This document shows, piece by piece, positions 1 through 64,000 of a stretch of DNA of 64,000 nt (positions are counted from its first letter, which is position 1; the number at the start of each line of letters is the position of its first letter). Location of the stretch: positions 2,289,501 through 2,353,500 of the forward strand of contig NW_024468917.1 of the NCBI RefSeq assembly GCF_011745365.1. Reading direction: 5' to 3'. A program made the translations under genes and the position numbers. Source of the DNA: Cryphonectria parasitica EP155. Its lineage: Eukaryota; Ascomycota; Sordariomycetes; Diaporthales; Cryphonectriaceae. The notes below the pieces were generated by a model. That model had not been told where the DNA came from. It searched no databases and saw only the letters and a list, made by a program, of their open reading frames with translations.

Positions 1-380
1 CAGAGGCTCTGGCTGGCGGCGCTGGCGACGGCCTCGTAAAAGGCCTCCTCGTTCTGGGTGCGCTGGCCGTGGAAGTAGAGGCAGTTCTGGCAGCCCGTCC
101 ACTCGGTGAAGTAGGAGCCCGTGCACATGCACTGGGCGTGGGCGGCGTAGTAGATCGGGGTCGTGCCGTTGGGAGCGCAGGCTTCTTCGATGGCCTCGAT
201 CTCTATGCAGGGGGGAATGGTGGTGGAAGAAGAGGTGGTGGTGATGTTGGGGGAACAGACCTCGTCGGCGTAGTCGCGCTTGAGGAGCTGGTATGCGTAT
301 TCGCGAGTTGAGGAGGCGAGGGTTGGGGGTAGGGTTGACGTCGCCAAGAGGGCGAGGAGGAGGACGTTATTGTATCCCAT
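1..380 (-). CDS. Secreted cysteine-rich protein, C-terminus cut by window edge
   Basis: About 126 codons are visible, starting at the ATG at 380 and running off the left edge. The first 23 or so residues form a signal peptide: a short start, then a Leu/Ala-rich core (NVLLLALLATS) and a small-residue cleavage zone near LASS. After a Thr/Ser-rich stretch comes a Cys-patterned segment containing CMCTGSYF, a Trp and CQNCLYFHGQ. Similar spacing is seen in small secreted proteins of filamentous fungi, but I cannot name a family. Function is unknown; secretion to the cell surface or medium is inferred. No intron is apparent. The next gene lies 1.7 kb away on the other strand. The frame is well supported, but the product cannot be called further because the C-terminus is missing. 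Confidence 0.7.
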   Translation of the reverse strand, partial: MGYNNVLLLALLATSTLPPTLASSTREYAYQLLKRDYADEVCSPNITTTSSSTTIPPCIEIEAIEEACAPNGTTPIYYAAHAQCMCTGSYFTEWTGCQNCLYFHGQRTQNEEAFYEAVASAASQSL

Positions 381-2046
381 GATAATTGGTGGGGGAGGGA
401 GGGGAAGAGAGATGTGATTCAGCCTCAAAAAATTAAAACAAAGTTTGGTTGGGTGGCTGGTATTAATTGATTGGTTGATTAATTGATTTGCTTTGATCTC
501 CTGCAAGATAGTGGATGATGCTGGTGATAATGACAACAACGGCGATGACAAAAAAAAAAAAAAAGCTTCCGTGACTGAGTATTGACGCTTACAAGAAAGG
601 AAGTAAAATGAGGAAACCACCTGAGATCCCCAACTTATGCTTAAAAAAAAAAGGCCAAAGGGAAGAACTTTATGAAGGAGCAGTTGGGACCATGCGGCGC
701 AGCAGACAGGAAGGAAAAGGGTAAGAAGAAAACGCACCGGGAGGCATGGTTCTTTCCTCTTCTTTTCCTTTCCAAGATAGCTTCCCTTCCATAGCTCTCT
801 TTTTTCCCCTTCTGCCTTGTTTCGTTTCGATAGTAGTAAGCATCGTGAGAAGCTTCTTTACCGCATCCGGCTGGAATCATAAGCAACCAACCACGTCTTT
901 TTCCCACCCTCCCCCTCTGGTCCTTTCCAGAAGAAGATGTGGGCGGCGCGCTACTCCGCCCGCGTGCTGGTGCGCCGTCGCTTGCCTCGGTCTTCTACCT
1001 GTACACTCGCATGAATATGAAGAAAGGGGAAGGAGGGAATTTGCAGTGCTGACTAGTGAGTTGGTCAAGGATAGAATGAACCTCAACCTTATTGTGCTTA
1101 TGGAAGCAGCCGAATGTCCGTGCTCATGCACGTCTGATGCTGGAATTTGACGGGTTGAACGGATAGTCTCCCTCTCTTCCTACCCCCTCCCCTATCTCTC
1201 TCCCTTTCCCCTTCTTTTCTCTTTGTGAGTAGAGGTTCCTGGGGCCTGGCCCTTGCTTCTGTTGTGTGCTGGTACTTCTGGCTGTCTGGATTGTATGAAT
1301 TTCCACAAATACTATGAAGTAGTCGGTGTCCGTCTTCGGGGAAATTGTCATCGTCTAGTGATGAAACCAGCAAGACTCATCCATAGAAGCTGATTATCGA
1401 AACCAGGAAATAGAGCAAAAAAGAAAAGAAAATGACCAACGGTAGGTGGGATAACTACAGCAATTCTCTCTTTACCTCTCCTTTTCTTGAATTCAAAACA
1501 CGAGTACGAAATAAAACGGTTATGGCGAGCTCCTCGTAGGTAGACGGGTCCTGGTGCCATCTATAATACGTTGAGTCTTCAACTTCCTCAATAGGTAGTT
1601 GTTCCTAACCAGTACCATGCACCACCCTTCCCCAGGACGCCCTGCAGAACGTAGACAATGTCAACGGCAATTCTAGTATTCGTTTAGGCAGCCAGGATGA
1701 TCGGCGCGACAGCATAGACCCCTGGTTTCGCCTCCGCAATTGTGCTGGGAAACAAAACCACCCTGTCGGGGACGCGAGGACTATCACGTTCCGTAGTGAC
1801 TATGCATTGTCACATCGAACCGTAGTAGATCCTTTGCTATAGTAGTAATTGGGAAATGCTCCTATAGCGAAGCCGAATACGTGAATGAAGAAGATTACCA
1901 CTGTCGATCCCCCGTAAGACACGGCATAGAAAACGTATACTGTCTGCCGAGGATATATAGATAATGCAGTCCATTGCCATGCAGATCGGCAACTGGAAAT
2001 TCGTCAAGGCATTCTTGCAGTCTGCTCCCGCTCAACATTGACAAGT
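381..2046. other. Intergenic region, no supported gene
   Basis: The region separates two divergent genes and therefore holds both promoters. It contains A-runs (551-563, 642-651), polypyrimidine stretches (about 750-820 and 1171-1220) and a TATA-like GATATATAG at 1952-1960, about 90 bases before the FAD oxidoreductase ATG. Open frames here, such as 746-1150, are low-complexity and lack conserved motifs, so I do not call them. Confidence 0.6.
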
Positions 2047-3727
2047 ATGCACACCATGATCTCTAACAGGAAGACCAACTCCCTCCTCGCCGCGCTGGTG
2101 TTGAGCGGCTTGTCGTTGTCCAATGCCCAGGGCACAGCCAGCGTGGCAGCAGCTTGCCAGACGCTGTACAATGCCTACCCCGAGTTGACTTTGTTTTCCA
2201 ACGCGACTGAGTACACGACGCTGAATGAAGGTGGGTTTGATGCAATTGCTTTCCTCGAAACCCCCCCCCCCCTTCCCCCCAAAAAACCATGAAAGAACCT
2301 GTCACGATGCGGAGGCCTTGACACCACAAGCTGACCTCGCAATTGGTGCAGATTACTTCAGCGCCGTAGAATGGCTTGGACCGGCGTGCATCTTCACCCC
2401 GACGAGCGCCGAGCTCGTGTCCTTCGGTGTCAAGACACTTGCCGCATCGGAAGTAACCTATGCGATCCAAGGCGGAGGACACATGCCCATCGCAGGCGCG
2501 GCCAACATCAACTCTTCGGGTATCCTGCTCTCGACCACTGGGCTGGATCAGCTCAGCATATCCGAGGATGAATCCGTCCTGTACGTCGGCCCCGGCAACC
2601 ACTGGGTCAACGTGTATGACTACCTCGTGCCGTATGAGAAACTCATTAGCGGCGGGCGTATGGGCGTCGTGGGCGTGCCGGGTTATCTCCTCGGAGGTGG
2701 CATTTCGTTCTTCTCAAACGAGTATGGCTGGGCCTCCGCCATGATTGTCAGCTTCGAGACTGTCCTGGCAGATGGCACCATCGTCAATGCCACCGCGGAC
2801 AACGAGTACTCGGACCTCTTCTGGGCCCTCCGTGGCGGCGGAAACAACTTCGGCATTGTGACGAGCTTTGGCTTGAAGACCATCGACCTGGGCACCGTGA
2901 CCGTCGGCCAGGTCGCATACACTGGCAGCGACCTCCGCGACCAGTACCTCCAGACGGTGTATGACTTCGCCTATGATGGAACCCTCGACCAGAAGGCCGC
3001 GGTGATACCCACTGTGACGTGGTCCCCGGCCACCGGCAGCAACGACCTGATCTACTCGGCCATGGTCTTCTATGGCGCCAACGACACCAACCCTGCGGCG
3101 CTGGGTAACTTCACCGGCGGTGCCGCCACCAGCCTGCCCGTCAACAGCAGCACCTTCTCGGCCCGCACCATGTCCGACTGGAGTGCGGAGGTCGACACAG
3201 GAACCAGCGTGCTCAAGGGGTGGTACTTCAGTTTTGCCGTCGTCCCGATTCTAGCTGATCTGGACGCCATGGGGATCGTGTTCGACACCTTCTTCAACAA
3301 GTCCCAGGAGCTCCTGGCCAACGTCACCTACGGCTCCGCCACCACCGCCGTGATGCCCATCTCCAAGTCAAGCATCGTCAACAACAGAGGCAACGCCTCG
3401 GGAGACCCCTTTGGTATCGACGAGAGCAAGGCGCCCTTTGTCTGGTTGGAGCAGACATACATATACTATCTGGAGTCGGACACCAGCTATGTCAACTCGG
3501 CCATCCAGGAGATCAATGCTGCGATCGACGCGGCGCTGCCCGAGGACAAGAAAGCTGATTTCATGTATATTAATGATGCCGGTGGCTGGCAAAAGCCTTT
3601 CGATACGTATGCGTCTGACAATTTGCAGAGGCTGCAGGAGATCAGGGCCAAATATGATCCCGAGGGCACGTTTACTTACCAGGTGCCAGGCGGTTTCAAG
3701 CTGGCCGACGCTTCCGGAGGGCAGTAA
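2047..3727 (+). CDS. Secreted FAD-linked oxidoreductase (BBE/6-HDNO-like)
   Basis: Exons are 2047-2230 and 2352-3727, giving 519 residues. The only phase-compatible junction makes an Asp codon from GA.. across the splice (LNE|DYFSAVEW). A signal peptide covers about residues 1-29. A PCMH-type FAD-binding domain follows, with IQGGGHMPIAG holding His105, which matches the 8-alpha-histidyl attachment site of berberine-bridge-type enzymes. The second attachment Cys of bicovalent members appears absent: the equivalent loop reads GVPGYLLGGG, with Pro171 there. The C-terminus has the usual RLQEIRAKYDPEGTF motif. Such enzymes oxidise alcohols, sugars or alkaloid-like substrates with O2; the substrate here is unknown. 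The start at 2047 is the first ATG in frame. The intron carries a C12-TT-C6-A7 tract. A TATA-like box lies about 90 bases upstream. Confidence 0.9.
2231..2351 (+). other. Intron with poly-C/poly-A tract
   Basis: This 121-base GT-AG intron interrupts the FAD oxidoreductase. Twelve C start 30 bases after the donor (2261-2272), then TT, six C and seven A. Similar tracts occur in introns of two other genes in this window. Confidence 0.75.
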
Positions 3728-4208
3728 ACCAACATTTATCTTCTTCGATCTGTATGTATTTCTTTGTCGCTAGTAAACTGGAATCGTTACTTTCGGCGGA
3801 ATATCAAGTTGAATCCTGCAATTGAGTTTTCGTGTTTGTGTCTGTACCGTGTGTATGTCGATTGGTGTTGAATCAATGAGACCGCCAAAATGGTAGAGCG
3901 CCTACGTACTTAAAGGCTCCCCGCGAATGTCTCCACTGAAGAAGCTTCTGCCGCAGCGGGACGCAGCACTGACCGCCAACAGAATTAGTGCTATAGTCGG
4001 CCTTCTGCCAAGCGTGGACAGTGGACCTTTGGATTATCGTGCACCATTGATTGTTCAGACCGTCAATTCTTTCTCCTTTGAACGGCCACAACTATCACAT
4101 CTGTACCCAACTATTTTTACTCCTACCCATACCACCACGGACGCGACCTTCCTGAAAAGAGATCAAGAGCAACATTAAGACGCCAACCCTCACCGACCCG
4201 ACATCAAG
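3728..4208. other. Intergenic region and tfb5 leader
   Basis: This stretch contains the 3' flank of the FAD oxidoreductase and the promoter and leader of the TFIIH gene. I see no gene, RNA or repeat in it. Confidence 0.6.
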
Positions 4209-4544
4209 ATGCCACGAGCCATTAGAGGTCAGCAGTGCTTCCTCGCTCCTTCGAGCTAGTCCCTTCCACGAGTTCCTCCTTGTGTGCGTGTGCGTGCGTG
4301 TGCGAAACCAGTCGAGTCTAACGATTACCACTCGTGCTCTCCAGGTGTCCTCGTCCAGTGCGACGCGTCCATCAAGTCGATCATCGTCAGCATCGACAAC
4401 GAGCGCAACAACGAGTACGTCATCGAGGTTCTAGACGACCAGAATATCGTAGTTAAGGAGACGATGGTGCAACAACTCAAGGAGCTGCTCGAGGACAGGC
4501 TCAAGAACACTACACAGCGCGAAGATGTGGACGACTCCGACTGA
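4209..4544 (+). CDS. tfb5: TFIIH subunit Tfb5 (TTDA/GTF2H5 family)
   Basis: Exons are 4209-4227 and 4345-4544, giving 72 residues. The junction restores [19 protein letters not shown], the family signature of an initial basic patch followed by G-x-LVQCD-x-SIK. The remainder has the short alternating beta/alpha pattern of this roughly 70-residue protein and ends in an acidic tail (DVDDSD). Tfb5 binds and stabilises the p52/Tfb2 subunit in the core of TFIIH. It acts in the nucleus in nucleotide excision repair and in transcription initiation by RNA polymerase II. The ATG at 4209 lies only 19 bases before the donor, so the first exon is easily missed by automatic calling. Length and motif fit the family closely. 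Confidence 0.92.
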
Positions 4545-4827
4545 AGGACCCGGCTTTGGGATCTAAGACTCGCCGAACCGAGACATCAAGCTGTCTACGA
4601 GTCGCACCGAAGCCGGTTTCACGGCGATAGTACGAGTACGACACCATGTCACCATCCTACTGTCAATCCCAACGCACAGCGAAGGCTTCGAGCGGGGTGG
4701 GGACCAAGAACGACCGATACGATCACGAGCATGGGATCTCACAACAAGCGAGCGGGCCAAGATGATGGCGCGAGTGATGGTGCTTTCAGTATGCCGTCGG
4801 GGAAGAGCATCATGCAATGGTCTATGT

Positions 4828-5912
4828 CTAGAGCTTTTCAAACGTCGGCTTCCTCTTTTGGATGCCAGACAGCAGCGCCGCCGAGACATCGTCCGACTGC
4901 AGCATGGCAGAGTTCCATATGGAGGTGTATCGCAGACCTGTAGTGGGATCAGGGCAGTCAGCAGCGCGCCCACGTGAGCAGATAGGAAGGAGATAAAAAG
5001 GTACAGCGCAAGAGAATACTTACTCTCCTCCACACTGTGATCCCTCGCGTGATTCAAGAGCTCCTTGGTGCCCTGGACGGCCACAGGGCTCTTGCTCGCA
5101 ATAAAGTCCGCCATCTTCAGGCCGGCCTCGACAGCCTTGGCCTTGGTCTCGTGGACCTGGCTAACAAAACCCACCGTGGAAGCCTCCTTGGCGTCAAAAA
5201 ACCGTGCCGAAAGGCACACGTCCTTGACCCAGCTGAAACTTCCTACGCACTTAGGCAGGCGGCTGAGCGTACCGATGTCCGCGGCGAGACCAATGTCGAC
5301 TTCCTTGACGGCAAATCTCGAGTCGGCTGCGCATATCCGCACATCGCAGCAGGTAGAGAGGTCGATCGCCAGGCCTATTGATATGCCGTGGAGGATACAG
5401 ATCACGGCTGAGCCCTCACATTCGTCTTAGCCTTCGTAGTCCCTCTCTCATATCCAGTTTCATCCTTTGTGCCTGCTGTTTCTTTTCAAGAATAGGCCCC
5501 CCGGGGGGGGGGGGGGAAGACAATGGAAGCTCCACTCACGCTTCTCGCATTTGTCCACAGCCGAGATGCACTCCTGAAACTCAACCAGGTCCCTCCTCCT
5601 GATGGTCGTCTCCCGCGCGACATCCATCTTAACCGCGCCGCCCCCGCTGCCCTGTAGCGTGGCCTCACTGCTGGCTGCGGCCTGGACGTCCAGCCCCGCC
5701 GTGAAGGCTCGGTCCCCGGCGCCCGAGAGCACGATGGCGCGCACGTCCGGGTCGACGGAGAGCTGGCGGAAGATGTCGCGCAGCTCGAGCCACATGGCGC
5801 GCAGGAAGGCATTGAGCTTGGCGGGACGGTTGATTTCGACGTGGGCTACATATTGAGACGGAGAGGTTATTAGGAAATAGGTGTATTTGCTATAAGCGGC
5901 AAGGGGGGCCAT
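4828..5912 (-). CDS. Dienoyl-CoA isomerase / enoyl-CoA hydratase family
   Basis: On the minus strand the exons are 5912-5540, 5407-5024 and 4937-4828, giving 288 residues. The fold is crotonase: EINRPAKLNAF near residue 28, an oxyanion-hole segment GAGDRAFTAGLDV, and CILHGISIGLAIDL with the Gly/His pattern of the second oxyanion loop. The Asp in DIGLAADIGTLSRLP is where delta3,5-delta2,4-dienoyl-CoA isomerases carry an acidic catalytic residue. The likely role is isomerising double bonds of unsaturated fatty acyl-CoAs during beta-oxidation. The C-terminus is -FEKL, close to but not a canonical SKL peroxisomal signal. The ATG at 5912 is preferred because homologues begin near -YSKY; the upstream frame to 6020 has a non-conserved Gln/Thr-rich start. 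The first intron contains C14G6 on the coding strand. Confidence 0.9.
5408..5539 (-). other. Intron with C14-G6 self-complementary tract
   Basis: This is the first intron of the isomerase gene, 132 bases. Read on the coding strand, fourteen C (5516-5503) start 23 bases after the donor and are followed directly by six G, a potential hairpin. Confidence 0.75.
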
Positions 5913-6680
5913 GGTTGTTGTTGCTGCTATTGTTGCAGTCGTCTGTGCCGATGTGGCAATGATTTTGTGACGAGGCTTCTGTTGACTACCGTGAAAGGGG
6001 TAAGGCCTAAACTGGGTCAAACTGAGAGGATGAGTTTTTGAAGAGTCACTGCTTAAGATTTTGAAGCTCGTCTGAGAGGGAGGGAGTTTTCAATGGATCG
6101 TGAATTGGCAATCTGGTATTTTCGGGTTCTTTGGCTACCCCAAGCATGCCAGAAGAGGTGACGCAGGTGAGGCTTGTGGAAATTGCCGAGGCACATCTTT
6201 CTCTACCGTGGGCATAGAGCATGTCTCCACACTCGTGCTAGGTCCATAACCGCAGGTGAAAGGAAACCCGCTCGGCTAACTGACTGAACTGACTGATTGA
6301 CTGACTGAGTGTTTCCTACAAATATCAGTGTTTCCTGCAAATATTTCTCTTCTCCTCGCTCTCTCTACCTCTCTCTCTTTCCTCATGCAATCATGAACCC
6401 ACAGGATGAAACAAGCGGCATGATCGTGAGGGTGCGGGTGCAGGCTGGGACCCGCCTCCTGCCATACCAAAAAGCGAGCTCGCCACACACGAACGGCGAC
6501 AGTTGATGGATAAATGGGAAGCCGTGTCTATGTACTATATAGATTGGATACACCGGGTGATCTATCTGCAGCCCACCAACCATCCTCTACAGGCAGCTCG
6601 CTGGAGCCGGGCGGTGGGTGCCGGGGGTCGCATGAGACTTTCGAGGGAACCCATGAGCCGTTGAGACTAGGGTCGTTAAG

Positions 6681-6681
<1 letters not shown>

Positions 6682-6713
<32 letters not shown>
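6682..6713. repeat. (GT)n microsatellite
   Basis: About sixteen GT units are seen directly in intergenic DNA. Confidence 0.95.
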
Positions 6714-6714
<1 letters not shown>

Positions 6715-7026
6715 CGTACAAGTACGAAAGTATAGCATAGTGCATAATTATATTCAAGAGGATATTATACTTTTTTCTTCACGGTCACACGGGGTTTCAG
6801 CATGGCATCTCCAGATCATCTGTCCTGCCTGGGCTGAGTCGTCAATGGTCGGCGCATGCATCGTGAAATCGTACATTGACCCTTGTCCTCCTCCCTTCCT
6901 CAATCCGATAATGAACAAAAAATAGTGACGGATGGGCTGACAGTCCTTGGCGATGAGATTATTGTTCTAGAGCCACGTTATTGTTATTCCTTTCACTAAT
7001 GAATTAGCGGAGACATTCGAGGCCTT

Positions 7027-7040
7027 GGGGGGGGGGGGGG
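7027..7040. repeat. G14 homopolymer
   Basis: Fourteen consecutive G are seen directly in intergenic DNA. Length may be unreliable in an assembly. Confidence 0.9.
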
Positions 7041-9093
7041 AGCCACAGAAGCAGGGTCTTCCCACTATGGTGCTATGGTGCTTTGGTGCTGTAGGTACGA
7101 TGCTAAGTACTTCTGTATGTACTACGTGGTCTAATATGTATGGTACACTACCCTGCCGGCAAGGCACAACCCAAGATCACGAACCCTTCTTGGGTCGCCT
7201 GGCGAAGCATGGATCCTCCTTGCCTGGTTGCCCTGCTCTTCTTGAGAAGTCGACCTTCACCATGTATATATTTTACCGTTGTCACATTGTGACGGGGCAG
7301 CCTAAAATTCCACCAGCAGTGAGTGTAAGTCACAGTATGAGCCATAACTAAATTATTGTTAGGACCTGTCGGTAGTGCCTTGTTAGGCACACCTGGTTCC
7401 TCAGCTGGCCCGGGCCTGGGCCTGGCTAGGCTTATTTTTGGGGTGGGCGGGGGCCTTTCGAGATCCTAGCACTAGGACAGGGCCTCTAGGGACCCTGGGG
7501 GATAGTAAGCAATCCAACCTTTAGGACCTCTAACTCACCACTCAAACTCTCTCCCACCTGCATGCGGGCTGGGCAGACTGGGCTAGGCGGGGGCGGCGCC
7601 CATACCAACGATTCCACCATTCTCTCCTCCGCCGACGTGCATACGATCCGACAGCAGCGCTACTTTTTACGGAAATGCACCATCACGCGCATTTCCACAT
7701 GGAGCACGATACCTTGCAACGCTGACTATCGTCCGTCTTGTACATACCGAAAGCGCCAATAAGGACCAGCCGCTGGATACTTCTTACTGTGGATTACTCG
7801 TCCCGTCCAACAACGGGAGCTGTCCTTTTTTTCCCCTGTGCGACCTGCTCTCGCTCTGATCTATATTTGCCACTGCCACATCTGCCCCTTCGGCTGTTGC
7901 TTTAGGCTAGCTTGTCCTATCTTTTCTCTTTTCTCCTCTGATAACTACTGCGAACCGACCCACGCGTCTATCATTGCTGTTCTAGGGACTGACGACTCAG
8001 CCGTTGCTTCAAAAGAATTAACAAAGTGGAGGGGGCAGAAAAAAAAACAAATTTATCCAGCCCTCTAGAGGAAGGTTATTCCAAAGAAGCTCGACACAAT
8101 TCTTTTCCAAACTTGCTGCTCTGGCATGCCGGGCGACTTGAAGGCTTTTACAGATATTATTCCACCTTCGGTATCCGTAAGAAGACTCACAGACCATCAC
8201 GAACCCTTTCACTCCTGCGTGCTTCATCAGGGATCTGTCAAGGTCTCCACAGTTTCTATCGCTAAGTGGGAGACGACCTCCTGGAAGCGGAAGGGTCAGT
8301 GTGGGACATCACTCATCAGCAGCCGGCCCCGTCATATTTAGCATCAGGAATTGGACCGAGAGAGGCGCCTCAAAGGCACGGCAATTTCTTCATCACCTGT
8401 CTTGCTCCGTCCCCCAGCTACCCCCCATCGTTAATTTACGGCGGTTCCTGTTCCGGAGCCTGACCTCAGAAGCCTCTCTTAAAGGGACTGAGACCCTCTC
8501 CACTCGACTTTCTTCGCCCTGCCAGTCCCCCAGCTCAGCTCTGACCCCGACTGGGCCCGAGCATCTTCATCTTGATCACAATCTCGTTCCACTCTCGGCT
8601 CGTTACCGTCAAACCCGGCTGCCAATGCTCGTGGCTCATCCTTGACGCTGCAGGCGCTTGACGATTTGACCGACCCCCAACCCACCGGATATTTCCCACT
8701 CTTTTAGGCCTCGAGGGCCGTCAAACTAAGGGACCGCAAACCCCGAATTGCACCACGCAACAAACAAACTTCGACTGAATACTACTGCTCCTCATCTTGC
8801 TCCTCCTCAACACAGGCCCCCCGGCCCCCCTCCCCCCCCCTCATATTCAGCCGGCGTGCTGGTGTGCTCTTCCCCAACCAGCATCAAAACGCAGTCTTCT
8901 GTCCCTCCCGTCCTCCATCAATCACATCAACCTCGCCATCTCTATGCCTTGTCGCCACTGAGTGGAACGGTCTCTCCGTGGTGTCCACCCCCCTCCCGGC
9001 CCGACCCTCTGCTTATCGACATCTTGCATCGAAGCGTCGCGACTGCGCTGAACAGGTGCAAGACGCATCGCGAGATCACAACACAACTCCAGG

Positions 9094-12000
9094 ATGGCAG
9101 CCCCGGGAGCAGCAAGGCCCGAGGTGGGCGACATTTTGTTGGTCATTCGTAAGTCACCACTCCAGACCGCAACTGAGCAATCCCACTTGCTGAGATGAGC
9201 TGTGGGTTTTCGGCTCTGGGGGGCCCCTAAATGCCAGCAGGCATTGGCCGCGTTGCCCTTGGTCCTCGTCAGGCCTCTCTCGCGCGCGCGCGCCAGACCA
9301 GAAAGACTGTTGAGATTCGGCTTGTCGATTTGATGTGACCTCATCCGTCTACTGCATGCATGCATGACGGTGCACGCGCGTCTGTGGTCGATTGCCGAGA
9401 TTCGAAAACCTCAAATGACATTCCAGTGGCTAACCTTGCTTGTCACATTTTCTAATAGATGACTTCACTGCCCGAAGTTCCGATGAATTGACCCTGGCAA
9501 AGGGGGATCGAGTCGAACTGGTCGAGAGGGATGATGAGTTTGGTGACGGCTGGTTTCTGGGGAAGCACTTGACCAACGGGAACAGCGGCCTCTTTCCAGA
9601 AGGTATGTCCAGACTTGTTGGTGCCTTCCCTCTCGTGGGATGGGGCACACAACTTCCAATACTTCCAGATCGTGTGGCCAGCCTACAGTCGATGTCCAAA
9701 CAAGTTCATCATTGCAGACCCCAGCTTTTGACGGCCATACCTTGTGTCGTTACAGAAGCTTTCAACTCCTCCTGCGGCCTGTGCCAGCTTGGCCACCCTG
9801 TTACAATTCGCTGACCTTAAATCATCACACTACAGTCTATACTCGCCCTGCGCCTAAGAACACTACCACCGCAATTCCTTCGAAACCACCTGCTAAAGCC
9901 CCAGAACCACAAGCCACTCCAACACAACCTACCCCCGCAGCGGTCTCGTCCGAGCAAGCTCAGCCTTCGTCGTTACCGGCCCAGTCAAGCCCAACCCCGC
10001 CACCATTGACATCAGTCAGCGTGCCCAACGTCGCAGCCATAAGTAACCCTCAGGCCACGTCTGGGATCGGGCATCCCGCCCTCCACGAGACACTAAACGT
10101 TATTGACGAACATATCGACGACTTGCGTTTGGGCCCGGGCAATGGTAGCTCGCGGACGATTAACGACTCTGGGAGCGAATACAGTTCACACATAGGTCAC
10201 AGGCTATCCTACATCCAGGGCGAGGAGACGGACGAAGAAGAAGAGGGCACTCATTCTCGTCTCGAGGTGGAATCCTGGAATCCCGACCAGGTTGCCGAGT
10301 ACCTCTTCACATCGGGCGTCGAAAAGCACCACTGCGAGGTCTTCCGAGACCAGGAGATCTCCGGAGAAGTGCTGCTGGGTATGGACCAGACGTCGCTCTT
10401 CATCAAGGCCTTTGATCTTGGCTCTGTCGGGAGGCGCTTGAAGACCTGGCAAAAGATCAAGTCTCTACAGGACGAAGTCAGTGGTCTCGTTGGGCGGAGG
10501 GGAACGCTGTCCTACGGCAGTGAAGCGGGCTCTGACGGCGGAGGAAGGAGAACAAGGAGTCGAAATAATACGGTTACTGGCTCGATCGGCTCCATCAGCA
10601 AGCTACCGCCTATCGACGATAGGCCTCTGTCGCAGCAGAAGCGCCGGTCCATCGCATCAACGCCCAAGCTCGACCCTACTGCCGTGCCCGGGTCTCCAGC
10701 GTCACAGAGGATACTGGACAGCCCGACGAGACCCAATCACGAGAAGCGACCGTCGGCTGCCTCTGTCCGCGACCTTCACCATTCGAGGAGGCATTCGTCT
10801 ACCGAGTTTCGGATTTCCAGCACAGCCATTGGAAATGTTGCCAGCTCTACCCCGAAGCTGATGTCTAGCGGAACTTTTCCTCTGGCAGAGCAGGCTCATA
10901 AGAAGCAACCCTCCTTTGACAGGAATTGGACACTTGGGGGTGCTTCAGTTTCAAATAGACCGGTCTCTGGCTCGAGGCCGCTCTCTGGTACTGGCTTCCT
11001 AGCAGCCGACGCCGAGCTGCAGGACTCGGCTGTCGATCTCGACCGGGGCTACTTCTCCAGCACGGAGGGTGGAAAGCCCCGGAACGTACTGAAAAAACGT
11101 GATAGTGTGGCTTCACACAGCCGCAATACAAGTTACACAGAAGAGCAGAGGGTGAGGAGCGCAACTGCCATGGCGCGGCACTCGAGGTTTGGCAGCTTCG
11201 GTTCGGCTCGAGGGGAGCCACTGTCGACAGCGGCGCAGAAGTACTATGGCACCACGGCGGCAGCGGCTGGGAACCATAGGAGGACATTGTCGACAGCTAC
11301 GACCGAGTCGCTGCGCCCTGTGCCACCAAGCAAGGATCCGCCCCCGACCGTCACAAAACTCGATAACGTCTCCGCCGACAACCTGACAGTGTCGCCCTTG
11401 ACACCTGTCTCACCAGGGAAGGGGCAGGGCACGGATTTCAAGAGCCCGCTCAAGGTCCCCGGCTTGAGGGCCATCTCCGACGCAATTACCGGCCAGGAGC
11501 GAGCCAAGGTCGCGCCAGGTCTGGACTCACCTCTCAGGGATTCTCCGCTGCAGTCTCCCTCCAGGACAGGGTCCAGCACCCCCAGCGTTGGTCCCAGCTT
11601 CGAGATGGATTCGCCTGACACAACCAAGAGCCCCAGTACTATGGCCACCGTGACGAGCAAGGGCAGCAAGAAGAAGTCCAAGAAGGACACTAGTGCGTAC
11701 ACACGTGGACTGCTTAAGGTATCGCCCCGCGAGGCGATGGTGGATGCCGACTACAGCGGCTGGATGAAAAAGAAGAGCAACACACTTATGACGACATGGA
11801 AGCCACGACTTTTCGTTCTCAAGGGCAGGCGGCTCGCCTATTATTATTCAGAGGATGATGAGCAGGAGAAGGGCCTCATCGATATTTCATTCCACAGGGT
11901 GCTCCCGGCAGACAATGAACGGCTGACGGGCCTTCACGCAACACTCACCGGCGCAGGGAGCACCCCTACAATACCCGCCAACACCACCGTAGCGACACTT

Positions 12001-12492
12001 GCTGATACACAAGCCAGCATCGACATCACCTCCACACCCGACTCCATCTTCATCTTTAAGCTTGTCCCTCCTCGGGCTGGCCTGTCCCGGGCTGTCAATT
12101 TCACAAAGCCCACGGTTCACTACTTTGCCGTCCCGAACATCAAGCAGGGTAGGCTATGGATGGCGGCTCTGATGAAAGCGACCATCGATCGCGACGACAC
12201 GCAACCCATTGTGACCAGCTATCAGCAGAAAACCATCTCGCTGCAGAAGGCCCGCCAGATGCGCCATAGGCCTCCGGCACTGATGAACCTCGACGAGAAG
12301 GTGGAGGGCGACGAGGAAAAGAAGAGTGATGGCAAAGAGACAAACGGTGGCGGCCTGGGTATCTACAATGGCACCGGCGAGGATAGCGCCGTCTCAGGGC
12401 TTGAGAAGCTCGGGTTGTCCAGGGTCGGGAGTGAGAGAAGCAAGCAGTTGGAGAATGGCGAGGTCCCAGCGAACCTGCCGATGAGTGCGTAG
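9094..12492 (+). CDS. Boi1/Boi2-like polarity protein (SH3-SAM-PH)
   Basis: Exons are 9094-9148, 9459-9602 and 9836-12492, giving 951 residues. Both junctions complete an SH3 domain (about residues 14-72) with DFTARSSDELTL and WFLGK; the third exon completes FPEV. A SAM domain starts at W214 (WNPDQVAEYLF) and runs to about 280. A long Ser/Pro/Thr-rich disordered linker holds many possible phosphorylation sites and short Pro-rich stretches. A PH domain spans about 703-848 (SGWMKKKSNTL, WKPRLFVLKG, closing RLWMAALMKAT) with an insertion. This order is that of yeast Boi1/Boi2, which link Cdc42 and Bem1 to exocytosis at sites of polarised growth. The likely location is hyphal tips and septa. Length and domain order match the family well. 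The start is fixed by the 18-residue first exon. Confidence 0.93.
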
Positions 12493-13514
12493 TGGGAACT
12501 CTGACAGCCACTGGCAGGACCTACTTCAACTCCGAGCTGGTGGCTAGATGTGGGCACAGTACTACTAAGCCAGACGGCAATTTCTCTCTCTTTCTTGGAG
12601 CATCGATTATAATGCATTCCAATTTTCCTTGTACCCAAACCTGAATACCCCTTTTCCTTCACAGACTACTGGCAATGGAATGCTTCATATACCCCCTTCA
12701 TTAATTTTCGATTATATTATTACTACTACTGCCACTACCACTGCTTCTTCACTTCTTTTCCGTGTGGCCAAACCAACAAAGACACGTTCGTAACAAGTGG
12801 ACTCGAAAGGGAGACCAGACGCCCATGGGAACCTCATCAACGCCAGCACGGGGAAGGAGGAGCGATAAGTTTTGTTGCTGCTTGGTTGTGACGATAAAGG
12901 TGGACGCGCAACTGACGAACGCTGGTCCTGCTTATCTTGGAGGTGAATGGGCTCCTGGAGCTTTACTATATGAGCGAAACGCCTAGCTTAGGAGTGACGT
13001 CGACGCCTGATCCGGGAATAGCTGATTATTACCCGAGGTTGGTTGTGTGCGCGCGCGGATGGGTAGTTGTATCTAGGATGAATAGGACATGGCAGTTTAG
13101 TGTCTGCATGAGAAACTCCTTGACACTGAGTTCTTGTTGGTGTATTGTTGACCGTAAGTTGTCATCCTTGGCGATCATGTTAGACTGCCCATGTCTATGG
13201 GCTAAGGGTGTAACAGCATCTTCTCGGTCACCCTGTATTATCATCACTTCAGGAACCCCAATGACAGTGCAGAACAGAATGGAGTAAACGTAGATAGACC
13301 CTCTTGACTGTCTCTGGGGTCGTAGTGAGAGAGTACATGTATCAGTCTCGGCTTCAGGTACAACCGCGTCGGCTTCTCGATCTCCCCGAACTGCCGAGGT
13401 ATGTAAATAATTATTTATGAACTCCAGCTGCGTCTCCACGCTGATCATCTGCATTCTAGCAACGAACCTTATACTCATAAACCTCCAGCCTGTATCTATG
13501 GTATTACAGAGGCC
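12493..13514. other. Intergenic region, no supported gene
   Basis: This is the 3' flank of the Boi-like gene and the promoter of the SnoaL-like gene. A TTATTACTACTACTGCCACTACCACT stretch near 12715-12740 is a degenerate trinucleotide repeat. No gene is visible; the large minus-strand frame crossing 13029-13925 is antisense to the SnoaL-like gene. Confidence 0.55.
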
Positions 13515-14093
13515 ATGACTGTACTCAACACGCAGCACGCCAAGGACGTCGCGTCCATCAAGTCTCTCATCCAGGCGTTCTTCGACTCGATCAACACAGC
13601 AGACACAAAGACCCTCCAGACCCATTTCTTCCCCTCCGCCGGCCTCACCATCGTCCGACAGGACCCCCCACTGCCGCCCGACGAGTACTCCGCCGGCGTC
13701 ACCGCCACGGGAGGTCCTGATGCGAAGCTCACGGTACAGCTCCGTACAGACATCAAGTCCTTCGTCAAGCTCATCGAGGACGGCCAGAAGCGGCGGGAGG
13801 GCCAGCCACCGGGGCCCGTCCTCCACGAGGCGCCGGATCTGGAGGCTACGGAGGTGAGGATCGAGGCGCTGTTCGCGATGGCTTGGAGCCCGTTTCAGGT
13901 CACTTTTGATGGGGAGCTGCATCATTATGGCACGTTTGTGTATAATCTGGGCAAGACGGGGGGCGGCGGGGCGGGGGCTTGGAAGATTGTGGGTTTGACG
14001 CAGAGTTATAGGAGAACGCCGGGTTGGCCTGAGGGGGGCTTGGATCAGATCTCATGTGGTCATGACGTGTCGTGCTGGGGTTGCGCCTTGTAG
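13515..14093 (+). CDS. SnoaL/NTF2-like fold protein
   Basis: This is a single-exon frame of 192 residues from the ATG at 13515. The N-terminal helix (IKSLIQAFFDSINTAD) and following segments, then FVYNLGK and WKIVGLTQSYRR near the end, follow the helix-plus-curved-sheet pattern of NTF2/SnoaL-like proteins (DUF4440/SnoaL type). These small proteins act as cyclases, isomerases or ligand-binding modules. No catalytic His/Asp pair can be assigned from sequence alone, so the reaction is unknown. The last 25 or so residues (after GWPEGG) are Cys-rich and could instead be read from an unrecognised terminal exon. It lies 300 bases upstream of a Zn2Cys6 regulator on the same strand, which may or may not reflect shared control. 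Confidence 0.75.
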   Translation: MTVLNTQHAKDVASIKSLIQAFFDSINTADTKTLQTHFFPSAGLTIVRQDPPLPPDEYSAGVTATGGPDAKLTVQLRTDIKSFVKLIEDGQKRREGQPPGPVLHEAPDLEATEVRIEALFAMAWSPFQVTFDGELHHYGTFVYNLGKTGGGGAGAWKIVGLTQSYRRTPGWPEGGLDQISCGHDVSCWGCAL

Positions 14094-14220
14094 ATTGCTG
14101 AGGTGAACGATGAAGCTGTTGCTTACACAGACGCGAAGGTGATGTTTACGTTCAACAGCGGTTGCAGTAATTGATGATGATAGTAAATGAGGCGTCGTTT
14201 TACAGTGCAAATACTTCTAT

Positions 14221-14242
14221 AAGTACTTGTACGTAAGTACTT
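14221..14242. repeat. Two AAGTACTT palindromes
   Basis: AAGTACTT occurs at 14221-14228 and again at 14235-14242 in the promoter of the Zn2Cys6 gene. Each copy is its own reverse complement, and TGTACGT lies between them. The site could be regulatory or the remnant of a small repeat. Confidence 0.6.
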
Positions 14243-14392
14243 ACTTAACTAGGCTCTGAAGATGCCCCTGTAAACACCATCGACCCTAACCCTGTAGGAG
14301 CCGTGCCATAACATATCATCCAGCCTATTTCGGCACTTACCAAAGCTGATGTCCTCCATCTTCTCGCAGACAACGAAGCTCACAAACCCAAT

Positions 14393-17047
14393 ATGCCATC
14401 AGAAGCTAGTTGCGAACAACCCAAAAAGAAACCGAGACTCGCCAAGTCATGTGAACAATGCCGAAATAGAAAAGTCCGCTGCGATCTACGCTTTCCTTGT
14501 GGGCCTTGCTTGAAGTCGAGGGACCGGCTGAACTGCGCGTACCGGAATAACCCCGGCGACCTCGTTGTTCCTCGCACCGATCCACCACCAAACGAGCATA
14601 CCGCACCCGTCCCTCCTCCTAATCCCCCTGTTCTGTATAATGAAGGCACCTTTGGGGGGTCAACTGGCCGTGGTGAGGATCATGGCTTTGCGCCGCCCGC
14701 CATCACAGGCGCTACCGCCGCTCCTCTCAGCAACGGTCCAGGACATGCTGTCACAAGGCCCCAAGTTTCCCTAGGGGATAAGCCTCTAACGTCTCAGAGT
14801 GAGTTGATCCTGAGGCTCGCGGAACGCATACGGCGTCTTGAGGACCAAGCGGCCAGTTCTCGTCTGGTGCCTAGTGGTGAGACAGACGCCACGGACGGTC
14901 TGCGAGTACAGCCTACCACACCCCGTCTGCGCTGCACACAGGACAAGGTCAGAATGTTTGGCGAGACACATTGGGTCCATACTGCGGAGAAGGTAACTAG
15001 AGACATTGTTATCCCAGGTTGCGTTCATGGCTGATGAAAGCCTGCCAACAAAAAGGTCTTCAATTTCGCCTCTTTTGATGCCGACGTGGAGCCGGACTTG
15101 GGCCAGCACAGAGTAGACATGACGAAGACGTGGAAAGAGCTCAGAAGTCTGCGTTACTCTTTGAAAGCAAAGCAGCAGGCCGAAGCCCCAATAGACCCGT
15201 CAGATCTCAGTCTCTTTCCGCCGCGGAATGTCTGTGATACACTTACAACACATTATCTGCAAAAGTTCGACCGCATGTATCGCATCTTGATTATACCAAA
15301 GTTGAGGGAGCAGACCAACCAATTCTGGAGGGACTCTCAATCTGTTCCCAAGGTCAGTGTCACGTTCATTGCCCCCTCCCCCGTTCCTCCCTCCAATAAG
15401 TCACACCGCCCTGTCTTCATTGAACCTAGCAGTTGCACAGGAGTTCAACTTGCCTGAATAGCACGTATTCCGACAGTGTTTGTTTTCCCAGTATATTGTT
15501 CACCTGCATCCCTATTGGTCATTTCTTGGCTGATGTCGACCTGGCTCTCCACAGTCTTTCGCCATGAAATATGTCCTGATTCTAGCCACCGGAATGCCGT
15601 TTGCGTCCTTTGCTGGATGCATGGATCAGTCAACACGTCAAGCCAGACAATGGATCCACACGGCTCAGTTATGGCTGGCCACAAACGAGAAGTCAACAAT
15701 CAACTTGCAAGGTCTGCAGATTTTTTGCCTGCTCGTCATTGCACGCCAGGTGAATGGTCTCGGACCCTCGCCATATTTCTCTGCCGCTGCTTTGCTCTCG
15801 CTTGCCGTGCGGATGGGTCTCCACCGGGACAAGGACTTCTTTCCAAACCTCTCGCGTGCACAAGCCGAGTTTATGGCTCGGCTATGGTCCACCGTGGTAG
15901 AGCTGGCACTTGTTTCATCGCTCGAAGACGGCACAGTTCCCCTTGTGCAACTTACGCAATGCGACGTGAAGAGGCCATTGGACATGGATGATTCAGAAAT
16001 GACGGATGAGCCTGTTCATGGGCAGTCATACTCTCTTGGTGATCGGGTCACGGACACAACAATCCAGCTGGTACTGCTGCAATCGCAACAACTACGGATC
16101 CGTGTTTTAGAAGTGGTCAACAGAACTGGGCCTAGAGCTTCATACAATACCATCGTGGACCTCACCAATCAGGTGCGAAAGGCTTGCGCGGAGGTGTCAG
16201 CCTTCTTCGCTTCCCACTCAAAAGTACTAGGGCCCGATGCAGATTTTAACCAAAAATACTTGGATATGTATCTTCGCAAGCACATCCTCTTACTTCACCG
16301 ACCCTTCATGCTCGAAGCTCGACAAGATCCGCGCTTCTACCTATCTCGCAAGATTTGCCTTGAGACAAGCATGATCATGGCCTCTTACACCGACGAGCTG
16401 AACCTGCCGTCACCGAATATGAGTGATTTCTCGAGTCTAATGGTTCATGGCTCCGGCCACCTGCGTGGTGGTTTGAGCCTCGATGTCATCATCACTCTTG
16501 CGTTCGAGGTCAACGCACAGCTCCAGGAGGAGGAGAGTACTCTAGGTCCACTTTCAGGTGATCCAGCCCAACAGCTTGCGCAGCAGGCTCGACAGCCCAT
16601 CACGCGCCGACTGGAGCACATCCGGACGCAGCTGTACGAAATCATCGCCAAAGGAAACCCAACCCTCAAAAGGTTCGGCATAACCTCGGCCTTGCTGGCT
16701 CAGATCAAGGCATTGGAGGCAGGTGAAAACGTCAAAAACGCATTCTTTGATGCCATCAAGGATGTTCTGCAGAAATGCACTGAAACACTTCAGGCGTACA
16801 TGGCCAGCCACGAGGCGCTGGCGTTGAGCTCGACTCAGCTATCACCACCGACTTTTGACAATTTTGACTTCGACCTTGGTGACACGGTATGTCTCTTGCA
16901 TGTCCTGAGCGGCTCGTTGGAGAACTTTTTCTACACTCAGATATAGTGATTGCGCTGATTACCATCCAGCTCGAGGAGTCTATGGATCCTCTGCTTTTCT
17001 TCAATCCCGGCGCATACGAAGGGAGCTCAACCGGTTTTTCGTTCTGA
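14393..17047 (+). CDS. Zn2Cys6 fungal transcription factor
   Basis: Exons are 14393-14992, 15056-15352, 15555-16886 and 16970-17047, all in phase 0, giving 768 residues. The binuclear zinc cluster is at residues 20-48 with Cys20, 23, 30, 36, 39 and 48 (spacing 2-6-5-2-8), preceded by a basic stretch KKKPR. A Pro-rich linker and a short coiled-coil (LILRLAERIRRLEDQ) for dimerisation follow. The middle-homology (fungal_trans) region runs from about residue 200 and includes YLQKFDRMYRILIIP and the helical QTLQ-like stretches after LQIFCLLVIA. The last exon adds a 25-residue tail ending GFSF; without it the frame would end at 16946. This should be a nuclear, sequence-specific regulator, commonly of metabolism. 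Its targets are unknown. The 202-base second intron is the least certain border; its acceptor is chosen at CTCCACAG/TCTTTCGCC. Confidence 0.88.
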
Positions 17048-17410
17048 GATGGTTGGCTTAATCGAGAAAGTCGAAACAAATTGAAATGCGCGTCGCAAGC
17101 ATTCAGGCACAGAGGTGATGTACGCACAAGGTAAATGTACAGCGGAGTCTCCATTTATACTGTCCCTGTGGAGAAACTTGTATTGAAAGCACTAATGTAC
17201 CATGTACTGAGGTCATACTGGCTCGTCTCTGAGCGTAGAAAAGCGGGCTATACTCTTGGAACAATCAAGATTGGTCCCCACCAAGTTTCTGATCTCACCG
17301 AACAAGATATTGGTACTCAGATGTATTTGTGCTAGAGGGGATATAACGAGTTATACAATTTTATAACATTCTGGTTCAGACAGCTACTGACCATTGGAAC
17401 CTTGCTCTGG
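17048..17410. other. Convergent intergenic region
   Basis: These 363 bases lie between the 3' ends of the Zn2Cys6 gene and the dehydrogenase gene. They should hold both polyadenylation regions. No gene or repeat is visible. Confidence 0.6.
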
Positions 17411-18679
17411 TCAGTAAACAAACTCTTGTCCCACCAGTCTCTCAGTCAGCTTCCACAACCTCTCAGCCTCAATATCATCCCGAGCCCAGACCTTGACATA
17501 GTCCGAAGTCGCCAAATCAGCAAGCTGGCAATCATGTACAAAGCCGCCATTGCTGTCTACTCTCTTCAAGTCAGCTTCTCTCGATCGGAAAAAGTCCACC
17601 GGTATGATAGCTGGGCTCTTACGTTTCAAATCGGGGCTGAATGCCGCAAAAACGAGGGTGGAAGCGCCACACTCGATGCTCTTGAAGGTGAATCTGCCTG
17701 AGAAGAGTACCCATCCCTCTATATTCCCAAGTGCCTGGTCGACGGCAGCTACACAAAGTCTCAGCACGCTCAAGGTCATATGCAAAGGCGATAAGATTGA
17801 GAAAACCAGGACGAGCACTCACTCATCTCCGCATAGTCCACCGCCGGGTCAAGATGCGCGCCGAGCAGGGTGCCGCCGACAAGCCCAGGGCAGAGGCTGT
17901 ACGCCTGCAACCCGTGCTTCTCACCGAGCTTTGTTGCCAGGCTGCGGGCGAAGAGCATGTTGGCCGTCTTGGACTGTCCATAAGCACGCCATCTATCGTA
18001 CGTCTCGCCGTTCTACGAGGCCATATGTGAGTAACGCGGGTTTCCTGATTCGTGGGTCAAGTAACAATCACGTGCAGAAAGTGAGATCTTTGGAAAATCT
18101 TCTCGCCCACAAAGAATTTGGACATACGCTGAAATTATAGTCGCCCCACCGGATGCCCCCGAGGCGGTGGCCATTACTGCTCACGGGCACGATCCGCGGC
18201 GCTTCGGACTTGAGGATCTTGGGCATGATTAGGTTGGTGAAGAGGAAGGGCCCCAGGTGGTTGGTGGCGAGCTGGCTCTCGAATCCGTCCGGCGAGACTG
18301 CGTACTCGGTGCCCATGATGCCAGCGTTCAGCATGACGACGTCCACACGGGGGACATCTTCATAGGCCAGGAGGGCAGAGGCCGCCTCGCGGACGGAGGC
18401 GAGAGAGCTGAGGTCGACCTGGAGAACACGTGTCTCGGCGGTTGTGATGGCGTCCGCCGTCTGTTGCGTCTTCTCGAGGCTGCGGCCGGCCAGAATGAGC
18501 AGACGGGGCTGGGCGCTGGCGATGCTCACGGCAAACGTGCCGCCGATGCTGGTCAGAGATGCCCCTACGACGAGGACAATCTTGTCCCTGATCTGGCTGC
18601 TGTACTTTTCGGCCAGCTCAGTTGCGGTTGTCGTCGCGTCATAGGGCGCAGCATTGAAGGCGGGACGTTCCGAGGCCAT
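17411..18679 (-). CDS. Short-chain dehydrogenase/reductase (WWOX/retinol-DH-like)
   Basis: On the minus strand the exons are 18679-18128, 18012-17823 and 17748-17411, with a probable further 63-base intron at 17622-17560. The protein is 338 residues if that intron is removed and 359 if kept, since it is a multiple of three with no stop. The cofactor loop is VVGASLTSIGGTFA, an unusual variant of TGxxxGxG. Asn-Ala-Gly (LNAGIMG), a Ser-bearing strand (VPVSSNGHRL) and the catalytic YGQSK motif follow. The C-terminal CGASTLVFAA and LWKLTERLVG segments are typical of this fungal group. It should oxidise or reduce a small alcohol or carbonyl with NAD(P)(H); the substrate is unknown. The ATG at 18679 is the first true ATG, since the upstream frame begins at GTG. 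It is convergent with the regulator gene. Confidence 0.88.
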
Positions 18680-20085
18680 GATGTTAGGCACAATCTGGCG
18701 AAAGAAATGTTTGTTTGGGTTGAGGAGTCAGGGCTCGAAGGGAAGCTGAGTGGATCTTGTTATTGTTTCTCGAGTATGAGGAGGGCAAAAACAGGCGATG
18801 ATCTGGATTAAATAGACGCCTGCAAGAACATCCCCTTCAGGGCTTCCGTATTAATACTCGCTCTCTAGGCGTGCCTCAAGGGAAGATCGGCGATAACACC
18901 TGTCACAACTATGCGGCGCAGCGCCTCGCAATGCCCGATGGGAATGATTGTTGCACCGAGCCATGGAGTTCATGAGGTCCATCGGCCTTCTTCCTGCACG
19001 GCAAAAGGCCGTTGGCTTGACTTGGCTTACAGTTGATTGCCTTCTAGATTCGGCTTCATAATACTGCGTCCTTGGCATCTTCTCCTACGCCGGCAGGCTA
19101 ATAGAAGGTAAAGCTGTCAAGCCCGGATTTAAGTGGGCAGTAAATTCTACTCCTTATCGTATAATCTCCTGTACTACCATGTATTTGGGAGGGGATTAAT
19201 ATTACGGGGCTTCGGATTTAGGCCTGGCGAGATCGGTCTAGCTGGCGTCAGCCATATGTCAGCAGGACGAATTCCAGCCAACGCTGACTTTGGCAGAGAA
19301 GGAGAAGTCGGTCACATGTGAAGTTTCCCTATGTTCTTGACAACATGCACAAGAAATGATTTCATGCTTACTCTAAATGAGAGCTACTGACCATTGTTCT
19401 CCGCGATATTAGAGATAATATGTCTGCTAATCGAGACAATTCAATGCATTTGTAGATATTCATCCACTAGTTCCTATTCTTACCTCAGTAGGTACTATGG
19501 AAGCATTATAGTCAGAATGCAAAATGGCTAATTATCATTGCGTTCTGCAGGAGTTTCATTGCACACCGTCAAAGACCCTATGGAGACAGACAAGAAGTGT
19601 AGAGTATGGATTGTATTATCGACAAAGAGGCAAAGACAGTGAGTGAGTGATAGCGTTGTGAGGACTTGGAACATTGCAAAGGCTTTGCTAGGTGTATCTT
19701 AGTCTCCATTGGACGGAAGTGCTGGATACCATTTCAGGTTATATGTATTGAAGCTTTCTCGTTTCCCCTCCTCTTTTCTTCCCTTTCCTTCCTTTTCTTC
19801 TTTTTCGCCTACTGCCTCCCTTCATTTTTTTTAATCTCACATAAGTCTCATCTGCTGATCCCGATTTGTAGCGTGCAACGAGCCTATGCTTCTGAAGTGC
19901 CATTACCAGATTCCCCTAGACCTAGGACTGCTTCTCTACAGCACCCTTCTCCGAGTAAGACGACTAGATTATTCCGGGTAAAGAGAAATACTCTGGTCAG
20001 AGGTGATAGATATTAAAATATTACCAAGTCATCATGGTAGTGGATATTTATTGTCTGAAATGACTAAATTTGTCTCACAATCAAG
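18680..20085. other. Intergenic region, no supported gene
   Basis: The sequence is fairly AT-rich and contains a polypyrimidine stretch at 19755-19830. No open frame with conserved motifs, RNA gene or transposon end was found. Confidence 0.55.
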
Positions 20086-20276
20086 TCATAGCGGATAGAC
20101 CATTTGCTTGATGATCCAGATGGCTACACCCACTGCAATAATTCTTCCGACACAGCATGGTCTCGATGACTTGGCCCCCGAATCTGGGTAAGCAGACTTG
20201 GCACTTGCCATACCTGGGAAGCGACAGGAATGTCAGCAGATGCAGATTGACGGAACAAGCACTTACACACCACCAT
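20086..20276 (-). CDS. Possible 45-residue membrane peptide (weak)
   Basis: A ten-base first exon (20276-20267, ATGGTGGTGT) is followed by a very canonical intron on the minus strand (20266-20214: GTAAGT donor, TGCTGAC branch site, CTTCCCAG acceptor, 53 bases). The second exon 20213-20086 ends in TGA. The predicted product is 45 residues with one hydrophobic segment near its end (VGRIIAVGVAIWIIKQMV), so a single-pass membrane peptide is possible. I recognise no family. The case rests on the intron signals and the hydrophobic segment alone. Other frames of the second exon, including a Cys-rich one, are also open, so the intron may belong to a longer transcript or a non-coding RNA. Confidence 0.3.
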
Positions 20277-20783
20277 CGGGCACTCAGGTCTCGCTTATTT
20301 CCCTCTATTTCTGAGGAGGTGCCCAAAAAAGCCCAAGTCGAGAAAGAGCACCACTTGACCCGGAAGGACCTCCACCGAATATTAGATACGTCCCTATTCG
20401 GGGAGCTCTCAAGCTGTAGGCCAAGACTTGCAGATGGACGGCAACAGGTCTCAGCAAAAGGTCTCAGTACCCAAGGTTTCAAACTCTGTGGCTTGAGAGT
20501 GTGGGTGAGCTCGTATTTGTCCCAATTGTAGTACACGTGACTCCTCGTTTTGTAACATTGACGGCCCGATTCTCACATAGTGGTCTGACTGGGAGGACGA
20601 GCCCGACGGCTGAGACACAGTCCAATTCCAGTATAGAGCATTTGGAGCCTCTCGTGTATTGCTATTAAAGTATGGTCGTCTGCTCTGTAATTCCAGAGCA
20701 TACTTTCAGTATTGGAGCAGGTCTTTTGGTAGAAAACGGTCATACCTTGTTGTCAACATACTTTATCCAAATCGAAGGCAGCC
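20277..20783. other. Intergenic region
   Basis: About 500 bases lie between the possible minus-strand peptide and the secreted protein gene. A minus-strand frame open to 20536 is not conserved in any way I can see. Confidence 0.5.
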
Positions 20784-21315
20784 ATGCTCTCGAAGTCGTA
20801 CCTCATTACCCTCGTGTAAGTTCTCGAGTAGTGATAAGGGATCGTGATTGATGACTGACAAGAGGGTAAGCGGCGCGCTGGCCACCCTGGGCGAGGCGGG
20901 ACGTCCACCTAAGCCCACAAAGCACCACCACGAGAGCATTACAACAACGACAAAAACAACAACGGCAGTTCCGAACAGTGCATGCCCGACTGTGACGGCC
21001 ACGGGTACGGTCTGCTCGACCTGCATATTCCCGGATTGTGTCGAGCTTTTGACCATCACTAATCCTTGTGATTGCCCGACGTCCGTGGCGACGATCTTGC
21101 AAGACTTTCCGTGCACCAGTGGAGGCTGTCATGGAGGCTGCGGCACCTTGTACACAGTTCTCCCGACTTGTGTAAGTACTCCCAAGACCCGTTCCTCCGA
21201 TCATGGGATTGTTGGCGCAGCACCCAACGGCATAGACATGGCTTCGTATTCTGACCATGCGAGAAGGGCTACTAAATATGCTATAATCCTTGGGAATCAA
21301 CTTTCGTTTCTGTGA
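20784..21315 (+). CDS. Small secreted cysteine-rich protein
   Basis: Exon 1 is 20784-20815 and exon 2 starts at 20865. The 49-base intron has a GACTGAC branch site and joins a signal peptide (MLSKSYLITLVVSGALA). The mature part starts with a Lys/His patch (PPKPTKHHHE) and a Thr-rich linker, then about ten Cys in roughly 65 residues, with CSTCIFPDC, CDCPTSV and CHGGCGTLY motifs. This is the profile of an apoplastic small secreted protein, possibly effector-like or cell-wall associated; function is not known. The 3' end is uncertain. Reading through gives 21315, but a GTAAGT donor at 21172 directly follows the last Cys, and the tail after it is unlike the rest. An intron to about 21220 would end the protein a few residues later. 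It lies 0.5 kb from the acetoin-pathway pair. Confidence 0.7.
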
Positions 21316-21835
21316 CGGTAGGTCTTTATTTCCGTTCAAAAAAGATCCTCAGGACCATCGATAACACGACTGGCAATGGTTCCGCCCGAGTTACGATCCT
21401 AATTCCGAGTTTCAACGTCACTAACAGAAAAGCACTAGTAATCAAAGCAGATCTTTTCCAGGGCTCCAGTGAACATGACGGGCTACGTACAGGGGAAATG
21501 GTAGAGAGACCCAGACGTTGACGCCGACCAATCAAAGTAGCAATTGAGAAACATTCTTGGAGAATTTATACGTAATTACTTAGCGGGTAGCTTAAAGAAG
21601 ATTCACCAATAACGACTGCCCAAGCCCAATTTGCTTGAATACAGCACATGCTTAGCTATGTGTCCGACTGAGAGATCTTGTGTGGACTCTGTAGTGGAGT
21701 TGATGGAATCAAAACGAGCCTCATATCAGCCGAATTCATGACAATGGAAAGTTTGGACGCATCAGGGAATGGAACATGGCATAGTCCTCAACTGGGCTAT
21801 GGGAAAGCTGAATTTTAAGGGTACATATCCAGAAT
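21316..21835. other. Intergenic region
   Basis: This is the convergent gap between the secreted protein and the decarboxylase gene. It should hold both terminators. Nothing else is visible. Confidence 0.55.
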
Positions 21836-22561
21836 CTATCCTTCCACAGCGGCAACAGCCGCAGCATCACCTTTCAGCTCAGCTTCGTTGAATTCCGGGT
21901 CATGTGCCGGCAGTTCAAGATGGAACTTGTACGCCGGCGCCACCTCCACCTTGACTTCGCCATCTGAAACCAGAGCAAGGAGATGGCCTCCCCGCTTCTT
22001 GTCTGCACTGATGAAGTGCAGGTGGTCGCCGGCCACGCTCACGTTCTGCATGTACGCGGGTGAACGAAATCCGATGATCGTTCCCTCAACTGGCTCCTCG
22101 AAAGTCTTGGACGTCTGGTGGGCCCCGACCTCGGTGAGACCTTCGTGAGGCTTGCTCTGTCCACCCACTGTCCGGACTGTGATGCTCTTGAAGACGCCCT
22201 GTATGCGTATGGCAAGATAAATGTTATGGGCGTCCGGGAGGAGAAAATGTAGTAAGCCAAAGAGATCGGCCTTATCTGATAGTACGGCGCCGGTGGTCTG
22301 TTCTGGCTGGAAATGCGTGACCATGGCGAAAGGCGCCACGACCTTGGACGCCGGGCTCACGTCGACCGACGCCACGGTGCCGTCGGACTTCATCTGGTAA
22401 GCCACGCCGTCTAGGACGATCATCTCGCCCACCATGTGCCGAAACGTGCCTAGGCCATGGTCGCCGTGGCTGAGGAGGGTCGAGATTGGCAGGCCTTGGT
22501 CAGCCACGCCATCCATCAACGCGGATACTATGGAGTATTGGAAGATTTCATTTGGTGCCAT
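21836..22561 (-). CDS. alsD: Alpha-acetolactate decarboxylase
   Basis: This is an intronless 241-residue protein that should convert 2-acetolactate to acetoin and CO2. The family features are present in order: HGDHGLGTF (residues 32-40), Glu46 in GEMIVLDG, AIRIQGVFKSITVRTV with Arg119, EGTIIGFRSPAY (159-170), and the metal site HLHF plus GGHLL (His180, His182, His193). In bacterial enzymes the H-x-H and downstream His bind zinc, and Glu and Arg residues at equivalent places act in decarboxylation. Length matches bacterial proteins (about 235-285). The ATG at 22561 is the only Met before the conserved region, and there is no signal or targeting peptide, so it is probably cytosolic. It sits head-to-head with acetolactate synthase, which makes its substrate. 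Yeast lacks this enzyme. Bacterial-type sequence without introns suggests horizontal gain. Confidence 0.93.
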   Translation of the reverse strand: MAPNEIFQYSIVSALMDGVADQGLPISTLLSHGDHGLGTFRHMVGEMIVLDGVAYQMKSDGTVASVDVSPASKVVAPFAMVTHFQPEQTTGAVLSDKADLFGLLHFLLPDAHNIYLAIRIQGVFKSITVRTVGGQSKPHEGLTEVGAHQTSKTFEEPVEGTIIGFRSPAYMQNVSVAGDHLHFISADKKRGGHLLALVSDGEVKVEVAPAYKFHLELPAHDPEFNEAELKGDAAAVAAVEG

Positions 22562-22990
22562 AGTGAAAGGATCGAGAGCAGTCACCAGTCGAGGAAAAGA
22601 GTTGCTGTCGTCGAAACAAAGGGCTGGCCCGTGCACCAAGAACGTATGGAGAGCTTTGATGAAACAAAGAATCCAAGAGGCTATTATGAAGTGGTAAAGC
22701 TGGAGGGACAGATGAGATCTTGTTGGGCAAACGAGGCAGGTGGAGGAGGCAGATGGCGACGTTGTTGAAGGAAGGTGTTGAGAGCATGCTACGATCCTAC
22801 GATGGGAAAGTCGCCGGCAGAGGTTTGCTTAGTCATTTCCGCCCAGCCTTGCCTACTACTCGACGACGTCACGAAAGTTAATTTTTATATCTCACTACAG
22901 CATAGTTTACACAATTCACGACGCTTCAGCTCCAAACAAAAATCTTCTTCTTTTTGGACCAGTGGGAAAACAGACAAATTAACCATCAGG
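22562..22990. promoter_or_regulatory. Shared divergent promoter of acetoin pair
   Basis: These 429 bases separate the two start codons, so both genes must be driven from here. A CRE/ATF-like GACGTCAC lies at 22865-22872 and purine-rich GGAGGAGG-type sequence at 22741-22755. No TATA box is obvious. An in-frame ATG at 22802 would place the right half inside a longer synthase. Confidence 0.6.
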
Positions 22991-24682
22991 ATGTCCTCAG
23001 AAGTGGAAACCGTGGACATCGTGATCGACTCTCTGCGGGCTGCCGGGGTCAAATACGTTTTTGGAGTTCCTGGAGCAAAGATCGACTCGGTCTTCAACGC
23101 CCTCGTCGACCATCCCGAGATCAAACTTATCGTCTGCCGCCATGAGCAGAATGCAGCCTTCATCGCAGGGGCCATTGGCAAGATTACAGGTCGGCCAGGG
23201 GTCTGCATTGCGACCTCAGGTCCTGGCACGAGCAACCTTGTCACGGGCCTGGTGACGGCCAACGACGAGGGAGCTCCCGTGGTCGCCATCGTGGGCAGTG
23301 TCCAGCGGTCGCAGGCTGCGAAGCGCACCCACCAGAGCCTGCAGGCTGTCGCCCTGTTGAGGCCCGTCACCAAGAAGGTCACCGCTGCCGTGGTCGAGGA
23401 CCAGGTGTCGGAAATCATGCTAGATGCCTTCCGCGTGGCTGCTGCCATCCCGCAGGGAGCTACTGTTGTGAGCCTGCCAATCGATATCATGACGGCAGGC
23501 CACAAGTCCTCGATGCCTGCTGCGCCGGCTCACGCGTTTATCCCGCCTGCGTATGGACCATCCTCCGAAGCAGCCCTGGCTGAAGCGGCTAAGCTGATCA
23601 GCCAGGCCAAGTTCCCAGTGCTCTTTCTGGGCATGCGAGGTGCAGATCAGAACGTGGTCGATGCAGTCCATGGATTTCTAAGAAAATACCCCATCCCAGT
23701 CGTAGAGACCTTCCAGGCAGCGGGTGCCATCTCTCAGGAACTGGTTCATCTCTTCTACGGACGTATTGGGCTCTTCCGCAACCAGCCGGGCGACCAGATG
23801 ATCAGGCACTCGGACCTTGTGATCACTGTGGGGTACGACCAGGCAGAATACGACGCCAACCAGTGGAATATCGAGGGACATAGCTTGCCCATTATTCACA
23901 TGGACACTAACCAGGCCGCTATGAGCGTGTCCTACAGCCCCAAGCTGGAGCTTATCGGCTCAATGGCTGACAACCTGGCCGCGCTTACCGACAGAGTCAC
24001 CACGGTAACGCGCCCCCAAGACACCCAAGTTGGCCAGTCTATCTACAAGACCTTCCACGAGTGGGAGACCGGCGCGAAAGCCCAGGGAACCGTCAATCCG
24101 AAGGGCCCTGTACATCCTCTCCACTTCATCAGGTTGCTACAGGGAATGATTACCACTAGCACAACCGTGACCAGCGACGTGGGAAGTCTATACATATGGC
24201 TCTCTCGCTTCTTTTACTCGTACGCACCAAAGACATTCCTGGTCAGCAACGCGCAGCAGACACTAGGTGTCGCCCTGCCGTGGGCCATCGGCGCATCATT
24301 GGTCCACGGCCCCGAGCAGAAGGTAGTAAGCGTAAGCGGCGACGGCGGCTTTCTGTTTAGCGGACAGGAGCTGGTAACAGCCGTGCAGCAGGGCTGCAAT
24401 ATCACACACTTCATATGGAACGACGGCAAGTATAACATGGTCGAGTTCCAGGAGGTTGACAAGTATGGTCGGAGTGCAGGCGTCGACCTGGGCGGTGTGG
24501 ATTTTGTCAAGTACGCAGAGGCCTTCGGGGCAAAGGGTCTAAGGGCAACCTCATCCGAAGAGATTGAGAGTGTGATGAAGGAGGCATTGGCATACAAGGG
24601 GGTCTGCGTGGTGGACATCGTGATTGACTACTCGGACAATCATGAACTCATGGCGAATGTGATAGCGGGCAGTATATCATGA
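22991..24682 (+). CDS. alsS: Acetolactate synthase, catabolic (AlsS/BudB) type
   Basis: This is an intronless ThDP enzyme of 563 residues that should join two pyruvates into 2-acetolactate. The N-terminal Pyr domain has GVPGAKIDSVFNAL and the activating Glu52 in CRHEQNAAF. The central domain follows. The PP domain holds QTLGVALPWAIGASLV and the ThDP motif from GDGGFLFSG (450-458) to WND (476-478). KRTHQSL and GRIGLFRNQPGD are typical of the bacterial fermentative AlsS/BudB group, which does not need FAD, rather than fungal mitochondrial Ilv2. Length fits AlsS (about 560-570). With start 22991 there is no targeting peptide, so it is probably cytosolic. The frame stays open upstream to an ATG at 22802, adding 63 residues with a Ser/Arg-rich RRFSS stretch that could be a presequence. 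It pairs with the adjacent decarboxylase. Confidence 0.94.
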   Translation: MSSEVETVDIVIDSLRAAGVKYVFGVPGAKIDSVFNALVDHPEIKLIVCRHEQNAAFIAGAIGKITGRPGVCIATSGPGTSNLVTGLVTANDEGAPVVAIVGSVQRSQAAKRTHQSLQAVALLRPVTKKVTAAVVEDQVSEIMLDAFRVAAAIPQGATVVSLPIDIMTAGHKSSMPAAPAHAFIPPAYGPSSEAALAEAAKLISQAKFPVLFLGMRGADQNVVDAVHGFLRKYPIPVVETFQAAGAISQELVHLFYGRIGLFRNQPGDQMIRHSDLVITVGYDQAEYDANQWNIEGHSLPIIHMDTNQAAMSVSYSPKLELIGSMADNLAALTDRVTTVTRPQDTQVGQSIYKTFHEWETGAKAQGTVNPKGPVHPLHFIRLLQGMITTSTTVTSDVGSLYIWLSRFFYSYAPKTFLVSNAQQTLGVALPWAIGASLVHGPEQKVVSVSGDGGFLFSGQELVTAVQQGCNITHFIWNDGKYNMVEFQEVDKYGRSAGVDLGGVDFVKYAEAFGAKGLRATSSEEIESVMKEALAYKGVCVVDIVIDYSDNHELMANVIAGSIS

Positions 24683-25052
24683 GTGTAAGAGAGGAGCTCA
24701 TATCATAGACCGTTTTCTTTGGATCTAGACTGTTGGTATGAATCACCATAGGCGGAGTGGGAGAAATGGGAGGGTGACTTTGTGTCCTTGCTGTGTCTGC
24801 TCCCTCCTCGCGTATTTTTATTTATGACTTACTGCTGCTGCTCAGGGACCCCGAGGAAGGCCCTCTAGCTTCTGCTGTAGACCTCCTCCCGAACTCCTCC
24901 CCTCCCCTCCATCCTTGCACCGACAGCTCTAGGGAAACAACATTATCCAAGAAAGGGTCAGAGGAGCTGCATCTATGGAACGCTCCAGTACATCTGTGAT
25001 AGTAAAGAAAAGAGCTAGTCATGCATGATTGCTGTATGGGTAAAATAAAAAG
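24683..25052. other. 3' flank of acetolactate synthase
   Basis: No gene is visible. The stretch should hold the synthase terminator. Confidence 0.5.
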
Positions 25053-25369
25053 TAATGTGTTACACGGCTGGGGTGCGTCCAGCAGGACGGCACCCGGGTT
25101 AAGCGCCCGGGCGGGTCAACACTATCTCAGCAACGATAAGTTGGCTACGATCCTTCGTGAACACGTCGACCAACGTGCAGGGACCTAGAGCAGTTGGGCG
25201 TCAAGGCATCACTACCAATGTAACCCTCGCCGTCTATAAGAAGGCGAGGTCAGGACGACCGGACAGAAGGAAAAAGAAAAACCTCAAGCACTCCTTAGAC
25301 TCCCTTAGCAATTATCGTTGAAACTGAAGCTACTTCCAAGCCCTCCACTAGAGCCCTTGTAACATAATG
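25053..25369. mobile_element. Solo LTR with 5-bp target duplication
   Basis: The LTR is 25058-25364 (307 bases). It begins TGTTACACGG and ends TTGTAACA, so the ends are perfect TGTTAC/GTAACA inverted repeats. It is flanked on both sides by the identical TAATG (25053-25057 and 25365-25369), the 5-base duplication left by retroviral-type integrases. A TATAAG box at 25235-25240 could be the element promoter. No internal sequence, primer-binding site or second LTR is present, so this is a recombination remnant. Family (Gypsy or Copia) cannot be decided. The intact duplication suggests it is fairly young. Confidence 0.88.
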
Positions 25370-25804
25370 AGCAAGCCGGGGAAACTTTGTAGCCTTTCCC
25401 AGAATGAAGCAATATCGAGAGGCTGGAGGGTGAAGGACACACTTGTTGATGATGCGAGCTAGAGGTACTTTTTCTCCCTTGCTTAGCCATTACAGCATGT
25501 GAAAATCATGGCATGATGGCATCTGCAATGAGTTTCTTGTCTTTAGAGCCAATAGCTTTGGGAAATTCCTTTTCCGTTAAAGCTGGTAGTCCCTACACAG
25601 CAACGTGGACCAATGTACTATGGTTAGATGGGTAATATTGGTCATCCCAGGCAGGTTCTGTGGAGCTTCTTTCGCAGCGACCCACTAGTATTTGAGTGAC
25701 AAGATACCATCGAGGAGGTACCATAGTATATGACTACTTCCTTCTCGCTCAAGAAAGGCGAAGATTGCCAGTGAGGGGATCTCGAGCCTCTGTAGCTCCT
25801 TGTA
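25370..25804. other. Intergenic region after solo LTR
   Basis: No supported gene is seen. It should hold the promoter of the coiled-coil protein gene. Confidence 0.5.
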
Positions 25805-27420
25805 ATGAGCGGTGGTGGAAGGTGCCACTGTACTACATAGATCAAAAGATCAGCCAATATTCGAACTCTCTGTTCGAATATTCCTTCCAACCGTACATAT
25901 AGCTGCTACACCTGGACCAAGGGCTGTAACAAAACATCGGAGAAGGAGATCAACCGCTTACTGGACTTAGCTCAATCCACTCGCAAAAATATTCAGAAGG
26001 AAGCGGCTGACTTAGAGCAAAAACGCCATGACACAAGGACTGCAACCGAAGCAGAGTATAAGAGGTGCCTAGATGCACATTACCGGGCACAGGAGAAGTG
26101 GAAGGCATGTAGACTGTTTTCTTTTGGTCGTACTGCTAGTCAATCTGGGATAAAGAAGGGGAGGAGGGCAAGACAGGTGAATCAATCAGGGATACTGACT
26201 TGAAACAGTTACCAGAATCTCATATGCGACTGACACCCTCCTCTGAGGAAACGCATCCTGACGCGTCCGAAGCGTCCCCTCAGAAACGTGGGCATGAATG
26301 TCAAGGAGATGACTCGAGAGACAACGCCAAGAAGCTACGGCGCTCATCGATTGGTTCACAGAGGCCCAGGTCTCCCCGTCAAGAAACATCTGTAGATCGA
26401 CAGTCTGATGACGAATGGTTCCGAGACTTGGACCGTCCTTCAACGATGGTCAGTATCGAAATTGCTACATATACAGATATACATATATACAGCTCTTGAT
26501 GGTGAGATGTGTGGCTGACGGTTGAGATTCACTTGCAGCCTCATCAAGAAGCGAACCCGCAGACTCTCGAGACCAGCGACGGCCAGAATGAAGGTCAGAA
26601 CCAAGTCCCTACGCTCAGCGTGGACGTTGAACTCAATGATAGAGAAGGCCTCGCACCACCTGAGGAGCTGGGCGATGAAGACTCGGTCTCGCTCATTGAA
26701 ACCAACATCCAAGCACCCATGTCATCACCAAAGGCTCCAGGCAAGCAACCCAGGACAAAAGGCACTAGTACGCCAGGCCCTCAAGGTCCCAGTTCCAGCG
26801 CGGATGAGCGAACCGCAACAAAGAGTCGAACCACGATCACCTTCTATGAGGTATATAATGATACATGCTGCAACAACGTCAAGCAGAAGCAGAAGCTGAT
26901 TGAATGGCCTGACGGTTCGGGAGCGTGGTACATCTTCTCCTGTGACCCGTGCCATCTACGCTGGCTGGATGACCCTCTCCTCGAGGCGAGGCAGCATCTA
27001 TCGGCACCTCAGCACAAGGGTGCCGGATCTGACTATGATGATGCGATCAGGGAGTTTGGATGTCTCGTCTCTGACTGCACTCATGAGGACGCCGTCAAGA
27101 ACAATAACCAGATCGACGCATACATCAACGACGGTCTGCACAGTGCTCCCAGCTCTCCACAGAGCTTTGCCCCTCAGGGAAGCGAATCTACCATTGTGGT
27201 TATCACGAACCAAATGTTACAATCCGGCAACGGCACTGCTAAAGATGCTTCTGGGGCTACTCCAGAGAGCCCCCAGGCCAATGGTGCGGATGCTGAAGGC
27301 AATGAGGCCACAAGGAATTCCGAGGACGAGAACTCATATGGAGGGAACTCCAAGGATAAATCGAACGTGTCTAAGTCCATTACCAGAAGAGAAATCCGAA
27401 AACGAAGAGCAAAGAAGTAG
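25805..27420 (+). CDS. Unrecognised protein with coiled coil and C2H2-like motif
   Basis: Exons are 25805-25821, 25903-26108, 26177-26448 and 26539-27420, giving 458 residues; all phases agree. The N-terminal third is a charged probable coiled coil (SEKEINRLLDLAQSTRKN onward, to about residue 75). A basic, Ser-rich disordered part with KKLRR follows and may serve nuclear localisation. Residues near 270-350 form the only ordered-looking domain: an aromatic strand (ITFYEVYNDT), then CDPCHLRWLDDPLLEARQHL with a second His shortly after (APQHKG) and a later FGCLVSDC. The Cys/His spacing resembles a degenerate zinc finger found in lineage-expanded fungal proteins, but I cannot name a family. The tail is acidic then basic (RREIRKRRAKK). 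The 17-base first exon and its weak GTGCCA donor are the least certain parts. It lies 435 bases from a solo LTR. Confidence 0.65.
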
Positions 27421-27710
27421 ATAAGATGCTACACCCACCACAACACCGGCCAGGGGAGAGGCGCATAATGTCTGAGGGAGAGGGTCCGAGCAATGCATGT
27501 CAGAGTGTTGTTACCTTAAAAAATAAATAAAAAAGAACTTCTTTCATTGTCGTTGGAAGGGAGACTGTAAAAGTTTGTGGACAAATTATAAACAAGACCA
27601 TGACAGACTGCTTTCAAATAGTAATGGTTCATTCCTAGTTCATTCCTCTTTTTATCCTTCTTCTTCTCTCTGTGAAATTAATCTCTGCTTACTGCTGCCA
27701 CTCCCTTCCG

Positions 27711-28463
27711 TCAAACCCCCTCAGAAATCTCCACAATAATATTCGCCAGCTGTTCCGGCTTCGAGAGCATGGGCGAGTGTCCCGCCGCGATGTTCTTCAC
27801 CTCCGAACCAGCAGCCTGGGCAAACCGTTCCTGCACAGGCGGGGGCAGAGCCGGGTCGGCCGTGCAGACCACATACGTCGACGGCACATAAGAGTAGGCA
27901 CAGCGCGTGAGCACGGTATCGAGGACCCCAGCGCTCTGCACGGTCATCCTGTCCACCAGAGACGCAGCCTCTTCAGGCGGCAGGTCGTTGTAGATGAGCG
28001 CGCGCGGGTCTAGCATCCTGATGCGCCCGTCCTCGATCGTGTGGTTGGGACTGTCCCTCATCGCGGCGCCGATGGACTGGCCTGGCGGCATTACGAACGC
28101 CGCGACGTAGATGAAATGCGCGACGCCGCCCGCGAGGAGGCCGCGGTGCTCACGGCTGCTCAGTGTCAGCTCCTCCGGCACGGCCTCTGCGCCCACGAGG
28201 CCGCCGTAGGAGTGCATGACCACGACTACCTTCTTAGCCTCGTCCTGGACGAGTCTTTGGAGGGCGGCCTCGATGACTGCGCTGTCGTCTGCCAGGGTCT
28301 TTTGCGGGAAGTCGGGTTGGTCTTGGCCTGTGAGGCTGGGTAGTTCTGGCTGGACGACCCCGAAGCCGCGGGACTCTAGCAGTTTGACGAATGGGCTGTA
28401 GACGTCGGGTCGCTGGAATGAGCCCTGGATTAGGAGGATGGTTGGGTGAGCAGGGGGACTCAT
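27711..28463 (-). CDS. Alpha/beta hydrolase
   Basis: This is a single-exon protein of 250 residues with no signal peptide. It starts with a beta strand and oxyanion loop (TILLIQGSF). The nucleophile elbow is HSYGG (Ser about residue 86), the acid is probably the Asp in CTADPALPP, and the catalytic His is in AGHSPML near the C-terminus. Sequence and length resemble AB hydrolase family 6 / plant methylesterase-like proteins, which cleave small esters, lactones or amides. The physiological substrate is unknown. The ATG at 28463 directly precedes the conserved strand. Its neighbour on the other side of a 1-kb gap is a P450 on the opposite strand; a shared pathway is possible but not shown. Confidence 0.85.
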   Translation of the reverse strand: MSPPAHPTILLIQGSFQRPDVYSPFVKLLESRGFGVVQPELPSLTGQDQPDFPQKTLADDSAVIEAALQRLVQDEAKKVVVVMHSYGGLVGAEAVPEELTLSSREHRGLLAGGVAHFIYVAAFVMPPGQSIGAAMRDSPNHTIEDGRIRMLDPRALIYNDLPPEEAASLVDRMTVQSAGVLDTVLTRCAYSYVPSTYVVCTADPALPPPVQERFAQAAGSEVKNIAAGHSPMLSKPEQLANIIVEISEGV

Positions 28464-29486
28464 GGTGAGTAGTTATGTGGTAAGTGGAGATAGGCGACTT
28501 GTAGAAGCTGAGAGGAGATGGAGGTTTGGGAATGATATCTGTCTGCTGTTGCGAGATCACGAACAACGGTTTGCTCAATGTATGACAGATCAAGGAGATG
28601 TTTACAAAGCGGTGATACTCATGCATTATTAATGAATTGTAGGCTGTGTACAGCACCCCTAGCCAGGAACTGTTGGATCGAAGGATTTCTGGTGTCGGCA
28701 TGCTAGGCATAGTCTTTATTGGATAATAGTGGTTATACTGGGGACCCATAAGCACTAAAGAGCCAGCATTCATAATTCTCATCGGTTATCATAGCAAGGG
28801 CCTGAATCCAAGCACTGGCAGCATTGAGAAGGAGGTTGTAAGGAATAGAACATATTCCCGCTTTCTTTCTTAGGTAACCAGTGCAAGTGCTACTGTGAAA
28901 TATACAATCTAGTTGGAGATAAATAATTGCTAAGGATTGTCGAAAGCGAGAGCAGATGCCAGCTGGTGAATTCCTTGTAATTACTGTAATCAAGTGTGTG
29001 TAAGTAGGCAGAGCACACTTGCTGGCTGGCACGATGCTGGCCTCTATTGTCCACCAATCACGCGGGACCACCACAACACTCAATCCATAAGTTGCTTTAC
29101 AGGCCACAGCGTTGTCGTCCCTCCCTAATTCAGATGGACCCATATAGGTTTAAGTAAAGATAGCGTCAATGTACTATATGAACTAAACACTAACCCCTAC
29201 TGGGAAGTTAATACGACCTGAGACGGACCAGCGTATATGTACTATGATACCATGATAGGTTGAGAACGCCACTGTCCATCTCTCGTTCGTCTATAGTGGC
29301 CCAAACCCCGCGAATCTCTAGATTCATGATATCACATTCTAAACCCACAAAGAGAGAGAGAGAGAGAGAGAGAAAACGTTTGCTTCGAAGTGACTATCAC
29401 CAGAGAAATATTGTGGACTGCCGTTGCTGTGTTGTCTGCCTTGTCAGTGACAAGATTGAAGGAAGTCATATATACACAGTTACACC
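28464..29486. other. Divergent intergenic region
   Basis: This stretch holds the promoters of the hydrolase and the P450. It contains a (GA)n tract (29351-29373) and a CATATATACA box about 20 bases before the P450 ATG. No gene is seen. Confidence 0.55.
29351..29373. repeat. (GA)n microsatellite
   Basis: About eleven AG units are seen directly, 110 bases before the P450 start codon. Confidence 0.95.
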
Positions 29487-31322
29487 ATGTGGACTGAAAA
29501 CATGCCTGGCTGGCTGGAAAACCAGCAGCGCAACCCCACGACACCTGCTACACTCACCGTCCTCCTTCTCCTCTCCTTCCTCACCCTCGCCATCGGCAGC
29601 ACCCTCCTCACAGCCTTCACCTGCCCCGTCCGCTCCCTACCTGGACCATGGTACACAGCCTTCACCCACCTCGTGCTCAAATACCACATCATCGCAGGCC
29701 GCCGTATCTACTACGTCGACGCCCTCCACGCTAGATACGGCCCCATCGTCCGCATCACCCCCTCCGAAGCCTCCATAGCTGACCCAGCTGCCGCGCAGGC
29801 CATCCACAAGCCCGGCAGCGGTTTTACCAAGTCCGCCTGGTACGAGATGCTCGTGACAGCCGGCCGACCCGAACTCGCGGCGCGCATCGGCGTGTTTGCG
29901 CTACGCGACCCAGCACGCCATGCCGTACGGCGTAAGTTATTTGCGCGGCCGTTCAGCCTGTCGAGCCTGCGGGAGAATATGGAGGGTGTGGTGAGGGAGA
30001 GGGGGGAGCTTGCAGTGCGGCGGATCCGGGAGGAGGCTGCCGGTAGTGGTGCCGGTGGGGTGGCGGATGCGCTGAAGTGGTGGACGCTCATGGCGACGGA
30101 TGTTATTGCGCAGTTTTGCTTTGGGGAGAACTTTGCGTCGTTGGATGTTGGCAAGGTGAGTCGCTCCTTGGTCTATGAGAAGGAGGAGGAGGAAAGATCA
30201 ATTGCTTGATAATGCAGAAACCTCGAGTTGAGATGTTGACGTGGGAATCTAGCAAACGCCTTTTATCGATGCCCTCCAAAGGATGCTCATCTGCAACTTG
30301 CTGCTGGGCGAGTTCCCTCTGCTGAACTGGGTCGGCCCGTATCTGCCCATTCGATCTATCCAGCGCCTCTTCGAAGCAGATCGCATTGTGTTCGACCATG
30401 GATCTATAGGTTGGTCTTTGCTTCCTCTTCTGCTTCTTCTTCTTCTTCTGTGCTTGTGAGCGATTCCAGATCATGTAAGCATGACAGACTGACCACTTCC
30501 AATAATCATCAAGCCATCAAAAACATGCGCAGCGCTTCTGGAAACATGCGCAGCCTCTTCGGCCAGGCCCTCGTCCAAGCCGACAGCGCCGAACAGAGCC
30601 AACTCACCGACGACACGGTGCGCCACGAGGCGGCCAACCTCATTCTGGCCGGCGCAGACACGACGGCATTGACACTGACGTACCTCCTCTGGTCTGTGCT
30701 CAAGCGCCCCGACCTGCGGGCTGCGCTCGAGGAGGAGGTCGCGGGGCTCAGCGGAGGGTTGACCCACGAGGAGCTGGTAGATGCCAGGCTGCTGAACAGC
30801 ATCATCGACGAGACTCTGCGTCTGTACACCCCTGCACCCAGCGGGCTGCAGCGTGATGTCCCGGCTGGGGGCCAGACGCTTTGTGGCATGTACATTCCGG
30901 CGGGCGTTGTGGTGTCCACGCAGGCGTACACGCTACATCGAGACCCAAAGGTCTTTGAAGATCCGCTCGAGTAAGTTCTGAGGATGGATGATGGTGACAG
31001 GGGCCATTTTCCCAAGCTGCCAGCAGCAGCTCATCGGCTGGGATGACTTGTGCTGACCAGACACAAAAAACAAGGTTCGATGGCTGGCGGTTCGTGAAGC
31101 AGCCAGCGACAGAAGGCTTCCCTTATGCCCTTTGGCGCGGGGACGCGTCTCTGTCTTGGCATCCACCTCTCCATGATGGAGCTCCGCATCGCCACAGCTC
31201 TGTTCTTCAGGAAGTGCCGCGGTGCGCGGTTGGCTGCCGACATGACGGACGAGAAGATGGTGATGGTCGAACACTTTCTCGTTGCGCCGAAGGGGCATTG
31301 TTGTCATATTGTCCTTTCCTGA
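29487..31322 (+). CDS. Cytochrome P450 with apparent frameshift before heme motif
   Basis: Exons are 29487-30155, 30253-30409, 30514-30970 and 31075-31322, about 510 residues. A membrane anchor (residues about 20-42) is followed by the Pro-rich hinge RSLPGPWY. The I-helix ILAGADTTALTLTYLLW, the ExxR helix (DETLR) and EFDGWRF are all in one frame. The heme motif FGAGTRLCLGIHLSMMELR is intact but lies in the +1 frame, starting at ATG 31125. The shift must fall between 31098 and 31124, because the second frame has a TGA at 31095-31097. One extra base (or two lost) explains it, and no intron of normal size fits. The rest of the frame to TGA 31322 looks normal. This is either a young pseudogene, an assembly error or a strain lesion. 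Were it intact, it would be an ER monooxygenase of unknown substrate. Confidence 0.85.
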
Positions 31323-33503
31323 GGAGAAAAGTGGAAGAAGCAATTGCTATGTTTGGGCGCAGCATAAACGAAGTCGAGTGCGTTCCGAGGCCGAACACTC
31401 TGTCTGCAGAGCAATACCAACAGGAGACACTGAGATCATTGGAAGGCGTTGGAATGCTGAAGATGACACATAAAGCAGGATATTTCAGCTATACTTCAGT
31501 TACAAAGATGGACGCGAAGAGGGAAAGAAAGAGATTATACGAGGGACCTTTTAAAGATAGAAATTGAAGCCGCGACGGTAAGGGCAGACGAACACATCCA
31601 GAACGTAATCAGGGGGCCCATACTGCACCACCTGTGGCGTCAGCCTCGCGCCCAAATGTCGTCAGCTGGTTCGTCTAGAACCACGCGTTCCTGTTTGGGA
31701 AGCTGGCAGCCTCGTCACAATAACGAGGTCATGGCGCCCAAGGTGGTGTAAATAAGCAATAGTATCTCATATCAACTGGCCAGAGCCTCGAGCGATCACA
31801 GGCAGGCTCTCATTGTGAATAATCGTAACGGTCCAGAGCAAGTAGGCATAGTGCAACATTCGTCTGGCTTCTGTACATGTCCAACGGTGGTCAACCCGCG
31901 AGCGAAACTACAAACTACCGCGGTGCCCTCCCCTCCTGTCGTGGCAGAAGAGAGCATGGCGAGCCTCACGGCCCATAGTAGCCATTCCGCTCTGACGCGT
32001 GGATCTGACTCCGATGAAGGAAGCATGAACTTTTGACCATTCCAACTCTGTGAGGAATGAGTGGCCACCGTTGTCGCGACTTGAAGACGCAGGGGGATGG
32101 ATTTCGACCAACGGGTTGCCGACTCTTGGAGGGTTGCACGGTGGCGGAACGATGCTATGATTCCTTCCTTGCTATATTTTCAGCACCAACCTGGCCCAGG
32201 CGTGCGCCAAAGATTGGTACGGCTCCAGTGCACAACTGGCAGCTGGGGGTTCCCGGTACGACCGGACAAGACAATAGAGCGGGGTGGGTGAGTGCATGAA
32301 CAAGTGTCAGTCACCGCTCCCGTGTCATGAGAGGACAGAAGAACCAGCTTGGTACAAAAATTTGCCACACTCCAGTGTGTACACCATGATCAGTGTGGCA
32401 CCAATGGCGAGGTGTCCAGGGGAACATGGTTTCTAGTGGTCCGGATGCCAGCATGCCGGTGTGTTCGTCGAGGTCAGTGACCGACTCCAGGGATAGGTTG
32501 GTAGCGAGAGCGGTCCTCTTCCCAACCTCGCTCATCCACCCTCAAACCAAGTTGGCGAGCGTGAAGAAGAGCAGGCTCATTCATCTCTGACGTGGCAGTT
32601 CAGATTACTCAGGTCTTTCTCTCTGGTGAGGCCATGGTGGAGGCGAATCCGACCGGAAAGAACTGTCCAGGTGTTTTGTTTGGTAAAACATGGAACAGAT
32701 TCGGAAGCCAGCAGGGCACTGACCCGATGGTTTTAACGTGAAAGAAGTTCTGGCCGATGAGAGGGTGGATTGTGGGCGCCAGAGATGGGATGGAACCAAA
32801 GTTGTTGCAACATGATTTGATGTGTCCCAGGGCACGCTCTCGCTCATGTTCTTCCGGGCGCTAATGAGACGAAAGAATGTCTGCGCTTCAAGGGCGTCGC
32901 AGGCGCGCCTCATGTGTGGTATCGACTCAACCTGGCTCTGGCTAGTTGGATGGCCATTCATGCTTGTTTTTCTTCTTGAAAAATAATCGGAAAAGATGGA
33001 GATTGACAACTCAGCAGGTGGTGCAGGATCAGTGGATCTGGGCCTGGTGGTTCAGGTTCCTTTAGGCGCATTGCCATGAGGCCGAAGGTGTAGCCCCAGG
33101 TATTACTGCTGTACCAAATACGGTAGCACTACCGTACCGCCAGCAACGATGACACCCAACGGCGGTCATCTGGTGATTGGATGCTGAGATAGGACGATTT
33201 GGTCCACCTGAGGCAGTGGCTCGTGCCTCACGCTACGGGAGGGTCGGAGACAAGGGGGTTCACAAGCTGCTTGAGATTTTCTCCTTGTGGTCCCCAAAAT
33301 GCAACACCAGTGCTCGTTAGGCTAGGCTGGGCATAGGCTGAGCAGGGCAGGGGCTAAGTTGCATGTGGGGGTACAACCTGATAAACAGCAACGGCGCTGG
33401 AGAATACGTACATAGGATTCATAACATGGTGCTATAGACTGTTATGGACTACGTATTAGTGGTGCTATAGTACGAATATGCATAGGCAGGAAACAGGAGA
33501 TGG

Positions 33504-33510
<7 letters not shown>

Positions 33511-33536
<26 letters not shown>
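33511..33536. repeat. (AG)n microsatellite
   Basis: About thirteen AG units are seen directly in intergenic DNA. Confidence 0.95.
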
Positions 33537-33735
33537 CATGAGAGGCGAAGAGCCCACCCCCCTCCCCTCCAACAGGGGAACAGCACTGAAAATAGGAAAC
33601 AAATTAAACTGCAGTTTATGCCGAGAGTGTGCGGGTCTTGGCGAGGACCCGTTCATCTGATCAACTTGGTTGAGTGGTTCAAGGATGATTCAATTCAATG
33701 TGCCGATCTTCTTGGGTCTCGACTGGAGTGGAGAT

Positions 33736-33753
33736 AGAGAGAGAGAGAGAGAG
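33736..33753. repeat. (GA)n microsatellite
   Basis: About nine GA units are seen directly, 200 bases after another tract of the same motif. Confidence 0.9.
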
Positions 33754-36263
33754 GCAGACAGGAGAGGGATTTCGCGATAAACAAATGATCGTCGCTGGCC
33801 GACGTTAGGGCCAGGATAAAACATGCCCAGCGCAGAAAAGACGCAAGCAGTTCACAAAGCACTATATAGAATTTGCAAGAAAGGAAATAGGAGATTTGGC
33901 ATGCGCCTGCCAAATCGGAAATTATCGTCGACCCGATGCTCTGTCTGCGTGCAAAATATGGAATGGTCATCTGGATTTCCATTCCTCGTGTGACAGGGAA
34001 GATGTCAACGTCAAAGCATAAAGACGGTGGAGATGCTCAAAGAGGCAGTGCTGGAATGCTCCTTTCTCCTCTTGGCTCCCTCAAAATGAAGTTCGCTTCA
34101 TTGAGAGGAGAGAGAGACTGGGAGTTGGGCGGTATCGAGTGGGAATTTGCCTTGTTTCACCTGGCCAGAAATGGCAATGGCTCGGCTAGTGCAAGGTACC
34201 AACTTAAAATCCTAGCGGCAGACGGCACGAAGGGGAGCCAGTCCCGTCGAGGCAAGGTTGAGGGGGTACCATAGCAATGTCGAGGGGTGAGTCCCCTTCA
34301 TCAATCGAGCCGCAACAACGGTGCTCTGTCCTCGACGTCTAAGCCTCATGTCGACTCCATCCACTTTGGCCCTCCCCTGTCTCCTTCCTTTCCCCTCTCT
34401 CCTTCACCTTCAATTCTATGTCAAACCATGTCTCTTGCACCTTTGACCGTCTCTAGAACGTTGAATCAGGGCCAGCCTTGTGCGATCGGGTTCGGTGGGG
34501 TATGGTCAAGTTCTCTCGATCTTATAAGACTGAGCTCGGCTGGAGCTCTAGCTTATGCATGCCTCAGCTTCTGCGGCTTCTTGCTGCCATGGATTGAGTC
34601 CTGGTGTCCATTTCCTTTACTCTTGAAAAAAGAAAGAAAGAACGGGCCCCTACACAAGCAAAAGAGAAGGGGAAAAAAACCGGCAATCTATTGTGGTTGG
34701 GTTGCCAAGTCTTCAACACCACTCAAAAGCCGCGATGCTTTCTCACTAAGATCTACAATGCAATATCGGTTTTATCAAGTTCCGACCGAGATAACTAACC
34801 GTACAGGCTAGGCTCGCAGGACTAGCTTGGCTACCTGCCTCCTATGGATAGAGCTTACGTGCGCCTACAGAGTATCATTATCATTATCCGCTTGGTCGTC
34901 GTTCTCTTTCTTTTGCTTCTGTCTTCTTGCCATGCACGGTGGAGGATGGGGCTGTTGAGGTGCCAGCCAGTATGCGGTCTGAACCCAAGGCGGTCAGGCA
35001 AGACACGTCACTGCAGATATCGCACCCATGCAGTGGGAAAGATGTGGTGGCACTGGTCTACTGCTCTGGATTGATCCGGCTTCAAAGTACTGCAGTATCG
35101 CCCAGAAGCATTCCGATATCAGACGTGATCATATTTGAGATCTTCTCTTTTGTGCCCCAGATCATCGCATCTCCATATTGTATCTCCGATCACGCACACA
35201 GATCAGAGAGGAAGATCATCGCAACAGCCTTGGGTTGGGAAGAGTCTGCTTTTTTTGGAGGTGGGGTGGACCTCTGGCTCTGTTTGCGCTTCCAGACTTG
35301 ATTCCCTGTTTTCATTGACTCTTGTCCATGCACGATCCGGTTAACCGTTTGGTCTTGCTGGCCTTGGAGCCCACTTACTGAGGCTCCCAATCACGACATG
35401 CCACAGGCGCAGTTTCCCCCCCAGCTACCTTGGTACAGCGAGCATTGGGCAGGCACACTGGCAAGCAGTCGTGGCTGCCATGTATGTACATGGTATCTAG
35501 CACTCTGGCTTTTTCCTGCAGGCGCTTCCCACCCCTGCTGTGTATGCACTGGAACCACAGTCGTCAAAGCTCCACCACCAGACGTTCGGAATATTCATCC
35601 ATAGCCACTACGACTGCATCCCGGCAAGGCAAGGTCTGGGTCAGGGGTTTTCGTGATACATGGTCCTCCTTGTCCTCCCACGCTGGCATTCCTCCCACCA
35701 CTGTGGTGACCCCCTGCGTTTCTCCTATCCTACAATATATATCCTAGTGGGTCGACATGTGGTAACGTTTTTTTATGTCTTCTTCTCCCTGGTTTTTTTT
35801 GGATCTGCCTGTAATAGTAGAGTCACTTCTGTTCTGGTATTCTCTCTTTCATGCTGCTGTATCGGTTGCATTGCTGAGCAATTACTTCCGATATACGGTC
35901 GTTTTCATTCTTTCGTTTCCACACTCGCTCCATTCCTTCCTTCCTTGACTCTTTCTTCGTCCGCGCTGGACCTGACTTTGACTACAAATCTCTTCTTTCT
36001 CCCTCTTTCTTTCTCTTCACGATAACTCAGGTCAAGAATTCAGCAGGAGGCACGTCGCCCCATGATAGCCAGTCTATCAAGTCGAACTCCAACCAATTTC
36101 TCCTGACTTCTCATCAAACTCTTCCCCCCCGCGACCAGTCTTTTTCTACAACTGGTTTTTGCAGGACCACTCCCTTTTTGTGCTGTGTCCCTGGCACATA
36201 TTAAGAGGACAACAACCACATCGCCCCCCTCAGAGCATCCCCCTGTCCGAAACCACGTCAAAG

Positions 36264-37297
36264 ATGCGTACACGGACATCTGCTCTTGCGGCGGCGGCGC
36301 TGCCGGCCCTGGTTGCTGCCGGCACAGTCCCTACCTACTCTGGAATGTCTGTCGTATGGTCTGCAGATTTTGAGGGTGACGCAGGGGACTCAGTAAATAC
36401 CGATGTTTGGAATATTGCCACATGTGAGTCAGGAAAGAGATAGGCGCTTTAAACATCCCTCCCCCCCCCCCCCCAAAAAAAAAAAAACCCAAAAAAAACC
36501 CCCCCAAGGATCTCTTCTAGATTTCTGACCGTCTCCCAAATAGCGATCGATACGAACGCCGAGGTGCAGAGCTACACTACTGCAGCTGCCAACCTGCAGC
36601 TCTCTGGAGGAGGTACTGTGCAGTTCGTGCCCTGGAAATCGAATTCCGGGTCCTGGACCTCTGGGCGCATTGAGACCAAGACGACATGGACGCCATCGGC
36701 CGGGGCCATCATGCGGGTCGAGGCCTCTGCACGTACAGGCGGCGATGCCTCGGCAAATGCCCAGGGGATGTGGCCGGCGATCTGGATGTTGGGCGACAGT
36801 ATCAGACATGGCACGGGTTGGCCACAATGTGGCGAGATCGACATCATGGAGATGGTCAACGGAATCGACACTGCGTACGGCACAATTCACTGCACAGCTG
36901 CGATCTGTGACCCAGATACGAGTGCAGGCTATCAAGGCAGCACGACCACGGACGATAACTGGCACACTTACAGCGTGACGATCGACCGGACGAGCAATGA
37001 CTGGGAGACGGAGTCTATCAACTTCATGAAGGACAACACCACATATTTCACGGCGACGGGTGCGGAAATCGGTGACGAGGCTGTATGGGGTGCGTTGGCT
37101 CACTCACCACTGTACATGATCATCAACCTAGCCGTCGGCGGCTCGTGTAAGTTTAACTTTCTGGGTGGGAGAGGGGAAAGGGCTGTCGGAATCAAGGCTA
37201 AAGTTATCCTACAGGGCCTGGCGATCCCAACTCTTCGACGCTTGATGGCTATGGGAACATGCTCGAGGTTGAATACGCTGCCGTATACTCCAGTTGA
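36264..37297 (+). CDS. GH16 endo-1,3(4)-beta-glucanase
   Basis: Exons are 36264-36423, 36544-37146 and 37215-37297, giving 281 residues to the TGA at 37295. A signal peptide (ALAAAALPALVAAG) leads to a GH16 jelly roll. The catalytic motif GEIDIME carries Glu151, Asp153 and Glu156 with the normal E-x-D-x-x-E spacing. SGRIETKTTW, MWPAIWMLGD, the AVGGSWPGDP loop and a closing MLEVEYAAVY strand are also present. These secreted retaining enzymes cut beta-1,3/1,4-glucans and serve in wall remodelling or plant glucan use. After the TGA the same frame stays open for 231 codons and is Ser/Thr-rich, like the GPI-linked tails of this group, so the TGA may be read through or be a mutation. The first intron holds C14 then A13. 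Confidence 0.92.
36424..36543 (+). other. Intron with C14-A13 tract
   Basis: This is the first intron of the GH16 gene, 120 bases. Fourteen C (36461-36474) begin 37 bases after the donor, followed by thirteen A and further C and A runs. A TTTCTGAC branch-like site precedes the acceptor. Confidence 0.75.
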
Positions 37298-37993
37298 CTC
37301 GCGGACTCCCCGTCCGACGATCCCGCTGCCCCGACAAGCACGGGCTCCGACTCGAGCTCCACCAGTGCTGTTAGCAGTACCGTCGACACCGCCACCACCA
37401 CTGTGGCCACCACGGCCACTACGGTCGTTAGCGCCACGGCATCTTCATCTTCAGTTGCTTCCGCATCTGTCACGGTGTTGACCTCGTCGCAGTACTCTAC
37501 CACACTCTTGTCTACAACAACATCAGCGGCCGCAACCTCGTCGGTCGGGGGGACATCTATAGCCTCAGCAGCCTCTTCCGAGTCCACCATGACGCTACCA
37601 GGAGACTCCTCATCCAACAGCACTACTTTTAACCCCTACGAATGTCTATGCAGTGGCGCCAGCTCTCTTCGATTAGACTTTGGACTGGGTTCATTCCTCT
37701 CACACGTCAGACTGTTCGATCTCGGCCTTCTACTTGGGACAGCCGAACACGACGACAGCAACCATCCAACAGCCAAGCAGTCAGCACCATATGAGCGAAA
37801 ATCTGGTCGGCCTGGTCAAAGGCAACATACAACTCAATCTCGCGGCTCACGTGAGCCAAGGCCTCGAAATACGACGATATGGAACGGCTTTTTTTCTGCA
37901 GCCTACAGGCTGCTAGACGACGTACGCCTGGTCATAGCCATGACCATCACGGCGTCGCCTATTTTATTTACCATTCTGGTACAACTTTTATGA
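37298..37993 (+). other. In-frame Ser/Thr-rich extension beyond GH16 stop
   Basis: Directly after TGA-CTC the GH16 frame continues to a stop at 37991-37993. About 110 codons are strongly Ser/Thr/Ala/Val-rich (TGSDSSSTSAVSSTV-like), the composition of O-glycosylated stalks of GPI-anchored wall enzymes. The last 20 residues are hydrophobic (VIAMTITASPILFTILVQLL), resembling a GPI-attachment signal. The middle part (about 37640-37900) looks less like coding sequence and may hide an intron or decay. Confidence 0.55.
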
Positions 37994-38582
37994 GCGATGA
38001 TCATCATAACTTGCTCTGCATTTGAGAGCACATTTGTTTCTGCGGGATACCTGGGGGTTTATACATTGGCAAACTAGATACCACTTCTTAACACTTTAAA
38101 GTTACTATTTTGAGAATAGGATATTCTACCGTTCTCGCTCTTACAACACATCTTCACGTCTTTTGAAACCAAAGGGCCAATTTGACTCCTCGTAGGGTCT
38201 ATTATAAATGTGAATGGCTTGCAAACCAAGTGCAGTTGTGGCTGGCTGTCAGCAGTTTTATATTGAGTTCGAAGTAACGAGATGACTTGCAGGAAGCAGG
38301 GGGCCCATTGGCCGGGTGAGGCGGCGCCACTCCCGCAGTGCCCCCTGAAAGTGCCAACAGTAGCTTACACGAGGCTGCAAGGGTTGTTGCTTCCCAAATT
38401 GCAAGAGATGGAATAAACTTTGATGCTTCTAAGGAAAGTCTCTTTATCCTGTTACCACCAGAGAACTCCTATCTGTATGCAAGGTATTGTTACAGCAACG
38501 AATAAAAAGAGATGACAGAAAGAACAAAGACAAAGAAATATCCTACAAACCACCTCGTTCAACATGTCCTCGCTATTGCTCA
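37994..38582. other. Convergent intergenic region
   Basis: This gap lies between the glucanase and the second P450. No gene or repeat is visible; both terminators should lie here. Confidence 0.55.
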
Positions 38583-40548
38583 TCATGCCTTGACCTCCGT
38601 CTCCTCCTCAAAACCACCCTCACAGTACTCCAAAAAGTCCACCTCGGGTGTCCTGGCCCTGCACAACAACATCTGCCTCGAGTCCGGCATCATCTGGAAG
38701 TTCATGTACAGCTCGGGCAGGGGCTCGCCCTTGGCCTCCTCAGGCAGAGCAAAGTCGTAGTTGAGCAGCATGTAGGCAAACATGAGCTTCATGCTGTTGG
38801 AGGCAAAGAAGCGGCCGGGGCAGGCGTGCAGGCCGTGGCCGAACATGGTCATCTCGGGCGAGGTGGTGACGGTCTGGTACTTGTTCTCGTTGCTAGGGCT
38901 GGAGGCGCGCAGGCGGAAGAACCGGAGGCCGTCGAACTTGTCGGGGTCGGCGTGGACGGCCGGGTTGAGCATGGGCGGGGGGGACATCATCAGGTAGGCG
39001 CCCTTGGGGATTTGCGTGCCGTCGCTGAAGGTGATGTCCTGCTGGGCTACACGAGGCATGTTTGCTGGTTTGGTTGGGTTTCAAAGGTCAGTCAAATCGT
39101 CCCCAAACTTAAAAGTACATACTTTACTGCCGTTGAGCCTTCTTGATGTTTGAAGGAGGGGTTTGCTCGCAGCCAATGGAACTCACCATTCAGCCCTGGG
39201 TGGATCCTCAGGCTCTCCCGGATGAAGCTATCCATCTTCTTCAGCTTGAAGAGCATATTCTTGTCGATCTGGCCCGTCTCGGCCAGCACCGCCACCACCT
39301 CGTCCCGCAGCTCCTGCACATACTCGGGGTAGCACGCCGCGTCCAGCAGCAGGTAGCCCACAGCGCGCGACGTGGAGTTCATGCTGGCCATGGCGAGCGC
39401 GATCTCCATGACGCCCACGTCAGGCAGCGGCTGGCGCTTTGCCGAGGCCGCCGCGACAAGCCAGTCCACCGAGTCCAGGACCTTTCTGCGCGGGGCGCCG
39501 AACCGCCGGATCTCGTCGAGCCGCCTCTCGACCTCTGGGTTGATGAGCGCGCGCGCCTGCCGGACCTCGTCGCGGATGCGGCGGCACTCGGGCAGGACCC
39601 AGTGGAGCAGCGGCCGCAGCAGGGCCGGGAGGGCGTTGAGCCTCTGCACGGCGCGGAAGACGTCGGTCGCGTACGAGGTCGAGATGGCCTGCCACTCTGG
39701 GTCGTCGGCCAGCTTGGGCCCCAGGAAGATGCGCGACGTCTGGCGGGCCACGCAGTGCTGCACCGCAGTCTTGAGGTTGATCTTGGTCCACTCCTTGGGC
39801 CGGCCTATGTATAGGTCGCATGTCTGAGGGAGGGCACGCGCCAGAGGGTCGATTGTGAGGGCTGTTTTATGTTGGAGGGGGTGGGTGTGCAGTGTCAGCA
39901 GAGGAATATTAACAACTTTTGTTAATTGGTGAGTTGGAGGGAAGGGAGAAGAAGCCTTACCTAGAACTCCAGGGAGCTGTTTCTTGAGGGCGTTCTGGAG
40001 GATCTCGCCGTTACTTGCAGGGCTGAACCCCTCGAAGCCGGGATAGGTTGCGTAGAAGTCCTTGACGATGAAGGCACTGAAATCAAGCGCGGGCAGGTTC
40101 TTGTACTCGTCCAGGTACCGTGGAGGTACAATCACCTTGGCACCAGACTGGGTGAAATCATTGACCCGGAAAATGCGGTCCTTGTACTACCAGCACAGTG
40201 AAAATGAAGAGAGAGTGTGTGTTAGCAATGATATCCAGGTGCCGTGCCAGAATGTTGAATGATTTGTCCTCGCCAAGCATCAACTCAGAAGGTCTGGAAT
40301 GATGATGAAAGACTAACCAACTCATAGCCCTTCTCCAACAGTCTGCTCGCGTTCGTCCTGAACTCCGCCTGGGCCTTGGGACCGCCGCCGGGGTTGACAA
40401 TGGGGAACTTTCTGAGTCTCCATGCCAGCATCTGTTGTCGGATCCAGTCGCTAGCCAGTACCAATATCAGGACCACGACAGCGACCACGGCGGCTCTAAT
40501 ATGCCAGTCGGGAGATAGAATTGTCTGAAAGCTATCGAGATGCATCAT
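38583..40548 (-). CDS. Cytochrome P450, fungal secondary-metabolism type
   Basis: On the minus strand the exons are 40548-40318, 40186-39961, 39861-39187 and 39064-38583, giving 537 residues with agreeing phases. A membrane anchor lies at about residues 18-34. The ExxR motif is ESLR after SFIR. The heme loop is FGHGLHACPGRFFA with Cys459 as ligand. The I-helix centre reads MASMNSTSRA in place of the common AGxDT; a Thr/Ser pair is kept, as in the ent-kaurene oxidase-like fungal P450s (IHTTS type), to which the His-Gly-Leu-His heme loop also points. It should be an ER-bound hydroxylase or oxidase of a terpenoid or other secondary metabolite; the substrate is unknown. No terpene cyclase, PKS or NRPS is seen nearby. 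An (AT)n box lies about 150 bases upstream. Confidence 0.93.
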
Positions 40549-42116
40549 GTCGAATGTAGGTGAAGAAGGCGAGAATAATCAATTTGTGTTGTGTACACCC
40601 AAAAAATCAGTGTAGCTTATTGTTTAAACATGGGCTGAACAAATTCTTGTTTGAAATCCAAAGAGAAAAGTTACTGCCGCGTGGATTCTTTCTTCAATAT
40701 ATATATATATTATATATACGAAGAAGACAATACAAAAGAGTGAAGAACGGATTGCTAGAAGAGTCCGTTCGAATTGAAGCATGAAGTAGGTGAGTCCTGA
40801 GAGACATGACAGAATGAGTAAAACCGAATACGAAACAACAAGTCTCGCTATTCAAGAAGATGCCCCAAAAAAGTCAAATACCATAGTAGACGGTCTAGTG
40901 GCGGCAGTGTTGAGGTGTCTAAAAACACCAAAAAAGGCCAGATTCTACAAGTCAACCACGTCACATTTCTCTACTTGAGAGTTATCTTTGGAACGAATAC
41001 TGTCAATTCCCAGAATGCATTGCAATATACCGTACTTGAAATTCAAAAATAAGGAAAGGCAAAACCATGAGAGAAGAAAGGAATTAAGAACGGCGTCAGG
41101 GCCACAGCAACACCGGTGCTTACAGTAAGTATGGGGGATGAAGTGAAGCTACAGGGCGCAGGACAACTTCAAGCCAGCAGTCTCTACTACCCAATGAGGT
41201 TCTGTAAACTAGTTATCAGCCACCTCAAGGCCCCAAAGTGGGAGAGGAGGTTCGGCTGACCCAAGCTGCCGGGTAGTTCCCAGTTAGGACATCAGCCCCG
41301 GCACTCTCCAGATTACTGCTTCCATAGAGAGCGATTCCGAGTGCGAAGTTTATACCGAGCAGTTCACCTCCCTTACTGCCAGTTCGTCCACGTTGATTTT
41401 AGGTTTTGGTCGCCTCTGGAATATTTACACAGCCTCGGGGCGAGAAGAACACGTGTGGGGCTTTTCAAATATGGATGAAGCGAGGCAATCGAATCAACCT
41501 CCAAGCTTACACGACAACCAGCATGAGGGAGGGAGTAATCCGATTGCGAGAGCTCTACCGACGGACACTATCATCACGGAACCTATTCGCTCAGCGTTAT
41601 AAAAGACATTCCAAGAAGTGACCAATGGCATGAACCCAATCCTACAGTTGCTGGCATCGTGGGTGACCTGACTCAATAATCAGTGATCTCATTGGGCCAA
41701 AAGCTGCTCAAGCTGGCCTGATTGGTGGATAACATGCCTCCCTCTTGAGTGAGCAAGGTACGGGATCGCAAAAGGCTCTCTACCATGCCTGCAACTCGAT
41801 TGGTTTTGTCAAGGGGCGCCACTGCGATGATAGAAATCAGGAACGACTGGGGCCCCGCATGCAGCTAAATGATGTTCCGAGGCATTAGCGGGGTGTAGTC
41901 TGCACGAGCAAGCGAGAGACGACTGGTGGTGGAGCATGAGACCGTCGCCAGGTTCTCAGGAGCACGTCCGCCTTGCCGCACGATAATTTAGCAATGTATA
42001 GCCCATCGCAAGGCATCTGGAACCCCCAACGCCTCTTCACACACACACCACCGACTTTGCTCCATCCTAGCTTTGCGCCCGCGAAACTAACACAGAAATA
42101 TGGGTTTATCTACCGA
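40549..42116. other. Intergenic region, no supported gene
   Basis: This is the promoter side of the P450 and the 3' flank of the next gene. An (AT)n tract at 40697-40719 is the only clear feature. A run of short plus-strand frames at 40790-40980 and 41390-41620 has no motif. Confidence 0.55.
40697..40719. repeat. (AT)n tract upstream of P450
   Basis: Alternating AT is interrupted once (ATATATATATTATATATA), about 150 bases before the minus-strand P450 ATG. It could act as a TATA-type promoter element or simply be a microsatellite. Confidence 0.7.
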
Positions 42117-43006
42117 CTAAGGGAGGTTCGAGTCCTGCAAAAGCTCTCCCAGCTGAACAAGGGTCCTCTCATAGATCCTAGCAACATCCATGTAGAGGTC
42201 TTCATCTTCATCTTCCCAGTTGGGGTCAACGAAACCTCTGTCCTCAGTAGCACTGTCTGTGATGTCGGCATCGGTGTCGGCTTCCGTGTCCGTATTCATG
42301 TTATCGGAATCGTCCTCGTCCATGTCGACCAGGGGCGCACTCTGTTGGTTCATGAACTCAACGACGAGAACCCTCGTCTGTTCAACTATGCTCTTGCACC
42401 GCACCATGTGCGTCTTAGTCATGACGCCCCGGACACTGTTCTCGAAGCCCGGCAGCGTCTCTCCGGTATCGATATCTCGTCCCGAGAGGAGACTAGCAAA
42501 GCAAAAATCGAGCTTTCGGAATGTTGAAAACATCGCTGTGGGCTGTGGAGGAAAGCGTGTGATCCATTCGGTGAAGTCGTTGGCGACGTTAAGGAGGTAA
42601 GGTATCTGCAGGTTTGCTACAAAAAGGGCATCTATATCAGCAAGTCGACCTTCTGCTGCAAAAGAAGAGTTTCAAGTTCAACCAGGTCTGTCTTACGGGT
42701 GCCAGAAAGCCATAATACGTCGAGAAGCCCCTCGACGTCCTTGCACAGCTCACCCAGATTCTTATACCCCACCACGTCGTCGCCAGCGCCGGGTGTCTCG
42801 AACTTCTTGACAAATCGCCGGTTGATTGACATAAGCTGGTTCTCAACGTAGCTTCTGACCTTTTCTTCCTTGGCTGAGCCTGCGCGCAATGGGTGCGATC
42901 GAGGATGTGGCAGTCCAGACGTCGGGCGCGTCGAGGCTCCGCTGGGCGCAGGCGATGGTAGGGACTTGTGCGGCAGAAAGCCGCCAGGCAGAGATGCGTC
43001 AGCCAT
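42117..43006 (-). CDS. Conserved fungal protein of unknown function
   Basis: On the minus strand the exons are 43006-42697 and 42616-42117, giving 269 residues. The 80-base intron uses a GTAAGA donor and joins SGTP|NLQIPYLLN in phase. After a Pro/Ser-rich start comes a helical domain: VRSYVENQLMSINRRFVKKF, then LQIPYLLNVANDFTEWITRF and LDFCFASLLSG. A stretch before residue 240 is very acidic (DMDEDDSDNMNTD and EDEDEDLYMD), and the protein ends in a helix (RTLVQLGELLQD). The sequence reads like a conserved nuclear protein, but I do not recognise the family. It is divergent from the probable tom6 gene across 335 bases. The first ATG is at 43006; the frame extends a little upstream only through TTG. 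Confidence 0.75.
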
Positions 43007-43341
43007 TCTCAATGTTGCATGTGGAGCTTCTGAAGGTATTATTGAATTCCCATAGCATCTTCGAGAAGCAATGGCGCAAGATACTTGCGTGGAAGCGCAA
43101 AGGAACGAAAAGGGAAGAAAGAGGTCAGCTCGGGGAATGACGTTCAGTGGCTAAGCATGCTTCCCCAATGAAATGGATGGACCCCTGCAGCGAAAAGAAC
43201 CCCCCCCCTCTTCACACCCCGGCCCTCTCGGCGAAGCTAAGCAAAAGCCCAGCACGCGCCAAATCTGACGTCGGATCCGTTGAACTTTTTGCGACTCCCA
43301 GACAACCTCCGACATCTTCATCACACACCACACAAGTCAAA
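43007..43341. promoter_or_regulatory. Divergent promoter of unknown protein and Tom6-like gene
   Basis: These 335 bases lie between two start codons facing apart. A run of eight C occurs at 43200-43207. No TATA box is obvious, consistent with housekeeping promoters. The roles are inferred from gene orientation only. Confidence 0.5.
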
Positions 43342-43623
43342 ATGCCACCCAAGAGAGTCATCGTCGAGCGCGGCTACGGTTCCGGCAAGCGTATTCAGAA
43401 GGGTTACTTCGCCTCTACCTACGAGACCCTCACGTCGCCCGAGAATTCAGCGATGGTCAAGGCTATTGCTTCCTTTGGTGTATGTTGTGCTGCCTCCTCG
43501 AGCTGCGCCGCCTGCGTTTCGCGACTGCTACCCAGGCTATGAACGTCACGGACTGACTTGCTTCTACAGGTTGGCGTCGCTTTCCTCTCAACTTCGTGGG
43601 GCGAGTTCCTGCTTCCTCCGTAA
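43342..43623 (+). CDS. tom6: Probable mitochondrial import subunit Tom6
   Basis: Exons are 43342-43479 and 43570-43623, giving 63 residues. The N-terminal half is basic (PPKRVIVERGYGSGKR), followed by YETLTSPENSAMVKAI and one C-terminal membrane helix (ASFGVGVAFLSTSWGEFLLPP). Size, tail-anchor layout and the ending -LLPP resemble small TOM-complex proteins of filamentous fungi, best Tom6. This subunit would stabilise the Tom40 pore in the outer mitochondrial membrane. The assignment is from memory of the family pattern and could instead be another small tail-anchored mitochondrial protein. The intron donor GTATGT at 43480 is chosen over an overlapping GTGTAT because it keeps phase 0. Confidence 0.65.
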
Positions 43624-44316
43624 GACTGCACCCAGGCTCGCGACGAGCTCCGACCGCCACAACGAGCGAAATTCTAACCGATGCGCAGGCAATAAAATAA
43701 CCGCTCGATGTCTGTCGATTGCTCGAAAAAAAAAAAAAGGGAAAAAAAAAAAGGCGCTTCTGTGACAGCGCATCGAGGATAATGGGTTGCATAAGCTCAA
43801 CACGACCGGATGTTGCGATTGTACGATAGAGAAAGGTCGGGAACATCACTTGCGACGATGAGGAAACGGCGTGAAGAGCCGCCATCAGATCAGATTTATT
43901 GGGGCTCACCTGGAATAGGATACAGGCGCACATAGCCTGTCAACACGCATCTCAATTCTCTGATCCCACATGTCCCATTGCTTGACAAGATACATTCTTG
44001 AGTGTGAGCGTGATCTCTCAGATATAACTCGTGCAGGATCTACCGACGAATACAAGGAATTTATTTCTGAAACCAGTGACATTCTATGGCCGCATTCTTC
44101 TTCTGGATCCTTGGGTATTTCTGGAAGAAGAGAAAGTGGTGGGCAACGATGTTCCCGTGGATCTCGTTCGCCAGAATCGATAAGATGGCCTTGAAGCTTA
44201 CTCGTCAAAACTTTACTACATGAAGTGGGATGCAAAAAGAAGCTTGGTTGGGACTGCTAGGAAGTAAAGAACCTCGTTTAGCTCATACAGGGCAGTTATG
44301 TGGCAAACGCTGGACA
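43624..44316. other. Intergenic region with weak minus-strand frames
   Basis: A-runs lie at 43727-43751. Minus-strand frames at 44235-43906 and 43933-43740 have a fairly protein-like composition but no start/splice combination that joins them, so no gene is called. Confidence 0.4.
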
Positions 44317-45390
44317 TCACCATTCTAACACACCACGATATCTCATCTGTCCATTTTCAATCTTGGAGAATGCCTGCTCCAGGCCCTCCTCTGTCATGGG
44401 GAATCTCTCCACCCAGGGCTTGATCCTGTTCTGAGCTGCAAAGTTGAGCATATCGATATGATTGCGCCTTGATGCTTCGGTAGAGGAGATGATGCGGTGC
44501 CCAGGCAAGATGAACGGCATGTACGGGATGCTCAGTGGCTGCTCCTGGATCGTCATGAGCACAATCCGTGCCATTCTGTTCAGGAGAGGCAGAATACTAT
44601 CCCAATTCGGCAGCACGTTGGATGTGACAAGAAGAACATCGACAGGTTTGCACCACTCCGGACCAGCCTGAGGGGGCGCTCTCACGATATCGCCTCCCAG
44701 CTTTCGAAACAAGGCCTCCTCATCCTCACCCGCGATGCAGTAGGCTTCGTCAGCGCCCAGCGCAAAGGCGTCTCGGACCTTCTGTGCGCCGTCCTCTTGT
44801 TGGCTCGACGCGAGCAGCGCAGTCACGCCACAGCCCATAGCCCGAGCGAACAAAACAGCCATGTGGCCGAGGCCGCCTACGCCGACGACGCCGACCCTGT
44901 CGTGCGGCCTCGTCTGCGCAGCATGCAGCGCCTCGTATACCGAAGCTCCGGCGCACATAAGGGGGCCCGCATCCACGGACGAGATCTCGTCCGGTATCGG
45001 GTAGGCGAACTCGGCGTCGATCACCCGGTAATCACCAAAGGCCCCTTGCTCCAGCTCCGAGTACGCGAAACCGCGCGCTTCTGCGCAGTACTGTCGGTAC
45101 CCGGACAGACAGGTCGTGCAGTGGCCGCACGAGCTGTGCAGCCAGCCCCAGCCGACGCGGTCGCCCGCCTTGATGCCGAGGACGGCAGACCCAACCTTCT
45201 CGACATGGCCGACGCCCTCGTGGCCCAGGCCGCAGCCCTTCCCCTTGGCGTGTACGTCGGTGTAGCAGAGCCCAGAGTGCGTCGTCTTGATCAGGATCTC
45301 GCGAGCGCCCACTGCGCGCTGTGTGGTCTTCTTGACGAATCGTCGCTCGTCGGCCGAGTAGGTGAAGATGGTGAGGGTCTGGGCGGCCAT
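44317..45390 (-). CDS. Zinc-dependent alcohol dehydrogenase (MDR family)
   Basis: This is a single-exon protein of 357 residues. The catalytic zinc site is GLCYTDVH with GHEGVG close behind; the loop between them is short (KGKGCGL). The structural zinc lobe is CGHCTTCLSGYRQYC, four Cys with 2-2-7 spacing. The Rossmann motif GVVGVGGLGHMAVLFARAMG binds NAD(P). The C-terminal RKIE-like region reads FSKIENGQMRYRGVL. It resembles fungal NADP-type alcohol or cinnamyl-alcohol dehydrogenases, which reduce aldehydes in the cytosol. The exact substrate is unknown. An oxidoreductase of this class could in principle reduce acetoin, but it lies 20 kb from the acetolactate pair and nothing else links them. 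The ATG at 45390 directly precedes the conserved start. Confidence 0.9.
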   Translation of the reverse strand: MAAQTLTIFTYSADERRFVKKTTQRAVGAREILIKTTHSGLCYTDVHAKGKGCGLGHEGVGHVEKVGSAVLGIKAGDRVGWGWLHSSCGHCTTCLSGYRQYCAEARGFAYSELEQGAFGDYRVIDAEFAYPIPDEISSVDAGPLMCAGASVYEALHAAQTRPHDRVGVVGVGGLGHMAVLFARAMGCGVTALLASSQQEDGAQKVRDAFALGADEAYCIAGEDEEALFRKLGGDIVRAPPQAGPEWCKPVDVLLVTSNVLPNWDSILPLLNRMARIVLMTIQEQPLSIPYMPFILPGHRIISSTEASRRNHIDMLNFAAQNRIKPWVERFPMTEEGLEQAFSKIENGQMRYRGVLEW

Positions 45391-48300
45391 TTTTGGTGAA
45401 ACACAATGAAATTAATAGGAATCTGTTTTAAAAGAAGCAATGAAGAGAGATGAGTGAGTGAGTAAGGTGCAGTGAGATGCCGGAGTACGGACAGAGATAG
45501 TAATAAGATCCAATTAAGCATAACGTAATGGGGATCGGAGTCTGTACAGGCCCCACCAGCACCTGGGCAGTAAATCCAAATGCCGGGGAAAGCATTGGCT
45601 CTACGAAGTATGCTGGATTACCACTCAAACACCTTGACACTCATTCATTGTCTCAAGTAGCTGTGGTGGGCTTAAGGAAATTGGTGTATATTTGGCTAGG
45701 TTACTTACTACCTGAACGAATGCTTCTGGTTTGCGTACTGGATATCATGGTGAGGTTGTCAAGATGGCTTTTCCTGCAAGGTCTATCCTGGGCTTCACGA
45801 CTGAGCTGGTAATCTGCTAGATGTGGGAATGAAACTCCAAGAGTGAACACAAGTGTCTGCATAAACTTGCAACAGTGATAAGAGAAGCTAGAGTTTGTGA
45901 GACAATGTTCATGTTCTGTCAGATGAATACTTAATAGTTAAGCAGGAAATGACATGCAACTAGGAAGGGTTGACCCCATGAAACACCCATTATATAGTTT
46001 AATACCCAAGCGAGGAACTCTTCTTCAGGGTGATGGCAACTTGGAAGTCTTCTTGATTTTCTGTTTGATACATGTAGACTTCTTACTAGGGTTGATAGCA
46101 AATGCAGTTTTGTATGTCTTTGTATATTCAGATGAACACTCCAGAGCCACATCTCTGCTGCAGACAATGTGGGTAATATGCACTGTGAGCAATACACAGA
46201 CAAAAGCTGCAGCCGCCTTTTCGTCTACATAGGCTGTAACATAGACGCTGAATTCTATGAACACATATATAATCTACAAGTCCACCTAAAGGATATTATT
46301 GACATGCCTCAAACAATGTCCCAGCTTTGGTGTCTTACTTCATGAAGTGGTCTGATGGAGTTGGGAAAATCAAACATCTAGTGTCTTATATTTTACTTCA
46401 GGATCCCAAATGAGACTCATCCTGAACTCACGGCTCACTCATTTACTTCTGAGCATTGCAGACGTGGACTCGTTGATCATGTTCATTATGCCGGAAATGG
46501 AGATATGTTGGTTGATAGACAAAGATTTCTCTTGAACGCTTTTCAGCATATGAATCAGACTATAAGCAGACTCGTTTCAAGTAAAAATATTTACAGTCTT
46601 ATTTCCCTACAATACATTCTATAACGAGCTTCCAGTCTGAGAGAAACAGTGCTGTTGCCACGAGTTGGGCCCAAATGATGAACGGATCACGTTCCTAAGA
46701 CTTATGGATCCTCTCAATCGATATGCCAACAAGAGTCTCGCATCTTTAAAGACAGCTACAACACACAGTTTAACCAAGCTTATTTGTTTGTCCATCCTCC
46801 ATCTGTCTTTCCACTTTGCAAGTGCTCAAAATCTCGAGTCATCACTTCAAACGTTGTCATGGAATCTCAAGCAACTCCAGCAATCTTCAACCTGAAGACA
46901 AGGCCAGCATTGGAGAACGAGGCAGAGGGCTACTGATCATAGGACTATGACCATGTATCATTTATATCATGAGCATGGCACTCCAGCTCACTGGGCGATA
47001 TCCGCACGCGCTGAGTGGTAGAGGCTGACCGTCGAGACACACCAGAAGAGGTATTACGTCTTGGACGAAAGTATCATCACATGACTCCTTCCCGGCGTCC
47101 CTCCCTCCTTTTGCCCCTTCCACACGCGCCGCAGCCTTATCATCACGCAAGCCCACCTAGGTGTCAAGGCTGGCTCATGGCAGCAAGCCTACTCCCAATG
47201 CCTGGAGAATAAGTCTATCAGCAACCATCCACCGCTGAGAGATGAGAATCGCAGGACAACAAGGCGACATCGGTACTGTATCACTTCCTTGGGGAGCTCT
47301 CGCACCTATAGCTTTGTTTCTTAGGCGCCAGATTGTTCCCATCTCCTGTGCCCATTCTACGATGGCTTAGATCTTTCATGAGATCTCGGAAGTAGCGATT
47401 TCAGATCTACGCGGTTGGTCTGCTCCTTGACATCTATAATAGATGATGACCATCATCTACAAATCGTCTTCTCTCGACCATGCGCAGGAACGAAATCAGT
47501 ATTGGTCCGGACGAAGCTGGTGCATGAATGCTAGCTGATGTGGCCCCAACCAACATTGCCGAGTCACGCACGCACAGTGCACTGTTGGTTGAAGCGCGCA
47601 CCTTCGTGCTCTGAAACGATATTTATAAGATCGTAACAGCCCAGGGAAACACAGGCTTTCCACTGGCCTCAATATATTAGTCCTCAGTTCGCTCTTTGCA
47701 TGGCTTCTGTTCATTGTTTGCTTTTTAGGATAGGGAACATGTATCCTTTTTTTCATCTCCATATAGCTGCGTTGCCGCTTCTAGATGTCATGATATTCGA
47801 ACTAAGGTATGGCGGACCCATCGTTCTTCACGAAGAGCTCGTCAGAGAGCCAAGACGACCCTGCAGCAAGATAGACGTAGACAAGAGCCCAGGCTCATTG
47901 TGCACCCAGACTAGACCAAGACATTGAGGAACTCGCCTGATAGGCTCACTAACGCTAAAGGTACATTCAGATCTCGGCGAGACAACCCCTGCGTTAGACC
48001 TGGCAGGAGAGACGAAGGGGCTGGTCAAGAGAGACATTTCCCGCAGGGCACTCGCGAACAGGAATCGATTGGAGGATTGGTATCGAGACGCTAAGTTTTC
48101 TCGTCTGCCTAGCTCCCTGAGACGGATGGATCGAAGAGAAATGCACAGCAACTGCTGTGCCGATTTTTAGGTTACCCAGCGTCTTAGCCGCGTAATAATT
48201 GCCCATGCATAGCCTGCAGTGGTGAGACTTAGAGGTCGGCTAGTCAGGGGCAAACTTTGATCATCAAGCGAGCGCAAGAAAATAGGACGAAGAAGCATTC

Positions 48301-51300
48301 GGGCGCTCGTCCTACGCAGCGTGCTGGGCAAGGAAGAAAGAGGTAGCCACAACGACGTGTAGGATAAGTTGAGAAAAGCGCAGATCTCGGCGGGCGTGTA
48401 TCCCATAGTAGCCGTGATTGCATGGTTACAACTGTCCGTTGGGTGGACAAACTGGTGAAATCTTTCGCCTTCTCGCCTTACTAGCAGGGCGCACCGCGCT
48501 TATTTTTTCCAGGCAACATCACCTACCGACAGCCCAGAAAGAGGTGCATGTTTCTTCTTCGACGTGACCAGGAGCGGCGACATGAAGGCTGCATATCCAA
48601 AAATAAAACACCTCAGGATGAAATGAGTTACTTGACCCGTCATGTTAAATCGCGCGAATGAATTTCGCCATTGGAGGAAAATGCGCCGCCAATAGGATTT
48701 CGAGAAACTAAGGGAAATTGTTCACACATTCTCCGGTTCGTCGCGGGTCCTTAGGCTTCCCTAGCAGGCAAGGCATACTCATACGCGGGGCACTCTAGCA
48801 GCATTGCTGCTGCAGGTGAGCCGCATTGGAATATCGTGGCTTATTGCACCACACCACTTACTTGTGCATGCAGCCTAGAGACGCAAGCCCAAGTGATCAA
48901 CGGACCTGCGGCACAGAGACCGCGGCAAAGGATCTGAACACACAGTGTCCATGTTTTGGGGGCGAATCTAGCTGCAGAAATCCATCTGGATGGGAAGCCG
49001 ATGCAACACGGCGATTAGGCATGCAAGATTTCACCAGCGGCCTGACAGAGGGCCAGTCTGCCCACGTCGCATCACTGCTGCCATGTGAGATTTCCGCAAA
49101 GCAAGGTCTAGAAGGATCAAGAACCGACTTTCTAGGATATGGCACATTCGTCTTGTGTAGTGTGGCACAGCCTCGGGACCATCTGTGCTCTCGGTCCCCA
49201 AAAACAACCAGAAGAAGAAAAGAAAAAGCACAAAAAAAACAACGTCTTTCTTTGGAGAACGCTCGAGGCTTGAGACATTCCTGGACTAGGCAACTGAGCA
49301 TGCTTGGTCCGTCAAGGGAAATCTTTGACGTCGCTTATCGAGTTTCCCAGGTGAGGAGAGCCAGCACACTTGAGAAGACCAGCGACCTTGCACCTGTGTC
49401 ATCTGGAGTCATATTCATGTAACGTCACTGCTGGCTGGTTCTTTGACTGCCATCGCCCAGATTTCGTCCGAATGATGCATCGACTCGTATTAAGATAGAA
49501 AAGGAAAACGCCAAATTGACAATCCTGCTGCGCTGACTAAACAAAGGCTTGGTCGGCAGCCAGCGACATGATGTCGCCAGTCTGAAAGTCGTCCCGATCA
49601 CGAACAAGAGAACACGAGTGATAGGAATCTGGGCCGGAAGGCGCTCGACGGAGCCACTTGACCAAGCCACTATTCTGCACGGAGGTGGCGATGACAGCAC
49701 AGTCAGCCCGTTTATGATAGCGTAAGGAGTCTCAGACTTCTGAGTATGGCACCAGCGCGGCAGCGCTGGAAGCGCCGGCCGAAGACGCGGGCTCGGTGAC
49801 CACTTTGGTCACCCTTGAACCTGGTCAACCACGAGGACTCGCCGCCCCAGCAGCAATGGTAGAAATGAATCAAGGCACTTCGATGATGTAGCGTTGTACA
49901 TCCTCGCTGTGCTTTCACATGGAAAACGGGATCAAGAACGGGCCAGATTAGGCCAGACCAGGTTCAATGGACACGGATACAATCCAGGTTGCAGTAGAGG
50001 CGAAGCGGCCGCTGAGGTCTCGAGGGTAGCACCGAAGAATCCGTCGGTCAGGGTGAAGCTGGGTGGACAATCCTTGAAAGCAGCCGCTTCAGGCCATCAA
50101 TTGGCTGGGCCCAGGAAATACCATGATGAGAACGACGGTGGAGCATCTGTCTCCTTTGGCCCTGATGGCGTGATATTCAATGACAGCGCCCTGAGAGGAC
50201 TCACCAAAGCCACGTGCTCCTGTGCCATAATAATCTCTCACCCTGAGATAGTAAAGATGCCAGTTGATAGTTCCCCCGTCTTCCAACGGAAGATTTTGGG
50301 GGCCGAACCTAAGGCACTTGCCTCGGAGTCACGACGGTGTGTACCAGATACCGCAGTGTCGGGTCAAAAAATGAGCTTCGATCAGGTGGCAAAAACTAGA
50401 TTCTTCGAGGTACTGTCGTCTTCTGTGTCCCCCATGCCACGCATGTTTAGAAATCATCACCGTGGGAGCCATAAGAGTCATTATTGACTACCTGGCTTGG
50501 GGGCTAGTATCTTGATCAAGCTCGAGGATGGGAGGCTGAGTGCCGAATCGAAGCAGCCGTCGTTGGTGGCTGCCTCGGCAAAGTCCCTGCCAACACAGTG
50601 AGATAGACTGCTTAGAGGTCAGCGGACAGATGCATCGACCATGGAGCTTGAACGAGAAGCGAGAGAGGGAGAGAGAAGGAGAGGGTGAGAGAGTAGTGAG
50701 ATAGTGAGAGGTGAGAATGAGAAAGTGAGTGAGAGAAGGGGCCAGGGGATGCTGTGATAGGGGTTGGGGGCCAAGAGGAGCATGCGATTAGGAACCGAGG
50801 GATTTGTGGGGTTCCGCAGGCTGACGTTGATGACGAGACTTTGAGTACGGAAAAAGCTACTCAGCTGCTATCCATAGATGATGAGCTCAAGAAGCCAGAG
50901 CTCTTGTTGCGAATGATGCTAGGCACCAAAGTCCGAAGATTCAACGTCTCAACAGAACGGTGGGGAGAGAAGAAGAAGGATAGGGTCTAGCGCTGATTAT
51001 TGAAGTTGTACGTCGTAGGAAAAAGAAATGCCCCCAGATGGAGAAGGCCAAACTGTCATCACGGGCGCCGTGCTCCAGATCTGGAATATCCTCTACCAAG
51101 ATGAACAATCAAACTCGACCTCATCTGGGCACAAGGTGTCGTTGTCATCCTGGACACGATGTCGTTGCGGTTCTCGTGATCAACCGGCGTGCATGAGACT
51201 AGCGTGGTTTCTGCCTGAAAATGAGAGGTGCGAGATCATATGATCCAGAGTGGAGGGTGATCATTAAGCAACTTATCCATGAGATCTTGCAGTAGTTCCA

Positions 51301-53894
51301 TGCCCTCCTGGGCAAGAGTGCTTTTATCGACAAGGGACATCCGGATCTGGTCGTATAGGAGTGTCTGAGGTTGGAGTGTCGTATTGTCCAGGACACAGAA
51401 AAAGAGAAATTAAAAATCTAAAAAAATTAAGCACCGGCAACCTTCGGGGCATATGAGATCAGGATGGGCCCGTGCAGTCAGTCGTTGGTTGGCTGGTGGT
51501 GCTGCTGCACTGCACAGCCACCAACAAGACTAAACAACTCCCCTGTGAGCCCCGGAGCCACTTCTGCGACTAGCGGCTGGAGCCGTTCGTCCAGGGCAAC
51601 GGCGATCTGCAGCAGACTCTGAAGCCCAGTAATTGGACCGTGTCCGAGACAAAGGCACCAAAGCCCCACCAAATCCCAAAGACTTGGGTGTCGAGAGTCG
51701 GAACGGGGGAGGATTTGTATCCGCATGAGATCTTGAGCAGGAGTCGAACCATTGATTGGCTAATGACAGAATTGCATACCCTTGGTGCAAGTGCTGCTTG
51801 TGAGCTTCTGTGGATCGTTGGATCCGGAGTGGCGGCCGAAGATACAAATTGATATCTGTACGTTGGGACATCGGCAAAGTCATGCCGGGGAGGCCGCTTC
51901 GTCCTCGAGCTAGCAACCATGGTGATATGTGCTGCACAATGCCCCCACCAGAAATCCGTGACAAGCGAGAGATGGAGGGAGAGAAGGGGAATAACAAAGG
52001 GATGTGATTGGGGAAAAGCTCAGCTACCAGGGCAATTGAGCATCCGGATTCGTGCGACGTTACCCATAACAAAAAGGCGGTGGCGATTTAGGGCTGACCC
52101 GAGAACACAGTCCCTGCACCACAACCTCCAACCGTGAGTCTAAGACCTTGCAACCGGGAGAGTGCATGAAGGTATACTATCTGCGGGGCCTTCTCACAAG
52201 AGGCCTCTTTATCGTCTTTATCTTGCTGTATAGCTTCAGTATGTATTTTAGGTAAAACCAACGGCGAAACGGCAGGCGAAGACTATCAGCTTGAGGTTGT
52301 GATCGGGAAGACAAGCGCGTCAGTGAGGGTCATGTAGGTCTCGTGTTCACGATCGTATGAATAAGCCGAGCATGAGGTAGCGTCGGCCGTACATGACAGA
52401 TGGACCCGGGTAAGCTTGGAAAGAATGAATTCAGGGTCCAGTCAGCAGCACGGCAGCAAGATATTGGGATTTCACTGTCAGTTCTCAGAGAAGCCACACC
52501 TACGTCATCAATCCTGATTGAGAGTCTGGAAAACGATGTGACGCTGTTGATGTCGTCCCCAAAAACATCACTCGTAGCAAGGAGGTTCGCACTCGACATT
52601 CTGGCCATATGCTGAGCATGATGGTTGAGAGTTGGCGATTATTGCTGGACATGCCGAGATTTCAGGCAACAATATACAGCACATGCGGGAATTGAGTCAC
52701 TAATTACTCTCAAATGTCACGCGCAAACAGTGGGCAGTGCTGCTGGCTGGTGCGTTGCTGCTAGATCTGGCCTGGTTTGAACGGAGCACTGGAGTTAAAC
52801 AAGATGAGAGATCTAGATGGAGATTCAATTTAGCCAGTCCGTCTGCTTCGAGAATATACCCCCCAGTGGTCGGTGACGTACTTGAGGGGAAATCTGCGTA
52901 AGTTTCCCTAACGTGGAGGCCACTCAACGAGTGTGCATCTCTTTCTCGGCTGGAACTGGTGGAACTGTGCGTATGGACAATGTATGTGTATTAATAGGCC
53001 TCGTAAAAATTCTCAACAGAGCAGTGCCTGCGACAGCATAGGGTGTTACATTCGCAATGCAATGCAGCTGTAGCCTGTTGAAGTTTGAAGGTGCATCCTT
53101 GAGCTGTTTAGGTATGGGGTAGGTCCCTTCCACATTTGGCGTGGCTTGAGCTGGTGGGTCAATTTGGGCGGTTTGTGCACCACTCTAGCACCTTCCACTG
53201 ACGTTTCCAAAACATGACACAGCGGCGGCAAGTACCGTTTCCAATGTCTCTGGAAGCTGCGACACACTGACAAGTTATTCTCTAGCAGAAACCCCCGAGC
53301 CCCCCCCCCCAACCATCCCAACCGCAGCCGATACTCATAGGAGACACAACAATCTCTACTATGTGTGAACTTGGTCTAAGTCTGCCACAATACAGAGGGC
53401 GAAGACGTCAATGATGTCTACCCAACAATCAATATCAACCAACACCACCGACGTGTCCTGTTCGGCTCCAACAGACCGATCCTTGACCCATAAATCTTTT
53501 CAGCAGCCACACAATGTGCTCAAGAAGGGGTCCAGGTTCCAGTATCCAGAGACGGATGACTGTCTTCTTGCAGTAGAAGAATTTGGACGCCTGGATGATC
53601 GCGCTTAATCACCAGTGGACTGATGCCTCCCCCAAGATCGGTTGTGCTAGCTTTGCACTGGGCGTAAGCCGGCCAATGCGGTGTTGAAGCGCACCATTGC
53701 GGAGCACCTCGCGCATGATGTAGCCGACTCTGTGACACCACCACTCAACCACCACTCGATGTTCCCGGCCAGTCGGTACTAGAACTACTGCACGCTGCAT
53801 AGATCCTCACTTGGCATCTCCCTGCTGCCTTCAGCCTTATGCAGTCAGCAAACTCCACCGCACAACACTAACACACCAGCACGAGAGAGAAAGA

Positions 53895-53908
53895 GGGGGG
53901 GGGGGGGG
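53895..53908. repeat. G14 homopolymer
   Basis: Fourteen G follow a GAGAGAGAAAGA stretch and precede a (CT)n tract at about 53927-53947. Confidence 0.9.
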
Positions 53909-53926
53909 AGAACTCATGACAGTCTG

Positions 53927-53947
53927 TCTCTCTCTCTCTCTCTCTCT
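53927..53947. repeat. (CT)n microsatellite
   Basis: About ten CT units are seen directly in intergenic DNA. Confidence 0.9.
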
Positions 53948-55498
53948 TTCTCAGGGGCCTTTCGCCACCACTTCCGCTTTGGCGTGCTCCCAAACTACCA
54001 CGGGCCGTCATCGTCCCTAGCCACAAACGTAGACACAAACGCGAGCCGACCAACGCATTGCTGATGACATCTGAACCCACCTTCCTGGCCGACCCTTGTG
54101 GTGGACCATATGGCGTGTCCGGGGTGAAAAGAACTGCCATTCGAGGAGACGAGTTTCCAGGGGAAGAAATTTGATCTCGATAAATCCCTGGCAGTGGAGA
54201 AAACCATAAGATGTCTGGTCCAGTTGGTCCCCTGCCATAGGCCATGCCTGCCGCAGCCCCCGTCCCGGACGAGCAATCCTCCTGGCACAGCAATCCATGA
54301 TCACCACGATGACCGCCAAACGGACAATGCTGCAAGAACTCCTCCATCCTACTGGATTGCAAACGGTTGGTGAGGGGTCTTCATGTGATTTCGCCTACCA
54401 CAATTCGCACAAAATTCGCTGGCTTCTCTGGCCACACCTGCACAGTGATGGCTCATCGTAAGCGTGCTCCTCGCTGCACTCTTGATCCGCAATATTCGCT
54501 CAGCCACGAGCGCTAGCACATCTATGGATAGGTTTTTCCCAGCAAACAGCAAATCCTTGGTCTCCATCTGGAGCCAAACAAGCTATCTTATCGATATTGC
54601 AGATCTGGCAATACATGGTGAGCTAAGACGAATTCGCCCTGCTGTAGAAGTCTTGTTACGCTGGGAGCCATTGTCCTCTGTGGCGAAGTTGTCACCCCGG
54701 GGTGTCACCAAGATAGCCCTTCACGTCGCAACCCTATTGTCGGTCGAGGCACCAGCGTGACAGTGACACCAGTTCGCGCAGAACATTTCCTTCAGCTCCA
54801 GGGCGATTAGCCTTCATGTGCTGGTGGTATGAACCTTTCATTACACACCATCAGTCCTGGAATGTGCCTTACCCAAGTCGGCTGTTGTCATGATTTGGCT
54901 GAAGTAGGATGCGCAGTCCAAGGCATTTCAAACCTCGATACGAACACCTGCCTGGCCATTGCTCTTCTTGCATCGATCCTTTATGAGCCAGGGCCGAGTA
55001 TTCTATGCATCTCCCGCGGCACTGCGACCAAGCCATGTCAGATTTTGGGTGTCGTGGCGTCGCACGGTGCATTAACCGCTATGGTTTCTATGCTACCGTA
55101 TCTGATAGGCCCTGGCAGCGCGTTGTCGCACAAGGTCTTCGGGGCCGGCTCCCATGCCCGGCTCGGGACCGTCCTACTGGGACCTCTTACTCCCTCGCCT
55201 AATCGGGACGGAATGGCAGGAATGGGGAAGGTTCAGATCAATGAAACACCTGTTAAGGACATTTATCAACTGAGTGGCTGCGACACCCATTCTTACTTTG
55301 TTTTGAGGGCTGCCTGATCTTTGAGGAGACCGAGAGATCGACCGAGTGAGTGTGTTAGTTCTTTAGACGCGCAGTAGTCTGATTAACTTCTGGTCACCGA
55401 GACAGGGCACAGCAGTGAAACGGGAACACAGCGCAGGGCTGAAGTTGTAATTCGCTGTACTTTCCAGAATTACAAATTACACGCTCGAGACCCCGTCC

Positions 55499-55501
<3 letters not shown>

Positions 55502-55533
<32 letters not shown>

Positions 55534-55555
55534 GTGTGTGTGTGTGTGTGTGTGT
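55502..55555. repeat. Compound (CT)n(TG)n microsatellite
   Basis: About fourteen CT units run straight into about eleven TG units. Such tracts can form non-B DNA and vary in length between strains. Confidence 0.95.
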
Positions 55556-56266
55556 CCGTGAGAATCAACGCCTACCTGTCAGCCATACTTACGTTGCAGC
55601 ATGGGGCCAGACTTATAACTAGCCAGAACCACTTTATTGAGTAGTAAGTGCTGTGCGTTTTCTAGGCGAATGGAGTCGTGTTGGGTGAGACCAGGGGGTA
55701 GCAAAGGAAAAGAAGATGAAGAGCGAATGGATTGAATGTCCGTAGCCGAAACGGTCGACCCAAAACGGTGCTGGCTCGAAAACACTGCTTCTTTAGGCTA
55801 GCGACACAGGTCAGCTACGACGCACCGCATCCTCTCGCCCAGTGGATGGGGTGTACTACGGTACCTGGCTAGGGTGTGGGATGAGGGTACCTTGGGACTG
55901 CGGTACGTACCTTTTCCCGACTAGATCCCAAATCTGTCTATAGCCCTGGCCCTGCAGCTGCAGGGGTCGAGGATCGGTTCTTGTCATTCAGTCACTGGAC
56001 AATTAGGATCGAATCCCAGTTCTTGTTCCTTTTTCACCCCGCCCCAGCACCCCACGTTTGTTTCCTCCTCGCAAAGACCAGCTCACCAAAACACCCTCCT
56101 CTCATCATCACCATGATTATGACTGTCCAGTGTGAGAATCAGCGCGCAACCCCCAAATTCGAGCTCACGACTTCCTCCTCAATCTCCCCCCCCTTTACCC
56201 TCCATCCATCCCCCCAATCGCCCGGCTGCGCCTTCGCCGAAGCTGCTCGGCATATGGCCCTGGGGT

Positions 56267-56282
56267 GGGGGGGGGGGGGGGG
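56267..56282. repeat. G16 homopolymer
   Basis: Sixteen consecutive G preceded by TGGGGT are seen directly in intergenic DNA. Confidence 0.9.
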
Positions 56283-57679
56283 TTGAACATCAGGCTGGAG
56301 TTTGGGGGTGTCTGTGTGCTTGTGGTGTGTCGTGGGTTTCGTAATCCGCTGCTGAGGTGCGATGCCTTGTGGGTACAAGCAGATTTATGGTTGATGCTGT
56401 GTATGTATCCTTGGGTGGGTTAAACGAGATCTGGGTGTAACAGGTACGTACAGGAAGTATCGCCGCCCTGTTTCCTAACGAGAGATGTTCGCCCAGAAAC
56501 GGCGCGCATAGCGTTGCAGTCCAGGGCGGCGCGACCCAAGGGCGCGACAGAGGGGAGAGAGACATATCCGGTACGTACAGATGACACCTGCAGCAGTAGC
56601 ACCGGCAACCCAACATCACCTGCAAAAAAGACCCAACGCAAGGTGAGGAGAGGAGGAGGAACAACACAAAGAAGAAAAAGTCTCGCTCGTATCTCATACC
56701 TCAGGCTCAAAACGATCATCGTACTCTTCCAACGTACCACTCTCGTACAGCTGCCCTGGCTTCCAGCAAGATCCCATGTCACCCTTCCTCTTCCTCATAC
56801 CTGCAAGGCACCTGTGCCCTGCGCCTCACTCTACACCGGCCGGCACCTGCATCTTCCTGCAGTCTTAGTACCTGGCCAGGTATAGACATACAAAGAACAG
56901 ACTGAAGGAGGGGGGGAACAGAGAAAAGAGGCACAGACAGACAAAACAGCCAGCCCAGCCAGACACTCGCTGCGCATCTCTGGATCAGTCATCCGGGAGT
57001 CAGACGTGTGTACTGCCGTTACCTTGTCACTCTTGTCACTCGCCGACTCTCTCCCTCCTCCTTACCCGGCAAGACTTGTATGGCTGCGGGTGCTGCTGCT
57101 GCCTTAGTGGGTCAGGCAGTCCTCCTTGACCTTGGACAACCACCTGCTGGCTGTCTTCTTCCTTTCCCTTCTCTTTCCTCCCACACGCACATCCCTCCCC
57201 CCCCCCCCTCTTCTTCCTGACCAACTTCAGGTCACCAGGCCACAAATTTATAAGGCTGCGATGCCTTCCTGCTTTCGTGGCTCTCTGATCTGCCTCAGTC
57301 CCTACCATCTCTTCCCTTTTCTTCTACATCAGGTCATATGAACTGCGTCCACTCGCTAGTTTTCCTAGTCTGGATCTTTTTCTTGTCGCCTGTTCCTGTT
57401 TTGACTCATCCCTGTGCTATATTCGTCTCATTGCCTGGCGTTGTCTTCCTCATACGCGTTGCTTCCAACCTATATACGACGACATCTGCCTGAACTCTCG
57501 GTCATCAGGCCACACGACCCTATCAACAACCTCTCAGAGCATCACCAAACCTTACACATACACACGCGTGTGCACACATATACACGCTCACTTTCTTTCT
57601 CTCTGTGTATCTGTCTCACATATATACACACATACTCTCTCCTTCTCTTTCTCTTCATCCCTTCTCGCCACCCATCACC

Positions 57680-57928
57680 ATGTGCTTCCAGCTGGTTGAG
57701 CTGTACGCGGCATGCCGCTGCCCGTACTACACGCATGCCGTCGATCGATGCAGCCTCTACCCGAACCACAACATAACGCAGAGGATCATCCTGGTCGGCT
57801 ATGCCTGCACGGCCCACGGACAGAGTCGAGGCTCCCGTCAAGACCGTGCCTACTATGATCAACAGAACTACTCGGATTCGGGATACGCGAGCGGACACTC
57901 TCACAAGAGCAGCCACCGTCACCGGTGA
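57680..57928 (+). CDS. Small Cys/His-containing conserved fungal protein
   Basis: This is a single-exon protein of 82 residues. The start MCFQLVELYAACRC is typical of a group of short hypothetical proteins widespread in filamentous ascomycetes, which share M-C-x-Q/E-L-x-E-x-Y followed by C-x-C and a later CxxH. Here the Cys/His residues (C2, C12, C14, His19, C24, C47 and nearby His) could bind a metal. The C-terminal third is Ser/His/Arg-rich and disordered (HKSSHRHR). No signal peptide or membrane segment is present. The function is unknown. It stands alone in about 18 kb of gene-poor DNA and has a long CT-rich upstream region with CACACA and CT repeats, suggesting a long leader and strong or complex control. 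Confidence 0.72.
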   Translation: MCFQLVELYAACRCPYYTHAVDRCSLYPNHNITQRIILVGYACTAHGQSRGSRQDRAYYDQQNYSDSGYASGHSHKSSHRHR

Positions 57929-60382
57929 AGTGTTTTGTCTTCGAGGATGGGCTGCTGTGCATGGCCCGCACCTTCATTGAGCAAGTTCGTCATGGCAGAC
58001 TGGGTTCAATACCTCTATTCGTTCAGGCAGAGGTCACTATCAAGCACACACCCGCCGTCACAGCTTTCCTACCTGATGGTGGGCCACGACCGTCTCATGT
58101 CGACATCCGCACCACCGGGACTTGGGTAACAACGATCTCACCACTGGGTCACTACCCACGGCAAGTCTGTTGTCGAAGACAGCACCACGGATTCCATCTT
58201 CTGCATTGGCCAATGGGGTTGTTTCTCATCGTTGATGGACCCCAACAACCAGACAACTTGTAAAGGACAACCTCGACACGACTATCAACAACTATACACA
58301 CCTTGGCTACTTGTTTTTGGCAGCACCCAAAGCCTCGTCCTCGGCCTTGTGTACTCGCTCAGGATCTTTCTCTCTGCCTTACCTTTCGTTGCGACTCGTC
58401 GAATTCCACACTGCTTTTCCCTGCTTGGTTTTGAATTTGTTTTCTGCATCGATTGAGCGAGCATAGCGACTGCCTTGGGCAATTTCTTACACTTATGCGT
58501 GGGCGTTTCAGTGGTGAACCTTACTGGTTTGGTTTGGTGTCTGGGTACAACTCGGCCTCACGGCTGCCTTTTCTGCTTTCCATTTCGATTCTCTTGTTGT
58601 TTTCCTCTTCTCCTTTCCCTTTTCCCTTTTTCATTATGTGATTGATTTTCTTTGTTTGGTCGCTGCTCCTTTTGGCGAGTGTTTCTTCTGTACTATCTTG
58701 CTGTCTCATTTTGCGATGTGTCATTATGTTGGTGGGATGGATTTCTGCGATAAAGACCAGGTATTTGCATTGGATGGACACAGGGGAAATACCAGGCGTT
58801 TTTGGAACAAGGTTTGGCAGGAAGGCGTCTAGATGCACGCACATCTCGGATTTGGTTTTCTGGATCTTGTTCTCAACTCTATATCGATTCTCGTTATTTT
58901 CTGTTGTTTTTCTCTGTCTTTTTCCGTTTTTATTGCTTTTTTTTCTTGCCCACAATTTCATTTATCTCTCTCTCTCTGCGCATGCCGCATTTCTGATTTC
59001 TCTATTTCTCTATGTTGTGACTTTCCAAGTCTATTTTCCCTAAATGAACTCCTGCTCTGAGAGCAGACGGCAAGTATTTGTACCAGCCCAGGGCTGAAGG
59101 AGTCAAGAGCTGGTCTTCACCACGATTTCTGAGCGGGCTTACTTGGTCGAGGCTATGAGTAGAGCTCGCCTCTCTGTTTTTTCTAATGATTCTATACAAC
59201 TCTAGGCTCTGGTAGCTAAATGGCTCGTGCGTTTGGGAAGTGCGAAAGGGAGAGCGAGATGGACAAAGACGGAGGAGGAGGGGCACAAACTGAACGCACC
59301 GACCACGTCGAGATCCCAGAGCCCAAGGACATCAGACCGTGTCTGGCAGTTCAGACGACAGGATGACGATCCTCTTACCAGCGGGAGGAGTTCCTTCGCG
59401 GGGGGCGAAAGGATCTTAGATGACCCGAACTCAAGAGATAATGGGTGGACAACTTGGAAGGTTTGTGAAGACCCACTTTGGAGGGGGGCGGGGACGAAAG
59501 AAACGAACAGGACCATTTACCTTTTCTTACCATGGAATATCTACGCCACAGCAGGCTGAGCAAGAAGGTCGTTGACGACTACCAGTCACCGTACCGCGCC
59601 GTAGCTGGGCTGGAGATGGCCTGGCCTTGTGGCCTCTAGCCTGCATGGTCTGTGCCCCCCTTTCCACAATGGGGACATGGACGGGGCAGGGCCACCCACT
59701 GATACGTGCGCGGCACTGGGAAGGCTTGGACAAGAGCAGGCAGGGGCGCAACACTAAGAACAGGCTGACTGGCTCGCCTTGTATGTTTCTTGGGAACAAA
59801 ATGGCCAGGAACGGTTCGGCGCCACGGGTTGGATGCCTATGGGATAGACTCTCTTCTAGAGGCCACTGCATGTATCTAACTACGCACGTAGCAATAAAGT
59901 ACAAAGAGGCGATGTCGCCTTCTGTCCGATAGCCAGGGACAAGGGGAACTCCTCTCTACCCCTCGTAGCTCCCCCGTCTTTAGTCCTAGAAGGCTCGAAA
60001 GAGCTCACTAACCATGTTTACATATTCAATATGGCCCAACACCCAGACCGCCCAAGACGCATCTCCGACCCGTTCCGTCATGGCAAAGTTACCTCATCAT
60101 TTTATCATCACCCTGGCCCGCACGGCAATCCCAACGGATCCCACGAGACGCCCAGAGGTGGGGTAGGAGGGGGGTGACGATAATGATGGGCCCCGCGGCG
60201 GTCATCATTTTTTTTTCTCTCAAGAAAAAAACAGGAATAAAAAAGACCCTTTAAAAGAAGGGGGGGGGGGAGCTCAAAAGCTGAGCAAGCGCAGGCGAGC
60301 TGAGCGTAGGCGAGCCGAGCCCACTTCCGATGGCGTGATGTTCCGGCGTGGCTGTTGATCAGATGGGCGAAGGAAAGAATTG

Positions 60383-60404
60383 ATAATAATAATAATAATA
60401 ACAA
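60383..60404. repeat. (AAT)n microsatellite
   Basis: About seven AAT units followed by AAC variants are seen directly. Confidence 0.85.
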
Positions 60405-61918
60405 TAACAATATTAAACAGAAAGAGGAAGAAGAGAAAAAGAGAAAGAAGAAAACAAAGCCATGCAGCCCCAGGTGGGTGGAGAAAAAGTGGTATCACCA
60501 CTCGTTTCTTCTGGTCTTTTGCCTGTTTTTACAAAGAGGGTGTGTAAGTAGGTTTGTAGAGGTGTGTGTGTGTGTGTGCGCGTCGGGTCGATAGCATCAT
60601 ATCCCTCCATCCCTCCCATTTTCCATCCACCTGAATCTTGTGTAGCCCCGTACTAAGTAGTTCACCCACCGTCGTTGACCACCCTTCACCCGGGAGGGCG
60701 TCCCTGTACAACCCGGCTGGCTGGGCCTCCTTGCGGGGATGGGTGGTACGGATCCGCACATGGGATCGGATGGGTGGACAGGGAACAAGATACAGTAGTA
60801 TGGTACATGGTCTCTTTCCTCCTCCCCCTCCCCCCCCCTCTCCTGTTAATCCTTTCCACACCCCTGGTCTTCCAGATTGGTAAGTGGCTGAGGATTTTGA
60901 AGCAAGGTTGTTTTTTCCTACTCGTGACCAAAGGTGGAAGAAAAAAAAGAAGGAGAGAAAAGGAGAAAGATAGAGAAAGAAAGGTATAATTGGGGGCTGA
61001 AATTCAGTCTTGGTAAGGTGGATACTGGACTAAACTGAGGGTCATAAAATAGGCCGGGGGGAGGGCACAGAGATGGGTGGGTGTGTGAGTGAGTTTGTGG
61101 ATTGGATGGGTTTGGAAGGATTCGGCTGTTAGTAGGGGCTTTGTAGAGGGAGAGGATGGTCGAGTTCAGCGGGTGTACAAGGGTGTCGAGACCGAGATAC
61201 AAGAAAGAAAGGAAAAGAATGAAGAAAAAAATAAAAATAAAAAAGATTCAGAAATCCGAAAGGAGAAGAAAACGGTCTTTAAACCCAAACGGAAGAATAA
61301 AACGGTAGCTTGTCTGCCCTGTGCAAGGTATCCGCTGAGGAAAGTGGACACATATGTAAACACCCTGTGGTACCTCCAGCAGGCTCCAGTAAAACAAAAG
61401 AATACACAGGAAGGCACTGCAACTGTCTTGCATATCTGAGATTCCTACATCAGACGATGACATACCTTGCGTGCTGACTTGTTCTTTTCTTTTCTCTCTG
61501 TCTCTTCTCTGCTGACCGCGCCAAGTCTTACCCGAGCCTCAAGGGGAATGATAAGATCAAGAGACAAAAATTCTAGAAGTATTCCCCATCTGGAAAACCC
61601 ATGTCGATCAGGTTCCTTCGTCTCTCCCCCCCCCCAGCTCTTGTGCATTTTCTGTCCACTCATATCGTTGTGCCTTGTGCTGTTCAATGAAACCTTGGAG
61701 AATAAGCGCGCAAGCGCCCCAGTTGCGCAGAGAGGGGAAACAAAAAATAGAAAGAAACGATCAATTGGAATAAAAATACTCCATTATGTGAACCAAAGTA
61801 TCTGCGATGCGCCATCAGCTGTGTCACCACCGTTCAGCCAGGGCTCTTCCCCCTCCCCTCCCCCTTCGCTCGTGATGGAAGATGGAGGCACATTGTGTTG
61901 TTTCTTTTTGTGGCTTCC

Positions 61919-61919
61919 A

Positions 61920-61942
<23 letters not shown>
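61919..61942. repeat. A24 homopolymer
   Basis: Twenty-four A followed by further A-rich sequence. Length may be unreliable; a poly-A remnant of a retroposon is possible but no body is recognised upstream. Confidence 0.9.
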
Positions 61943-61952
<10 letters not shown>

Positions 61953-62576
61953 AATAAAAGATTGTTCTATGAGTCTTCTGCGCCGCTTTGGGTCACGCTG
62001 CCGCAGAAAAGGGGGAAGGGAGGGGGGGGGGGCGCTGAATGAGACCTGCCTGATCGATAGCTGCATGTCCTGCATGTCTTGGGCGCCCCCCCCCCCTTCC
62101 CTCCATGCCGGGCCCGAGTATTGGGAACTACGGTAGAGCAAAGAGAGTTGCCTTGCATCAAGTGATTGCTCATCTCCGAAGGACACATACATTTCTGGGT
62201 AGCACTGAGACCAGCACACACACTGTACTGCATCGAGATGCAGCCCTACGGTGAAAATTGTCGGTCTCTTCTGAGACCTGCCAGGCAGAGAGGGGCTTCT
62301 GGTTGCATCCTGCTGACGACATGACCACACCCCCTTCTGTTCCCCCTGTCCCTTATCCAGACTCCCATACATAACTCTTTTCACAGCAATGACCCGGCTC
62401 TCTTACTTACCTCCAGGGGCTCTGTGGGAGCGGTGTGAGGGTTCCGCGGCTGGTTCGCGAATCGGAAAAAAGAAGGAAAAGGAAAGAAAACAAAAACGTA
62501 CAAGGCCTGTCATGATTGTCATTATTTTTGTCTCCTGGGTCCAACGATCCGAGCACGACTACTTGACCATCGTCGT

Positions 62577-62600
62577 CATCATCATCATCATCATCATCAT
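62577..62600. repeat. (ATC)n microsatellite
   Basis: Eight ATC units are seen directly. They give a poly-Ile or poly-Asp run in the overlapping open frames. Confidence 0.9.
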
Positions 62601-64000
62601 AACCATCATCATTGCAAAAACTCTTCTCTCTCTCTGGATCCTGAAACGTTACCGCCGTTGCGGCTGTTGCTGCTGCTGTGGTCATCGTTCACGCAGTCAT
62701 GCTCATCGCCTTTCTTTCGTCATTCTGCCATGTGCTGGCGTTGGTCGTGATGCCGATGACAAGGTACTACATCAGCGCCACACCCGCAGATGACCAGACG
62801 TTCCAGAAAAGGAACAAAAAGAATGATTATAATTAAATACTGTGTGTAGGTCAGACCAGTGGAGAGGGAAGGTCAGCCGAAGGCCCTCCTCCTTTCTTTC
62901 GCTCTGTGTGGGTATGGATGTGAAGAATGTGGCGCAAAAAATAATCCCAAAAAAGGGTATGACGGTTGAGAATTCTGATTCGCTGGGAGGGAGCGAGCCG
63001 TGTCGTGCCGTGGACACCTCCTTCCCGTAAGGCGCGGGCCGCAGTAATGGAAGGAGGAATATGGGAGGAGCCTCAATCCGCCTGGGCCCCTTCCTGCTTT
63101 CTGTCTCTCTGCCTTCTGTCTCTCTGCCTTTTGTCTGGACTTCTCTCTCTTACTTCCTCATCATACCCCTGTACTGCTGTGCCGAAAACCCCAAAGCGAG
63201 GACATGACACACCCAGTCATAAAAAAGAATGGGGCTCTTTTTTATCCATGGGTGGGATTGATGGGTGAGTGGGAATTATCTGACCGAGACATGAACCGGA
63301 TAGAGAGCAGTAGCAGAAGCAGGGGGGAAAGGGAAATAGTATCAGCCCCAGCGCCTTGGAGCCGACTTGTACTTTGGCATGTATGTAGTGTTGGTGATGC
63401 GCAGTCGCGGCAGTAAGTGACTCAAGAAACGTCGTCGTGTGCAACCTTGAAAAAGTGCCCTGGATCAATAAGCTAGTGGGGGGAAGAGGCTATAGCGACT
63501 ATCCGACAGTACTAGCTGGGATCACCAGGTGACCCTAAGAGGGCCTAAAAATAGCCCCCAACAGGATGGCGTGGATGGGTTTCCTCGATTTAGCGTGCCG
63601 TCGGCCTGGGCGCCTGTGTCCCCGCTGGCTGTTCAAGAGACCAGGGGGCGGGGAGCAGAGACAGTGAGAGGGGCCAACACGGTTGGTTAGGGGATCTGCC
63701 GGGGAAAGAGGGCCCAGTTCAGAACCACTCAAAATCTCCCATCATCATTCATCATCATCATCACTCATCATGTGTGTCTTGTCATCCAAGATCTGTGAGT
63801 CGTCATCACAACGTTCCACACACCAAAATATGCATGGGCTGCAGACGGGCAAACCCATCGGAGATGGTTGGAGGGCATGACATGTGTGGTAGTGGGTGTG
63901 CTGAGTGCAGCCCAGACATCGGACGAAGTAGCACTGACAGGGGCTGGGCCACATGGGCAGGATCTCTTGGGGTCCTAAAATTATAACTGTTGACCGTAAT

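Follow-up and report, generated by a model that had tools for sequence, protein, structure and literature searches.

The window analysed here is a stretch of 64,000 nucleotides of the Cryphonectria parasitica EP155 genome, running from 2289501 to 2353500 on contig C9, in which an alpha-acetolactate decarboxylase (ALDC) gene and a gene for a catabolic-type acetolactate synthase (AlsS) lie head to head, both without introns (Table 1). The genome comprises 43.8 Mb in 17 contigs, and the contig that carries the pair measures 2.92 Mb. The flanking genes read as fungal, with Zn2Cys6 and Fungal_trans segments and a P450 split over open frames. Enzymes of bacterial type encoded by intronless genes might be thought to come from bacterial DNA contaminating the assembly, a practically negligible possibility that was rejected given the fungal flanks, the size of the contig and the 88% identity of AlsS to that of Gnomoniopsis smithogilvyi (Diaporthales).

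Table 1. Coordinates of the gene pair and of the sequence that separates it (positions in the window)
Feature	Position	Strand	Properties and supporting matches
Alpha-acetolactate decarboxylase (ALDC, AlsD/BudA type)	21836..22561	-	726 bp, 241 aa, no intron; start ATG at 22561, stop at 21836; PF03306, TIGR01252, PDB ALDC chains
Gap between both start codons	22562..22990	.	429 bp
Catabolic AlsS-type acetolactate synthase	22991..24682	+	1692 bp, 563 aa, no intron; start ATG at 22991, stop at 24682; NF006378, TIGR02418, trees

Longer open frames were rejected for both genes. The TTG-started ALDC frame of 267 aa is 26 aa too long: counting that of the window, 105 of the 120 proteins in the list share the same six-residue lead before FQYS. 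The GTG-started AlsS frame of 635 aa is also too long: only 7 or 9 residues precede the first conserved motif in 65 of 120 listed proteins, in a comparison whose pattern left 38 of the 120 unscored. Longer leads occur in 8 of the 120 and are, by eye, unlike the upstream frame of the window. An in-frame ATG at 22802 would provide AlsS with an Arg/Ser-rich leader of 63 aa, a possible mitochondrial signal, and was rejected as the main start, as it has no counterpart in the eight long-lead relatives; a minor form of AlsS might still be initiated there.

The ALDC protein matched PF03306 (252 bits, cut-off 25) and TIGR01252 (190 bits, cut-off 180.65) over its full length in profile searches, and solved ALDC chains came top when it was searched against the PDB (best E 1.3e-39). 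Residues E46, R130, H180, H182, H193 and E240, which we take from the roles assigned in the Brevibacillus brevis enzyme to be the three metal-binding His, the active-site Glu and Arg and the C-terminal Glu, are aligned and conserved: all 80 bacterial loci have them, as do 150-152 of the 152 proteins in the list, among which that of the window is counted. Each His is present in all 80 bacterial loci and in 151 of the 152 listed proteins, so that translation and alignment agree with a preliminary description of the locus, which had pointed to His 180, 182 and 193 as the metal site. A search of the whole genome gave one ALDC match.

AlsS scored well above the cut-offs of the two catabolic models, NF006378 (721 bits, cut-off 510) and TIGR02418 (688 bits, cut-off 551), and below that of the biosynthetic model TIGR00118 (287 bits, cut-off 538). 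Solved AlsS chains came top in the PDB search, and the two AlsS signatures singled out earlier, KRTHQSL and GRIGLFRNQPGD, are both found in the translation. The curated models were also passed by all six relatives tested (three ALDC and three AlsS). Chance resemblance is excluded because the PF03306, TIGR02418 and NF006378 scores lie far above the cut-offs, and structure prediction was unneeded because the solved chains of both enzymes had already given decisive sequence matches. The gene models and curated cut-offs thus bear out the preliminary description on the identities of the two acetoin pathway enzymes, on their intronless head-to-head arrangement and, with the 2.92-Mb contig and fungal-type flanks, on the unlikelihood of contamination.

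The mitochondrial Ilv2/Ilv6 acetohydroxyacid synthase makes the same intermediate, acetolactate, from pyruvate and serves valine synthesis, whereas enzymes of the AlsS family make it without FAD or a regulatory subunit, and need no Ilv6-type partner. A separate Ilv2-type gene, which the preliminary description had expected elsewhere in the genome, is present at C3:1442352-1444040 (741 bits, the only one of nine genome matches above the TIGR00118 cut-off), and a match to the regulatory small-subunit model lies on contig C4 (169.5 bits, above cut-off). AlsS and Ilv2 belong to a common ThDP superfamily and are 26% identical in this genome, as might be expected if AlsS were a duplicate of mitochondrial Ilv2 and the pair had arisen within fungi around an old valine enzyme. 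The profile scores argue against such a duplication (688-721 bits with the AlsS models compared with 287 bits with the biosynthetic one), and so do the trees. In careful trees, which contained 14 of the 35 fungal AlsS rows of the quick tree as well as the genome's own Ilv2, fungal AlsS joined bacterial AlsS in a tree with AHAS-type outgroups (34 rows, 100/100; 99 in the quick tree), and Ilv2 joined bacterial AHAS-like rows (100/98 and 99/99). A tree constrained to unite fungal AlsS with Ilv2 in one clade was 276 log units worse and was rejected (p-AU 0.0013), in an analysis from which one long-branch paralogue of the genome, presumably a pyruvate decarboxylase from the way it reads, had been removed. 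The duplication is thus refuted under the model used and is extremely improbable; a grouping of AlsS with Ilv2, which had been named beforehand as evidence against bacterial gain, was not observed.

Both proteins have numerous relatives in fungi. Every named organism among the best 120 of 1485 ALDC matches and the best 120 of 7984 AlsS matches is a filamentous ascomycete. Most are Sordariomycetes (Colletotrichum, Fusarium, Coniochaeta, Podospora, Trichoderma, Diaporthe and others) and two, Aaosphaeria and Paraphoma, are Dothideomycetes; the class was looked up for three of the named organisms and is our assumption for the remaining ones. A second ALDC search, started from Aaosphaeria, yielded further representatives of these genera, and no additional group, among the best 120 of 834 matches. 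The closest clusters listed are 80% (ALDC) and 90% (AlsS) identical to the window, and the closest named fungi 78% (over 83% of the length) and 88%, respectively. The nearest named AlsS relatives among the matches listed are Gnomoniopsis, placed in the Diaporthales by lookup, and Coniella, Diaporthe, Discula and Cytospora, which we take to belong to the same order. The preliminary description, which had expected few fungal relatives, does not hold on this point.

The two genes are linked in many of these relatives. At least 41 of 120 ALDC clusters, the window's own included, lie on a contig of exactly the same size as that of an AlsS cluster, a count that is a lower bound as each cluster is represented by its longest contig only. 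When sizes were jittered by up to 10% as a control, the mean number of coincidences was 0.17 and the highest 2 in 2000 trials. Eight of the 41 shared contigs measure less than 15 kb, down to 3737 bp, and ALDC and AlsS are therefore close neighbours on them. Among the 30 ALDC rows nearest to the window, itself included, the contig is shared with AlsS in 18 of the 26 cases in which it measures 3 kb or more. In Colletotrichum fioriniae, the proteins that passed the same models carry consecutive locus tags (COL5a_000369 and COL5a_000370), have the same contig size and are 65% (ALDC) and 72% (AlsS) identical to those of the window. The distance matrices of the 41 pairs are correlated (Mantel r 0.871; none of 2000 permutations as high, the highest being 0.337), as joint vertical descent alone would also lead one to expect. 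From these sequence comparisons, the ALDC/AlsS pair appears to be old and widespread in filamentous ascomycetes.

Phylogenetic analysis placed each protein in one fungal group. The ALDC quick tree contained 32 of 120 listed proteins (25 from named fungi, 6 assigned as fungal by their place in the tree only, and the window's), all 80 bacterial loci and two PDB fragments, and had no outgroup; all 32 fungal rows fell on one side of a branch with an SH-aLRT support of 100. The AlsS quick tree contained 35 of 120 listed proteins (29 from named fungi, 5 assigned as fungal by their place in the tree only, and the window's), all on one side of a branch with the same support; in the careful tree, the 14 fungal rows were together (100/100). 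For the quick tree, 81 loci whose AlsS hit had an E of 1e-15 or better were reduced to 55 by dropping seven short sequences (<480 aa: three bacterial, L032, L040 and L066; one partial sequence from the genome itself; and three pieces of its Ilv2, which is thus absent from this tree), ten exact duplicates, seven Mycobacterium rows to thin that genus and two copies of the window's own AlsS. In both quick trees, most of the genera and orders with several members are intact, although there are exceptions. The fungal group sits on a long stem in each of these trees (1.23 changes per column for ALDC, 1.1 for AlsS), and long-branch warnings apply to all trees. Bacterial AlsS formed its own clade in 5% of 200 bootstrap trees, and a bacterial clade sister to fungal AlsS was not rejected (p-AU 0.195).

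The bacterial relatives found are distant. The highest bacterial ALDC identity is 45%, among the best 80 of at least 559 confirmed loci from a scan in which each of 84,980 prokaryote species was represented by one genome. In genomes sampled from four phyla and one family (199, 246, 249, 149 and 98 genomes, with 4, 1, 3, 0 and 5 matches, respectively, at E 1e-120 or better), the highest AlsS identity is 51%; each sample included its centre genome, scoring covered the best candidates of every genome, and the set of 149 genomes, which gave no match, had no positive control. Closer bacterial AlsS may exist beyond the sampled genomes. A scan of viral contigs with AlsS returned one pattern match and no relative.

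In bacteria, the same two enzyme families (TIGR02418 and TIGR01252) are neighbours in alsSD/budAB operons. At 47 of the 80 bacterial ALDC loci, some of which are truncated by the end of a contig, tblastn found AlsS in the fetched flank (E of 1e-20 or better). It is on the same strand in all 47, ahead of ALDC in 25 and behind it in 22, and in 46 of them the matched stretches are separated by 53-192 bp. This arrangement would be consistent with a recent transfer of an alsSD operon from bacteria into C. parasitica or its near kin, followed by re-wiring in place. Such a recent transfer is refuted by the many fungal relatives in the best-120 lists, which cover many genera of Sordariomycetes and two of Dothideomycetes, and by the single fungal group formed by each protein; in addition, the best bacterial identities found (45% and 51%) compare with 80% and 90% for the closest clusters among the matches listed. 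We therefore regard a recent transfer as very improbable.

A bacterial origin of the pair nevertheless remains likely from its distribution, the event being old; a wider vertical spread among eukaryotes or early fungi might instead account for it. The gain from bacteria put forward in the preliminary description is supported as regards the kinship of AlsS with bacterial AlsS over Ilv2 (100/100; p-AU 0.0013), and is unsupported as regards the few fungal relatives. Fungal AlsS lies within the catabolic AlsS clade, as one fungal group on a long stem. In the available parts of a study of Pezizomycotina, anomalous phylogenies resembling interkingdom transfer made up only 1.5% of 521 (PMC11898892), a figure that was weighed against bacterial transfer; the words acetolactate, acetoin and decarboxylase are absent from its main text, as far as this was available.

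Unlike the bacterial operons, with which it shares 45-51% identity at best among those found, the C. parasitica pair is not co-directional; the genes are on opposite strands with separate starts 429 bp apart. The gap must hold both promoters and both 5' untranslated regions, unless these reach into the genes. Its GC content is 0.473, compared with 0.574-0.577 in the two genes. It contains no CCAAT; CreA-like SYGGRG strings occur twice, at 22700 and 22740, which is about the chance expectation, and no motif was singled out. By its arrangement, the gap is possibly a shared divergent promoter, and the step from operon to bidirectional promoter proposed earlier is tentatively suggested by this one fungal locus; the qualitatively different qRT-PCR profiles of the Penicillium digitatum pair (PMC10269557) speak against it. 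In a fuller scenario, an early filamentous ascomycete would have captured a bacterial acetoin operon once and whole. The two genes would have been turned head to head, and selection would then have kept them linked, in the Sordariomycetes and in further groups, as a metabolic cluster of two genes distinct from valine synthesis. We propose this scenario tentatively, and consider it rather unlikely as a whole.

As for function, it is quite probable that the pair constitutes a two-step route from pyruvate to acetoin, made up of old fungal groups that are most likely bacterial in source. The ThDP-dependent AlsS is predicted to join two pyruvates into alpha-acetolactate, with release of CO2, and the metal-dependent ALDC would then decarboxylate alpha-acetolactate to acetoin. 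As neither AlsS nor ALDC has a conserved targeting peptide, both are probably cytosolic and separate from valine synthesis by Ilv2/Ilv6. The two genes would most likely have been acquired from bacteria by an ancestor of the filamentous ascomycetes, and would have been inherited together since, often as neighbours. Baker's yeast, to our knowledge, has no acetolactate decarboxylase. The yeast-based picture is corrected by these observations, as direct acetoin production appears to be within reach of many filamentous ascomycetes, among them plant-associated genera; this bears on fungal volatiles, on pyruvate overflow and on the frequency with which pairs of bacterial genes are acquired and kept together. 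The interest thus lies in a corrected view of fungal acetoin metabolism, and not in any novelty of the C. parasitica genome.

A two-gene acetoin route in a fungus is already known from Penicillium digitatum, according to the available parts of the report, in which PDIG_14840 (ALS) and PDIG_14850 (ALD) are consecutive genes assigned by the authors to the acetoin pathway (PMC10269557). Likened by description, these are the same two enzymes in another filamentous ascomycete, and the P. digitatum genes differ from the C. parasitica pair in belonging to a five-gene cluster that responds to the antifungal protein AfpB (PMC10269557). Single and double knockouts of ALS and ALD were made; in the parts available, they are described as having a 2-fold higher MIC of AfpB, unchanged growth on PDA and no infection phenotype (PMC10269557). 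The physiological role of the pair may therefore be minor, since the knockouts showed no difference in growth on PDA and no infection phenotype. Acetoin or butanediol output, pH control and pyruvate overflow, the roles put forward in the preliminary description, are hypothetical. Among the open-licence literature matches listed, no account was found of the evolutionary history and wide linkage of the fungal pair.

The P. digitatum data also bear on whether the two enzymes work together. ALDC might instead drain acetolactate leaking from valine synthesis, or a similar acid, and AlsS might catalyse another carboligation, their neighbourhood being a by-product of an old linkage. This is consistent with the qualitatively different qRT-PCR profiles of the two P. 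digitatum genes, as reported in the available parts (PMC10269557), and with Cytospora mali, in which the listed ALDC and AlsS clusters are on different contigs; each cluster is represented by one contig, and the two may come from different assemblies. On the other hand, contigs of the same size are shared in at least 41 of 120 ALDC clusters, and in P. digitatum, again from the available parts, AfpB induces and represses both genes under shared conditions, and its MIC is about 2-fold higher whether one gene or both are deleted (PMC10269557). Separate functions are thus unlikely, and the joint route to acetoin is the reading that we prefer.

A further step from acetoin to butanediol, which had been suggested for the pair, is unsupported within the scope of an SDR model searched genome-wide and one zinc-type neighbour. 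For a butanediol dehydrogenase partner of the SDR type, the genome gave 18 matches to TIGR02415, none above the cut-off (best 172 of 304 bits). The neighbour, a zinc-type alcohol dehydrogenase encoded on the minus strand about 20 kb from the pair (44317-45390), resembles numerous alcohol dehydrogenases, and none of the 60 matches listed is a butanediol enzyme. In the available parts of an engineering paper on Fusarium oxysporum, acetolactate occurs in the reference list only (PMC4854878). The ALDC protein itself appears in a P. digitatum proteome table, in the part of that article available (PMC8775614).

The alpha-acetolactate decarboxylase gene (ALDC) and the catabolic acetolactate synthase gene (AlsS) may have been exchanged between fungi, as hinted by three sequence comparisons; misassigned sequences are a possible alternative. 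In the quick AlsS tree, the Trichoderma asperellum protein grouped with those of the Dothideomycetes Aaosphaeria and Paraphoma, and the Colletotrichum group enclosed Stachybotrys elegans AlsS. The Aaosphaeria ALDC was 76% identical to one from Fusarium oxysporum (among the best 120 of 834 matches to the Aaosphaeria query).

In Cytospora mali, the AlsS clusters and an ALDC were found on different contigs among the matches listed, so the neighbouring pair may have been broken or replaced in this species; these contigs possibly come from different assemblies. This ALDC was 55% identical and grouped with Coniochaeta in the quick ALDC tree.

The frame open upstream of AlsS would encode an Arg/Ser-rich stretch that looks like a mitochondrial leader; no counterpart of it was seen in the listed relatives. 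On the ALDC side, the transcription factor gene, which is separated from the ALDC end by about 5 kb, is by its position a candidate regulator. The P450, hydrolase and dehydrogenase genes downstream of AlsS possibly form a metabolic cluster (27711-45390).

Features around the ALDC and AlsS genes (window positions)
Feature	Position	Remark
Transcription factor gene	14393-16946	Zn2Cys6 and Fungal_trans segments
Open frame 5' of AlsS	22802-22990	in-frame ATG
Alpha/beta hydrolase	27711-28463	
Cytochrome P450 segments	29487-30971	two frames, fits introns
Cytochrome P450 segment	39092-40135	
Zinc-type alcohol dehydrogenase	44317-45390
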